64,000 nt of DNA, from contig CATQJL010000112.1 in the NCBI GenBank assembly GCA_958299035.1, positions 80,742,636-80,806,635 on the forward strand, in the 5' to 3' direction. The translations under genes were made by a program, and so were the position numbers. The notes under the pieces are model-generated. The model did no database searches. It saw nothing but the letters and a program-made list of their open reading frames with translations, and had not been told where the DNA came from. This DNA is from Cylicocyclus nassatus. Its lineage: Eukaryota > Nematoda > Chromadorea > Rhabditida > Strongylidae. Of the stretch, positions 1 to 64,000 are shown piece by piece; positions within the stretch are counted from its first letter, which is position 1; each line of letters starts with the position of its first letter.

Positions 1-177
1 AAACCGACTGCGAACAGGCCTTGATTGAGAAGTACGTTTGTTCAGCTCACAAATTTGTGCAGCCTGTAAATCTATGTATCTATAAAACTCGAACACTGTA
101 CCTTTGTTTGTTAATCGGTTTCTGTCTTATAGACTCCTTCGTATGTACACCAAGGGGGCTGAACTTTGTTTTTTATA

Positions 178-1123
178 TTAGGTTGTCCGGAAATTAATAC
201 CCGTTTTGAATTTCAACCGCAATAAGTCATGCACTTCTCATTTATAAATAGGTTGCAATATATCATTCGATAGAGCAAAGCAAGCTCTACAAGATAACCA
301 TCTTGCTTTTGCAATAGCTCTTATCCACCTCGAGTTTTAAGGTGAAAAGCAAAAAGATTCAGCTGCCCGAAAAATCGAGAAAAATTAACTCATTTCATAA
401 AATTCCTACTAAAATTCTTTCTTGCTCACGTAAACACTATCCATATAAAACATCCACATACGCCTTCGGCGCATTTTTCCTTCTGTTAAAAACCAAGAAA
501 ACGGAAGTTTTCGTGCATTTGCCAAAGTGATGCTGTGCCACATAGGTAATTGTATACCACAAGCCTGTTGAATTATAGACTTAAATTTTTAGCTTTCTAT
601 TATATAAGCTTTAGTTCTCGAGAAATACCGAATATAGCTTTCCCTAGTTAGGTGGTCCAAACTAAAATTCAAATTTCTCAAGAACTAAAGCTTGTGGAGA
701 GCTGAAAATATACGTCTGTACATCTACAGGTTTGTAGTAAACAATTACCTAGGTGAGGACGGCACAGCATCACTTTGGCAAATGCACGAAAATTTCCGTT
801 TTCTTGATTTCTAACAGAGGAAAAAATACGGCAAAGGCGTATATAGATGTATTATGTGAATAGTGTTTACGTGAGCAAGTAAGGATTTTTGTAGGAATTT
901 TATGAACTGAGTTACGATTTTTTCGATTTTTCGGGCTGCTGAGTCTTTCTAGTTCTCGGCTCGAAACTCGAGATGGATGAGAGCTGTTTCAAAAGCAAGA
1001 GAGCCATCTTGTAGAGCTTGATTTGCTCTATCGAATGGTACTTTGCAGTCTATTTAGAAGTGAGAAGTGTATAATTTATTGCGGTTGAAATTGGAAACGG
1101 GCATTAATTTTCGGACTACCTAA
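178..1123. mobile_element. Palindromic mariner-type MITE
   Basis: A 946-base element whose two halves are inverted copies of each other, with the axis near 650. It starts TTAGGTTGTCCGGAAATTAA and ends with the matching inverted end (..TTTTCGGACTACCTAA). TA lies directly on both sides (176-177 and 1124-1125), the target duplication of Tc1/mariner transposons. Sequence around 350-540 returns inverted at 750-960 with scattered differences. No transposase is seen, so it is non-autonomous. Confidence 0.85.
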
Positions 1124-2340
1124 TAAATGAGACACGGCGCAGAAGATAGGCTACTTTTTTCAACAATTCTCTGGGTCCTTCTATCGAATTATTGATTTGT
1201 TTACGTAAATCTAGGAAATGGAGAGCTTATCAAATCATTCGTCTAAGTAAAAGTGAACAAACAGTAGCGGTACGTCCCATTCTGAGTTTTGCATGCAAAG
1301 CGCAGTGACAAGAAGGACACCTAAGTAGGTTCTCTTATACCTTTAAGAATGATGTATGCGCTTAAGCTGAGGTGTGTGGAATCCTTCCGCAAAACCATGG
1401 GCGCCAATTCTCAGAGTCACTTCTACTGCAGCATGTATAGGGCCTATCAAATGCAGTGTCGGGCGCACCAGCTTTCCGCTTCCTCGCGCCGCCTGACCCG
1501 GATTCTGCTCCTCCTTAGCGAGCATGCTCTCTGATCATTTTCCCACCGCGAGCGTAAGAAAGGCGGAGCCAGTCGATTTCGCAGAAGAAGTGCAGACATG
1601 TTTGCGAAGAGGTGCAGAGTCCCGCGCAGGAGCGGAGATGCTGGTGCACCCGACACTGCAATCGATAAGCTCTGTATTCAATTGGAGCTACTGTTGCGAT
1701 CTATACTATGGCGTCAAAAACAATAGCATCCATAAAATATATTCGATTATATGATTAAAGTAGTGGTCATTCTCGTAATACCTGCAAATATTGGAGGATC
1801 CTTGAACTGTGGATACAGGGAAAAAAGAAAATCTAAGCTACACTTGCTTCACAGTCCACCTAGAGCAAAATGCCAGAAAATGGAAGCATTGTTGAACTTG
1901 CGGTGATGAGGCATTTGAGATAGATAGAAAGCAATCGATCAGAGGACGGCACAAAAATGCTCTCATTGTGAGTGATATGCTTTATCACTCCCATCCCACT
2001 ACGCTTACGAGCATTCGTGGGAAGCAAACCTGTCAAGTAAAATGAGCACGCCTTTTCAGAAATCCCAACAGAAATGCCAAAGTAGCAAGAATAGATGGAA
2101 TTGTTGTATTTTCGCAATATAATCTGTACCCTTATTCCATTCATACTACCAACAATAGGTCTTTACCATGTGATTTTATCTTTAGATTTGAGTTACTTCT
2201 TTCAAAAATACTGTCAAAACACTTTAGAATAACATGGAGTTTGCAACCAAAACATTTTGTGTATAGGTCATAGAGATCATAGCAGGTAAAACTATTTGAA
2301 GTCAGCCAGAGTCACAGCCATTTATTGCCTCTTTATAGGC
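1124..2340. other. Unassigned DNA
   Basis: A stretch of about 1.2 kb with no convincing gene. A GC-richer patch at 1340-1660 is open on both strands but has no recognisable domain or splice-site framing. Confidence 0.4.
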
Positions 2341-2344
2341 TTGT

Positions 2345-2390
2345 AACCCCATTCGCCAACGTGTCTAGGCATTCGCCAACGTGTCTAGGC
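2345..2390. repeat. Short tandem duplication
   Basis: A unit of about 21 bases beginning ATTCGCCAACGTGTCTAGGC occurs twice in a row just upstream of the LINE. It could belong to the LINE 5' end or be a local slippage duplication. Confidence 0.7.
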
Positions 2391-2427
2391 ATCATACGAT
2401 TGCTTCTCTCTGAGCTCTGATATACAA

Positions 2428-3331
2428 ATGGTTCGACAGCGCAGGAATGCCGAAGATGAAGCTGGTATGCCACAATGGTCAGTTCAACTTATTGAGAGAT
2501 TCGACAAGTATTCCAGCAGCATGGAGACGATGTTAAGTGAGTTGTTTGAGCGCATCTTTACTGAGATCAAGCACATTAAAACTTCTCAGGATTCGATGCT
2601 TGATCGCATACAGAGTCTGGAAGACAAAGTATGCCAGCTCAGTTCTGAGAAGTTAAACCAACAGAAACTTCTTTATTCAACTCTCGTAAAGATTCGCGCT
2701 GACGAAAGCAAATTAGAGGACAAGTCTAAACGCATCGCACTTGTGGGAATAGACGAGCAAAATGACGAAAAACTAACTCGCCGTTTTGATCTTGAAATTG
2801 TAAAAGAGTATATCTACACGTCCGGCGAGCAAGATCTAGCAGAAAAATTTGAACAAGGGCATATAACAATACAGCGTTTCCCACCTAACGTAAAAAATTC
2901 TCATGCGCGTGGCCGCATTATTAAGATCGGCCTTCGTTCAAAAGAACTTAGGGACAAGCTTTTGCGCCACATGAAAAGTGGGCGCCAAAGTCTTACGCAA
3001 AAATTTGTTCATTCATACCAGACGCGACTACACTTTCGAGGAGCTGCAACTAGATCGAGCCCTCCGTAAACAAGCTGGTGATTTGAATGCGCGAGAGGGG
3101 AGACTAGCTTACGTTGTTCGCGATTTCGAGATCGTGAAACTCAAATCGCCGCGCGAACTTCCCAGGCGATTCTTAACCTCGACTAGCTTCCGCAGCAACA
3201 TTGCGAGCAACGCACATTGCATGAAAAGCACTGTTGACATAGAAGAAGAGCATGAAAATTCTCTTGCAACTAATTTGACTCTATCCCCAATCACTTGCTC
3301 ACAATATACACCCAAAACACACATACATTAG
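2428..3331 (+). pseudogene. LINE ORF1 protein, frameshifted
   Basis: The first frame (2428-3069) gives 213 residues. Residues 30-100 are rich in charged and heptad-like positions and probably form a coiled coil, followed by an RNA-binding-like region. The natural C-terminus (RRDYTFEELQLDRALRKQAG) continues in another frame at about 3015-3331, so a 1- or 2-base indel near 2980-3020 splits the ORF. ORF1 proteins of this group are RNA-binding chaperones of the retrotransposition particle. Confidence 0.7.
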
Positions 3332-3358
3332 CCCAAAAGTCTTCAACCCGGGAAAATT

Positions 3359-6186
3359 TTGCACCATAACAAAAACCATTCTACATCATTTCTATCCAAT
3401 AATAATATCGAAGGTCATGTAATTTTATTCAATGCACGTTCTATCTGTAACAAACTACCAGATCTACATAGACTTCTTTATTTTGGACCATCCATTGTGC
3501 TCATCACTGAATCCTGGTGTAAACCACAACTGATACATGATGCAAACATATGCCATAAATTCAGTATGAAATTTATAGATGTGATAGAGAAGGCAGTACT
3601 CATGGAGGAGGCGTTCTTGCTCTTGTGCGTAAAGACATTGAGCATCACCTAATCTCTACTCAGAATTTTTCTCCTTACTGTCAAAGCCTCTGTCTTTGCC
3701 TCACAAATACTATGACATGCACAAATTTGATATTAACGTATAGAAGTCCTTCATGCAATAATGCCTCGTTTGAAGAAGCATTACTATTCTTTAGTGAAAT
3801 CCTTGACAGAAACCAAGATTGTATCATCTTAGGAGACTTTAATTTCCCATACTGTGACTGGTCCAATGTCATATCAACATTTCAAAAACATGACTCTTCT
3901 TCTATGAGACTACGGCAGCTAGTGGAGACTTATAACTTACGCCAGCTTGTGAATGTTCCCACTCATGATGTACATATGCTAGATCTCATTTTCACAAACA
4001 ATGACAAAATGATTAAGAAACTGAAATTTCATCCACCGTTTTCTACATCAGATCATTCTTCCATCTCATTTCAGCTAAACAAACATCATTTAAGTGGTGC
4101 ATCGCCAAAATATTTGCCTGACTTTCTCCATGCAGATTACAATGAAATAAACGCTGATTTGCTGAGAGTAAACTGGCGTAATGCTATACTGAACACAACC
4201 TCAGCAGACCAGTGTTATCAATCATTTGTTACTCATTGCCAAGCATTGATAAATAAGTTTGTACCCAAAATTAAGATTGACCAAAAACACACATTTGCAT
4301 ATCCTAAAAAGATCCGAATGTTAGAAGCCAAAGTTTCCAGATTGTATCAAACCAGACATAGAACCGGAATTAAAAAGTATCAAAGATTCTCTAGAAAGCT
4401 CAAACGCGAGTTGGCCCAATGCAGGCTTTCTGAGGAAGATGTCATTGCACGTAGCCGTAATATCAAGAATTTCTTTCGCTTTTGTAATCAAAACCTAAAG
4501 GTGACAAACAATATTGGAACTATCTATGATTCATTAGGTAACATATGTAAATCAGATAAAGAAAAAGCTGAAGCATTCGCCGTATTTTTTAAGAACGTTT
4601 ACAAAAAACCTACAAATGTTAAAACCCAATGTCCACAGTTTACAAATGAGAAAATTGATTTTTTAGATATCACTGGTGACATTGTTTATCAAATTTTAAA
4701 AAAATTACCTCTTAGAAGATCTACGTCACCTGATGGACTTCCCTACATATTTTTGAGAAAAACAGCGCTTGGCATTTCTTCTGCCCTCAGCCTTCTTTTC
4801 CAAAGATTCTTACTCCACGGGGAAACCCCAGCACTTTGGCGTACAGCGATCGTGAAACCGATCTTCAAAAAAGGCAACAGATCGCAACCCAAGAACTATA
4901 GACCCATCTGCCTAACTTCTTCAGTTAGCAAAGTGTTTGAGAGAATAATTTGCAAACAAATTTGCAAATATCTCGGAAATAACCAACTCATAAATGCAGC
5001 ACAACATGGATTTTTACCTAAAAGATCGACACTTACAGCTCTCATGTCCACTATATCAATATGGCATAAGATATTGAATGAAAAAGGATTCATTACCGTA
5101 TGCTATCTAGATTACAAGAAAGCTTTTGATTCAGTAAATTTAGAACTACTTTTCAACAAACTCAATGCATATGGAGTGAAAGGTTGTCTTCTGAAATTTC
5201 TCCAATCTTTTCTATCAAATCGTACTCAACAAGTCATAGTCAATGAATCCTTGTCTTCTACGTATCAAACAAGCAGCGGAGTTCCTCAGGGGACCTGCTT
5301 AGGGCCTCTCATGTTTTTGCTGTACATAAATGATCTACCATTAGCTCTTCCTGATGGTGTCACCTGTTCTATTTATGCAGATGATACCAAACTATACTGC
5401 TGCAATTCCCCTCGGCTGATGCAAAAAGCTTTAGATGCGGTGGCGGAATGGTCTGAGAAGTGGGACCTTGACATTTCAGTCGAGAAAACACATATCATGC
5501 TTATTGGAGCTAAACATCCACGACCGTGCACTTATTACATAGGAGGTCAAAAGATTCGAGTGACAAACTCCATAAAAGACCTTGGCATTACCTATTCTGA
5601 CAACCTCAACTTTGACGACTATATAAATGAAATTACAAGAAATGCCCATGCTCGATGTAACTACATATTACGTGCCTTTAGAACGACGAAAATCCAAACT
5701 CTCTTCAAGCTTTTTGTCATTTACGTCCGTCCTATGCTGGAATACTGTACACCTTTGTGGTCTCCAACCAAGAGAAATGCAATTGACGCCTTAGAAAGAG
5801 TGCAGAAGTCATTCACTGCACGAATATTTGCAAGAGCTGGGCATTTCCATGTGTCATACAAATCAAGACTTTCTATACTTGCCACTACCTCTTTGAGACT
5901 CAGAAGAACAATTTATGATCAAAATCTCGTCTACAAGATTATGACTAAAAGAATCTATCTCACGATGCACGATTTTTTCGTATTATCCAACTTTAATGCT
6001 ATAACTAGAGGACATGACTTCAGGTTTATCATAGGAAAGGTGCAAACACAGCAATTTCATGACTCTTTTCCGATACGCATAATCAACACATGGAACAAGC
6101 TTCCAGTAACGGCGATTAAAGCTTCATCGACATTTGTGTTTAACAGAGAAGTTCAAAAAACCTTGAAATCTAAAGGATTCTTCTAA
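3359..6186 (+). pseudogene. LINE ORF2: AP endonuclease plus reverse transcriptase, one frameshift
   Basis: The N-terminal endonuclease starts in the frame 3359-3652 (FNARSICNKLPDL, then ITESW, conserved EEP-fold motifs). It continues from about 3560 in the frame that runs to 6186: CDREGSTHGGGVLALVRKDI, then ILGDFNFP. A single indel between about 3553 and 3600 breaks it. The reverse transcriptase follows uninterrupted: a YRPICLTSS block, FRTF-like thumb contacts, SSGVPQGTCLGPLMF, and the catalytic box YADDTK at about 5372-5390. The C-terminal region (HVSYKSRLSIL) is typical of CR1/jockey elements. It would nick target DNA and prime reverse transcription there. The intact RT suggests recent insertion. 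Confidence 0.85.
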
Positions 6187-6601
6187 CAACATTTTTTTAC
6201 AGAACGGTGTAAAAAACGCTTTATTGGATCACTATTACTGATCTTCGACCAGCTATTTCAAAACGCCAAAATTACCATTCAGCACCTCTGTACCTTTTTT
6301 TTATCTTCTATGTATTCTTCTCCTCTGTGTATTTTTATTGATAGTTTATGTCTTTTTTTTTTGCACAAAAAATTTTTGTTTATGGCGAATCATTTTCCTT
6401 ATTGTCCTGATCCTGCCGCTTATTTGAAAAGAGATTCTTTTTTGAGGGCTAAGTCAGCTAGCTTTTGCCCGCAAGCTCGCTGGCATTTAAACAATGGGAT
6501 GCACATCACTTTTCAAAAGGCAGCAAGATTTTTTATGTCGGTTGTTTGAGTCCAAACTGTACTTATGTTGTGTGATCTTTTTTTGGAATCGACTATTTAC
6601 G

Positions 6602-6636
<35 letters not shown>
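6187..6636 (+). repeat. LINE 3' region and (AAAT)n tail
   Basis: Non-coding, T-rich 3' region after the ORF2 stop, ending in eight to nine AAAT repeats. These mark the point where reverse transcription would start. Confidence 0.75.
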
Positions 6637-6792
6637 CCGAGATTCAGCACTATGCGTGCCTGCCGCCTGGGCGGAAAAAGAAGGAAGTATGAACACTTAA
6701 TGGATTTACCGGAGTCAATTGCCACATTTTTGATCAGTGGATTCAACACTGTTCAATTTTCCTCCTTTCGCACCTTCAGGTCATTTTTTAAG

Positions 6793-7033
6793 GTTTCGCT
6801 TTGGATGGTCAGGGCTTATATGTCGACGATTTGCTGCAACCCGCTTCAGAGTTAATGCGGAATCCAACAATGTACGTTTTGGAGAATCTTAAGCTTGCAT
6901 TATCATTTGAATATTTTAGCTGGTGGACAAATCTTGGAAAGGATGACAAGGAGAGAACAAAATCTTTCGACGTGCTTTCGCAAGCCAGAATGGATTGGGC
7001 AGCCTTTGCTCGCACAGCCCTCGGAAGAGCCTT
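6793..7033 (+). CDS. Candidate internal exon, unknown protein
   Basis: Directly after the LINE, an open stretch is framed by an acceptor (TTTTTTAAG, 6784-6792) and a good donor (CTT|GTAAGC). The frame reads FALDGQGLYVDDLLQPASEL and ends FARTALGRAL; it looks protein-like but matches no family I recognise. Its phase (ends with two spare bases) joins correctly to the next two candidate exons. Earlier exons would lie upstream, possibly separated by the LINE inserted in an intron. Confidence 0.4.
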
Positions 7034-7101
7034 GTAAGCTCTCTAAGTAGTCACAGTAGTCAGTCAGATCACATGGACATTTTTTTTTTGCGTTTTCCAA
7101 G

Positions 7102-7158
7102 AGAGATGTACGAGCCTACGAACTCAATCCAGAAAGAGCTAAACTGCTTCCTCCAAAG
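7102..7158 (+). CDS. Candidate internal exon, unknown protein
   Basis: 57 bases between the acceptor CGTTTTCCAAG and donor AAAG|GTAAGA. Joined in phase to 6793-7033 it encodes LEMYEPTNSIQKELNCFLQ. The donor is strong; the acceptor is plausible. Confidence 0.4.
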
Positions 7159-7213
7159 GTAAGAAACCATGCACTTCTTCCTCTCCACTGTCAACTCTCG
7201 TATATTTTTTCAG

Positions 7214-7268
7214 AAAAAGCGTGTGGTTCAAACGACGGCAAACAGTTCCTCCGCTATCAAGGAAATAG
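7214..7268 (+). CDS. Candidate terminal exon, unknown protein
   Basis: Follows a strong acceptor TATTTTTTCAG (7203-7213). In the phase set by the preceding candidate exons it reads RKSVWFKRRQTVPPLSRK and stops at 7266-7268. Three junctions agree in phase, which is the main support. No family is recognised. Confidence 0.4.
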
Positions 7269-9421
7269 AAAAAATGAAAAAAAAAATGAAAAATTTCAGC
7301 CAAAAGAAAAAATTTCTTTTTAAAACATACATAATATTTGCTCGAGACTTGTGCTACGAAACGCTCATTGAGATATGATTTCAGAAAAAATTTGAACCTA
7401 CAAATTTTTAGCTCAAACATAACCTATTTTCATGGTCCTTTCAAGTCGCATAAAAATCACAAACCTATTGCAATCGCGGAACTTTTACTATGTATAGTAA
7501 GATTAAGGCTAGGATAACTACTACTAGAAAAACAAAAAGATCTCCTGGTTTGTCAACGGCGAACAAAATCAAAAATGTCAAAAATTGCATTTTTGGCTGC
7601 CTCAGAAAGAGCAAAATGAGTGGGTCCTTTCGAGTTTTTCAGCACAAAATTTTTATGAAGGAGTTTGATGAAATCCAAACTTAGCGGTACTGCTTAGTCG
7701 ACTATGGACTACACTGTGAGCAGTACTCGTGCAACTCAGCTATGTTCCAAATCAAGTTATGCTTCTGCAAAGTGAAGGTTTCTACAAGGAGTTGTTTCTC
7801 GATTTTCGCCTATAAAATCTTTTCCACTGTTACTGCAATAATCTTAAAGAGTGAGCGGAATAGCCAAAGATTTTCAGATTGTAATACACTTTATAGCATT
7901 TGCAAAGATTATTTCTGAGAAGAGTTACTGTGAATCAAAGTCAAAGTTCGAAAACGGGTAGAACTTTTGAAACAACGCCCCAACAAAGCCCCACACATGG
8001 CTACACTCAAATATGTTCTTAAGAAATTCCAAAACTAAAATGTAAAAGTAGCTCGTTCTCAACGCCCGGTAAATCATATTTGGATTATATGTATATACCA
8101 GCACATCACCTCTGCTTCGCAAAGGCTCGCAATCTTATTCTTTTTATGATTTCTTCGTGCTCGCGTAATGATGGCTTTGGTAATCACCCAGCTATGCGCC
8201 ATCACGATTGAATTGTAAACTACCACTCATTTCAAGAGCCTTTCACCTACGACATCTATCTTTGGGGGGAAAAACTTCTGTGTCGAAGGAATACATGCGA
8301 AGTTAAATTAATCACCAAAGAGATTATGGTGTGAATTGCGATAATCAAATGACCATTTGAGCTACATCTCTGCGCAAAAATATTTTTGAATACTGAGGTT
8401 AATCCTTTACAAATCTTCTATTTAGGCAATCTCTTTTTGGCATCGTTCTCGTAAAAAAAATCAAGATTTTTGATAATTTTAGACTAAAACCATTGTTTTG
8501 AAGATACATATGCCAAGCAAATCTACAGCTTTGCAAAAAACTTTGGATATACCGTGAGGCTAAAAAAGCAAGGATCTATTTGGCGTACACTTTCTGAAAA
8601 TTCCGCTTTTCGAATCGGCTTGCGCTTTTGCACAGTGGACCTGGTACATGCTGATAGGATGTATGGCCAGAAATCGAGCTGGAGGGGTATGCTGGAACTC
8701 GCTCTGTGAATTTCGTTACAGACAAACAGGCGGACACACACACAACACACACACCACACACACAACACACACACACACTTACAAAAAGAGGTAAACAACC
8801 CTTAGCCCGTTATTATATATATTATACTATAGAACAGATATACATACTATAAACAATGATAATAGAATCTCCAAGAAGTTATCTAAAGTAATACCTCTTA
8901 TGTCTCATGCCAGCACAAATAATGCATGGTTAGTGGAAGTAGGTTTTTGAAATGAGAGGCACAACTTTTTGGAGAGCATAAAACGCGGGTTCCAAACCTG
9001 TCCTCTAACAGTCAATCTTTTCGACGGAGAGTCCTAACGCTTATTGGAACAAAATTCAGTGCACTGACAATAAGAGTAGTCTCAACATCTTTCTAGCACT
9101 CGAATGACAGTGATGAAATCAAGTAACATATGCTTTTAGATAAAATTAATTTACACTTGGTTGCGTTTTAAACGCTAGGAAGATTTTGGCAGCTACTTCT
9201 CCCTATTGCGCATTTATTTCTTGCTCAAATACTTATAATAGCCTTCAATCAAAAGCTAGCAGATAACAAAAATAGGTTTGAGATTAGCGTTCCATGCGCT
9301 TCAATACGGTATACATAGCACCTTAGAAGGACATTCTTACTGACCATCCTTCCATTGTCAATTGGCTGAAAAGGCTCTTTCCGAACTGATAACATAAAAT
9401 CTGAAGGTTCACATAATTTGA
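7269..9421. other. Unassigned AT-rich DNA
   Basis: No supported gene or element; short ORFs on both strands lack splice framing or domains. It holds one CA/TG microsatellite at about 8733-8778. Confidence 0.5.
8733..8778. repeat. (CA)n microsatellite
   Basis: Interrupted CA dinucleotide tract of about 45 bases. Confidence 0.9.
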
Positions 9422-9900
9422 CTTAAAGGCAGCGTCCACCCAGAATTTAACCCTTCATGTTCTCGTCATTCTGGGGACTTTCCGTGGTCCTGATTACAGT
9501 TCCGAACTTCAAACTCGCTAAAATTCACAAAAAACCCGATTCTTGGGGCCCAGTCTTGAGGGCGCGGACGAGTTTTGAATTGCTCGTTCCCGTCGGTAGG
9601 CCAGCGGGAAGGAGCTGCAACTGCATGGGTGCAGTTGAATTGCAGTGTGCAGTGTGCAGCTTCTGCTCACTACCTTGTCAATACGTGTCGGGAGGCACGT
9701 ATTAACAAGGTAGTGAGCAGTCCCTGGTGGGCGGAGTCCGATATCAGACTCCGCCCAGCCAGGGACTTTCAGGCCCCTTATCTCCATTCAGAGACAACGT
9801 TAGAAGACCGGACCAACGCAGATGCCCCTTTTCTGGGGCCTACATTCAGGATCGACACTAATCGGAGGGGGTTATGTTTAGCCTGAACACTGCCTTTAAG
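9422..9900. mobile_element. Non-autonomous DNA element flanked by TTAA, with internal hairpins
   Basis: The ends are inverted copies: CTTAAAGGCAGCGT at 9422 and ACACTGCCTTTAAG ending at 9900. If TTAA (9423-9426 and 9896-9899) is the target duplication, the element is 9427-9895 with ends AGGCAGYGT, a piggyBac-type target choice. Inside lie two strong hairpins: 9663-9720 (arms of about 25 bases with few mismatches) and 9720-9766. No transposase is encoded. Confidence 0.65.
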
Positions 9901-11940
9901 TATAGACTTGTAACGCATTCAAGAATCTATCCTTCAGTATAAGGACCATTTTAGAACGTCGCATCTCCTCTGATACAGGGTGTTTGGAAAGTTCGTGGCC
10001 TAAAGTACTTCCAATTCGAATTTTGACGCGCTTTTTGTTTTATTGTACTCTTGTACTGTAAAAATTAGGTTTCGCGGTTTCTTTGATTTTTTATTAGATT
10101 TAAATAGATCAGTATAGCTTTCCAAACATCTTTCCTTGAAACGCTTGTTACAAAGAAGGAAACATAATTCACAGAAAACCTTGGTATGCCTTCTAAAAGG
10201 CCTTTCCTTAGGCTCTCTCAAATGTGCTTTTAATTTCGTAGAAATAAGTTCGTTTTGAAATATCGTGCCTCGAAAGATAAGAGATCCACTTTCAGAAATT
10301 TTCGTCAAAAATCGAGCACCGAAATTTTTTATATCTTATCTTCAAAACCTTTGCAAGCATGCAAAATTTTTAAAAACAAATACAACGAAAGTCAGAGAGT
10401 TTTGCTACTATACATATTGAAATAAGACTTCCAAAACTTTTCAAACTGAAAAAAAATTTCAGCGCAACTGGTGCCACGACTGTCTGCTGTAATTCAGCAT
10501 TTAAAAAATCTTGGTTAGCGAGCTACTGAAGAACTTTTGTTGTTTGAAGAAATTGTAAATCTAGGACTATTTGTAGTAAAAAAACCAAAAGCTGTTTCCC
10601 TTTTTCGGCGTTGAAAAAAAAAAGAACAAATCAGATAACGCACTCTTCCGCCTCTCCAAGAAAGCTGAAAAAAATTTTTACTTTAAAAAATTTAAGGGTA
10701 TCTTAAGGCAAAAATCTTTTTCTTTGTTGATTTAGTGGTTTCTAGGTTTGGCGAACACACATAGCAAATAACGAGTTAGCGTTCGCAGTTCAAGTGCTTA
10801 AGGACACAAACTTTTTAAACACCGTAACTTCAGATTGTACAACAAAAAGCTTTGTTGGATCGAGCCATGACAGCACGGCTTATTCCGTAACTTCGAATTC
10901 CCAATTTGAACTGAGCTATAAAACTACTCGACTTAGCATTTCCTTTTTCGTGTTCTGTCTTAACATTATGCTGAAGTCCTTGAAGGAATAAGCACCTTAC
11001 AAGGAATGTGTTTTTAGAGGAAGTTGCCTCTCCGCTAGAGCTTCGAATCATTTTGCAGAGAATCAAACGCTGCTTTTATTTGTTTTTAATATCTGCTGTG
11101 CTATTCTAAATTTCATTCGCAAATATCGATAGAAGACCATTAAATATGTATATGGTCTAGATGATCAGTTGCTTCGGTCTGCCGTAAAGCAGAGGTTAGT
11201 GTGAGTATCGATGCATATGTACATGTACACATATAATCTATATAGGGGTATCGCCTCGTCAATTTGTTGACCTCACGGACTAGACATCACTGCGGAGCAC
11301 GTGCCACGAGGAGGTAAAAATGCGTGATTCAGTAAAATTTCGCTGTTGTATAAGTCGTGTTAGCGCAACTTTTAGCCGCGCCGCACGTGATCCGCAAGAT
11401 TTAAACGCCATTCAACGAGTCGACGATATCCGTTGCATAAAGCGTCTGACATCCAAAATGGCAAAGGACACCTACTTAAGCGACTCTAAACGATGGTTCT
11501 AGCTGCGCGCTTAGCTTTTTGACGCAAAGATATAACTTGGAGCTAAGAAGAGGGTAGGGATCGGCGTGCAAGCCTCTGCGAAATGATATAAAGTGATCCG
11601 GAAGAGTCACTTTGACTCACTCTTTTGTGTTTTATTTCTGATCACTAGGTTTTATGTCCTTTACACAATGATAACTCTCAGGTAAAGTTGACAAAGGATC
11701 TAAAAGAGTTTATGGAACATCGCTAAATTGTGGCGGATCCAAACAAGTTGTTTCCAAAGAGCGCAGAAACCAACTCGTGCTGGGGCCCTGCTATGATCTA
11801 CGAAATAATATAACGGGAGTTGTTTTCATAGAAACAAGGCTGCGTCTTTTTATGTTTATTGAGCTTTCTCTGCAAAGTCTGAAGATTACGCTGCAAATCG
11901 CTAACGGCGCATGCACAATGTCACATCTTCCGTGCCTGTA
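9901..11940. other. Unassigned DNA
   Basis: About 2 kb without a supported gene. The sequence CAGGGTGTTTGGAAAGTTCG near 9976 resembles a Tc1/mariner end but no partner end was found. AATAAA on the minus strand (TTTATT at 11855-11860) lies about 160 bases past the gene A stop and is its best polyadenylation signal candidate. Confidence 0.4.
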
Positions 11941-12019
11941 AGAGAATACTTAGGATAGCGGAAACGTAGGGAAGTAGGGAGAGATGAGAGAGTGCACATG
12001 TCTGTAAGGATAGTGTCGA

Positions 12020-14324
12020 TCATGTGCACATGGCAAGCATGGCAAGTGGTGGTTCACAGTCGTGTTTGCAACTATGACAATGGCAACAATGACAATGACA
12101 ACAATGGCATGATGAATGAGGATGTCCGCATTGAGGACGTGTAGGGTGATGGGGTTTTGGTCGCGGAGGTTCAGGGTGATGATGCGGTCTTGGTCGAGGT
12201 GGTTTAGGGTGATGATGCGGCCTTGGTCGAGGTGGTTTAGGGTGATGATGCGGCCTTGGTCGAGGTGGTTTAGGGTGATGATGCGGCCTTGGTCGAGGTG
12301 GTTTAGGGTGATGATGCGGCCTTGGTCGAGGTGGTTTAGGGTGATGATGCGGCCTTGGTCGAGGTGGTTTAGGGTGATGATGCGGCCTTGGTCGAGGTGG
12401 TTTAGGGCAATGATGCGGTCTTGGTCGAGATGGTTTAGGGTGTTGATGCGGCCTTGGTCGAGGTGGTTTAGGGTGATGATGCGGCCTTGGTCGAGGTGGT
12501 TTAGGGTAATGATGCGGTCTTGGTCGAGGTGGTTTAGGGTGATGATGCGGCCTTGGTCGAGGTGGTTTAGGGTGATGATGCGGCCTTGGTCGAGGTGGTT
12601 TAGGGTGATGATGCGGCATTGGTCGAGGTGGTTTAGGGTGATGATGCGGCCTTGGTCGAGGTGGTTTAGGGTGATGATGTGGTCTTGGTCGGGGAAGTGG
12701 GGGATGAAAAGGCGGTCTTGGTCGGGGAGGTGGGTGATGATGCGGTTTTGGTGGAGGGCGTGGGTGAGGAAAATGCGGCTTAGGAGGAGGAGACGGAGGA
12801 AGGGGAGGATGTCCTTTGCGGCATTTTCTATCCATGCAGTGCATCTGAGGATAGTAAGGACAGTCAATATGGCTTTTGCAAGCGATGTCGTTTCTGATGC
12901 ATCTTCCTATAATGCAAATTCGGTCGAACTTCGTAAAGAATGCGCCGTGCCTGCACTGTCTGTCTGTGTTGCATCGTTTTCCAAGGCTAACACATTGCGA
13001 TTTTAGGCATTGGTTGTGGGGATAAAAGAGACAGTCACTGTCCCGAGTGCAGCGACGACGTTTGACACAGTAAAAGTTTACGCAATCTTCTAGACCTTGT
13101 CGGTACCCACTACACATGCTATCTTTTTGACACTTGCGGCGCGGTCTACATTTGGACGAAATGCATGCCGTATACGGATACCCAAGGCATTGTTCGTCTC
13201 GAATGCAGCTTTTACCTACGTTTTCTATGCATTGAGATCTCAAGCACTGCATCGTGGCTGGATATAGGCAGTCGCGATTTCTTACACAATGTTTTCCGAC
13301 TGTGTTACATTTACCACCTCTTCCCTTCCCATCAAATACACATCGTAAACCTGGATAGACCGTACAATGCGAATCGTTCCAGCAGCGCCTATCCATGGCT
13401 GCGCACTGCCTGTTTATACAATGTACAAAATACCCTTCTTTACAGTCTTTGTCGGTGCTGCATGATTGCCCGATCTTTCTGCATCTGCCATTGATGCAAA
13501 CTGCGTTGCGGAAAATGGAGCATTCTTTGTTGTCCCATTTGCAGTGAAGTGGATACTGTATGCACCATTTGTTCTCACAATAAGCATTGGAAATCTTGAA
13601 ACAGTCCTTATCGGCTCTGCACGGGACTTTATCTTGACATTCCGAACTGACGCAAGTCATCGACGGAAGGCAATCCTTGTCTGTTTTGCAGTGCAATGGA
13701 GCCCTTTTACAGCGAAATTGAATGCATTTTATGTATGGAGTAAATCTACAGTCGCTATCTCTGCGACATTTTTGATTTAGCTTTCTGCACTGTTTCTGTA
13801 TGCAAAAGGTGTCGACATGATTCCTGCAGTCTTTATCAGTGTTGCATCTCTTTATTTTGACGCATTTCGAAGAGGAGCAAACAGTGTTGGGGTAGCAATC
13901 AGTGTCTCTACGACATTCCTTCACCTTGACACACTTAGACTTCAGACACATATACTCCTTCGGCAACATGCAGTCAGAATCAGACCTACACGAAATGGGC
14001 AATTGTGAGCATCTTGACTTCAAGCACACTCTTCGTGGATAAGGAAAACAGTCCGTATTGCTACGACAATTCTTCATTGCCACACATCGTGACTTTACGC
14101 ATCCTGTGATCGGATAGAAGGGACAATTTGAATCTTTTGAGCACGGTACTGCAATTCGTATGCAAAGGCCGTGAATGCATTGCGCCTGTGGATAGGGGGG
14201 ACAGCCACCATCATTCACGCATTTTTTGCCCCCTATGACACAGTAGCCGTACATGCACTTCGCTTTTGATTCTTTGCAATCCTTATCGGCATTGCATTTG
14301 TCTTTCCACGGTGCAAGAAACAAC
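12020..14324 (-). CDS. Gene A terminal exon: 19 four-Cys modules plus Pro/His tail
   Basis: Acceptor GGATTTAG|G at 14325. It opens FLAPWKDKCNADKDC, then 19 modules (for example CSKDSNCPFYPITGCVKSRC). Module 13 has an enlarged last loop (VFDGKGRGGK). After the last module (HCMDRKCRK) the reading frame continues where the other large exons have a splice donor. It enters a tail of about 16 copies of PKPPRPRPHHH and ends with a Cys/His cluster (CHCCHCHCCHCHSC) and the stop at 12020-12022. The His and Cys clusters suggest metal binding or cross-linking; this is inference. Open frames on the other strand and in another frame here are shadows of the 33-base repeat, which lacks stops. An in-frame start before 14324 is not needed because this is an internal splice acceptor. 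Confidence 0.85.
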
Positions 14325-17300
14325 CTAAATCCGAACAGTAAAAAAAGGTTTCCAGGCCTATCTTAATCCTCATATTGTCAAATGCTTATGTAATAACACT
14401 ACTCTTTGAATTTGTACTGGCATTTGGAGATACAAGTATGTGAATATCTTTTCATAGTGTGCAATCGTTTTGGTGTCATTTTTCTAATGTTTTGTAATGT
14501 TCGTTTTAAAAAGAAGACAAATCAAACGAACCCAAATACTTTTGTGTTGGTGACAAATACCCAGAAGGGTTCTCTAGAAGAGAACCTCAAGTTAACTTGT
14601 TCTTTCTGCCAAAAAACCTATTGTGGTTTTGCTTATACTCTATGTGTTAATGGCGTTGTCTGCATTTAACTGTTAAATACTATGCGCTTTGAGATAAAGT
14701 ATGATAGATCCAAAAGACATCTAATCTATCGCAAAAACTAGAAAGAAATGATAAAAACTGGTGAGTTTGAGGGAAACAGCAATAAGTATTTAAGTTCGCA
14801 TCTGAAGCGTCAAGTTCAACTTAGGAAGGGCATATGCATTTTGAGGGTGAGGTTGCTCGGCCATCGGCTGCTATTTTGAGTTGATTTTGATTAAAAAGTT
14901 ATTAAATGAACTTATGATATACACAGCTGATAGGAGGAGACTGAGAAAATTCTTCCATGCTTACACATTAGCGATGCTTACCAAAGTTGCAACTAGATTT
15001 AAGCCACACACTACTTGAAATTCGCTATTGACAAACTTTCGATACTACGATTGTCTGTGTTTATCACAAATGAGTACTCTTTCATCGGCATCTTTTTGAG
15101 TAATCCTTTTCAAACCTAGTTCTTTGTTCACAATGGCTATGATTTCGCGCCAGGATAGTCTATAGGCAAGGCATGTACAATATGAAGAGCGATTTCTCAA
15201 CCAAGTCATGTTACCTTTGCAGATCTTCAGAAGATCATAAAGGACCTCTACAGTCTGCCTCAATCCTAACCAGGCCAAAATTGGCATGGCGGGAGTCCGC
15301 GCTTTTAGCGTTTTCGGTCACGCCCATAGCCTGCTTCTCTACTCTCTCTCCAATCCTTTTGCTCTCTCCGACAGCGCGCATATGCACCGCAAACGCTTCG
15401 AGCGCGCAAATCTACGCCGACGGTTCGGCCTGATCCCAATTGGAGCAGACTGTAGTAGCGTTGGCAAGCAGTAGTCTTGCCTAAAGTCCAGCAGTTTTTC
15501 ATGTTGGCTTTAAAATGACAGAATGGATTGCTTAAGGAGTAGCGTGACCCTATGACGTCGTATTTCAAAGAGCAAGTGATTTTGTGAGTTTCATCATCCA
15601 GACGAGAGGAAAGATTGGGTAAGAGAGTCTTGTCTTCGCGAACTTTTCACAATTACCACGTACACATATCTCCAAATCAACATCTCGATATCATTACCTT
15701 ATAATGAATCAAACTAATGCCCACATTTTAATGAAACAAACTCACGTTCCTATCTCAATGTTTGGGGGTCGATGCAAATGCTTCTAGAAAAAATGTCTCA
15801 AAACAGGGAGAAAATGAATACTTGAATGCACATACCTTGTCACAGTGACCATATCTGCAGTATGTGTTCGGGTAGTAAGGACAATCTTTATCAACCTTGC
15901 AGCTCTGTTGGAGATGAACGCACATTTTGTCAATGCATTGCACATTTGGATAATAAGGGCAAGTGACATCTGAGGTGCAAGGCTGCCGAATCTTGACACA
16001 GCTGCGGATGACACAGACTACTTCGGGATAAAATGGGCATTCTTTGTCTTGGCGGCAGGGTTGATCGACTTTTCTGCATTGCCTTGCGATGCAGAACGTA
16101 CCCGCATATGTTTTGCAATCTAAATCTCTTACGCAGTTCAGAATTTTGACGCAGAGAGAATTCAAGCAGAAAGTCGAGGGTCGGTACGGGCAGTCCTTGT
16201 CCACAAGACAGAGCTGGCCATATTTTACGCATTGGGATTTTACACAACCTACACCAGGTGCTGAGATGCAGTTTGAATCTGTCTTGCACTGCTGTCCCAA
16301 TTTTGTGCATACTCGATTAAGGCAGTAAACCATTGGGTCAAGTGGACAATCTGAATCCCTCCGGCACATTTGTCCTAGCCTGTTGCAGCGTGAAGCAACG
16401 CAGTAGGTGGATGGATAGCGCTTACAATCATCATCTTTCTTGCATGAGACTGACTTTATACATTTAGAGTTAAAGCACATAGTGTGCGGTTGTGCTGGAC
16501 AATCTTTGTCAGTTGTACATCGTCTATCTGAGTGATAACAGTGACCCAAAATGCAAATAGCATTGCCTAGACATTCATTATCTGCCTTGCAAAGCCGTTC
16601 GACGCTAAGACACTTCCTATTAACACAAGCTTTACCAGGATATCGTAAGCAGTCACTATCTGTGTTGCATGTGTCCGTTCTCCTACACTGCGAGTTTGTA
16701 CATCCAACCTCAGGATAGAAGGGACAGTCTTGGTCTTTGTCGCAAGTCTGCGGAAACTTGAAACACTGTGAATGGATGCACTGTGCTCCGAGATATTTTG
16801 CGCAGTCTCGATCCTTGGTGCATCTTACTCCATGTCTTACGCATGCTCCACGAAAACACTCAGTGTTTGCATAATCCGAGCAGTCTCTGATGGTTCGACA
16901 TGGCTTTCTATCAGGCAAAACGAAAGCTCTGAAACGATTAGATAACGCAGGCTGAAAGACTTTTCAAAAACACTTACTGCTCTTTCAAGCAAATACTAAA
17001 TTTGCTTATCATATTGGAAAAAATAGTGCGTATATAAGGTATCTGCGGGTTACTCCTACAAATTTTCAGTCAAGGCTAACACGTTGATAGCAAGCCATTT
17101 TCATATGTGTACCTGTGAACGAGACGTTTCCATGCACTTTTAGGCCCGTATGCACGTACATCCCCGCTGGGGAGGGGAGAAGAATCTGAGAGGGGAAGCG
17201 TCATATTTCGCTACTCTGTATACCTTTATTCTTCCTTCTTTATCTGTGATATGAAGGTTCTCATACCCTGATACCTACGCATAATAGATGCCAGGTTACT

Positions 17301-20300
17301 GCCGTACAAGATTAGATTTTCACCAGCTTGGGTGATCCCCTGGGGATCCTCCGGGGATCCCCTCTCATTTTCGAAGAATTTATCTTTCTGAAAACTCCAT
17401 GAAAATGCCGTAAAGTTTACTGAGGATATATACGGCACTGCTAACCATGTTTTTGACAGAAGAAATGGAATCTGAAGATTATCAATTTTTCGATAACCCC
17501 TGGCTCGCGAGCAGCGGTTCATCGAAAATTTCGATATACTGAGATTTCCCTTATTTCTACTATAGACATGTTTAGCAGTACCTATTATGCCCTCAGCACA
17601 AATTTAGAACATTTTCATTGAATTTGTAGGAAGATAAATGACTTTGAAAATGAGAGGTGATCCCCTGGGGATCCTCAGGGGATCACACAAAGTTGTAATC
17701 TAAAAATCTAATCTTGTATGGAAATAACTTGGCATCCATTATGCGCAGGTATTAGGGTATGAGAACCTTCATATCACAGATAAAGAAGGAAGACGAAAGA
17801 TATACAGAGTAGCGAAATATGACGCTTCCCCTCTCAAATCTCTTCCCCTCCCCGCGGGGATGTACGTGCATACGGGCCTTAGTCCTGGCTACGTTTATAT
17901 ATATGCATTCAGGTATGCATGAAGTATGGACATATGGGTGGGCAGGGCGGCTCCGCCCTTTTGTCAGATAAGATAGTGAGTGCTTGAGAAAAACGTGAAG
18001 CATTTTGCAGAAAAAGCAGGGCGACACAAACAAAGCGCGTTTGCATTGTGTGAGTTGATACCAGTCAACTCGGATTATTTCTATTTTAAGCTGAAAGTGC
18101 GATCTTGGCAGAAAAAGAAAGAAACTTGGAAATAAACGGCGGACTCGGGGGAGAAGCGAAGAAGCGCCTCTCGTTCAAAGGTAGCCTGGAGTAACGAAAT
18201 AGCGCAAATTACTCATTCCCACTTATAAATAATTGAATAAAATTTCAATTTTTGAATTGAGATCACCCTTGCAAAAAATGTTCTAGGGCTTGACTGTAGT
18301 AGCAATTAATTCTTCTAAGATTCTGGGGTTTATGGTTGCGCAAAAATCTGAAATCATCCCAAAAAATCTCTCGGCTGACCCGTGCCCCCTTATCCGAATA
18401 AAACTCACCATTCAAGCTATTTTACATAGTCAAAGCAAAAGAAAATATGTTACAAACAATAAATTGATGTGAAACAATCAGTAGAGACGCAGTTCCATTT
18501 TTTTGCGTTATAAAGACGGTTCAAAATGACTCACATTCCAACGGTAGACAGAGGTCCAGCTTTCTAAAATTTCAGTTTGAGCTAATGTTGTTGTTCAGGC
18601 ACAAGCGTCTTACCTTGCGACATTGTTGATTTCTGCATACTGTAGCTGGGTAGTTCGGGCAATCCTTATCCTTGGTGCATCTTTGATGAAGTCGAATGCA
18701 TTTTCCATCAACACATTCGAGCTTAGGGAAATGAGGACAACTGTCGTCTGTCGTGCAGGTCATGCCCACTTTTATGCAACGCATGTTGATACATGCAGTA
18801 TTTGGATAAAATGGGCATTCGCGATCAATACGACAAATTTGTCCCAAAGTTCTGCAATGTTTTTCCATGCAAAACGTGTCCGGGTAACGGCGACAGTCGA
18901 AGTCTACCTTGCAGGTGATGATTCTTGCACAAAGGGATCTCAAGCAAAAAGTATGGGGATAGTAAGGACAATCACTGTCTATAAAACATGGTTGCCCTAA
19001 TTTGACGCATGTAGATTTGATGCAACTAACGCCATGGCCAGAGTGACAGTCACTGACTGCTTTGCATGGCTGCCCTAGCTTGATACATTTGCTGTTCAGA
19101 CAATGTACATGTGGATCAAATGGGCAGTCTGAGTCAATCCTACAACCTTCTCGTAATGGTTTGCAGCGTGAGTTGATGCAAAAGGTGTCTCTATGAGCTC
19201 TGCAGTCAAAATCTTTTTTGCACTTTAGTGCTCTCACGCATTGTGAGTCAGAGCACATAGTGTGTGGGTATGCGGGACACGCTTGATCTATTGCGCACCA
19301 TTGCTTCAAAGCAATACACTTCGAATCTATGCAGAATGTGTTTTTTACTGGACACTCGGCATCGCTTCTACAAGACAATGTACACTTGGAGTTGACGCAC
19401 TTCCTGCCTGGATACCGTGAGCAGTCTGAGTCTGTTCGACACTTGTCTGCTCTCTTACATTTTGAATCTACGCAGGACAAATAAGGGTAGAAAGGGCATT
19501 CCTCGTCATATATGCATGGAAGTGCAATGTTCAGACAAAGGGAATGAATGCACTGAGCTTGTGGGTAAGCAGGGCAATTATGATCATCCGAGCAACTTCT
19601 TCCCGACCTTACGCAATGTCCGTAAAAACATTTGCTCTCCACATAATCCGAACATTCACGGTCCTTTGTACAAAATTTTCGATTTGGCCGCATGAAAATG
19701 CTGCAATGGACATTGTTAACAGTAACGATTGTATTGAATAAATATACCACAGTTACCAACAACAAGCTACGTTTTAGTTTTCAAGCTCGGAAGGCTATAG
19801 CTGAAAGCAAGCAAGGTGTTTTTCAACGGCTTATGAGTCAAGAAAGGCAATGAAGCGGTTTGGTCTCGCGTTAATAACCGATGCAGTACAAAAAAATTTG
19901 AATGGTTGAAAAATGATAGCAAACTTACATTGTGCGGAATATCGGAAAGTTGTAAGCCAAATACTAACAAGAAAATGGTCAGTTGACCAATCCAAACAAG
20001 ACGCATGCCGTTGTGTGCAGCATAAGACGCTGACTCCAATCTGCCTTTATTATCTGCTAAAAGCTTTTGTGAATGAATGCGCAGAATTATCAAAGGAAAA
20101 TCGTACATATAAATGCGAAATCAAGCACATTACTGCTTTTTTAGCTGAGCTTTGGGCATGGTCTGAATAAAATGATCTAGCTGTGTGTTTTGGCACGGCA
20201 CTAAGGCAAGCATGGACGTGCATGTCGAAATTTGCACATTGTGTGCGCAGTTTGCTATACTATGCTATATTTTGCTACAAGGTTCATAAATCTGTCCATA

Positions 20301-23114
20301 AAGGCTTTTAGCTACAAGGTTCATAAATTTGTCCATAAAGGCTTTTACGGATAAGGAAGACAGGTTTGGAAGTCATCGTTACATGCTGCATTCAACATAT
20401 GCAGCTTAGAAGTTGGTCACTTCGCTTCTGACCATTTTTTTTTGAACTTTGAACAGTCATGTAACCGAAAGTAATAAAAAGAAGAAGTGATTTGCATTTT
20501 AATGCCCACCCATGTGATTAGGACGAAAACTCACAGCCCAACCGCAAATTTCAATGTTCAATGGGAAGGCCGCTTGTATGCTCAGTATTTTTGAAATAGA
20601 CTCGACAAATTTTTCGAGTGGGTTTAGCATGGTAGCGTATTGAGTAGCTCGACGCGAATAATTCTTGCGCATGCTATAAACGAAATTGCGTAAATTGAGA
20701 AGGTGATAATGCTATGCGTTATTTGTACGGGACAAGGAAAGGGTGCTACGCCACGCCTCGACAGTTATGTGATTTGGAAAACTCACACTCCAATAGTAAG
20801 CTGCAGCACTGGTCTTGGCTTTTCGCCTTTCTGCAAATTGCGATGATCTTTTCTAACTAAACTCAATGGTCTACGTTACCTTGTCGCAGTACTTTTCTTT
20901 ATTGCACACAGTTTCCGGGTAGTACGGGCACTCTCTGTCTTCTCTACAGCTTTGATGAAGGCGAACACACACGTCACTGACACATTTGGCGATAGGAAAA
21001 TAGGGACAGTTGACATCTGCAGTGCATGGCGTGCGCACTTTGACGCAACGTAGATTTATGCAGGCTGTCTGAGGATAAGCGAAACATTCCTTATCCTTTT
21101 GACACTGTTGTCCAACTTTTCTGCATTGCCCCGCTAAGCAATAAGTTCGCGGATATTGACGGCAGTCCGTGTCTACTGTGCATGTTTTCACCTTGGCACA
21201 AAGAGAATTGAGGCAAAAGGTTTCGGGATGAAATGGGCAGTGTCGATCAGTAAGGCAAGGCTGGCCTAGCATCATGCAATGCCTGTTTACGCAACCAATT
21301 CTTGGTGACGACGCGCAGTCCGAGTCTCTGAGACATCGTTGTCCTAATTTCATACACTTACTATTTATGCAGTGAACATGAGGATCAAGCGGGCAATCCG
21401 AGTCAACTCTACATCGTCCACGTAATACTCTGCATCGTGAGTTAATGCACTGCGCATTTTCAAAATTACTGCAATCAAGATCCTTTCTGCAGTCAGCTGC
21501 TTTTATGCACTTCGATCGGTAGCAAGTCAAATACGGAAAGCCTAAGCAGTCTATATCCACCCTACAAATTTGATCCTTTGGGACACAACGCGATTTGACA
21601 CAGTACATGTTGCCAAGCTGCGAACATTCACTATCGCTCTTACAAAAGTGCTTCGCAATAGCACATCTTGATTGCTCGCATGTCCCATCTTGAAGATGAG
21701 AGCAGTCTGATGTTTTACAGCATTTGTCAGTTCTTATGCAACGATTATCTATGCATGATGTGATTGCACGAAAAGGGCAATCTTCGTCATGTAAGCACTC
21801 AATAGCGATTTCTAGGCATTGCCCGTAGATGCACTGTGAAATCGGGTAAGATGGACAGTCACCATCGCTTTTGCATGAGCTCCCAGTTTTCACGCAGTTA
21901 CCGTGCAGGCATATCGTTCCCGGGTAATTTATGCACTCTCTAGTTTCACTGCAGCTTACATCGGTTTTTTGAGAGTAAATACTGAAATAAGTAAACATTG
22001 TCATTATTTCCATGCAATTTACAAAATTATCGAAAAGATAAAATCGCTCACAGTCCTGCACCAACAATGTTTTCGTCTACCTGAAAATAAATAAAACCAC
22101 GGCCATTCATTACTCTGTCAAAGCTCTACCTCACTTCCAAAAACATTACCAAATTTGACGCCTCAACGTTTTCCCGTTCATTCTCTTCCACCTTCTTTAT
22201 TTCTTGACAAACATATTTTAAGATCAGTTACTCTCTCACTTTAAACTCGAAAGTAAATAATGCAGCTAATCTTAATTAGTTCTTTTGTTCGATATGATTC
22301 CAGCACCTCTTCAAGTCCAAATGAAAAGGGAAACGAATTTTAGGGGAGCTTTAGTTTCAAATCCATACTCAAATCTAGATCTTGCGGCGGTTCTTCGAAA
22401 AAGGTCCAAATAAAAGAAAGAAAAAACTAAGCCTATTATGAGGGAGTTTTCAAAGCATTCAAAGCAGCATTTTTCCTCAGCGATTCGTGGAACAAATCTG
22501 CTGCTGTGCATTTTGGCTTACGGGGATCATGCAAACAACTGTAATAGACGATCGCGCACGAATAGCGACAGCAGCAAAGTCCGCTTTTCAAAAGCTAGCA
22601 ACTTTTTACACTCATGAGATTCAGTGTAAGTGATGATAGTAAACTCATATGGTTACAGTAATTTTTTATGAAAAGGTACAGCACACAACTATGGTCTGAT
22701 TGACTTTTAGATCATGAATTAATTTTTGATCAGATTGTTTTTTGATTTTGTTCTAATATTGACAAATACGTGTGCAAGACACATTCTCGCAGTAAGTTGT
22801 AGTTGCATAAATTCCAAACAAAAGTCACTCGAGATTTCGTATTAAAATCAAATTTAAGCTTTGTCTGAGTAATACATGCTGTCGGGTGAAAATGGAGTGG
22901 AAACTGAAGTTTTGAAATAGGTTTCAACTTACCTGTACATACTGCGTTATGTCGTATGTATGTACATGGTCATGCTGTTCATGTCTCTTTTCTGAAAGTT
23001 TCCTGTCCAATTTAAGTGTATACTGAATAACACGCGAAATTGTTCACCATAGTAATTTTGCGACGAGGTAACTGCTATCTGTAACAGCAGAGACACGACA
23101 CCCACGGACACCCT
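12020..23114 (-). CDS. Gene A: giant secreted 4-Cys-module repeat protein (whole gene)
   Basis: Proposed coding exons, 5' to 3' on the minus strand: 23034-23114 (signal, tentative), 22052-22080, 20880-21981, 20787-20830, 18614-19700, 18535-18563, 15836-16928, 15746-15783, 12020-14324. Every junction is in phase; the exons from 22080 on sum to 5727 bases, i.e. 1908 residues plus stop, and the signal exon adds 27 residues. The protein has 61 tandem modules of form C-x5-C-x7-C-x4-C, usually with CxxDxDC at the start and YP after the second Cys, followed by a Pro/His-rich tail. The module resembles Dickkopf-N/EB-type cysteine-rich repeats of nematodes; the exact Pfam family cannot be settled by eye. 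Such proteins are extracellular, but the role is unknown. The ATG exon is not firmly identified. It could alternatively be transcribed as several shorter genes, but the linker exons argue against that. Confidence 0.75.
12140..12690 (-). repeat. Coding minisatellite, 33-base unit
   Basis: About 16 tandem copies of a 33-base unit encoding PKPPRPRPHHH, with rare changes (HHY, HQH, HHC, PKPS). All are whole-codon units, so copy number can change without a frameshift. Gene B has no trace of it. Confidence 0.95.
14325..15745 (-). other. Gene A last intron
   Basis: 1421-base intron with donor GGAAC|GTGAGT and acceptor GGATTTAG. Most of it aligns with gene B intron 36173-37403. It differs mainly by the 202-base MITE at 15251-15452 and by short changes in the polypyrimidine tract. 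Confidence 0.7.
15251..15452. mobile_element. TA-flanked MITE present only in gene A
   Basis: 202 bases with inverted ends CAGTCTGCCTCAAT and ATTGGAGCAGACTG, flanked by TA on each side (15249-15250, 15453-15454). Gene B has the uninterrupted site (CCTCTAGTTAGCG) at about 37108-37120. The element therefore moved after the duplication, most simply by insertion into A. Tc1/mariner-type by its TA duplication. Confidence 0.85.
15746..15783 (-). CDS. Gene A linker exon L1 (38 bases)
   Basis: Acceptor TTTTTTCTAG, donor GGAAC|GTGAGT. Reads KHLHRPPNIEIG plus two bases, joining to the terminal exon as IGTLFLAPWKDKC. The exon is conserved at the same place in gene B (one residue differs). The end motif IG-x-hydrophobic-F repeats in the other linkers, which supports the frame. 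Confidence 0.75.
15836..16928 (-). CDS. Gene A large exon E2: 14 four-Cys modules
   Basis: 1093 bases. Acceptor CGTTTCAG|A, donor GACAAG|GTATGT in phase 0. It begins AFVLPDRKPC and has exactly 14 modules, from CRTIRDC to CKVDKDCPYYPNTYCRYGHC, then DK at the splice site. Module 8 (CRRDSDCPLDPMVYC) matches module 8 of E3 and E4, showing that whole 14-module exons were duplicated. The open frame past the donor is intronic. The apparent start at 16918 is a TTG inside the exon and not a true start. Gene B carries the same exon with only a handful of residue changes. Confidence 0.85.
16929..18534 (-). other. Gene A intron between E2 and linker L2
   Basis: 1606 bases, donor GGAAT|GTGAGT, acceptor CGTTTCAG. 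It holds a 736-base Harbinger-type MITE (17143-17878). Homology to gene B ends just inside the acceptor; the B intron is filled by different elements. Confidence 0.65.
17143..17878. mobile_element. PIF/Harbinger-type palindromic MITE
   Basis: Inverted ends GGCCCGTATGCACGTACATC, with TTA on both sides (17140-17142, 17879-17881), the three-base target of PIF/Harbinger transposons. The halves are inverted copies. The interior is rich in blocks such as GGGGATCCCC near the centre and subterminally. A larger relative lies at 30148-31499. Confidence 0.85.
18535..18563 (-). CDS. Gene A linker exon L2 (29 bases)
   Basis: Acceptor GAAATTTTAG, donor GGAAT|GTGAGT. Reads KAGPLSTVG plus two bases and joins E2 as VGIAFVLPDRKPC. 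Gene B has a 29-base exon at the same place (DVGNPPTVG). Confidence 0.75.
18614..19700 (-). CDS. Gene A large exon E3: 14 four-Cys modules
   Basis: 1087 bases. Acceptor TCCATTGCAG|C, donor CGCAAG|GTAAGA. It opens IFMRPNRKFC and has 14 modules from CTKDREC to CTKDKDCPNYPATVCRNQQC. Spacing within modules is C-x5-C-x7-C-x4-C; module 5 (CRSDAECPVKNTFC) is one residue short, as in E4-type exons. The hydrophobic start seen upstream (MLLVTVVYLFN) is intron sequence and not a signal peptide. The same exon, of identical length, is at 41707-42793. Confidence 0.85.
19929..20006 (-). CDS. Orphan signal-peptide exon candidate
   Basis: ATG followed by MRLVWIGQLTIFLLVFGLQL and SDIPHN, ending at a strong donor AAT|GTAAGT in phase 0. 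This is a textbook signal peptide with the same exit phase as the gene B signal exon. It lies inside an intron. Splicing to E3 would be out of phase, but splicing to linker L2 is in phase and would give a shorter secreted isoform with E2 and E1 only. It is absent from gene B. It may be an alternative first exon or a leftover of an earlier arrangement. Confidence 0.4.
20276..20347. repeat. Tandem duplication, about 36-base unit
   Basis: Two adjacent copies of a unit containing AAGGTTCATAAATYTGTCCA and ending AAAGGCTTTTA, one base different. Confidence 0.8.
20787..20830 (-). CDS. Gene A linker exon L3 (44 bases)
   Basis: Acceptor CAATTTGCAG, donor GGAGT|GTGAGT. Reads KGEKPRPVLQLTIG plus two bases, joining E3 as IGVIFMRPNRKFC. 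A 44-base counterpart is at 45877-45920. Confidence 0.75.
20880..21981 (-). CDS. Gene A large exon E4: 14 four-Cys modules
   Basis: 1102 bases. Acceptor CTTATTTCAG|T, donor GACAAG|GTAACG, followed by a 49-base intron. It opens IYSQKTDVSC and contains 14 modules from CSETREC to CREDRECPYYPETVC, ending CDK at the donor. Module 4 is compressed and carries an additional Cys (CCKTSDC), unlike gene B (CHKTSDC). Length is identical to gene B's exon at 45970-47071. Confidence 0.85.
22052..22080 (-). CDS. Gene A linker exon L4 (29 bases)
   Basis: Acceptor TTTATTTTCAG, donor GGACT|GTGAGC. Reads VDENIVGAG plus two bases and joins E4 as LIYSQKTDVSC. The sequence differs from gene B's L4 but the phase and position match, so homology between the paralogues breaks just upstream of E4. 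Confidence 0.65.
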
Positions 23115-24253
23115 CTGAAAGCAAATCTCTCGCTTTGGATTTCCATACCTCAAATACATCGAAATCTCACTTGGGGTGTCACTTTGAGAAGCATACTCCA
23201 GACCGAGTTTACAGCCTAGAGTTTACTAGCGGATCTAAAGAAAGTTATAGGACTTAACGATTATTGGCAAAGAGGAACTTTGCTAAGGACTTCAACTTCA
23301 TTGTTCATTAATTTAGATTGGAAAAATGAAAATGGAAGTGAATTTACTTCGAAAATGTACTTGTTTCAAAATAAGTACAATTTTGAAGCTTCAAAGTTTA
23401 TGCACACAACAACTCTTCAGTGACTTCTACCAAAGTTCTCTTAAAAAATCCACTTGGGATGCTAGTGTGATATTTCAAGAGAGAAAGAAATAAGCGAGTT
23501 CTTGTGTGCAATTTTTTCAAAAAGAAACATTTTTCATGTTTTGAAAAATGATTATTCAGAGAAAACAAATTCTTGGCTTGATAGTTGCTTTTATAGCAGC
23601 GTTGACGTTAACTCAAATTATGCAAAGTTTAATCGTTCTTTTCTCGATATTTAACTCATGTTTGAAAATTAATCCTGCATTAAAACGATAATTGCGATAC
23701 CATTAAAAAATATTGTTTCACAAATGTCTTTTCCACAGTTATGGAAGATTTTATTTTTACATCGCATAATGCCTAGGCATAAACCAAATAAACAGAAGGA
23801 CGTAAGAACAAAAGCTCAAAGAGCGCTTAAGCTACTTATTGTCAGATACTACCACTCGAAAGACGTGTTTTGATCCTCACTTAGACATCATCAGTTCTCT
23901 AGTTGTCCCATTGTCGTTTGCTCTGATTGCGAAAGCAAACTAAATAATAACAGAATGGCCTAGTTAAGCGTTACTCTAATATACGGTGCGTGCGGCGTTT
24001 GCTAATGGCCAGCCTGCGGCCCGCACGCCTGCGATTCACACGCTATAAGTGCGTTGGATACAGGCGTAAGTTATGACGCTGTGATGAGGTTGCTGCATCG
24101 CTTGTAGATCTGACTTGACATTTCTTGGCAGTCTGTATTCGCTGAAATATGAAAACTTCCTCGTTTTTACGAAGAATTAACTTTCAATAGCGTCGAGGAA
24201 CGGTGCTGGATATAAGCTTCCGAAATTTCATTTCATTTCTCAATTATTACATA
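22081..24253. other. Gene A 5' intron and flank
   Basis: Apart from the candidate signal exon at 23034-23114 nothing is supported here. No further four-Cys exon lies upstream of L4. Confidence 0.5.
23034..23114 (-). CDS. Gene A candidate signal-peptide exon (81 bases)
   Basis: Acceptor TTTGCTTTCAG, weak donor CGC|GTGTTA, phase 0 at both ends. Reads RVSVGVVSLLLQIAVTSSQN then YYGEQFR, resembling the gene B signal exon (hydrophobic core, then S-x-x-YG). It fits linker L4 in phase. The ATG exon before it is uncertain: ATGGCGCATAAG at about 25323-25334 (minus strand, MAHK as in gene B, near a GTAAGT donor) is tempting, but its donor phase does not fit. An unspliced ATG at about 23159 is the alternative. 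Confidence 0.4.
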
Positions 24254-24941
24254 CAGGGTGTCCCAAAAGTAAGTACACTTTTTTCAATCGTTAATATCTC
24301 TCTTCCTATTGTGTCTTTTTTCCGCCATTTGAGTACTTTTCTGTAGAGGAGGCTTCAACTTAGATATACAGTGTCGAGCAATTTACCAACCTCTCTTCAT
24401 TACTGTAGGATTACTGTAGGAACTTGGACAAGGATTTCAGGCCATTGGAAGCCGTATTCTGCCTCGAAACAAACCCGAACAAGCCAAAATCTCTTATATT
24501 ATGGTAATGGAAGCCGCTGATTTCGAACATGAAGTTTCCATTTTACTGTGATGCTTCTTTCCAACGTTATCCCAGGTAAACCGTAACAACCGAATTCCCG
24601 AATATTTGTCAGAAATGTGATCACACGGTCAAAAAGGCTGAAAACACTCGTAAAAAGTTGTGTAGTGGAATCAGCGTGCGCGAAAACCCTGGTACACGAT
24701 TTTTCAGATTTGTTGAAATAAATTCTGTCAGATGGCATATTTCACAATGGTTCCACATGGTGGAAGTTCTTACCGTGATCCTACAGTAACGAAGAGCGAT
24801 CGGTGGATGATTCAGTCGATACTGTAAATCTAAGTTGAAGCCTCCTCTACAGAATGGTACCTGACTGGCAAAAAAAAAAAGACTCACTGGGAAGAAAGAT
24901 ATTGACGATTGAAAAGTGTGTACTCACTTTTGGGACACCTG
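24254..24941. mobile_element. Tc1/mariner-type palindromic MITE
   Basis: 688 bases, ends CAGGGTGTCCCAAAAGTAAG and the inverted copy, TA on both sides. Two halves inverted around about 24600. A partial, diverged relative is at about 41020-41400. Confidence 0.85.
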
Positions 24942-25543
24942 TAGTATCAATCTATTTAAAACAGCAGTAAAACAAAATTTCAGAACTAAAACTAAATGAA
25001 CACAACGAAATAACAAAACATAACAAAGATGTAGTCAAATAATAGCAGAAGGACCAGTGTTAGTCATAATACTAATGCTAAACTGCAAATAACTCTTCAA
25101 GATAGTCTTGAACTGAATTAACTTTGCAGGAAACAATCCTTTCCTGATGAGCCTGTCCATACTAAAAACAACACGACAAATGAAAAAGTTTCTGCAGACC
25201 TTCAACCTGGACCTGGAAATGATCAACTTGCGCTACTCCCTGCTCCCCCCCCCCCCCCTCGTAGTGGAAATTTTAGTGGAGAAGAATACCTTGAACTCTA
25301 AATCACACTTACCATATGCAATCTTATGCGCCATTATTAGGTCAAACTTGCGTCTTCTATAGGCAAGTGTGGAAAAGTTGAGATTTAATATACTGCGTAT
25401 CTTACCCTCGGTATCAAATCATACTATAATCAATCTTGCGTATAAAGAGTTTGCGTGTGAAAGTACTCTGAAACTTCTTAATGCAATGGCTTTACGCACA
25501 TATGGATCATATATTGCGGTGCCGTGCTCGTACATATGGTTCA
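24942..25543. other. Unassigned DNA
   Basis: No supported gene; a C-tract of about 11 lies near 25247-25257. Confidence 0.4.
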
Positions 25544-25545
25544 TA

Positions 25546-26903
25546 TTAGGTTGGTCCGAAAGTTTCGTCAGTTTTTTTTAATCTATCGGCAAACACGCTA
25601 GAATGAAGATAAATAAACGCTTTGAAATGCATCCAGTGCGGAATTTCTTTTTCTTTCCAGCTGCTAAACTTTCATTGTGTTTCGTTGCGAGAGTGACGAG
25701 ATATTTTCTGGGAAATACGACCACTCGTTTTTACTATGTCTAACTTTCGCTAATTTTCAAAATTTTTGTATGAGAACTTCAGAAGAGCCGTAATAACCAG
25801 CAGATAGGGCAAACCTTTGGCCAACTTACACAATTTTTTTCAGCTGTTTTTTCAGATTTTTGCTAAATAATTTTATTGAAAGTCTTGTGTATTGGAAAAA
25901 TCGCATAACCTGTTATTGCACCAAACACTGCAAAACCTACAGAAAGTTGAGGTTTCAACGCACGATTATTACTACTGCTACCACTACAAAGCAAATGAGC
26001 AATTTTCGCTTCAAATTATGAAGATTTTGAAACATAGCTTACGTCAGTGCGCATATATTTCCTGGAAAATACAGCCACTCGTTTTTACTATGTCCAACTT
26101 TCGCTAGCTTTCAAAATTTTTGTATGAGACCTTCGGAGGAGCCCTAATAACCAGCAGATAGAGTAAACTTTTTGCCAACAGAAGCAATTTTCTGTAGCCC
26201 TACGGCTTGTCTTTCAGATCTACGATTTTTTTTAAAGTGACCAAATGATACATTCAGCCTGTTTTAACCTCGTAGAACATAAAACGTTAAACAGTTCAGT
26301 CACCATTCAATGCAAATCTTTCTCCTCTTTCTAACACTTGTTTTTTTTGCCGAGACAGGCGAAACTTTTGAAGAAAATCGCAGTTTCTCAATTTCAGGAG
26401 TGCGCACTGACGTAAGCTATGTTTCAAAATCTTCATAATTTGAAGCGAAAATTGCTCATTTGCTTTGTAAAGGTAGCAGTAGTAATAATCGTGTGTTGAA
26501 ACCACAACTTTCTGTAGGTTTTGCAGTGTTTGGTGCAATAACAGGTAATGCGATTTTTCCAAAACACAAGACTTTTAATAAAATTATTTAGCAAAAATCC
26601 GAAAAAACAGCTGAAAAAAAAGTTGTGTGAGTTGGTCAAAGGTTTGCCCTATCTGCTGGTTATTACGGCTCCTCTATGTTCTCATAAAAAATTTTGAAAA
26701 TTAGCGAAAGTTGGACATAGTAAAAACGAGTGGTTGTATTCTCCAGGAAATATCTCGTCACTCTCGCAACGAAACACAATGAAAGTTTAGCAGCTGGAAA
26801 GAGAAAGAAATTGCGCACTGGATACATTTCAAAGCGTTTGTTTATCTTCATTCTAGCGTGTTTGCCGAAGGATTAAACTGAAAAAACTTTCGGACCGACC
26901 TAA
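25546..26903. mobile_element. Large palindromic mariner-type MITE
   Basis: 1358 bases, ends TTAGGTTGGTCCGAAAGTTT and the inverted copy TTAGGTCGGTCCGAAAGTTT. Inverted arms of about 650 bases meet near 26230. No transposase. Its internal sequence is shared with 53150-54078, whose ends are different. The flanks both carry CGGTGCCGTGCTC (25517 and 26909). Confidence 0.8.
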
Positions 26904-27682
26904 TTTACGGTGCCGTGCTCTGGATTTGTGAGTTCAAACTCATATGTTCGAACTCGTTGAATTCGTATTTTAATTTTGGAATATGAAGCTTTATGTAGGA
27001 CTTATTCCTAATACTGACTTGCGGACGGAGCGCTGTCAATACCTTGCGGCCGCGCGCTTTCGTCTGGCGGCGCGAGCATGTTCCTTGTGCGGGCCGCGCG
27101 CACTACAAAGCGCTAATACGCGGATACGCGCGCGCCGCATGCACCGAAAATCAGTGTACGGCTGGTTAGAAATGTGTCCGTTTAGTACAAAATGGATCAT
27201 TCTCTCAAAAAAATGTATCGCCGAGTCGTCGATCACACAGACTGGCTAGATTGCGAGCACGCGAGGCGAGGCTGAAATGTCACAGAAGTCCGATCTGTAC
27301 ATACAATGAAATCATTTTGGCACAAGCACCTAGGTGCACCGCGCGTGCTCCACAATCTACGGTCAGTCCGGTGGTCGACGACTTGGTATCTTATCTTATT
27401 TTGAAATGGAGCATAACACCATAAATACAGCAGAATAACCATTAGGAAAATCTCCAATCCACATTTTAAAGCTTCTCTTAGCTAGTTTGAATGAATGCGA
27501 TATTTTTACTCTCAGAGATATTGTTTCGACTACTGTTTGAATTAGTATAAATGCTTAATGTAACCTGCGGTTTTTTACTTGCTCGACTGTCTTCATTATA
27601 TTTCAAGAAAAATTACAATGTTGTGTATAATCACAATTCACCCAATTTATCACACCATTATTATCTTGAAGAACAGTCAGCT
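26904..27682. other. Unassigned DNA with a GC-rich patch
   Basis: A CpG-rich stretch (about 27010-27150) in otherwise AT-rich DNA. No gene supported. Confidence 0.4.
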
Positions 27683-28588
27683 GATAATCGTTTGAGTTTG
27701 CTGAGCTTCGACCAAGATACCAGCCACACTTTATTCACGGCCAACGTTTCGGCGGGATCGCCTTCGTATCGGATAAGATAAGCGCGGCAGTGCGGCGATG
27801 CGTACATCTCGCGGGTTTGCAAGACGATGTCAGGGTGGTCGATATACCACCCTCGAACCTAAAGCGTCAATTGGTCCGAAATCGATCTTACGATCGTACC
27901 TGCCTAACCCCAGCTTGTGTCGTTTGCCCATTTGGCAAAGAGGGTGATTGCATGATCTCCGGGGTTATTTATCTCATCACATGTTTATCGTGTGGTGATA
28001 CGTATATCGGAGAAACAGGACGACCTCTTTGCTGCCGTGTTAAAGAACATCTGGATGGGTTAAATAAACTGAAAGCAGCTACGCCGTTAGGCAGCCATCG
28101 CATTTCGTGCCATGAAAATGCTGAGATCAGTATTGGAGTGACTATATTGGCGTACGAGCCCGACCTCCTAGCGCGCAAAACTTTGGAAGCGTTCTGGATC
28201 AACGCCAAGAATCCAAAGATGAACCGGAAGGAAGAATGCATAGCCATCACCAATGAACTGGCGCCATATCAATACCTCTGTGGGTTTTGATATGAGGTCA
28301 GGTCACCCGAGCGCTATAAATAGGGAAGGAGGTATAGTGTGAGTATATGGTGGTCTAACACATCATCACACGTTATCGAAGGTGAGTCTTGGTTACCCGT
28401 TCTCCCTTTGCCTTTGCCTCTCTCCAATTTGACTTTCGTCTTGAGCTGAGATCTTGGCGTCTAGGAGAATGTTTCACTTATGTTTTCGACTTTCTAGGCT
28501 CTGACGAAGGCGATCCCGCCGAAACGTTGGCCGTGAATAAAGTGTGGCTGGTATCTTGGTCGAAGCTCAGCAAACTCAAACGATTATC
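27683..28588 (+). mobile_element. Truncated Penelope-like element between perfect inverted repeats
   Basis: Arms 27683-27764 and 28507-28588 are inverted copies, 82 of 82 bases identical and extending three more. Between them lies a GIY-YIG ORF but no reverse transcriptase, so the copy is 5'-truncated. Penelope-like elements often carry such terminal repeats in rearranged orientation. The perfect match implies recent insertion. Confidence 0.75.
27790..28290 (+). pseudogene. GIY-YIG endonuclease domain of a Penelope-like element
   Basis: About 166 residues. A CxxC motif (CLTPACVVC) precedes GVIYLITCLSCGDTYIGETG, the GIY-YIG signature with the extra cysteines of Penelope endonucleases, then R-x-x-EH (CCRVKEHL) with the catalytic Arg, and a later Glu in KTLEAFWI. 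It would nick DNA for target-primed reverse transcription. The reverse transcriptase that should precede it is absent, so this is a remnant. Confidence 0.75.
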
Positions 28589-29274
28589 AACTTTGATGCC
28601 AAGATTAATAAACAACCGAAGTTGGACAATATTAAAAGATGTACCAGCGAACAGTCAGCTGTTAATGCAATCAGATATGCATTCAAAGATTGGGAGAATA
28701 GATATAAAGAGATTCATAGCCTTTTCACCAGACTCAATAATCGTAAGAGGCTACGTTGCCTCATTTAAAAAGCTTCACCTTCTTCGTCATGCTACATAAA
28801 GTTAAGTATTAGATGCGGAATGGATCAGGATCCGGCATGAGAGAAACAATCTAACTTTGCGTAAGAAATTCTCGTTTGATACTGCAGGGTATCCAGCTCC
28901 ACTACCGGACATCAAATAATTCATAGGATAAGAAAATTTTAAGTCAAGATACATGCTACAAAAATAAACAGTAGAGATACCATGCTAAATGAATGCAGTT
29001 TGTTTGCGTTTAGCATGATTTTTTCCGTAAAACTAAAATTTTTGTTTTTCTAGGTATTGGACCTTGCACGATATATCTTTTTCCCCCCACAGCAAAATAC
29101 ATCTTAAATTTACCTCTTGTCTCGGTCACTTTCCTACAATATTGGGTTGTTTTCATATTTCTTATTGAACTACTATGTTTGGAAGAATAAACCGTTTTTG
29201 ATAGACATTGCTCATCTTTAAAAAGTCCTTTTTACTTGTTTTTTTATAGACACATTTTCCTTTTTCTAAAGCTA
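28589..29274. other. Unassigned DNA
   Basis: No supported feature. Confidence 0.4.
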
Positions 29275-29880
29275 TTAGGTCATTCAGAAAGTAAATTCGC
29301 TTCTTTCAAGCGGACGCCACATGTGACGGAACAAAGATTTCTAAAAGATCTTGGTAGCATTCGATGTGGAATTCATCCTCTTTCTAAATTTTACAGAATT
29401 ATTGCAGCATAGTCAATGAGCTTTGCAAAATCACGAAACTCAAGTTTCACAATTTTTCTAAATTCTTACATCAACCCTCCGAAGGAGTCTAAATAACGAT
29501 TCGATAGAGCAAACCCGGGACATGGCGCAACTTTTTTCTCGTTTTTACATCTTGCCATAATTTCCCAAAAGAATTATTATCAAAACCATCGAATTTTGAC
29601 AGGCCTACGTCAGCCACATTCGCATCGAACACCTAAATCTACGGGATTTGAAACTACGAAGATGGTATTATGTTTTAACAGTTCTTTTACAAAGCGAGTG
29701 CGAGTTTACGGAATCGAAATATTCAATTTCGATTTTTCCGGGTACAGCCCGGAACGCGTTCAAAAATATGAATTATGATGATTTTATCCGCAAAAACTCA
29801 CGAATAGGGAACAAAAAGCATCCCTTAGAAAGAGGAGAACAAGCTGCATCGAATGACACTCGAGCTGTAGCTCAATTCAA
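29275..29880. mobile_element. Degenerate mariner-type MITE
   Basis: Starts TTAGGTCATTCAGAAAGTAA and resembles the element at 39480-40456 through to AGAAAGAGGAGAA near 29830. The right end was not found. Confidence 0.55.
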
Positions 29881-30147
29881 AAATCTTCCAGCAGCGGAAA
29901 CCGCGGTGGGTCCCGAAACGAACGGTTCTAGAAGTCCCTTTAGATTACTGATTTACTAGCCTCTAGTATATTATTATATAAGCCTAGAACGTATAATACT
30001 AGAGAAACGAAACCGAACATTCCCCAACTGTCAGTGGCATGAAGAACCAATCTGAAAAATGCATTTTCTGCTAACTTGGAAGAAGCTTGTGCCTGTACAA
30101 CTCTCGTTTCCAGCAAGTTATAGTCTTTAAAAAGAAGAAGTTTCTAA

Positions 30148-31499
30148 GGCCCGTATGCACGTACGTCCCCGCTGGGGAGGGGAGGGGAGCTGGATCCCCA
30201 GGGGAACGATCCCCTCCGCCGAACCCCGCCATGACAGAGGGGAGGGGAGCGATCCCCTCCCCTGCACCTAAGCGGGGATGATGTGAATGATTTCAGAGGT
30301 ATTGATCGAGCGAACCCCATTGCAAACGAGGGTTCGATTGGGGGAGGGGATCCCTTCCCTTCCCCCACTCGAACCCCGTATGCGCGAATTCAACTCAATA
30401 ACGCGGAGGAGGGGATCGACATCCCCTGCAACGAAGTAGGGGTTCGATGGTGTAGATCATGCCAGAGACGCGGATATTCTGGTTCTGCTCAGTCATTACC
30501 AAGCATTTCGTTTATTTTGATGGAGGATTTTCTTTGAAAGCCGGGTTCTTCTCTCAGCGACCTGTGGCTTGCAATTTGTCTTTCTTTTCTATATTCACCT
30601 CTTGAGAAGAAATCCGAGCAACAATAGCTGCCAATTTCGATTATTTGTAGGAGTTCTTGATCATTCAGGAAATTTGCGCATTTTTCATATAACATAATAG
30701 TTTTAACTATATAGGCTGAATATACACACTGTAACTTTCATATTTTATGACATGTTGCCATTATCTTGTTTTTTAACATAAGCTGCCTCGAAAAAATCTA
30801 GAAAGTAGCATATTTGCCTATTTCTGAGTAGAAATCCCCTGGGGAGTGATCCCCTCCCCAGCGTTCCCCTTGTGCATAGCAGGGATGGCTGCTGGGGATC
30901 ATTCCCCTGGGATAAACGACGATATGCAGCTGATAGTTACAGCGTTTATGGAGAGCTGGCACAATTTGCAGCTTCTGTTATGTGTTAGAATACTGCTTTG
31001 AGCGTCCGCGCGGCACCCCCCCCCTTTTCGGCAGCATAACGTCTTCTACCCATTCCATTGCAGAGACACATCAACTTCTATAGTTCAACATTTTGACTCT
31101 GAAATGGAGCAGTATGAACGAAAGTGGGCAGCATCCAAGAAAGCAGGAACATAATGGGAGTAGAAAAAATCATTTTTAGCGCCCCGAGCGCAGTCACGGC
31201 ATACGCACATTCCGCAACCCTAAATCAATTGAAGTGAGGAGATGAAGATGAGTTGCAGTCAAAATATGAAATAAGAAAGAGTTTTTCATAGAAAATTTGA
31301 AAGCAAGGTGATTTCCCCGCTTGATTCCCCTCTTGTGCATAAGAGGGTTCACTTCCCCTCCCCACAGGGGATCCCTTGTACGATATTGTCTTTGTGCATA
31401 CGGGGATTCGCGCGGGGAGGGGAGGGGATCCCCAGCGGGGATCATTTCAATGGTTAAGCGCACATCCCCTCCCCGCGGGGATGTACGTGCATACGGGCC
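30148..31499. mobile_element. PIF/Harbinger-type palindromic MITE, large form
   Basis: 1352 bases with ends GGCCCGTATGCACGTACGTC and the inverted copy, flanked by TAA on both sides (30145-30147, 31500-31502). The interior is loaded with GGGGATCCCC-like blocks. Same family as 17143-17878. Confidence 0.85.
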
Positions 31500-31502
31500 T
31501 AA

Positions 31503-32192
31503 AAGGGAACGTGTGACGGTTCTCGCCTGGAAAACTTTTCTGTTTGTGGCTGCAGGTACGAAGTTTGAAATATACCGCCAATCTTTTAGAGATTATAACA
31601 CAACTCAATATTTTCTTAAAAACTATTTTTCGAAAGAGCTATGGTAATCCAAAGGTTGACTACATTAACGAGTAGCACTTTTGAAGCAATTCAATAGTAT
31701 TAGGTTGGAATCTAAGTTTTGTAGGTTTTTCCGTAAGTTCTCTCTTTCAATTGCAGTAGTCATCTCTTTTTGAATAAGACGACAAGTGTGAAAGTAACTG
31801 TAAAAGTTCAAGAAGTGCTTGAAAGAAGCAAGTGATTTATATAAAGTCCAGCTTTTGTTAAGGGCTTTGAATATTCTGTTTTTTTTTTCAAATTAACATG
31901 ACTCAAAGCCGTCTTGATAAAAGATGGTATGCTGACAGACGCACAATACAGCTGAACTTCGTGAGATTTGCCAGCAAAGAAAGCAAACTACGGTAATTTC
32001 TATAGTGAGTTTATAAATACGTCCAGCACTGTATGTAGCCTCATGACTCGTTCTGCGTATAGGTTGAATTTTAAGAATCGGATAATGGACATAGCCATTT
32101 CGGAACTTTGCATTTGTGAACGCAAACAGTTCCAACAAAGGGAACTCTAAATTCCTCACTTTAAATCGTTGCAACATTGAGCATTGATAATA
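31503..32192. other. Unassigned DNA
   Basis: No supported gene. Confidence 0.4.
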
Positions 32193-32194
32193 TA

Positions 32195-32372
32195 CAATAC
32201 CGCTCACAGAATGTGCAAAATTTCCGTAAATGTCGCAGAATTCCGAGAATTCCGCGAAGGTTCGCGAAATTCTGGGAATTTTGCGACATTCCCGGAATTT
32301 CGCGAACCTTCGCGGAATTCTCGGAATTCTGCGACATTTACGGAAATTTTGCACATTCTGTGAGCGGTATTG
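32195..32372. mobile_element. Near-perfect 178-base hairpin MITE
   Basis: Ends CAATACCGCTCACAGAATGT and the inverted copy, with TA on each side. The arms match almost base for base to a short centre near 32284. Its RNA would fold into one long hairpin. Confidence 0.85.
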
Positions 32373-32513
32373 TACTGTCTGATGCAGAGGTTCTCTCAAA
32401 GCATCAACTCATTCCTTTAATTGTCACACTCAAGCAACTAAAAGCAGGCGTTCTGTCTGTTATTTCGCGTTCTAACTAAGAGAAGACGAGAAGCTTTGAG
32501 ATTACTATGTAAC

Positions 32514-33195
32514 TACGGGCCGCATGCAACGTCCCCTTCCGAGGAGGGGATCGCAGCGTAAATAAATGTTTCATATGCTGAAGCTTCAGATATCTGGATT
32601 CCACGCTGTCTACCTAAACGTAAGTATTCCTACTATCCTTAACTATGGAACTACTTGACAGGAACGAGACGTACAAGTCGCATATCTGAGCTTTTGTAGC
32701 TTTTGTTTAATCCCCTAGTAATCCACGGCGGCGACTTTCTTTTATTCAAATTCATTTTTCTTTGTTCAGAGATGTTAATCAAATTTACTGATTATCAATC
32801 CGAACACTGCTAAGCTGCTGCATCAATAAAATTCAAGATGAATCAAAAGTTGAAAGTTGGGTTTCGAAAATTTATTTCAGAAAATTCAACAACTCATTTG
32901 TTTTTTGTCAGCAACATGCTTAGCGCTGTTGGTTGAGATATTCCGTACAGTTTTGGAATGTTTTCGTTGACTTCGAGTGAAGAAAAATGACTCGGCCGCA
33001 ATGATCAGGGGAATACAAAAAGCTAAAAAATGTGGCTTGTACAGCTTCTCATTCCTATTAATAGGTTCATAGTGAAGGGTAGTAGTAATACTCATTGATA
33101 AGTAAACAGTGTGAAATCCAGATATTTGGAACTTCAGAATGTGAAGCTTTTTTCTAAGCTGCAATCCCCTTTCTGATGGGGATGTTAATGTATAC
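32514..33195. mobile_element. Diverged Harbinger-related palindromic element
   Basis: Starts GGGCCGCATGCAACGTCCCC and shows inverted matching sequence (AAGCTTCAGATATCTGGATT against its complement near 33113-33150), ending in a shortened GGGGATGTTAATG end. A half copy is at about 57760-57960. Confidence 0.55.
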
Positions 33196-34200
33196 TTAAT
33201 GTAGAACAGGTTTATATACATTGTTATGAAAAACTAGTGTCCGGAAGTTTTGGTGCTCAAATTGGCTTAGAAAAAGTTGAACTCGCTTATTCACATGAGT
33301 TTCCCATATGATCTCATAATTTGGTCTCTTTTACCATAGCGCTATAAGCACCAAGTTTGAAGCTACCATTGCATGTGCATTGCAAACAAGTAATTTTCTC
33401 GATTCCGATAAAAAAAATTTTCAGGAAAGAACTTATCGCATCTTTCTTTACAATGATTTTTCCGAATTTATTGTGAGGTTTTTCGATCAACAGTTTTTGT
33501 CTATATACCAAATTTGTTAGCATAATTTCACGTGTGCGTTGTAAACGAATCCTCGTTTCTGCTGGTGCACAAAAGCTCAATTTTTAACAATCGCTATGGC
33601 GTTTCCAGCAAGATCGTGTGTGAGCGCGGCAGTAGTGTAGCAATTTTTCGCCATTAAGTTTTACATGTCTTGGAGATACGTTGTGCATATGAATGTGTGA
33701 TTGGGATTCCCCCTTTGTTTCCTCCCACAAACCGATTTCTAGCTTTAAATTTATCGTCCTTTTGCCGAGAGCTGTTTAGCTTTACTGTTCTTCTATTTCG
33801 TCTGGTTATTTACTATACAGCAAATAAACTTGAGGCAATGGGCCTGTAAACTTAGAAGGCAAAGGACTCTTGACGGTGCATGTAGAAATTTCGCAAATAA
33901 ACGCTTGTTGGGGTTCTGTACATTGCTGTCAAATATCGCTATTACAGATGTTCTGTACAAAAGTGAGTCTGATCATTAGCCAGTTGGCTTGATTTGATGT
34001 ATGAAGAGCATGTACAACATGCATCACACGTATATTATGAGTGATTTCATCTCACCAACAACATTTTACGCCACTTCTAGGAGTGATGCACATGCTTTCT
34101 AATTGTACGTACACAATTTTTTTCGAATTTTATGCAGATTCTACCGTGTAAGGGAAAATCTGAACGCTTAACCAATCACAATGATGATAGCACTGTCCAA
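33196..34200. other. Unassigned DNA downstream of gene B
   Basis: No supported gene. No obvious AATAAA on the minus strand close to the gene B stop. Confidence 0.4.
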
Positions 34201-34201
34201 T

Positions 34202-34530
34202 CTTCCTCAGTGACAAGGTCTATGAGACGGTCCACATCCTCCACAGTGACAAGGTCTATGAGACGGTCCACGTCCTCCACAGTGACAAGGTCTATGAGAT
34301 GGTCCACATCCTCCACAGTGACAAGGTCTATGAGACGGTCCACATCCTCCACAATGACAAGGTCTATGAGACGGTCCACATCCTCCACAGTGACAAGGTC
34401 TATGAGACGGTCCACATCCTCCACAGTGACAAGGTCTATGAGACGGTCCACATCCTCCACAGTGACATGGTCTATGAGACGGTCCACATCCTCCACAGTG
34501 ACAAGGTCTATGAGACGCTCCACATCCACA
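34202..34530 (-). repeat. Coding minisatellite, 36-base unit
   Basis: Nine tandem copies of a 36-base unit encoding CGGCGPSHRPCH in the gene B tail. In the last unit a TGT Cys codon reads TGA and provides the stop, so the translated array ends inside a repeat copy. Confidence 0.95.
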
Positions 34531-36172
34531 TCTGCATTGACAACAACTTGGTGTACATGGCGGAGACGTTTTAGCAGTAGAGCAAATAGTCTTCTCAGTA
34601 GTGGGACGGGTAGGCGGTTTTGTGTGTGAAGAGGTCCTAAGGGTTGGAGGAGGGGGATGCCCCTTGCGACATTTTTCATTAAAACAGTGCATTTGTGGAT
34701 AGTACGGGCAGTCATCGTGTTTTTTGCATTTGATGTCGTTTCTGATGCATCTTCCTATGATGCAAATTCGGTCGAACATCGTAGAGACTGCGCCGTGCCT
34801 GCACTGTCTGTCTGTGTTGCATGGTTTTCCAAGGCTAATACATTGCGATTTTAGGCATCGGCAATGGGGATAAAAGAGACAGTCACTGTCCCGAGTGCAG
34901 CGACGACGCTTGACACAGTAGGAGTTTACGCAATCTTCTAAGCCTTGTTGGTACCCACTACACATGCTATCTTTGTGACACTTGCGACGCGGTCTACATT
35001 TGGACGAAATACATGCCGTATACGGATACCCAAAGCATTGTTGGTCTCGAATACAGCTTTTGCCTACGTTTTCTATGCATTGCGATCTCAAGCACTGCAT
35101 CGTGGCTGGATATAGGCAATCTCGGTTTGTTACACAACGTTTTCCAACTGTGTTACATTTACCACCTCTTCCCTTCCCATCAAATACACATCGTAAACCT
35201 GGATAGACCGTACAATGCGAATCGTTCCAGCAGCGCCTATCCATGGCTGCGCACTGCCTGTTTATACAATGTACAAAATACCCTTCTTTACAGTCTTTGT
35301 CGGTGCTGCATGATTGGCCGATCTTTCTGCATCTGCCATTGATGCAAACTGCGTTACGGAAATTGGAGCACTCTTTGTTGTCCCATTTGCAATGCAATGG
35401 ATACTGTATGCACCATCTGTTCTCACAATAAGCATTGAAAATCTTGAAGCAGTCCTTATCGGCTCTGCACGGGACTTTATCTTGACATTCCGAACCGATG
35501 CAAGTCATCGACGGAAGGCAATCCTTGTCTGTTTTGCAGTGCAATGGAGCCCTTTTACAGCGAAATTGAATGCATTTTATGTATGGGGTAAATCCACAGT
35601 CGCTATCTCTGCGACATGTTGGATATAGCTTTCTGCACTGTTTCTGTATGCAAAAAGTGCCGACATGATTCCTGCAGTCTTTGTCAGTGTTGCAGCTCTT
35701 TATTCTGACGCATCTCAAAGAGGAGCAAACAGTGTTGGGGTAGCAATCAGTGTCCCTACGACATTCCTTCACCTTTACACACTTAGACTTCAGACACATA
35801 TACTCCTTCGGCAACATGCAGTCAGAATCAGACCTACACGAAATGGGCAATTGTGAGCATCTTGACTTCAAGCACACTCTTCGTGGATAAGGAAAACAGT
35901 CCGTATTGCTACGACAATTCTTCATTGCCACACATCGTGACTTTACGCATCCTGTGATCGGATAGAAGGGACAATTTGAATCTTTTGAGCACGGTACTGC
36001 AATTCGTAGGCAAAGGCCATGAATGCATTGCGCCTGTGGATAGGGGGGACAGCCACCATCATTCACGCATTTTTTGCCCCCTATGACACAGTAGCCGTAA
36101 ATGCACTTCGCTTTTGATTCTTTGCAATCCTTATCGGCATTGCATTTGTCTTTCGACGGTGCTAGGAACAAC
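34207..36172 (-). CDS. Gene B terminal exon: 19 four-Cys modules plus Cys/Gly/His tail
   Basis: Acceptor GCATTTAG|G. It opens LFLAPSKDKCNADKDC and has 19 modules nearly identical to gene A's. Homology to A stops a few residues after the last module (CRKGHPP). The tail then runs through a Thr/Pro/Ser spacer, CCQCRCGCG, and the CGGCGPSHRPCH repeats to the stop. The upstream in-frame ATG (36228) with a hydrophobic run looks like a signal peptide but is intron: it is the polypyrimidine tract before the acceptor, and gene A differs there by seven bases. Confidence 0.85.
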
Positions 36173-39100
36173 CTAAATGCAAACAATAAAAGAAGAAAAC
36201 AGGTTTCCAGGCCTATCTTAATCCTCATATTGACAAATGCTTATGTAATTGCACTACTCTTTGAATTTGTACTGGCATTTGAAGATACAAGTACGTGAAT
36301 ATCTTTTCATAGTGTGCAATCGTCTTGGTGTCATTTTTCTAATGTTTTGTAATGTTCGTCTTAAAAAGAAGACAAATCAAACAAACCCAAATACTTTTGT
36401 GTTGGTGACAAATACCCAGAAGGGTTCTCTAGAAGAGAACCTCAAGTTAACTTGTTCTTTCTGCCAAAAAACCTATTGTGGTTTTGCTTATACTTTATAT
36501 GTTAATGGCGTTGTCTGCATTTAACTGTTAAATACTATGCGCTTTGAGATAAAGTATGATAAATCCAAAAGACATCTAATCTATCGCAAAAACTAGAAAG
36601 AAATGTTAAAAACTGGTGAGTTTGAGGGAAACAGCAATAAGTATTTGAGTTCGCATCTGAAGCGTCAAGTTCAACCTAGGAAGGGCATATGCATTTTGAG
36701 GATGAGGTTGCTCGGCCATCGGCTGCTATTTTAAGTTGATTTGATTAAAAAGTTATTAAATGGACTTATGATATACACAGCTGATAGGAGGAGACTGAGA
36801 GAATTCTTCCATGCTTACACATTAGCGATGCTTACCAAAGTTGCAACTAGATTTAAGCCACACACTACTTGAAATTCGCTATTGACAAACTTTCGATACT
36901 ACGATTGTCTGTGTCTATCACAAATGAGTACTCTTTCATCGGCATCTTTTTGAGTGATCGTTTTCGGACCTAGTTCTTTGTTCACAATGGCTATGATTTC
37001 GCGAAAGAATAGTCTATACGCAAGTCATGTACAATAGTACAATATGAAGAGCGATTCTCAACCAAGTCATGTTGCTTTTGCAGATCTTGAGAAGATCATA
37101 AAGGACCTCTAGTTAGCGTTGGCAAGCAGTAGTCTTGCCTAAAGTCCAGCAGTTTTTCATGTTGGCTTTGAAATGACAGAATGGATTGCTTAAGGATTAG
37201 CGTGACCCTATGACGTCGTATTCTAAGGAGCATGTGATTTTGTGAGTTTCATCATCCAGACGAGAGGAAAGATTGGGTAAGGGAATCTTGTCTTCGCGAA
37301 CTTTTCACAATTACCACGTACACATATCTCCAAATCAACATCTCGATATCATTACCTTATAATGAATCAAACTAATGCCCACATTTTAATGAAACAAACT
37401 CACGTTCCTATCTCAATGTTTGGGGGTTGATGCAAATGCTTCTAAAAAAATGTCTCAAAACAGAGAGAAAATGAATACTTGAATGCACATACCTTGTCAC
37501 AGTGACCATATCTGCAGTATGTGTTCGGGTAGTAAGGACAATCTTTATCAACCTTGCAGTTCTGTTGGAGATGAACGCACATTTTGTCAATGCATTGCAC
37601 ATTTGGATAATAAGGGCAAGTGACATCTGAGGTGCAAGGCTGCCGAATCTTGACACAGCTGCGGATGACACAGACTACTTCGGGATAAAATGGACATTCT
37701 TTGTCTTGGCGGCAGGGTTGATCGACTTTTCTGCATTGCCTTGCGATGCAGAACGTACCCGCATATGTTTTGCAATCTAAATCTCTTACGCAGTTCAGAA
37801 TTTTGACGCAGAGAGAATTCAAGCAGAAAGTCGATGGTCGGTACGGGCAATCCTTGTCCACAAGACAGAGCTGGCCATATTTTACGCATTGGGATTTTAC
37901 ACAACCTACACCAGGTGCTGAGATGCAGTTTGAATCTGTCTTGCACTGCTGTCCCAATTTTGTGCATACTCGATTAAGGCAGTAAACCATTGGGTCAAGT
38001 GGACAATCTGAATCCCTCCGGCACATTTGTCCTAGCCTGTTGCAGCGTGAAGCAACGCAGTAGGTGGATGGATAGCGCTTACAATCATCATCTTTCTTGC
38101 ATGAGACTGACTTTATACATTTAGAGTTGAAGCACATAGTGTGCGGTTGTGCTGGACAATCTTTGTCAGTTGTACATCGACTATTTAAGTGATAACAATG
38201 ACCCAAAATGCAAATAGCATTGCCTAGACATTCATTATCTGAATTGCAAAGCCGTTCGACGCTAAGACACTTCCTGTTGACACAAGTTTTACCAGGATAT
38301 CGTAAACAGTCACTATCTGTGTTGCATGTGTCCGTTCTCCTACACTGCGAGTTCGTACATCCAACTTCAGGATAGAAAGGACAGTCTTGGTCTTTGTCGC
38401 AAGTCTGCGGAAACTTGAAACACTGTAAATGGATGCACTGTGCTCCGGGATATTTTGCGCAGTCTCGATCCTTGGTGCATCTTACTCCATGTCTTACGCA
38501 TGCTCCACGAAAACACTCAGTGTTTGCATAATCCGAGCAGTCTCTGATGATTCGACATGGCTTTCTATCAGGCAAAACGAAAGCTCTGAAGCGATAAGAC
38601 GACTTAGGAGGAAGGTACTTTCATCCCATATCAAAAGGCCGTGGCCTTTTGATATGGGATGCATATCATCTGAAGCAGCTTCGAACGCTGATTTTAAATC
38701 TGCTTCCCTTTTCTGCGGAGCGCTCTTCTTAAGAGAGTTATGGAAGCCTGAAAATCCTATTTTGGGGCGGTCCTTAAGTTAGAGAGCGCTGCTATGTGCT
38801 TTTGTGGTACAGTGGTGTAATGGTTTGTTTTTGGCATTAAAGGAGAAAGGCCGACGGTTCGAATCTAGTGCAGAGCGTACCATTTTGCGTTCCATTAGGA
38901 ATGTGAGTTTAAAAACCACTCTAATTCGTTTACAGAAATTCGTTTACAGACTGCGAGACTTACATAATGCCTTGGTAAATGTGATTTAAGGAAAAAATTT
39001 TCTGGCAAAACCGCTCGCTTGTTGAGATTTGGTTTTCTCCGCAAAAAAATTCATGTACAGAGGTGAAGCGAAATTACAAAGTGAGCAAAACACAGACATT

Positions 39101-42100
39101 TCTCACAACGGGAACAGCGTATGAAGAAAACCTCCGCGCAATTCTCATGCTCGCGAGTACCCATTAAGTTACTAGGGGAACAATATTGGAGTGGCATTTC
39201 AAATAAATTCAAAACCTTTCAAATGAATTCATTCAAAACGGATTCGAACCATCGACCTTTCGCCCTCAATTCCAACAACAAACCATTACACCACTGCACC
39301 AACAACGCACGTAGCAGCGTCCTCAAACTCAAGGAGGGCCTCAAAACAGAATATTTAAGCTTCCATAACTCTCTTCAGAAGAATGTTCCGCAAAAAAGGA
39401 AAGCAAATTCGAAATCAGCGTTTGAAGGTGCTTCGGATGATATGCATCCCATATCAAAAGGCCACGGCCATTGAAAGTATTAGGTCGTTCCGAAAGTAAT
39501 GTCGCTTTTTTCAAACGTATGCCACATCTCGTGGAACAAAGATGTGTATTAGATGCTGGTAGCTTTTGATGCAGCATTTCATTCTCTTTCTAATGGTTAT
39601 GAAGTTGCTGCAATATAGTCAATAAGCTTCCAGAAAAGAGTTAAAATCTGCGACCTATGCTTGTTGAGATGGCCAAGTTTCACAATTTTTCCAAAATTTT
39701 GTAACAAACCTCAGAAGGAGTCCAAATAATGGATGGATGGAGCAGACCCTACAGGAAACAGCACAACTTTTTTCCACTTTCCAGAGCTCGTCATAATTTT
39801 TGTATAGATTTTTTGATGGAGCCACCGTATTTTAGCAGCCTCGTCCCAGACACAAGTGCGTCAAACGCCAACAAGTCTCCGGATTTTGAAACTTACAAAG
39901 ATGGATTATGGTTTGGCAACAATTTTACAAACCAAACGAGCATTCACCGCTTCGGTTTAGCCACTTTTGAAAATTTCGGGTACACCTTGGGGTGCCTCGG
40001 AAAGTTGAAATATGATCCCGAAAAGTTGAATTATGATTTAATATTTTATCCCGGAAAACTTGATGAATCGGAAACAAAAAACGACCGCTAGAAAGAGGAG
40101 AAAAAGCCGCATCGAATGGCACCCGAGTCGCTTGCCTTGTTGTTCTGTGAGGTTTGACTTGACTAAATATGGAATTTGATGGCATTGAGAAATTGATTGT
40201 GGAAACTCTGAGAAGCAAGCTAAGGTAAAGAAAAAATTGCTCTGTGTTCTATAGTGTTTGCTCTATCTACCTGCCGCTTGTACTTTCTCGAAGATTGGGT
40301 TTCGAGAGCTCATTAAACATTATGCAGTGAAGTTAGAACCATTAGAAAGAGAATGAAATGCTGCATTGAATGCGTCTAAGATCTCTTGAGAATATTGAAA
40401 ATCCACGATAGCGGCGTTCATTCGAAAAAAGCGACATTACTTTCGGAACGACCTGATATATATATCAGTCCCAGGATTTCGGACCGGGGGGGGGGACAAG
40501 CAAATTTTTTCAGATGAAGGTGCGTGGCTAACGCCAGGCACTCCGAAAAAATTTCTGGGGTGTTTCTCAAAATTTAGGCCCATAACTCCAAAATTTTAGA
40601 AAAAGGATTGAGCGCCTCTATGAAAAGTTATGATTTTCCTGAAAAATCCCAAAAAAACCAAATTCGCCCTTTTGTATTGCTTGCCCGAAAATTATAACTC
40701 TTCATAGAGACGTTCAATCGAGGCAAACTTTGCAATGTTGGAAAGAGCTGGTGAAAGAACTACAATACCGACTGCTCCGATTTTTGTGGCAAGTTTCCAT
40801 TTTTTATGACCCTACACGAAAAATTCAAATTTTGAGTAATTTTGGTTTTGAGCTTCTATCTCCGTCATTTGTGAACATTAACGAAAAATTCAGGTACAGA
40901 TGCAAAGAGCATGAGTTCCTCTCTTAAGCAAAATTTCGATCGTATAAATTCGTTCAGAAATCAATGAGTTATGAATTTTTGAAAATCGTTCGCAGGAACT
41001 TTCGATACGACTTAATATACACTATTTGACCATTAATACCTCTCTTCCCAAGAAGTCTCTTGCCCACCCTCAGGTACTATTTTGTAGAGTTAGCTTCAAC
41101 ATAGATTTACAATTTTGGGCGGACCATCGACCGCCCTTCATTACGTAGGATTACGGTGGGAACACCTAGCTTACAGCGTCATTGTAGATTAGTCGTGTTT
41201 CAAAAAAAGTTCACAAAAATTCTAAAAAGTGGTGTATCAGGGGGTGAAATCCGAAGTTCACTTTTGGTTTTGCCAACTCTAATCACTAGTGTAAGAGTTT
41301 CCACGTTTTTTGGTTTGTTTTTCGAAACAAGATAGAGCCCTTAATGCTCAAACCCTTCTTGAAGTTCCTACCGTAATCCTACAGTACTAACGACCCTGCA
41401 AGAGCCATATACCTTTTGATTTTTAGCCAAAAACGATATCCAGGCTGCCAGAGACCTGTGCCGTGTTTTGATTACGACTGATACATGTCACAGCATTTGA
41501 GCCATACGCCACTTTTAATGATAAGTATGTTTTTGAACACAGTAATCAATAGAATCAATAGATGTATAAATAAAGAAAACAAGATCGAAGAAATGTTAAG
41601 AATTGCTTTCAGAATAAAACTCACATTCCAACTGTAGGCGGATTTCCGACGTCCTGGAATTTTGGCGAAGCTAGTATGATGTTGAAATTTGAGTTCAAGC
41701 CCTTACCTTGCGACATTCCTGATTTCTGCATACTGTGGCGGGGTAGTGTGGGCAGTCCCTATCTTTGGTGCATTTTTGGTGAAGTCGAATGCATTTTCTG
41801 TTAACACATTCGAGCTTAGGGAAATGAGGACAACTGTCGTCTGTCGTGCAGGTCATGCCCACTTTTATGCAACGCATATTGATACATGCCGTTTTTGGAT
41901 AATATGGGCATTCGCGATCAATACGACAAATTTGTCCCAAGGTTCTGCAATGTTTATCCATGCAAAACGTGTCCGGGTAACGGCGACAGTCGAAGTCTGC
42001 TTTGCAAGTGATGATGTTTGCACAAAGGGATCTCAAGCAAAAAGTATGGGGATAGTAAGGACAATCACTGTCTATAAAGCATGGTTGCCCTAATTTGACG

Positions 42101-45100
42101 CATGTAGATTTGATGCAACTAACTCCATGGCCAGAGTGACAGTCACTGACTGCTTTACATGGCTGCCCTAGCTTGATACATTTGCTGTTCAGACAATGTA
42201 CATGCGGATCAAATGGGCAGTCTGAGTCAATCCTACAACCTTCTCGTAATGGTTTGCAGCGTGAGTTGATGCAAAAGGTGTCTCTGTGAGCTCTGCAGTC
42301 AAAATCTTTTTTGCACTTTAGTGCTCTCACGCATTGTGAGTCAGAGCACATAGTGTGTGGGTATGCGGGACACGACTGATCTACTGCGCACCATTGCTTC
42401 AAAGCAATACACTTCGAATCTATGCAGAATGTGTTTTTTACTGGACACTCGGCATCGCTTCTACATGACAATGTACACTTGGAGTTGACGCACTTCCTGC
42501 CTGGATACCGTGAGCAGTCTGAGTCTGTTCGACACTTGTCTGCTCTCTTACATCTTGAATCTACGCAGGACAAATAAGGGTAGAAAGGGCATTCCTCGTC
42601 ATAGATGCATGGAAGTGCAATGTTCAGGCAAAGGGAATGAATGCACTGAGCTTGTGGGTAAGCAGGACAATTGTGATCGTCTGAGCAACTTCTTCCTGAT
42701 CTTATGCATTGCCCGTGGAAACATCTGCTGTCTACATAATCGGAGCAATCACCATCTGTCTTACAAGGTTTTCGATTTGGCCGGATGAAAATGCTGCAAT
42801 GGATATAATCACTATACGGTTGGCTGTGCCTAATAGTGATTTTTAACAGAATCATTTCAACTTCATTGTTCAGTGAAAGGCTTTTCTGCCACCGGATGTT
42901 AGCTCTCTATAGCTTTAGGCAATTCTGGGAAAAACGGAAATGATTTCGTTTGTTTAATTAGTTCACGACCTTGTGGTGTACTGAATGATCAATGTCCGCA
43001 ACAGCGATTCTCACAAATTGCTAAAGCCTTAGCATCCGTATTGGATATAGCGTCATGTCAATCAACAATGAGTTACTTTTTGATATACTCAAGCTTGATG
43101 CGATAACAGCAAGGGCAAGCAAAAAAGTTTCATGTTTATTATTGCTCAAGCAGTTGTGAAAAATACATAGCCTAGTGCTAAAGGTAGCCAAAACGCGGAT
43201 GTGCTTAGTGAGAAGCAAACATGGACAAGCGAGGAAGGAATAAAGCTTTTTTCCTTGATGTATAAAGATGTATCTTAAAGGGAAATAAATTTGTTGTTTT
43301 CGTCATAGTAAGAAGTTTGTAAATTTTTCCAGATATATTGCGTGCAGCACGAAATCGCGGCTTGCAAATCACGGATTTTCGAAAAATTGTGAGTCAAAGG
43401 TGTTGTCTCGGCAGAATGTCGTTTTATTTTTTCACCTTTTCAGGTCTTCTAGCCATGAGGAATTTAAATCTGAGCTTTCCGCGCACGAAAATGGCGAAAA
43501 CAAATAATTTTCAAGCTTTTCAAGTACGCATTTTGAAGATACACGCCGAAATTATTTCACGCCCCGCCTTCCTCGTTCCGGGCCCGCTCACTTACACGTA
43601 TTCTCTACTGATTGTGACCTGAAAAGCTTACAGAAAGCTAATTTTTATTTTCATGCGCTGAGAAGCCCAGCTATGATTTCTCATGGCGAAAAGGCTCCGA
43701 AAAGGTGAAAAGTGGAAAAGATATCCTACCGAGACACTGTCTTTAATGATCTTTTTTGAAATCGCACTTTTACGAGTAAAGTGCCTGATTTATGCAGTAG
43801 CGAAGAATTTTTGCACATTTGAGTAAACATTAGAAAGAGCTTGGAAAGAACTTTCGAATCAAAAGTCATATATGCGGGGACTTTGGGGTACAGATGCACA
43901 GATTTGGTTGGCGTTAAAAAAAAGTCTGTCTGACTTCTTCAAAGCGCCGCTCGAAAGATTGTGGGTGGGGTACTGCAAGGTGCTGTCAGGATAACTTGCG
44001 AAGGTCACGTTTACTAAAGCGTTCAAATTGCTGGTTGTTCGTATTTAATCAGCAAGAAACCCAAGAATGTTCAAAAAATGAAGACGCCAAATTACCATGG
44101 CTCGGTACGAAATGGCTTTCTGAACATGCAAAAAACGAAGTCACTCTTGACTTTCTCTAAATGCTACAAAGTTTCCTTTGACCCCAAATCATAAAAGTAA
44201 AAAATCCTTGAAAACGAAACGAGGACTCAAAAAACACATAACCTAAGTTTTGTTTTTGCCAAATTAACAACATTCCTTTTCCTATTTGTTCCAAATACGA
44301 CATCCAGCTTGGTTATAAGCAGGGTTGAGCAAGAGGTCAGGCACAAGTCTTTCCAAAACGACCCCCCCCCCCCAGTGAAAGCCCCTAAACGACCCCTCTG
44401 CTTCACCTCCAGGACCTCAGGCTGTGATAATTCGAAGAGATCGGCCGTTTTTGGGAGGCTCTTGTTTATTGGAGGTCTGTAGGTCGACTTTCTGCGATTG
44501 CACAGCACACGCAACTTGACGGCAAGTTTTGGATTTTGGATAGCCCTACTTTTAGAGCTATAATTCCCACAGGGGTGTATTGTTTGGCTCCAAATTTGCA
44601 GTATTGCAAGAAGAGGCTTTGAGTTCAATACTCATAGCAGAAATGGAGCGATTTTTAGATTTTGAAAACAAGTTAATCGGGTCAGGCGCAACCCCTCAAA
44701 AGCTCAGGCGGCCTGACCTTTTGTGGGGTTGCGCCTGACCCGATTAACTTTATCATTGAAGAAGCTTTTTTATTCAAGTTTTATGTGAATCGCTAGCACA
44801 ACCCTCGAAGATTCCACAGTAAGTGTTTGGACTTGATTCGACTTGTTTCGGCCTTGTGGTAATCCGTGGAGTTGAAGCAGTCATGGAGAAAAACGCGCTG
44901 GTCGGAATTTTGGCATTATTTCTTTCTCCACTATTTGCAAGCGATACAAAGCGCGATATTTAGCCTAGACTATTAGGGAACAATACTTTGTTACGAGTAC
45001 AAAAAAATTGACTTTTCTCACTTTTGAAAACAAGTTAACAATGTTTGAAAATCACGCTTTTTAGTCGTTGAGAAACACTAGATAATGCAGTAAATAATGG

Positions 45101-48100
45101 TTTGTAGGGCTCATAGAGGTAATTTGACGTGCTCGGAAATGATACCCATTTCACACAGCAAGCTTCCTTGATGAATTTATAATATGTCAAGGTAGAAGAT
45201 GAAGATTTGAGTTTTGGCCGAAACTTCGATTGTAGAATCAATCAGTATGCTGTTTAAGACCGTTCATTCCTTCAGTACTGGTGAGGTCGCGATATCCACT
45301 AAACTAGCGCTTTTCTTCTTCACCTTAATCGTAGTATCTCCTCAATCGAACGAATTCGATTCCTAATCACGACCCCCCCCCCCCCTCTGTCTTACCCCAG
45401 TACGACCCCCCAGGTCGGGCGCGCCTGACCTCACGCTCAACCCTGGTTATAAGCCACCTGTGCCGGACCCTGCCCATTACTTCTGGATCACCTAATAATA
45501 GACAATGTTCAATAAAATGAAGACTAGTCACTGACATTAAAACCACGTGTGATAAGACCAATGAAGAGGGTTTAATCTTAAGATGCTGACTATATTGTGC
45601 GCACAAATACACGTTAAACTGAATTCCTTACATTCTACAAGATAGTTTTTGAAAAAGTCGCTAGTATGCTCAGTATTTCTAATGTAAACTCGACAAATTT
45701 TTCGAGTGATTTTAGCATGGTAGCGTGTTGAGTAGCTCGACGCGAATAATTCTTGCGCATGCTATAATACGAAATTTGCATAAATTGAGAAGGTGATAAT
45801 GCTATGCGTTATTTGTACGGGACAGGGAAAGGGTGCTACGCCACGCCTCGACAGTTATGTGATTTGGAAAACTCACACTCCAATGGTAAGCTGCAGGACT
45901 GGTCTTGGCTTTCCACCTTTCTGCAAATTGCGATGATCTTTTCCAACTAAACTCAATGGTCTACGTTACCTTGTCGCAGTACTTTTCTTTATTGCACACA
46001 GTTTCCGGGTAGTACGGGCACTCTCTGTCCTCTCTACAGCTTTGATGAAGGCGAACACATACGTCATTGACACATTTGGCGATAGGAAAATAGGGACAAT
46101 TGACATCTGCAGTGCATGGCGTGCGCACTTTGACGCAACGTAGATTTATGCAGGCTGTCTGAGGATAAGCGAAACATTCCTTATCCTTTTGACACTGTTG
46201 TCCAACTTTTCTGCATTGCCCCGCTAAGCAATAAGTTCGCGGATATTGACGGCAGTCCGTGTCTACTGTGCATGTTTTCACCTTGGCACAAAGAGAATTG
46301 AGGCAAAAGGTCTCGGGATGAAATGGGCAGTGTCGATCAGTAAGGCAAGGCTGGCCTAGCATTATGCAATGCTTGTTTACGCAACCAATTCTTGGTGATG
46401 ACGCGCAATCCGAGTCTCTGAGACATCGCTGTCCTAATTTCATACACTTACTATTTATGCAGTGGACATGAGGATCAAGCGGGCAATCCGAGTCAACTCT
46501 ACATCGTCCACGTAATACTCTGCATCGTGAGTTAATGCACTGAGCATTTTCAAAATTACTGCAATCAAGATCCTTCCTGCAGTCAGCCGCTTTTATGCAC
46601 TTTGATCGGTAGCAAGTCAAATATGGAAAACCTCTGCAGTCTCTATCCACCCTACAAATTTGATCCTTCGGGACACAACGCGATTTGACACAGTACATGT
46701 TGCCAAGCTTCGAGCATTCACTATCGCTCTTACAAAAGTGCTTCGAAATAGTACACCTTGATTTTTCGCATGTCCCGTCTTGAAGATGGGAGCAATCTGA
46801 TGTCTTATGGCATTTGTCAGTTCTTATGCAACGGTAGTCTATGCATGTTGTGATTGAACGATAAGGGCAATCCTCATCACGTAAGCATTCAACCGCGATG
46901 TTCAAACATTGCCCATAGATGCACTGTGAAATCGGATAAGCTGGACAGTCACTATCGCTTCTGCATCCGCATCCAGTTTTCACGCAGTTTCCATGCAGGC
47001 ATGTCGTTCCTGGATAATTTATGCACTCTCTCGTTTGACTACAGCTTACATCGGTTTTTTGTGAGTAAATACTGTAATGAAGAGAATATGGAATTGTTGT
47101 ACATCTTAAGACGACTACTTACATTCCTATGACCGTCTCCTTGGTTATTTCTATCTGAAATTATTGACTTTAAAATAACTGTCTGCAAGCTTTCTATAGA
47201 TTATTATTAGAGATTCTTCTTTATCTCGTTGCTAAAATACAATATGTTGTTGGACTTGACCCGGCATTTTGAGTTTCTCAATTTCGTTTGTGTCAAACAA
47301 GCACCAAACCTAACAGCAAGAAAAATGTGGGTTTTATGTCTTGATGTTATGGAAATGTTCCCCAATCCAACAGTTTGAATTGTTCATTATTTAAGTGCGC
47401 CAGCGCGTCAGTCCGTGCTAGTTGTAGTCATGATTGTGTGACGAAAAACTGATTAACACATTGACGACCGCTTGAGACACATGGTGTGTCAAGGCTTAAC
47501 ACACCATCTGTGTCGTTGTAATGTCTACTGTTTTGTGTGAAATCCGCCCCGGGCGTTTTCTTTTACGCTGGATCTAAACACAACCTTTGATGTTTTTGCT
47601 AGCATTACAGCGTTACTGTAGATGTACTGTAAATGGAATTGTGCGTGAATTTGTCTTAAAAGTGTTGAGTGGTCCATGAAACGCCTTGGTCGTCAATGTG
47701 TTAAACTATCGATACTCAAATTCGAATATACTCGGTCTTTGTCCATTTATTTGCTGTCTTAATGGATGCGCTTATCCGAAAACTTTATCATCTGGATGTT
47801 GATAATTGAAACACATGCAGGCGTTGCTAAGGAGGATGTTCCTCATATATCAAAGCATCGGTATGAAAACTGAGGACAAGATGCGAAATAGTTTTGCAAG
47901 CTTATCAAGTGGCAAAAATAGTGTATATTTAGATTGGATCAAAAGTTAGATTGGATCAAAAGTCTTGGCATGACCCGCAGAATTTTGAGTAAAGTAAATA
48001 AACAAACATTTCAAACTGTAACCGATGCAGTAATTTTTTCTCTTCACAGCAGCTATATTTCAGTGTGATCCTTTAAAAGAATCCTGAGATCGTGGAGATT

Positions 48101-49374
48101 ACAGCCTACAGCCTTTCTTTTTCACCATGCCTAATTTCGGTAACTTTCGGAATTGCGACCTGACAAGGAAAGGAAGGTTGGTCGAAGTGGACTTTTGTTA
48201 GAGACGGATACAGGCTTGAAAGTTATGAAACGCTAATTCGAAATCTATCTTCGTTATCTGCTGCGGGTTCCTGAGCGAGGATAGGATTTACAAAGGGTTT
48301 TATGGCAAAAACTTGCATGTGCAGCTAGAATAAAATCAGTCGTTAAAATTCAAGGCTCGAATGATTTTCGGGTTACTCTGTGCAACAAATATTTATAAAT
48401 TGGACATATCCACCCAATTCTGTCGCTTTGGAATGCTAGGAAAAGTCAAACGATTGGTTTTGCACTGGTCATGCATTAAATTTTTTGCCCATAAATACTT
48501 CCAGAAAGCTCATTGCTCAGGAACCCGCAGCAGATAAGAAAGGTATATTTTGAATCTGCGTTCGTTCTTTCATACTCTTTAAGTCAATACACTTCTCATA
48601 CAGAATTACTACTTCGACTAGCCCTCCTTCCTTGTGAGACTGTTGGGGGAACTTTACCCAGCAGATAAGGCGTACCATTTGCCAAGTAGGGTTGGTAACA
48701 TTAATAAACAACTGCTGAAACCTTTGAACATTTTACAATGTTTGGCACAATAACAGATTATGCGATTTTTCCAAAACTCAAGACTTTTGGAAGACTATTC
48801 AGAAAATTCCTTCTGAAAAGGACAGCTGAAAAAGGAAAAAATGTAACAGTTGAAACATTTGCATGACTGTTGGCTATCAAGTCACCCAAAAGTCTCAAAT
48901 AAAAATTTTTGAAAATCAGCGAAAAGTGGACATGCAGAAAAAGAGGATTGTAATCTCCAGCCTCAACACTCGCAAAAATCACATTGTGAACAAGGTAGCT
49001 GGAAAAAGAAAGTTTAGCGTCGGATATATCTTAGAGTATGTGTTTATCTTTACTGTGCGGGATTTGCGGGTCATTTTAAAAAAGGGAGAGAGTCTCAAAG
49101 TCGACCTAACATTTTTTTCTCCAAGAAAAGGTTATAGAGATATAGTAAAAAACAACTAAGGCAAGATAAGTTGATTTCAGACATTCTTACGACAACTCTC
49201 ACATTATTTACTCACCTCTCTCCCTGGTTGTACTTGACCATATCTGCTATTAGACAGAACCACTGTTGTTAGTACAAGCATGAAAAGAGCACAATTTAGC
49301 ACCAGCTAAAAGTATCGTATTTTTTACCACTTATAACGAGAATAAGAGATTTGATATCTTACTTTGTGCGCCAT
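34207..49374 (-). CDS. Gene B: giant secreted 4-Cys-module repeat protein (whole gene)
   Basis: Proposed coding exons, 5' to 3': 49363-49374, 49216-49305, 47123-47154, 45970-47071, 45877-45920, 41707-42793, 41625-41653, 37493-38585, 37404-37441, 34207-36172. Together 5493 bases, 1830 residues plus stop, all junctions in phase. Signal peptide, 61 four-Cys modules in blocks of 14, 14, 14 and 19, then a Cys/Gly/His repeat tail. It is the upstream tandem paralogue of gene A with the same exon-linker alternation; E2, E3 and E4 have identical lengths in both. The modules resemble Dickkopf-N/EB-type nematode repeats. Extracellular role unknown; matrix, cuticle or secreted binding functions are possible but unsupported. 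Confidence 0.8.
36173..37403 (-). other. Gene B last intron
   Basis: 1231 bases, closely similar to gene A's intron 14325-15745 but without its MITE. Confidence 0.7.
37404..37441 (-). CDS. Gene B linker exon L1 (38 bases)
   Basis: Acceptor TTTTTTTAG, donor GGAAC|GTGAGT. Reads KHLHQPPNIEIG plus two bases. Confidence 0.75.
37493..38585 (-). CDS. Gene B large exon E2: 14 four-Cys modules
   Basis: 1093 bases, the same length as in gene A, acceptor CGCTTCAG|A and donor GACAAG|GTATGT. 14 modules from CRIIRDC to CKVDKDC. The differences from A are scattered single residues (for example CNSDNEC for CKADNEC), which points to recent duplication or gene conversion. Confidence 0.85.
38803..38881 (+). 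other. tRNA-derived sequence (pol III A and B boxes)
   Basis: Begins GTGGTACAGTGGTGTAATGG and ends with GGTTCGAATC followed by a short arm and GTACCA. It fits a tRNA-like cloverleaf outline with complementary ends (GTGGTAC/GTACCA), but the anticodon arm is not clean, so it is a tRNA relic and not a confident tRNA gene. Confidence 0.5.
39236..39312 (-). other. tRNA-derived sequence, opposite arm
   Basis: On the minus strand: GTTGGTGCAGTGGTGTAATG (A box) and GGTTCGAATC (B box), the inverted partner of 38803-38881. Confidence 0.5.
39480..40456. mobile_element. Mariner-type palindromic MITE
   Basis: 977 bases, ends TTAGGTCGTTCCGAAAGTAA and the inverted copy (TCAGGTCGTTCC), TA on both sides. It sits six bases from the foldback element, inside the gene B intron. 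Confidence 0.85.
41020..41400. repeat. Partial Tc1-type repeat
   Basis: Diverged palindromic fragment related to 24254-24941: ATTAATACCTCTCTTCCCA, GAGTTAGCTTCAACATAGAT, and the pair GTAGGATTACGGTGGGAA / TTCCTACCGTAATCCTAC. Confidence 0.5.
41625..41653 (-). CDS. Gene B linker exon L2 (29 bases)
   Basis: Acceptor AAAATTCCAG, donor GGAAT|GTGAGT. Reads DVGNPPTVG plus two bases, joining E2 as VGIAFVLPDRKPC. Confidence 0.75.
41707..42793 (-). CDS. Gene B large exon E3: 14 four-Cys modules
   Basis: 1087 bases. Acceptor TCCATTGCAG|C, donor CGCAAG|GTAAGG. Opens IFIRPNRKPC, 14 modules from CKTDGDC to CTKDRDCPHYPATVC. Near-identical to gene A E3 except the first module, which differs strongly (CKTDGDC/CTKDREC). 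Confidence 0.85.
42794..45876 (-). other. Gene B intron between E3 and linker L3
   Basis: 3083 bases, expanded relative to gene A (1086) partly by a 1126-base hAT element. The last 220 bases before L3 are shared with gene A. Confidence 0.65.
44320..45445. mobile_element. Non-autonomous hAT element
   Basis: Ends CAGGGTTGAGCAAGAGGTCA and the inverted copy GCTCAACCCTG, flanked by the exact 8-base duplication GTTATAAG (44312-44319, 45446-45453). Eight-base duplications and CAGGG ends are hAT hallmarks. It contains C-tracts near both ends and a strong internal palindrome at 44671-44749. No transposase. Confidence 0.9.
45877..45920 (-). CDS. Gene B linker exon L3 (44 bases)
   Basis: Acceptor CAATTTGCAG, donor GGAGT|GTGAGT. 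Reads KGGKPRPVLQLTIG plus two bases. Confidence 0.75.
45970..47071 (-). CDS. Gene B large exon E4: 14 four-Cys modules
   Basis: 1102 bases. Acceptor TTCATTACAG|T, donor GACAAG|GTAACG. Opens IYSQKTDVSC and runs 14 modules from CSQTREC to CREDREC. The reading frame extends through the first module and upstream of the internal Met at about 46983 that would otherwise look like a start. Module 1-2 boundary reads GCGCRSDSDC, with an extra Cys compared with gene A. Confidence 0.85.
47123..47154 (-). CDS. Gene B linker exon L4 (32 bases)
   Basis: Acceptor AATAATTTCAG, donor GGAAT|GTAAGT. Reads IEITKETVIG plus two bases, joining E4 as IGIIYSQKTDVSC. Confidence 0.7.
47155..49215 (-). other. Gene B intron 2
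   Basis: 2061 bases between the signal exon and linker L4. It holds a foldback (48254-48541) and a degenerate mariner-type palindrome remnant (about 48650-49115). A 17-base unit (TTAGATTGGATCAAAAG) is duplicated at about 47931-47964. Confidence 0.6.
48254..48541. repeat. Foldback repeat
   Basis: Inverted ends of about 25 bases: GTTATCTGCTGCGGGTTCCT and its complement near 48515-48538. Interior not obviously palindromic. Confidence 0.6.
49216..49305 (-). CDS. Gene B signal-peptide exon (90 bases)
   Basis: Acceptor GATACTTTTAG, strong donor GAG|GTGAGT, phase 0 at both ends. Reads LVLNCALFMLVLTTVVLSNS then RYGQVQPGRE. Together with MAHK from exon 1 it forms a classical signal peptide with a charged start and hydrophobic core; cleavage is likely around SNSRYG. 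It fits linker L4 in phase. If exon 1 is wrong, the internal ATG at 49281 would still give a shorter signal. Confidence 0.65.
49363..49374 (-). CDS. Gene B first coding exon (12 bases)
   Basis: ATG GCG CAC AAA followed by donor GTAAGA, encoding MAHK. The 57-base intron and the join to the 90-base exon keep phase 0 and supply the positively charged start that the signal peptide otherwise lacks. Confidence 0.55.
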
Positions 49375-52267
49375 GTTGAGAATTGCACTCAAAAGTTGCA
49401 AAGCTTCAGCGAAATCTGTAATAGAGAAGTACTCACGAGTTTACACGAAAGGTTTCTAATAGTTGAGGTGGGCATGAAAATAAAGAACTCATATAAAAAA
49501 TTCTCTGAAAGGTCTTAAAAAAGTCTCCAAAACTCAAGTGAAAAATCGTCCATTCATAAGCTTGCCTAAAAACAAGTTCATTTTTCTTGCAAATCTTCAA
49601 AAAATTTTCTGCCATTCTTAACCAATATTTCTTTGGAGCTGGAGTGACTCGAGATTTCTGCTATGAAATACCAGCTACTCAGATTTTTCTACCATTGGTA
49701 AAGGACTATTTGACCCCAGTATGGTCGAATTTCTATAAACTCAGTTCTTTGACCATTTAAGCTCCGTTCTAATGCTGTGTATAAATGTAGAAGTAAGTAG
49801 TTTGGTATTAAACATCCAAGTTTTGTTTTTTTTCTGTTCAGCAGATAAAAATAGGATTTGTGGTCTACTATTTGAAACATTTCAATTATAACACTTTTCT
49901 CAAATTTACGCACAATATGAGGCTTCTAATTCACTTTTTTGCTTTTTTTTCATTTTTCCATAGTGAAATGAATTATTAGATTTTGTCATAATTATATTAT
50001 TTGAAATAAGATGCATATGCTTTTGAAATCTGGTTTCAAATTCATATGAGTAGTCCTACGACTTAGTAGGATAGTGGAAAAGATTTCTTGGCATCAAATG
50101 AAAAGAATGTAAAAAATTTATTTTCGACATCTTTTTGCCCTTCAACTTTCCCTTTTTCGTTGGTAATTTCTATTCTGAAGCCTGACAATCAACAAGACAA
50201 TATACTTGACCCTTATGTTTGTATTGCCATTTTTGTGCTTGTTCCTTCTCCTCTACCGACTTTTAAACGACATTTTTTTCAAAAGCTGTCGAACCAAGAC
50301 TTAGCTGCGGCGATATTCGCGTAACCTAAGCTCTGTGGGTCCAAACACTAAATCTGTGAGTAACTAACTTATGAATTCGATGATTTTGTAGCAAGACCAT
50401 CCCTTCTGTCTCTTCTGGATTTTCCATCTACCGTGCTTTCTTAGGACCGCCTTCACATGCTCAAAACAACATTGAAGATAAGTCAGAAAGAAGACTTGAG
50501 TTTACAAAAATTCCTCAAAATTTTAGCACTTTCGAATTATTGCAGAAACTACGGTATTCTTTCCCGCTCAGCAGATTTTTCGAGCTGTTCTGAAAGCATG
50601 CTGATCTAAACGAGGGGCGACGTAAAATATTAGGTGGTCTCATAATTAATGCACGTTTTTTCTAATCTCGCTCAAAAAGGCTGACTCTCAAAAAAAAACC
50701 ATTTTTTGTCCAAAACCCTTCACAGTATCTGAAAGCACAATTCTTCTAGTTTCTACCATGTGCTACCGTTTTCGCAAATCTCTATTCAAACCGGAGTTCC
50801 ATGCCTTTGAAGACAAGTAACCAAATTACAAAATTGTTTCCCTTCACTCTCCTTGCTCTAAATCTATGAGAAGTAGATAATTCTTCAAAAATTGTGCGTA
50901 ACAATTGCAAAGCCTTGTCCTACAAAATGCTTGTCAATAATGAGTTTTTGAAAAGTCCTGAGCTGAAAAATCTCGTGTCAAATTTGGCTGTTCGCTGAAA
51001 CCCATCTATGTTGCATAAAAGTCTCGAGCAAGAAGCCATTGCACAAAATCTGCTATGTACACCTGAAGTGGACCTAGTACAAATAATGTTAGGAAAACGG
51101 CAACAATTTCTCACCCTTTTGAGAAGAAAAATTTTTTAAAAAAATTCCATGTTGTGTGAGTAACTGAGATCAGTTGTTCCTCATAGTGATCCGCGTCGGG
51201 TAGTCGATCGCAACTTCAGAGTGCGCGGGAATTGAGCGCTACAAAAGGGCTCACTCATAGCCTGAGTCAGTTCTATTGTTCAGGTTGTTCACTCATTAGC
51301 TTATCATATTTTTGCTCTTCTATCATATTTTGATAAATAATTTCTTCTGCTCCTGTGCCGTCCAGACGAAGAGTGTCCGGAGCTTGAGGGACATAACATT
51401 CCAAAAGAGCAGTTATTTGGAATTGTTGGAGTGCTGAAAAAAGTGGCTATTTTTGATTTTTTTTGCGAAATTTTCTCACACAAAAAATGCTATAAACTCC
51501 AAACCTCACTCCGTAACAACCGACTTTCGGCTATATAACGAGCAAAGTTTGCGCGCTTGTAGTACGATCGAAAGCAAGTTAAGCTCTTTCAAAAGACAAG
51601 TTTTGAGATAAATGTTTGAAAATTTATCGGGCTCGAAAATCTTTCAGAGAATGGCTATGACCCAACAAAAGCATGCGTTATTTAGACAAAGGTTTGCTGT
51701 TGGCAGTAATCTTTACTGCGCTCAGAAAGATATTTTTGGAAAAGAATTATCTTGATCAGAAGCTGAAATTCAAAAACGCGCATTTTGGGGTAACCCAATA
51801 GTTGTCAAAAATGATTTTTCCTTTTTGCTTTTTCCAAATTTGATGCTGGAAAACCGTTTGACTTCTTCTGATATAGAAAACTAAAGCAAAGATTTTGGAG
51901 CGGGCAAGAACAGGTTTAGAAGCTTTCAAGTACATATATGCATTTTTCAAAACACCTTCAAAAATATTGTGAAAAAATTGAAAGAAAAAATGGGACAAAA
52001 CTTATTACGCAATCTAATAGTTGAACAGCCTGCATTCCATTCCTCATAAAAACGTTTTTTTTTCTGTGGTTCGAAACGACAAAACTGGACAAACTGGACA
52101 AACTGGACAAACTGGACAAAACTTTTTTTTCAGAATTTGCTGGTACTGTAAAACGATCGAGATGATTTACTAACCTACTTAAGATATCCTCAAATTATTC
52201 TAAAGGAAAGGAGCGAAAGAAGCCATAACCTTATCGTTAGTAACTAAATCGAAGCAGTGCTTTTCTC
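49375..52267. other. Unassigned DNA
   Basis: Almost 3 kb without a supported gene. A mariner-type end (TTAGGTGGTCTCATAATTAA) lies near 50630 without a found partner. A 10-base tandem repeat (AAACTGGACA, about five copies) is at 52080-52125. Confidence 0.45.
52080..52125. repeat. Tandem repeat ACTGGACAA
   Basis: About five copies of a 9-10 base unit. Confidence 0.85.
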
Positions 52268-52988
52268 AGGGTGTCTCATGATTTTTTACAGTTTCTACTT
52301 AACTATCATCCTTTTGCATCTTTCCCTCAATTGATGTAACTCAAGTAATCATTCGACAGGACAACGCAAGCTGTACGTGATGACTATGAAGAATCCGCCC
52401 AAATTGTATTCCACTTAAATTCTTGAAGTGAAATCTGATAGCAGTCTAAAACGAATTTTGTTGTTAGCAATCTTGTCTCCGTCCCAAAATGTCTTAGGCC
52501 TAAGGCATACCTCACGCGATTTTAGTCGCCGCGCGATTTGGCACTGCAACAACTCTCCATAGCTGGTCGTAAACGCACTTTGCTTGAGCCAAACTTGCTG
52601 TGTTTGTTACAATTAACGGAATCTACGGACATGCATCTGAGAGCCTCGCATGTTTAATCTCTAAACGGCAAATCGCCAAGTCGCGAGGATGTGGCGATAT
52701 CGCGAGAGGTATGCCTTAGGCCTTAAAAATTCCCCATTCATCCTAACGTATGCTTGACACATCGCACATTCAATTGTCCTATTTTTTTCCATAGCTAGAA
52801 ATAAAGAAAAAAGTGAATGAAATAAAATGGCAAACTCCGCTCTTAGACATCTAGAGATTCTCCCACGCACGTGATCATATAGCTCAACATACAGAAGTAC
52901 GGTCATGTATTTGTAAACTTTGAAGGTGCCGTAGTTCGTGAAAATGCTGATGTTTAGGGTAAAAACGGTAAAAAGTTATGCTACACCA
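52268..52988. mobile_element. GGGTGTYTCAT-end repeat, interrupted copy
   Basis: Repeat with inverted ends GGGTGTCTCATGATTTTTTA and TTATGCTACACC. It aligns along its length with 56783-57282, which lacks the 226-base insert at 52497-52722. Confidence 0.7.
52497..52722. mobile_element. Nested PIF/Harbinger-type MITE
   Basis: 226 bases with ends GGCCTAAGGCATACCTC and the inverted copy, flanked by TTA (52494-52496, 52723-52725). The related repeat near 57007 has a single TTA at the same place, a natural empty site. Confidence 0.85.
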
Positions 52989-53149
52989 TTACATATCGAC
53001 AAAATCGGAACACGGCATGCGAGAACTCGAAGAGAACTACTATCAGGAGAAGCATTATGCCGTTTTTGGGGCGGTGATTTCATTCAAAGTTCAGCTTTTT
53101 CGCAAATCATCTGTTTTTGCACGTGTCAATAGGCAGAGGACTACATATA

Positions 53150-54078
53150 CAGTGCTGGACATAATTATAAAGCCACTCTTGGGCAAAAGTTTTGTCAGTT
53201 TTTTCAATCCATTGGCAAGCACGCTGGAATGAAGATAAACAAACATTTCAAAGAGTGTCCGATGCAGAATTTCTTCCTCTTTCCAGCTGCTAAACTCCCG
53301 TTGTGTATCATTGCGAGAGTGACGAGATATTTGCTGGAAATTACAACCACTCGTTTTTACCATGTCCAACTTTCACTAATTTTCAAAAATTTTGTATGAG
53401 ATTTTCGGAGGAGCCCTAATAATCCCCAGATAGGGCAAACCTCTTGCCAACAAAAGCATTTTTTCTTTTATTAGCTGCTTTTCAAGATTTTGCTAAGTAA
53501 TTTTCTGAAAGTCTTGTGTTTTGAAAAAATCGCATAACCTTTCATTGTACCAAACACTGCAAAACCTACAGAATACTGAGGTTTCAACACACGATTATTA
53601 CTACCGCTACCATTACAAAGTAAATGAGCGATTCTCGCTTTGAATTATGAAGATTTTGAAACATAGGTTACGTCAGTGCGCACTCATGAAATTAAGAAAT
53701 ACTGCGAATTCCCCCCCCCCCCAAATTTCGTAGAAATTCTAAAAGACAAGGCGTACGGCTACAAAAAATTGCTTCTGTTGGCAAAAGGTTTGCCCCATCT
53801 GGTGGTTATTAGGGCTCCTCCGAAAATCTCATACAAAATTTTTGAAAATTAGTGAAAGTTGGACATGGTAAAAACGAGTTGTTGTAATTTCCAGCAAATA
53901 TCTGTCACTCTCGCAACGAAACACAACGGGAGTTTAGCAGCTGGAAAGAGGAAGAAATTCTGCATCGGACGCTCTTTGAAATGTTTGTTTATCTTCATTC
54001 TAGCGTGCTTGCCAATGGATTGAAAAAACTGACAGAACTTTTGCACCAAGAGTGGCTTTATAATTATGTCCAGCACTG
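53150..54078. mobile_element. Tc1-ended palindromic element
   Basis: 929 bases, ends CAGTGCTGGACATAATTATA and the inverted copy, TA on both sides. The ends match the style of nematode Tc1 (CAGTGCTGG). The interior is the same sequence as in 25546-26903, which has mariner-style ends. Confidence 0.85.
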
Positions 54079-54080
54079 TA

Positions 54081-55770
54081 TAACACTCGACAAGCTGCGA
54101 AGACAACCGTACAGTAATGGAACAAATTCTATAGAATGTAAAATCAAAGGTAGTTTTCTGAATTTAATAAGAAATATAACGAGCGTGAGCGGAGCAAGCC
54201 TATGATAAAAGTCTCCAATAAACAAAATCAAGGAATTCATAGCATTTGAAAAGCTGCTATAAAATGTTTTGTTGGCGCGTTTGTGAGATATTAGCATAGT
54301 ACAGTACAGCTGACAGATCCTGCAATGGAAAAATATATTGGTAGCAATGGAGCGCTTTTGAGGAATCTAAAATCAATTCTATTGTTTTCTATGACAACGC
54401 GAAATTTCGCTCACTGAGGGCTTATACATTAGATCTTCATAATCGACCTATAAAAGATGGCCCATGTGACTTTCTAAAAGCAGCGCTTTGAATTTTTGTG
54501 TTTTGTCCGGACGTTAGCAGAGGGGAAATGAGTATCTTCAGAAACACTCCACCACTATCAAGCATTTTTGCATTGCAGAAATTTGCCAAAAAATTTCTTC
54601 CCAATGCTAGTATCCCACGATTGTCCGCACATAATATTTTGTAGTGCTTTCATCTATGCTATGAATTTCTTGATTAATGCTTATAGCAACAATTATTTCA
54701 TATAATAGCGCCATCCAATGGTCATTATGTTCCTCTGTAGGAATTTTGAATGGCGAGATTTTCGATGTTATAATTTTTCGTTGCCGACAACTGGCGCTGA
54801 ATGGCCACGGAGGAATCATATTCGTACTTTGTGCCCTATGAGTATGTGTTGTGCTCATGTTGTGGGGTACTGCAGGGGCTCTTTACGCGTCGTCAGACTG
54901 CGGTTTTTACTTCATTTTCATACAAACTTTGCAGGTGAATGCTCATGGTCTCTGTGCAAATGGCTGGTAATCCTTCGGTTTTTACTTTCACAGAACACGT
55001 TAGCTACAGTGCTTACAATCAGATGCAAAAAGTGTCAGTCAGATGCAAAAAGTGTCAAAGTCTCAAGCACCCAAAGTGTACAAATTGTCCACAAAACACT
55101 ATAAGTATCCATAATCATTAAACCACTGCATGCTACGACCAAGGTGTGATCATAGGCTTGGGTTGAGTCGCATGGTACAACAAAATGCGCAACAAGATAT
55201 ATGTCCACTTTTCTTTGCACATTACAATGAAAAATTGCCAGAGATAGGCATCAAGAGTGTTTGGTTTCCAAAATGAAGGTAACTGTCTCCATGCAAGTAA
55301 GGCAATTCTGTTGCTACGTGGTACATTTATGTCACATGCAAGAGCTGTTTGCAAACGGGTAGGCGACGATGTACACGCACATGCACACCTTGATACAAAA
55401 AGCTAACAAGGAAAGGATACTCGGTCACCGTGGCCATTTGGAATGCGATGTATACTGTAAGTGCATCTCGAAACGCTTTCCAAATCTGTGCTCTATATCT
55501 GCGAAACGATCTTCTGAAGGAAGTTGTGAACTTTTTTCCTAGAAAATTTGCGTACTTTTGCGTAGTTAAAATCACCAAATTTGTTCCAAGTTACAATTTG
55601 AAGCTATTGAAGAGAATCTTAAAAGGAATAATGTTGTAATATGCCTATATAAATCATATTCAGCATTTGAAAAGGAAAGAAATTTTTTATTGATGATTTT
55701 GACCCTCCGCAGCATTGCAGTTTATTCATGGAGAAATAACCATAACTCAATTCAAATTATCGTTTCGCAG
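54081..55770. other. Unassigned DNA
   Basis: No confident exon. A short direct repeat (CAGTCAGATGCAAAAAGTGT) occurs at about 55015-55057. Confidence 0.4.
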
Positions 55771-56034
55771 ATATGCAAGACAGTATTCGAACCGGCATCA
55801 AAAGGCGCATTTTTTGATAAACAAATCATTATGAATGGCCGCGGTGACCAAGTATCCTTCCCTTGTAAGCCTCAAAGTGAACCGAAGCAACAGGAATTAG
55901 GAATGGTAGGAGAACAAATTTTCGGCGTTTGTGACTATGGAGCCCAATCTAGGAACATCAACTTTGTTGCCGTAACTTCTGAAGCGAGTTTTTTAGCTTT
56001 GGACACCTTGCGCAGCGAGACTTGCGTTAGTCAG
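55771..56034 (+). CDS. Candidate exon, unknown protein
   Basis: 264 bases (88 codons, phase 0) between acceptor ATCGTTTCGCAG and donor CAG|GTAGGC, with a good next acceptor CTTTTTTCAG after a 40-base intron. Reads ICKTVFEPASKGAFFDKQII through DTLRSETCVSQ. The following exon (from 56075) reads VNGVFKVEQSRPFQTTS. Four cysteines; no family recognised. Confidence 0.4.
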
Positions 56035-56782
56035 GTAGGCTAATGTACCCTGAATTTTCCCACCCTTTTTTCAGGTAAACGGTGTCTTTAAAGTTGAACA
56101 AAGTAGGCCATTTCAAACCACCTCAGTGGATCAGTGGATAAATGGTCCTTTTACGACGGGGTTAAGCCGCAGTCACACATGCAGGCTGAATCTTACATCT
56201 GTAATTAATCTGACTTGATAGGTTAGTCTCATACATAATGATTTGGTTTTTGCTTTAAGTACAGTATATGGACAATGCCATCTTTTTCCACGTAACGCTT
56301 TAGGGCCAGCATACCGGAAAAGCGAGTGTGCTTCTGAAAACCTAAAACCCACTTCGCAAGTCTCCCGGATACCAACCCCTCGTTCTGGACCTACTTATAC
56401 GTATTTTCTAGCGAATGCGAACATGGAGAACTGCAAAAACTCATTCACGCAATTTTATCCGCGACAAAGCCCAGATGTGAGTCGGCACAAAATGGCAAGA
56501 AGGCTCCGAAAAGGTACGAAGCCGGAAAGCGAAATTTTGCCGGAACACTGCCTATCAACCAGATAGAAACGGAACATACAAAATAGATAAAGAAAGCCCA
56601 GCGGACTTTTTATCGGTATCAACAACTTCCATCCTAACATAGTGCTTTTTACAAAAAAATAAAAGAAACTTTAGCGTTTTGCGGTTATATTTCACGCAGG
56701 TGCCTAACTTTGTGCGCCTCGAAACTTACTCGCTCGTTTTTTTTGCAGTTTGCAAAGAAAAGAGAGATTTAAATGTAGTAAG

Positions 56783-57282
56783 ATGTCCCATAATTTTTTA
56801 CAGTTTTTACTACAACCGTCGTCTCTTTCTATTTTCCCTTCAACTGATGTAGTTTGAGTAATTTTTCGACAGGGCAAAGCAAACTCTACAAGCTGGCTAT
56901 AAAGAATCTGCCCAAATCGTAATTCACCGGAAGATTTGAGCTGAATTTTTATAGCAGTCACAACGGACTTTTCCTTCAAGAATCATATCTCCGCCCCGAA
57001 ATTCTTAAAGATTCCTTATTTATCCTAGCATAGGCTTGACAAATCGCATATTCAACTGTGCACTTTTCGTATTTTTTCTATGGCTAAAAATAAAGAGAAA
57101 ATGGACGCACAGAAAATGGCGAACTCCGCGCTCCGAGACGTCCTCTGCTCCTCCCACGCATGTGATCGTATAGCTCAGACATACAGAAGTACGATCACGT
57201 ATCTGTATCCTTTGTGATTGCCCCAGTTCTCGAGAAATGCTGATGTTTAGGATGAAAATGGTAAAAATTTATGAAACACCCC
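56783..57282. mobile_element. GGGTGTYTCAT-end repeat, uninterrupted copy
   Basis: Homologous to 52268-52988 without the nested insert; ends TTATGAAACACCCC. Left end slightly eroded. Confidence 0.65.
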
Positions 57283-59687
57283 AATAATAAAAAGATCCTT
57301 TTTCCCTTTCTGGGATCTGAAGAAGCGGATATCATTTCAAAAATTAAAAAATCCAGGACACGGTCTCAAGCTATAAGATAGTGCCTATGTATCGTGCACT
57401 CCAAAGCAGCGGTCTTTTTAGACGCTGACGATCGCTTACAAGCGTCTTTATCTAAGTGCTGTCTAAAATCTCTTTCTTTTGCTGTCAAGAAAAGTCAGAA
57501 AGCCAGCAAAACTGGCGCTGCTTCTAGCTAGGCCGCCGCCTAAATTCACCATTTTTTTTGCTTTACTGGTCATAAGCGAAATGAGGAGCGTCGAGTCGAG
57601 GGCGCGCTGCGTGCGCGTACCGATGGAAAGCTAGCTGGGGCACACACTATACCAGAAACATGATTAGCACTGTTGAATTTGATAAAAAGGACAGCTTTGG
57701 AATGTTCTTATTGAGTTAAAGGAAATTGACTTCAAAGGAAAGACGTGGCAGCTGGGGATCATCAGGGAATCTTACAAAAAACTGATAGCGGCTTGTGCAG
57801 CTTCTTGCTCCCGTTCAACGTGTTTGTAGTGAAGGAATCTTGGGAATACTTACGGATAGGTGGACAGCGTAAAATCCACGTACCTGGAGCTTTAGGATAT
57901 GAAACTTTTTTTTGAACTGCGATCCCCTCGCCAGCGGGAATGTTATTGCATGCGGCCCTTAGATTGCCCTAACCCCGCGGGTTTACTTCGCTTCAAAATT
58001 CTCACTTGCAAGTAACTTCAGTAAACATAGGGAACACAATGTATGCCCGAGTAATGTTGCATGCAAAGATAAAAAAAACTTTTAGAAATTATATCACTAT
58101 TATCCAAACGTTGCTTGCAAAGGACTTGCTTTTGAAAAGTTTAACTTTATACTTGCAGGATCTACGCATGGGTGCATGCGTTAGTCATTATTGTCAAGAA
58201 CTTCGAGATATGACCTTAATAAAAAATTGGTAGTATTAAATTTCAAACTTGCATGTTGAAGTCGTTTTTTACACAAAGATAACCACCGAATTTATCGTTC
58301 ACTCACGCTTTTGTCTGTCCTTTAGCTACTTACCGGATGCGTAAGGTTGCTACTACCCTATCCTCTCTGTCAAAAACGCACTCTTTGGTAGTCGGCAAGT
58401 GCTCCTCGTCACCACAAATAAGATTCCAAGTTTGCCCAATAGCGTGAATCTGGAATTGAACCAACATGACATTTACAAACAACTGTAGGATGGTCGGCAT
58501 GAGCCAGTGTGCTTCAGAGGAAATTCTTCTATTGCGCGCGAGCGGTGGGGAGGGGGGGGGGGCATGGAAATAGGAATCGAAGCAGTGGTTTTGTACAAAA
58601 CGAAATAATACATCTCTTTGGGAAGGGCACGTTGTTTAAAAACATAACCCGTAAAACTTATGGAAAATTTCTATAACAGCCGCCGAGAAGATTGTTCAGA
58701 AAGTGTCGTTCACGTTGGATTCAGGGATGGGCGATAAGCCTGTGCTTCTTTATAGCAAGCATAACTTTATGCGAATGTTAAATCTTTATGCTTCTGTTAC
58801 AGAAAAACAAATTTATGTAACGACAATCAGACTACAATAAAATGGTTTATGTTTTTTTCACCAATTTTTATCGTTACCATAACACAAATAATAAAAGTTT
58901 TTTATTCTAAGAAAGAACACGTCCAAGTGTTGAAAGGTGAACCAACCGTTCTTCACCCATCCACAACGCATGCTTATATTTAGCATTTTCATTATGGCTT
59001 GCTGTTGTTACTCCATCAAAGTCCATACAGCAGAAGGGCTAAATAATAAAGATGAAAGGTTTTTAAATACAACATTCTCAAACAAGCAATAAACTGGATA
59101 GAAGCCGTTCATATTTGGCTACTGCCTGTTTCAAACTGCACTTGTCCAGTGCTAAATCTGGCGTCATATGTTAGGTTGATGCAAAAATAATGGGCCGTTT
59201 TGCGAATTTTCACTCAAAGTGCTACAACTTTCTAAAAAAATCTACATTTCTGAATGCACTTGATACCTTTAGAAGCAGCAAATTTTTCGCAATGCGCACG
59301 CTCATTTATACTCACATCACAAAACAAGAAAAGTACGACTAAAGGACAAAAAAATTTTTTTTCTGAAATCTTGTTTTTGACAATTCGTAACTTCCTTCAA
59401 AATCTGTTATTATAAAGGACAAGTGGCCTATCTTGTATCCGCAAGCCAGTAGAACAAAACACAATAAAGAGGGTTTGAAAAAACATTTGAGAAGAGGAAA
59501 AAAATTAAAATTTAAAATTGTCCGTTTTTTCAAAATTTTTTCAGTATGCCTCAAAACACCAAACATAGAATTTTCCGATTTTTTGCGTACTGGACAGCTG
59601 GATGTTTTTGCAAAAACGCTATTAGGATGCACTAGCATTACGCTTACAATATTGAGCAAAGCTTTGACAATAGACTTCTTCAAAATA
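57283..59687. other. Unassigned DNA with a Harbinger-related fragment
   Basis: About 57760-57960 matches the right half of 32514-33195, ending near CATGCGGCCC. G-tract near 58550. Part of a mariner-type end (TTAGGTTGATGCAAAAATAA) near 59170. No gene supported. Confidence 0.45.
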
Positions 59688-60699
59688 TTAGGTCGTCCCA
59701 AAAGTATTTTCGCTTTTTTTGAACAAGCGCCACAGTCCGCAGAACAAAGGTTTACAGAAGCTCTTGGCAGCATTCGATGCAGTTTTTCATGCTCTTTCAA
59801 ATGGTCATTTATTTAGCAGTCGAGGTAAACTGCGTGCTTTGCTTGCTTGCAACACATGCTTTTTACCAAGGTCAAGTTCCACTATTTTTTTAAATTCTTG
59901 TACTGATCCTTTGAAAAAGTCCAAGTGGCCTGCGGATAGAGCAAAGAAAGTAGGATGCAAGACATTTTTTGCCCCTTCCACAGATTACTTTGAAAACTTT
60001 TCAAAATTATTTTTTGATGCTATCAAACTCCTATTTGGTCAACTTAAACCTCATAGAACAATAGCCGGCGAGCAACCGGGTATTATTCGACGCAGCACTT
60101 TCTCCTCCTTCAGAGACATGCTTTTTGTTCCTGATTCGAGAAGTCTTGGAGGATAAAATCGACAAAATTCATGTTTTTAAAGGAACCCCAGGCTGTACCC
60201 GACAAATCAAAAATTAGATATTTCGAAACCCGGAACTCTCACTTGCTTCGTAAAATTAGTACTGAATCCTAATCCACTTTGAAAGGATCAAAAAACGAGA
60301 ATTTAGTGGAGTTTGACGAGTCTGCGTCTGCTATGGGGCTCCTAAAATTCGATGGTGCTGTTCAAAATTCTGTCAAAAAGTTATGGAGAGCCCTGGGAAG
60401 GAGATCGAAACAGTTTTTGCATCCTACTTTCTTTGCTATATCCGCAGGCCACTTGGACTTCTTCAAAGGGTCAGTACAAGAATTTAAAAAAAAGTAGTGG
60501 AACTTGACCTTGGTAAAAAGCATGTGTCGCAGTTTATCGCAATTTTTGATAGCTCATTGCCTCGACTGCTAAATAAATGACCATTTGAAAGAGCATGAAA
60601 AACTGCATCGAATGCTATCAAGAGCCTCTGTAGACCTTTGTTCTGCGGACTGTGGCGCCTGTTCAAAAAAAAAGCGAAAATACTTTTGGGACAACCTAA
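59688..60699. mobile_element. Mariner-type palindromic MITE
   Basis: 1012 bases, ends TTAGGTCGTCCCAAAAGTAT and TTAGGTTGTCCCAAAAGTAT in inverted orientation, TA on both sides. The two arms (for example CAGTCCGCAGAACAAAGGT and its complement) meet near 60190. Open frames here are by-products of the palindrome. Confidence 0.85.
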
Positions 60700-60789
60700 T
60701 AGATTTAGAGCTACAAAATGACCCCAGCGACTACCCATATTGACGTGCCGATTTCTCAATCTGGACAACTTCAGAAAACATAGTCAAGT

Positions 60790-61071
60790 ATGCATAATGT
60801 AGACAATTCCTATTACATACAACAGCAAAATTTCCAAAGAAGCGCCGTTCATGCGCTCTTGAATTCTGGCCAGAAAAGTGAATGCAATGAAATTATGATT
60901 TTGGATGCGGTATACGAACTCTCCATGTTCGTATTGAACTTTGCACCAGAAGAATTCCGCATGACTAATAACGACTGCAGCGCGAAGTTTTCTCACAGGC
61001 TCGTGTCTATTATTTTGTTAGCTGTTTGCTTATCTGTGATATTCTCGTGCTTACTGGTGTTTTGTTATTAA
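60790..61071 (+). CDS. Candidate exon with C-terminal membrane segment
   Basis: An open frame of 93 residues ending in one clear hydrophobic segment (LVSIILLAVCLSVIFSCLLV) and a stop. Residues before it (ECNEIMILDAVYELSMFVLN) look protein-like. It may be a short membrane-anchored protein or part of a multi-exon gene with 61209-61354. Upstream in-frame stop means the ATG or a splice site must lie inside. Confidence 0.3.
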   Translation: MHNVDNSYYIQQQNFQRSAVHALLNSGQKSECNEIMILDAVYELSMFVLNFAPEEFRMTNNDCSAKFSHRLVSIILLAVCLSVIFSCLLVFCY

Positions 61072-61208
61072 TCGCTTGCATATAAAAGTAGGTGACAAAG
61101 CGTAGTGAACATATTGTGTCTTATCTTGGTTGACTTCCTTTTTCTTGTCTTGCCTTTGTGTCATATTTTGCATTATTTCTTGTGTACATTTTTCTTGCTT
61201 CCTTCACA

Positions 61209-61354
61209 GTCTCACAGATCCTGCACAGTTTCCTCCCGATTCACAGGATCACAACCACTGGCTTAATTTGACCGCTACAATTGTATCATCCAGTTTAGCA
61301 TATGCTCTTGCATTTTCGATATTTCGATTATATAATATTTATAATAAAGTTTAA
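61209..61354 (+). CDS. Candidate terminal exon with membrane segment
   Basis: Follows acceptor TTCCTTCACAG and reads LTDPAQFPPDSQDHNHWLNL, then a hydrophobic segment (TATIVSSSLAYALAFSIF) and a stop at 61352-61354. AATAAA overlaps the stop region (about 61343-61348). Unrecognised. Confidence 0.35.
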
Positions 61355-61977
61355 TTACCCAAGTTTGAGGTTGCTCTCAACTTGCATACGCGTAAGTCCC
61401 GCATGGTGGCAGTTCAAGTTTACAGTCACCGAAAAGCAATTCAAATGCGGTTTCTGAAGCTCAGCAACTTAATAACAGATGAGGATGGAAGCCCGCTTCA
61501 ATTAGCATTAGATGGAGCATGAGAACAGCTTTTGATGGTGAGTGATATGCTATATGTATTTCAGAGAAGATATTCTGGCGGGAAAAAGTTGTCCTGAAGA
61601 AAATCTTGGAAAATCGGCCATTTTTTGGCATCAATCTAATAGTCCGATGTTAGCGTTGTTGGGGTAAGCCGAACGAGGTTTCTTGCCCGCCGGGTACGCA
61701 TGATTTCGCTCATTCGCCCAGGTGCTCATCCCTCTTTCTTCGCTCGAAAGTGACCGTATATTTCTATACCGTCACGCATCGTACTTGGACTTGTACTTAT
61801 ACCAAGTTTAGCTCCCACGACACTGACTTTGAAGACAACACTGACGAGCACCTGGTTTAGAGAATTACTCTCCTCAATTTCTCTAGGGTGTTGAGCATGT
61901 CACAATTTCGTTTCATTACTGTCTTTGTCTGTCGTTGCATTCGTGTCTTTGTAATGGCGCACTGTGCACAACAGTGT

Positions 61978-62001
61978 ATCAATAAATAAATAAATAAATA
62001 A
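61978..62001 (+). repeat. (AATA)n tract, possible LINE tail
   Basis: Five to six AATA repeats resembling the tail of the LINE at 6600; upstream shows no RT sequence. Confidence 0.5.
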
Positions 62002-63752
62002 TGCATTTCCTCTTCTCTAGCTATAGACAAAAAGCTTGCTACACTGCACTTTGCGACAAGCAAAAACTGGAGAATGTTCTGTGCTTAATGCAGAACTTAT
62101 CATATTATAAGAGAGGACAATGTAGACATTAACGCCGATAAACTTAAAGTCAACTTCAATATATTTTTCAAACTAACATCAACTAAATTGATCTCATAAA
62201 TTTTCAGGTCTATTCGCTTAGCGATGTCAGAAATCAGTAGAGTGATAGTTTCCATATGCCAGTGACAAATGATTTTGTTGTATTCGTCACCTCTATCTAA
62301 TCTGATGTTACTGTTATACTTCTGATTTGATATACTCTAAAAGGACGAAGTACGAGCGTCCTTAAATCACACTGACTAGCAACAAGAACTTGCAACAGCA
62401 ACAAGAATCGTCGGAAACGTCTCGTCTTCTGTTTGGAAGAATATATATTTTATTTGGGTTCCGTTGTTGGAAGGTTACTTAGTAAAATGAGTGCTGACTT
62501 TTCTGAAGGTTTACAAGTCACCATTATGAAAACCTGTCTGTAAATGAGCAGCTAAACAAGGAGTGTCACGGAAACCGCCTTTTCTTTCGCTTTTAGAATG
62601 AACCGTTATCAGGTAATATATGTGTATGCTCTGGAAACGAGATATTTCGATACATTCATATCATGAGCAATGCCGCTTCGTTTTTTTCCTTCTTGTCAAA
62701 GTCAGATCATACCTCCGGTCGAATTGGCCACTTTAAAATGGATGAACAAAAATTATGTGCTGAATAAATGAAAAAGTAAACATGTGGGAAAATACTAAAA
62801 TCGTGTTAATTTTGCTTCAATAAAAAAATACCAACATTAAGTTCGTCTGCATAAATTGAAAACGCAAGATAACGTGGATAGCTGATAGCCAAGATGTAGC
62901 GCATCGCCAATTGAGAACGGAGACCTTGTTTTTTTTGTAAGCTTGACCCTACTTGTTTCAAGCGGTATTGTCTTGAACGACGACATTGTTTTTTAGGAAG
63001 GAGAAGTTTTACAAAGCAGACAACCGAAATTGCGCGGAGGATGGGACAACATCACGACAGCGTCACCGAGAGCCACTGTACAAACTCTACGCAACTTGGC
63101 TATCCATGTGCCAACCCATCCATCAGCATTGTACTTTGTCATAACTTTTGTAGAGGTGTAGTCGCTTCCGTGATAAGATGCGCTTTCAACCGAACAAAAT
63201 GGAGGTTGCTTGGAAATGCGATTGAAATCTCAAGAAATTCCTGATGTCAAAGTTTCTGAATCAAAGTTCTAAACCCGAACAATGGCGTATGACTGTAGAG
63301 GGAAACACCTAAGCGCCTATGAGCTGTTAATATAGCACTGATCCAAAATCTGCAAAACATGATCCTCCTGGTGTGCCTATTGCTGCGCATTTACTTGCAA
63401 AATCGAATTCGCAACGAGTTTTTATCTTTAATGTATCTTCCATAAGGCAAGAGCGGCCAAGCAGCGTAGTGCCTCGTTCCAGTGACCTCGTTCCGGCAGG
63501 TTACTGGTTCAATATAAAGTGTGGCTCGATGGCTCCGATACTGACACCAACGATTTCCTTCCTATAAAAGCATGAGACGAGCCGGCCAATGAAGACCTAG
63601 ACGCTCCGTGTCATTTCTACATCAAGAGAACGTGGACCCTGCACAAGCGGGAAAAACGCGAGGATGAAAAATTGTATCTCCATGGAGCCGGTAGTAGGTA
63701 CTTTGAAGGCTCTAACTGGGCAAAATCAAAATTTTCAGCAGTGCGTGCTTAC

Positions 63753-63938
63753 GCGGGCCGGTAAATCTAAAACTTTGAGCTGCGGTAGCATAGGCAACTT
63801 ATTGCTGAGAACTAAAAACCGGTAGGCATTTACAAGCTTTAGGCTTGGACCTAGACTCGCTCCATGTTCAGTAGTAAATCTTTGTTTTGAGGTCTGATAT
63901 TTCCCGATAAACTCTGCCTGAACCATCTTGCCAGCCAT
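63753..63938 (-). CDS. Candidate first exon, unknown protein
   Basis: ATG at 63938 opens MAGKMVQAEFIGKYQTSKQR and ends ..KVLDLPAR at a good donor CGC|GTAAGC. About 62 residues. Downstream exons on the minus strand were not found, so it stays tentative. Confidence 0.3.
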
Positions 63939-64000
63939 CTTCTAAGTTAAGGTCAACAAACCAATCAAATTTTTCTCAAAACTTTGTCTTGGATTCCTCA

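Follow-up and report, generated by a model that had tools for sequence, protein, structure and literature searches.

The genome of the strongylid nematode Cylicocyclus nassatus contains, within an analysed stretch of 64,000 nucleotides (the window), long open blocks of cysteine-rich modules, which raise the question of whether each block is a gene of its own or an exon of a much larger gene. The first-pass annotation had proposed the latter, namely two giant genes in which large, splice-bounded exons are joined by tiny linker exons. The present analysis arrives at the same reading, with a probability of roughly 0.8: two tandem genes, A and B, each encode one giant secreted protein by a phase-locked chain of exons and linkers, and stem from an old duplication with partial gene conversion. 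Judging from the sequence, transcripts would follow the predicted chain.

Gene B extends on the minus strand from 49374 to 34207, an interval that had originally been given for both genes but holds for B only. Its ten exons (12, 90, 32, 1102, 44, 1087, 29, 1093 and 38 nt, then the last exon up to the stop), when spliced from the sequence, yield 5493 nt including the stop codon and 1830 aa. The six junctions named for this gene by the first-pass annotation are all GT-AG, and the chain stays open across them. The features of gene B are as follows.

49363..49374, minus strand: exon 1, start codon, encoding MAHK (donor gtaaga)
49216..49305, minus strand: exon 2, hydrophobic signal-peptide-like segment LVLNCALFMLVLTTVVLSNSRYGQVQPGRE (sole candidate in its scan, judged by hydropathy)
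47123..47154, minus strand: linker L4, 32 nt (spliced chain)
45970..47071, minus strand: large exon E1, 14 modules (spliced chain, module pattern)
45877..45920, minus strand: linker L1, 44 nt (splice sites, mini-exon scan)
41707..42793, minus strand: large exon E2, 14 modules (spliced chain, module pattern)
41625..41653, minus strand: linker L2, 29 nt (splice sites, mini-exon scan)
37493..38585, minus strand: large exon E3, 14 modules, EB module and DUF7107 by Pfam (chain, Pfam, pattern)
37404..37441, minus strand: linker L3, 38 nt (splice sites, mini-exon scan)
34207..36172, minus strand: last exon E4, 19 modules (by eye), then a Cys/Gly/His-rich tail (36-bp repeat, 9.3 copies) and stop

Gene A lies at 22080 to 12020 and is open from its first linker for 29 + 5698 = 5727 nt, or 1908 aa; the open lengths claimed earlier for both chains were recovered on recomputation. 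Its features are listed below.

22052..22080, minus strand: linker L4, 29 nt (open chain)
20880..21981, minus strand: large exon E1 (open chain)
20787..20830, minus strand: linker L1, 44 nt (mini-exon scan)
18614..19700, minus strand: large exon E2 (open chain)
18535..18563, minus strand: linker L2, 29 nt (mini-exon scan)
15836..16928, minus strand: large exon E3 (open chain)
15746..15783, minus strand: linker L3, 38 nt (mini-exon scan)
12020..14324, minus strand: last exon E4, modules, then a Pro/His-rich tail (33-bp repeat, 16.2 copies) and stop (open chain)

A scan of the 12 kb between 22085 and 34200, up to gene B, detected no good signal-peptide exon for gene A, and a relaxed scan yielded four weak candidates, one of them at 26035-25964. 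A possible homology between the two 5' flanks was dropped, since the match at 48960-48731 is part of a repeat that occurs in several places and in both orientations.

The joining of exons and linkers obeys one phase rule in both genes, as had been described before. Large exons begin one base before a codon boundary and, where internal, end in phase 0 at AAG/gt (6/6 in A and B together), while linkers start in phase 0, comprise 3n+2 nt and terminate with a Gly codon plus two bases (8/8). Linker lengths likewise agree with those noted earlier, being, in order, 32, 44, 29 and 38 nt in B and 29, 44, 29 and 38 nt in A. That linkers separate large exons is true of L1 to L3 but not of the first linker of each copy, which precedes E1 by 51 bp (B) or 70 bp (A) instead of shortly following a large exon. 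Because of these phases, linkers and large exons must alternate: skipping of a linker, as well as direct splicing of exon to exon or linker to linker, would cause a frameshift. A linker together with the following large exon, in turn, leaves the frame unchanged and could be duplicated or skipped as one cassette. This would accommodate alternative isoforms of a real chain, in which such cassettes are skipped or chosen and the signal exon of B possibly serves A too, as A has no good signal exon in the scan, exon 2 of B ends in phase 0 and L4 of A starts in phase 0. Sharing that exon, however, would require splicing to span gene B over about 27 kb, and alternative isoforms are regarded as a very unlikely account of the locus.

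A single predicted chain per gene is favored by the linkers themselves. The 180 nt that follow E1, E2 and E3 were scanned in both genes, and each of these six stretches contained a single in-phase mini-exon candidate, as compared with 2.5% of 20,000 random 180-nt control stretches, although the criteria were fixed after the linkers had been seen and the six sites depend in part on one another, counting as about four. Moreover, L2 is 67% identical between A and B, yet has kept its length, frame and Gly end, while the flanking introns align at no more than 42-59%. Alternatively, each large exon could be a gene of its own or an operon cistron, with the linkers being chance open stretches. The large exons of gene B indeed all lie within long open frames (385 to 677 codons), and E4 of B features an in-frame upstream ATG followed by a hydrophobic stretch, which could pass for the signal peptide of a separate gene; an in-frame ATG likewise precedes the acceptors of E2 in B and E1 in A. 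On the other hand, an in-frame upstream ATG is kept by both copies in 0/4 exon pairs, that of E4 in gene A is out of frame, and the hydrophobic stretch is read here as a translation of the acceptor's pyrimidine tract. Considering further the uniform phase and end rule at 8/8 junctions, the retention of L2 length and frame despite heavy divergence, and the recurrence of the linker rule in two relatives, P0001 and gene D (see below), separate genes appear highly improbable.

Each module comprises four cysteines. In gene B, a pattern search recognizes 14 modules in each of E1 to E3 and 17 in E4 (18 in E4 of A), whereas E4 of B read by eye contains 19, a number that fits the Cys counts of E4 (76, i.e. 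4 x 19, in A and 77 in B) and thus gives 61 modules in all, as the first-pass annotation had stated. Among E1 to E3, the corresponding module is the best match for 11 (E1-E2), 9 (E1-E3) and 11 (E2-E3) of 14 modules, and the diagonal means of 79.4, 73.1 and 79.2 compare with permutation maxima of 64.2, 62.9 and 64.2 (10,000 permutations each); the pattern split E1 of gene A into 13 modules in this analysis and into 14 in the separate module count. By their sequences, E1, E2 and E3 are in-register duplicates of one whole 14-module exon, while E4 shows no clear register with them in the module comparison.

Structure prediction for four modules gave a helix turn and a beta hairpin (mean pLDDT 84, pTM 0.63). 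Fold searches produced weak matches only, with EETI-II superposing at an rmsd of 1.5-1.6 over 28-29 residues, and no family beyond the weakly matching ones named here. Two-disulfide hairpin/knottin folds, as far as outlined in part of PMC4942781 and represented in the PDB by EETI-II and the Dkk4 N-terminal region, resemble the predicted module in having one beta hairpin. A sequence search of the PDB with E1 alone found no match. Repeats of the LDL-receptor class A type possess six cysteines each. A relation to these was rejected, for the modules have four, and the match of a four-module profile to LDL-receptor-type chains (E 6e-5) was taken as one of Cys/acidic pattern.

With respect to Pfam families, the EB module (PF01683) exceeded its gathering cut-off of 24.3 bits in two of the four exons (E1 25.8, E3 35.0), the best stretches covering only positions 17-39 (E1) and 12-39 (E3) of the 52-position profile, and had no match on E2 and E4 at E 0.1. 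DUF7107 (PF23416) reached 25.5 bits in E3 (cut-off 24.6) and was not above it in E1, E2 and E4. In two relatives, genes C and D, the EB module scored 58.6 and 294 bits and DUF7107 41.7 and 264.4 bits, respectively. A CAP domain was not detected in A and B, the best CAP match in the window having an E value of 0.22. The building blocks of A and B are already known in kind, being of the EB-module type. Literature searches retrieved no paper on DUF7107, nothing on the Ancylostoma ceylanicum locus name given below, and one paper, on Anisakis, for the EB module and hookworm.

The two copies are 94-98% identical in their exons, with dN of 0.012-0.038 versus dS of 0.05-0.21 (E4: module part only). 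Introns L1-E2 (beyond 221 bp), E2-L2 and L2-E3 gave no blastn alignment, whereas L3-E4 is 96% identical. Synonymous divergence in E2 amounts to 0.56 over the first 40 codons, 0.35 over the last 40 and 0.04-0.13 between (Fisher 1e-7), and in E1 to 0.32-0.44 over the first 120 codons and 0-0.17 thereafter (Fisher 5e-6), where site numbers were back-computed from divergence windows and one zero window was set by hand at 27 sites. In a conversion test based on the longest identical run, the observed run was reached by 0 of 5000 shuffles for E1 and E4 and by 206 of 5000 for E3, and was not significant for E2 (1234 of 5000). In their sequences, A and B look like an old tandem duplication that was partly homogenized by gene conversion. 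Gene A might instead be decaying after loss of its 5' end, or the two copies might be partly separated assembly haplotypes, as the high exon identity and the lack of a good signal exon for A would suit; yet the frame of A stays open through 1908 codons and its dN remains well below dS, the differing tails and largely unalignable introns are unlike ordinary alleles, and both copies reside on one 89-Mb contig, which renders this unlikely, although A may be truncated and yet still conserved.

Support for two giant exon-linker genes comes, besides L2 conservation, from relatives. Gene D, situated outside the window 55 kb beyond the start of gene B, contains an open frame of 2833 codons, 412 of them for cysteine, and its giant exon is preceded by one in-phase 32-nt linker with the end rule of A and B. 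The giant frame is followed by CAP-domain pieces (tblastn E 4e-10 and 8e-10), of which a 74-aa piece alone had no Pfam match; Thr-rich ends and CAP pieces occur in neighbouring relatives. As evidence to the contrary, gene C has no linker of the A/B type in the 180 nt before its exon, and a 26-nt candidate 0.8 kb before the exon was discarded since it ends in Arg, not Gly. Its register with E1-E3 was dropped as well: the diagonal was reached by 8533, 1090 and 7407 of 10,000 permutations, and the equal number of 14 modules is therefore no evidence of shared descent by exon.

In A. ceylanicum, Y032_0016g3122 (P0001, 346 aa; EB module, DUF7107) exhibits the same linker-to-exon join as A and B: a hydrophobic start is followed by a linker-like peptide ending in IG, one residue, and AYLLPSNKPC, which matches AFVLPDRKPC of E3. 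Its nearest match is E3 of both copies (38%, 174-179 bits; E2 158-161, C 151, D 135), and the terminal NITNINIGE of P0001 resembles another linker whose translation runs on into the donor. Unlike A and B, P0001 has about ten modules in its predicted gene model. Ancylostoma caninum ANCCAN_01594 (P0002, 520 aa; EB modules, Thr-rich stretch) shares the four-Cys modules (36-38% to E1-E3) but carries a CAP domain; within the stretch searched, it matches gene D best (50% over 239 columns, 229 bits), not A or B. For the whole 1830-aa chain, a protein search revealed no homologue among 209 candidates of 0.55-1.75 times its length, the related gene models found having 346 and 520 aa only, and a prokaryote genome scan found no relative.

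In schistosomes, micro-exon genes encode secreted parasite proteins by very short in-phase exons that form most of the coding sequence. Gene B has short in-phase exons in common with them, but exon 1 and the four linkers account for just 155 of its 5493 nt, so that its coding sequence does not consist mostly of very short exons. For Anisakis, putative proteins of three to five repeated EB modules each, with transcripts raised in the pharynx, were described (PMC5763927); these resemble A and B in their repeated modules, and the part of that paper considered here describes no giant exon chain. Similar in size and tandem Cys-rich build are large, putatively secreted Caenorhabditis elegans proteins of 920-1800 aa, which, according to the part of PMC3534327 considered here, alternate Kunitz and double-cysteine (DC) domains, unlike A and B, and which the authors propose to act in the basement membrane or matrix.

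By analogy, the proteins of A and B may be extended disulfide-rich secreted rods of the nematode EB-module kind. In the proposed arrangement, alternating 14-module exons and linker exons of 29-44 nt would give one chain per gene, in which the linkers may act as short hinges of 9-14 aa between disulfide-braced 14-module rods, and the tail, His/Pro-rich in A and Cys/Gly/His-rich in B, would constitute a variable end; the exported protein could form a long, multivalent scaffold or spacer outside cells. A speculative and rather doubtful extension regards the strongylid cluster as a system of phase-locked cassettes. Micro-exons would act in it as obligatory adaptors between exchangeable 14-module exons, by which giant secreted disulfide rods would be assembled and reshuffled, exons would be traded between copies via conversion tracts, and the arrays, including those of a sister gene with about a hundred modules and a CAP domain, might be multivalent spacers displaying effector ends (CAP, His-rich or Cys-rich tails) at a distance from the worm.

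The proteins that parasitic worms secrete are studied mostly via automatic gene models, and the exon-linker gene model may explain the mis-annotation of such genes: the two hookworm models may be fragments of much longer proteins, and the phase lock offers a simple rule for locating missing linkers. In addition, A and B offer an example from nature in which exon cassettes were duplicated in strictly kept phase and apparent conversion tracts end close to exon borders. The CAP-carrying neighbours connect this repeat family, which has received little study, with a secreted family that is well known from strongylid worms.

The first-pass annotation had proposed that four large frames of four-cysteine modules (exons E1 to E4), together with tiny linker exons preceding each of them (L4, L1, L2 and L3, respectively), constitute a single gene present in two copies. 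At the sequence level, this claim is borne out: both chains stay open upon splicing, and all six junctions that had been named are of the GT-AG type. The accompanying coordinates hold for gene B and left gene A uncovered. The two copies are arranged as follows:

34207-49374, minus strand: gene B, ATG at 49374, stop ending at 34207; 10 exons, open for 5493 nt, 1830 aa
12020-22080, minus strand: gene A, from the linker at 22080-22052 to 12020; open for 5727 nt, 1908 aa

Judged from sequence, the predicted model of large exons joined by linkers is very probably right, and its support is now better than at the time of the proposal.

The phase rule stated at the outset applies throughout. All six E1 to E3 exons finish in phase 0, at AAG|gt; large exons open one base ahead of a codon boundary, and linkers begin in phase 0 with two bases left over at their ends. 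In addition, a Gly codon plus two bases closes all eight linkers of the window. By arithmetic, these phases imply that joining a large exon to a large exon, or a linker to a linker, breaks the frame, while a linker together with the following large exon is frame-neutral. Hence, the linkers would serve as obligatory adaptors, and the natural unit of duplication would be a linker with its exon.

In the 180 nt following E1, E2 and E3 of both copies, each of the six stretches contains exactly one candidate, the proposed linker, while one occurs in 2.5% of 20,000 stretches drawn at random from the window, under criteria that were fixed after the linkers had been seen (length 3n+2, open, YAG acceptor, GT[AG]AG donor). 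With identities between A and B of 90% for L1 and 97% for L3, the two copies of these linkers are not independent. L2 shows 67% nucleotide identity, yet its length of 29 nt, its frame and its Gly end are all kept, and the introns flanking it yield no A-B alignment by blastn. Moreover, the Ancylostoma ceylanicum gene model Y032_0016g3122 (346 aa), the sole match among the 119 candidates of an initial protein search, repeats the linker-to-exon join as KITVNKYSIG, one residue and AYLLPSNKPC. Its C-terminal end, NITNINIGE, reads at the protein level as would be expected from a second linker translated into its donor.

Each large exon could alternatively represent a separate gene, as in-frame ATG codons lie upstream of E2 and E4 in gene B and of E1 in gene A; however, for no exon is such a codon present in both copies. 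In gene B, a hydrophobic stretch mistakable for a signal peptide comes after the ATG ahead of E4, but this stretch is what the acceptor's pyrimidine tract yields on translation; the matching ATG before E4 of gene A is out of frame.

36172-36228, minus strand: pyrimidine tract before E4 of gene B, signal-peptide-like and in frame with the ATG, a trap for gene finders

This tract could cause automatic annotation to split gene B. Read as one gene, B begins with an ATG exon of 12 nt and a hydrophobic exon of 90 nt; a scan for ATG/hydrophobic exons yielded the latter as its single candidate. The same scan of 22085-34200 returned no 5' exon for gene A, and a relaxed scan gave four weak candidates; gene A may be truncated, may use a poorer 5' exon or may borrow that of gene B.

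E1, E2 and E3 of gene B comprise 14 modules apiece, typically C-x5-C-x7-C-x4-C, and share five-residue spacers behind modules 3, 6 and 10. The best match of a module is its equally numbered counterpart in 11 (E1-E2), 9 (E1-E3) and 11 (E2-E3) of 14 cases, with diagonal scores exceeding the maxima of 10,000 permutations. Owing to this module-by-module register, E1 to E3 are the result of duplication of whole 14-module exons. E4 is more distant, with 3 to 5 of 14 diagonal matches. Pfam searches detected the EB module (PF01683) in E1 and E3 and DUF7107 (PF23416) in E3, and nothing above cut-off in E2 and E4. A profile of the four-module rows (window 13703-47043) weakly matches residues 188-232 of hookworm Na-ASP-1 (E 0.086), a segment close to where the two CAP domains of that protein meet.

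Exons of A and B are 94-98% identical, with dN of 0.012-0.038 and dS of 0.05-0.21 (for E4, module part only). Synonymous divergence in E2 stands at 0.56 over the first 40 codons and at 0.35 over the last 40, compared with 0.04-0.13 between these ends (Fisher 1e-7); in E1, it drops from 0.32-0.44 over the first 120 codons to 0-0.17 in the remainder (Fisher 5e-6). Similarity runs from E1 through L1 into 221 bp of intron and ends there; the remainder of intron L1-E2 and introns E2-L2 and L2-E3 gave no alignment by blastn, and intron L3-E4 is 96% identical. Most simply, this pattern is explained by tandem duplication long ago, followed by gene-conversion tracts. In a longest-identical-run test, E1 and E4 agree with conversion (0/5000 shuffles), whereas the result is borderline for E3 (206/5000) and not significant for E2 (1234/5000). 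The tails differ, yet both are His-rich, with Cys in addition in B, and possibly form a metal-binding end:

12157-12691: minisatellite, tail of gene A, 33-bp unit x 16.2, Pro 41%, His 24%
34195-34527: minisatellite, tail of gene B, 36-bp unit x 9.3, Cys 20%, His 13%

In the 514.7-Mb assembly, a 401-base segment of E2 has two matches, namely copies A and B; the contig carrying the window measures 89 Mb. Scanning 100 kb per side (tblastn, E 0.001) revealed no further family members on the left and two on the right, with none in the 30 kb past the right flank. In window coordinates, these relatives and further elements are:

80829-82127, plus strand: gene C, open frame, 14 modules, Thr-rich end
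104189-112687, plus strand: gene D, single open frame of 2833 codons, 412 Cys, about 103 modules
3559-6186, plus strand: open frame of a LINE-type element, endonuclease and reverse transcriptase domains
27688-28290, plus strand: open frame, perhaps of a Penelope-type element, whose GIY-YIG match falls slightly below the Pfam cut-off
48676-49112, 26457-26865 and 25543-25997: repeat around genes A and B, several copies, both orientations

Gene D contains a 79-aa unit x 16 and a Thr-rich end, and is followed downstream by CAP pieces (115511 and 119882) that may be spliced to it. The 180 nt preceding its giant exon hold one candidate linker, which measures 32 nt and closes with a Gly codon plus two bases. 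Gene C, whose modules are out of register with E1-E3, has weak CAP-like matches 2-3 kb downstream, at 83781 and 84788, both with stops inside the matched reading and possibly spliced to it; no linker candidate occurs in the 180 nt before its exon, and a 26-nt candidate 0.8 kb upstream ends in Arg. Within the stretch searched, Y032_0016g3122 best matches E3, while the CAP domain-carrying A. caninum model ANCCAN_01594 (520 aa) best matches gene D, at 50% and 229 bits, against no more than 160 bits for any other place.

No earlier description of the phase-locked linker design was found in the literature (open-licence papers). Taken together, the genes belong to a known kind, the nematode EB-module repeat proteins, as a variant set apart by its phase-locked linkers, its size and its putatively CAP-linked neighbours.
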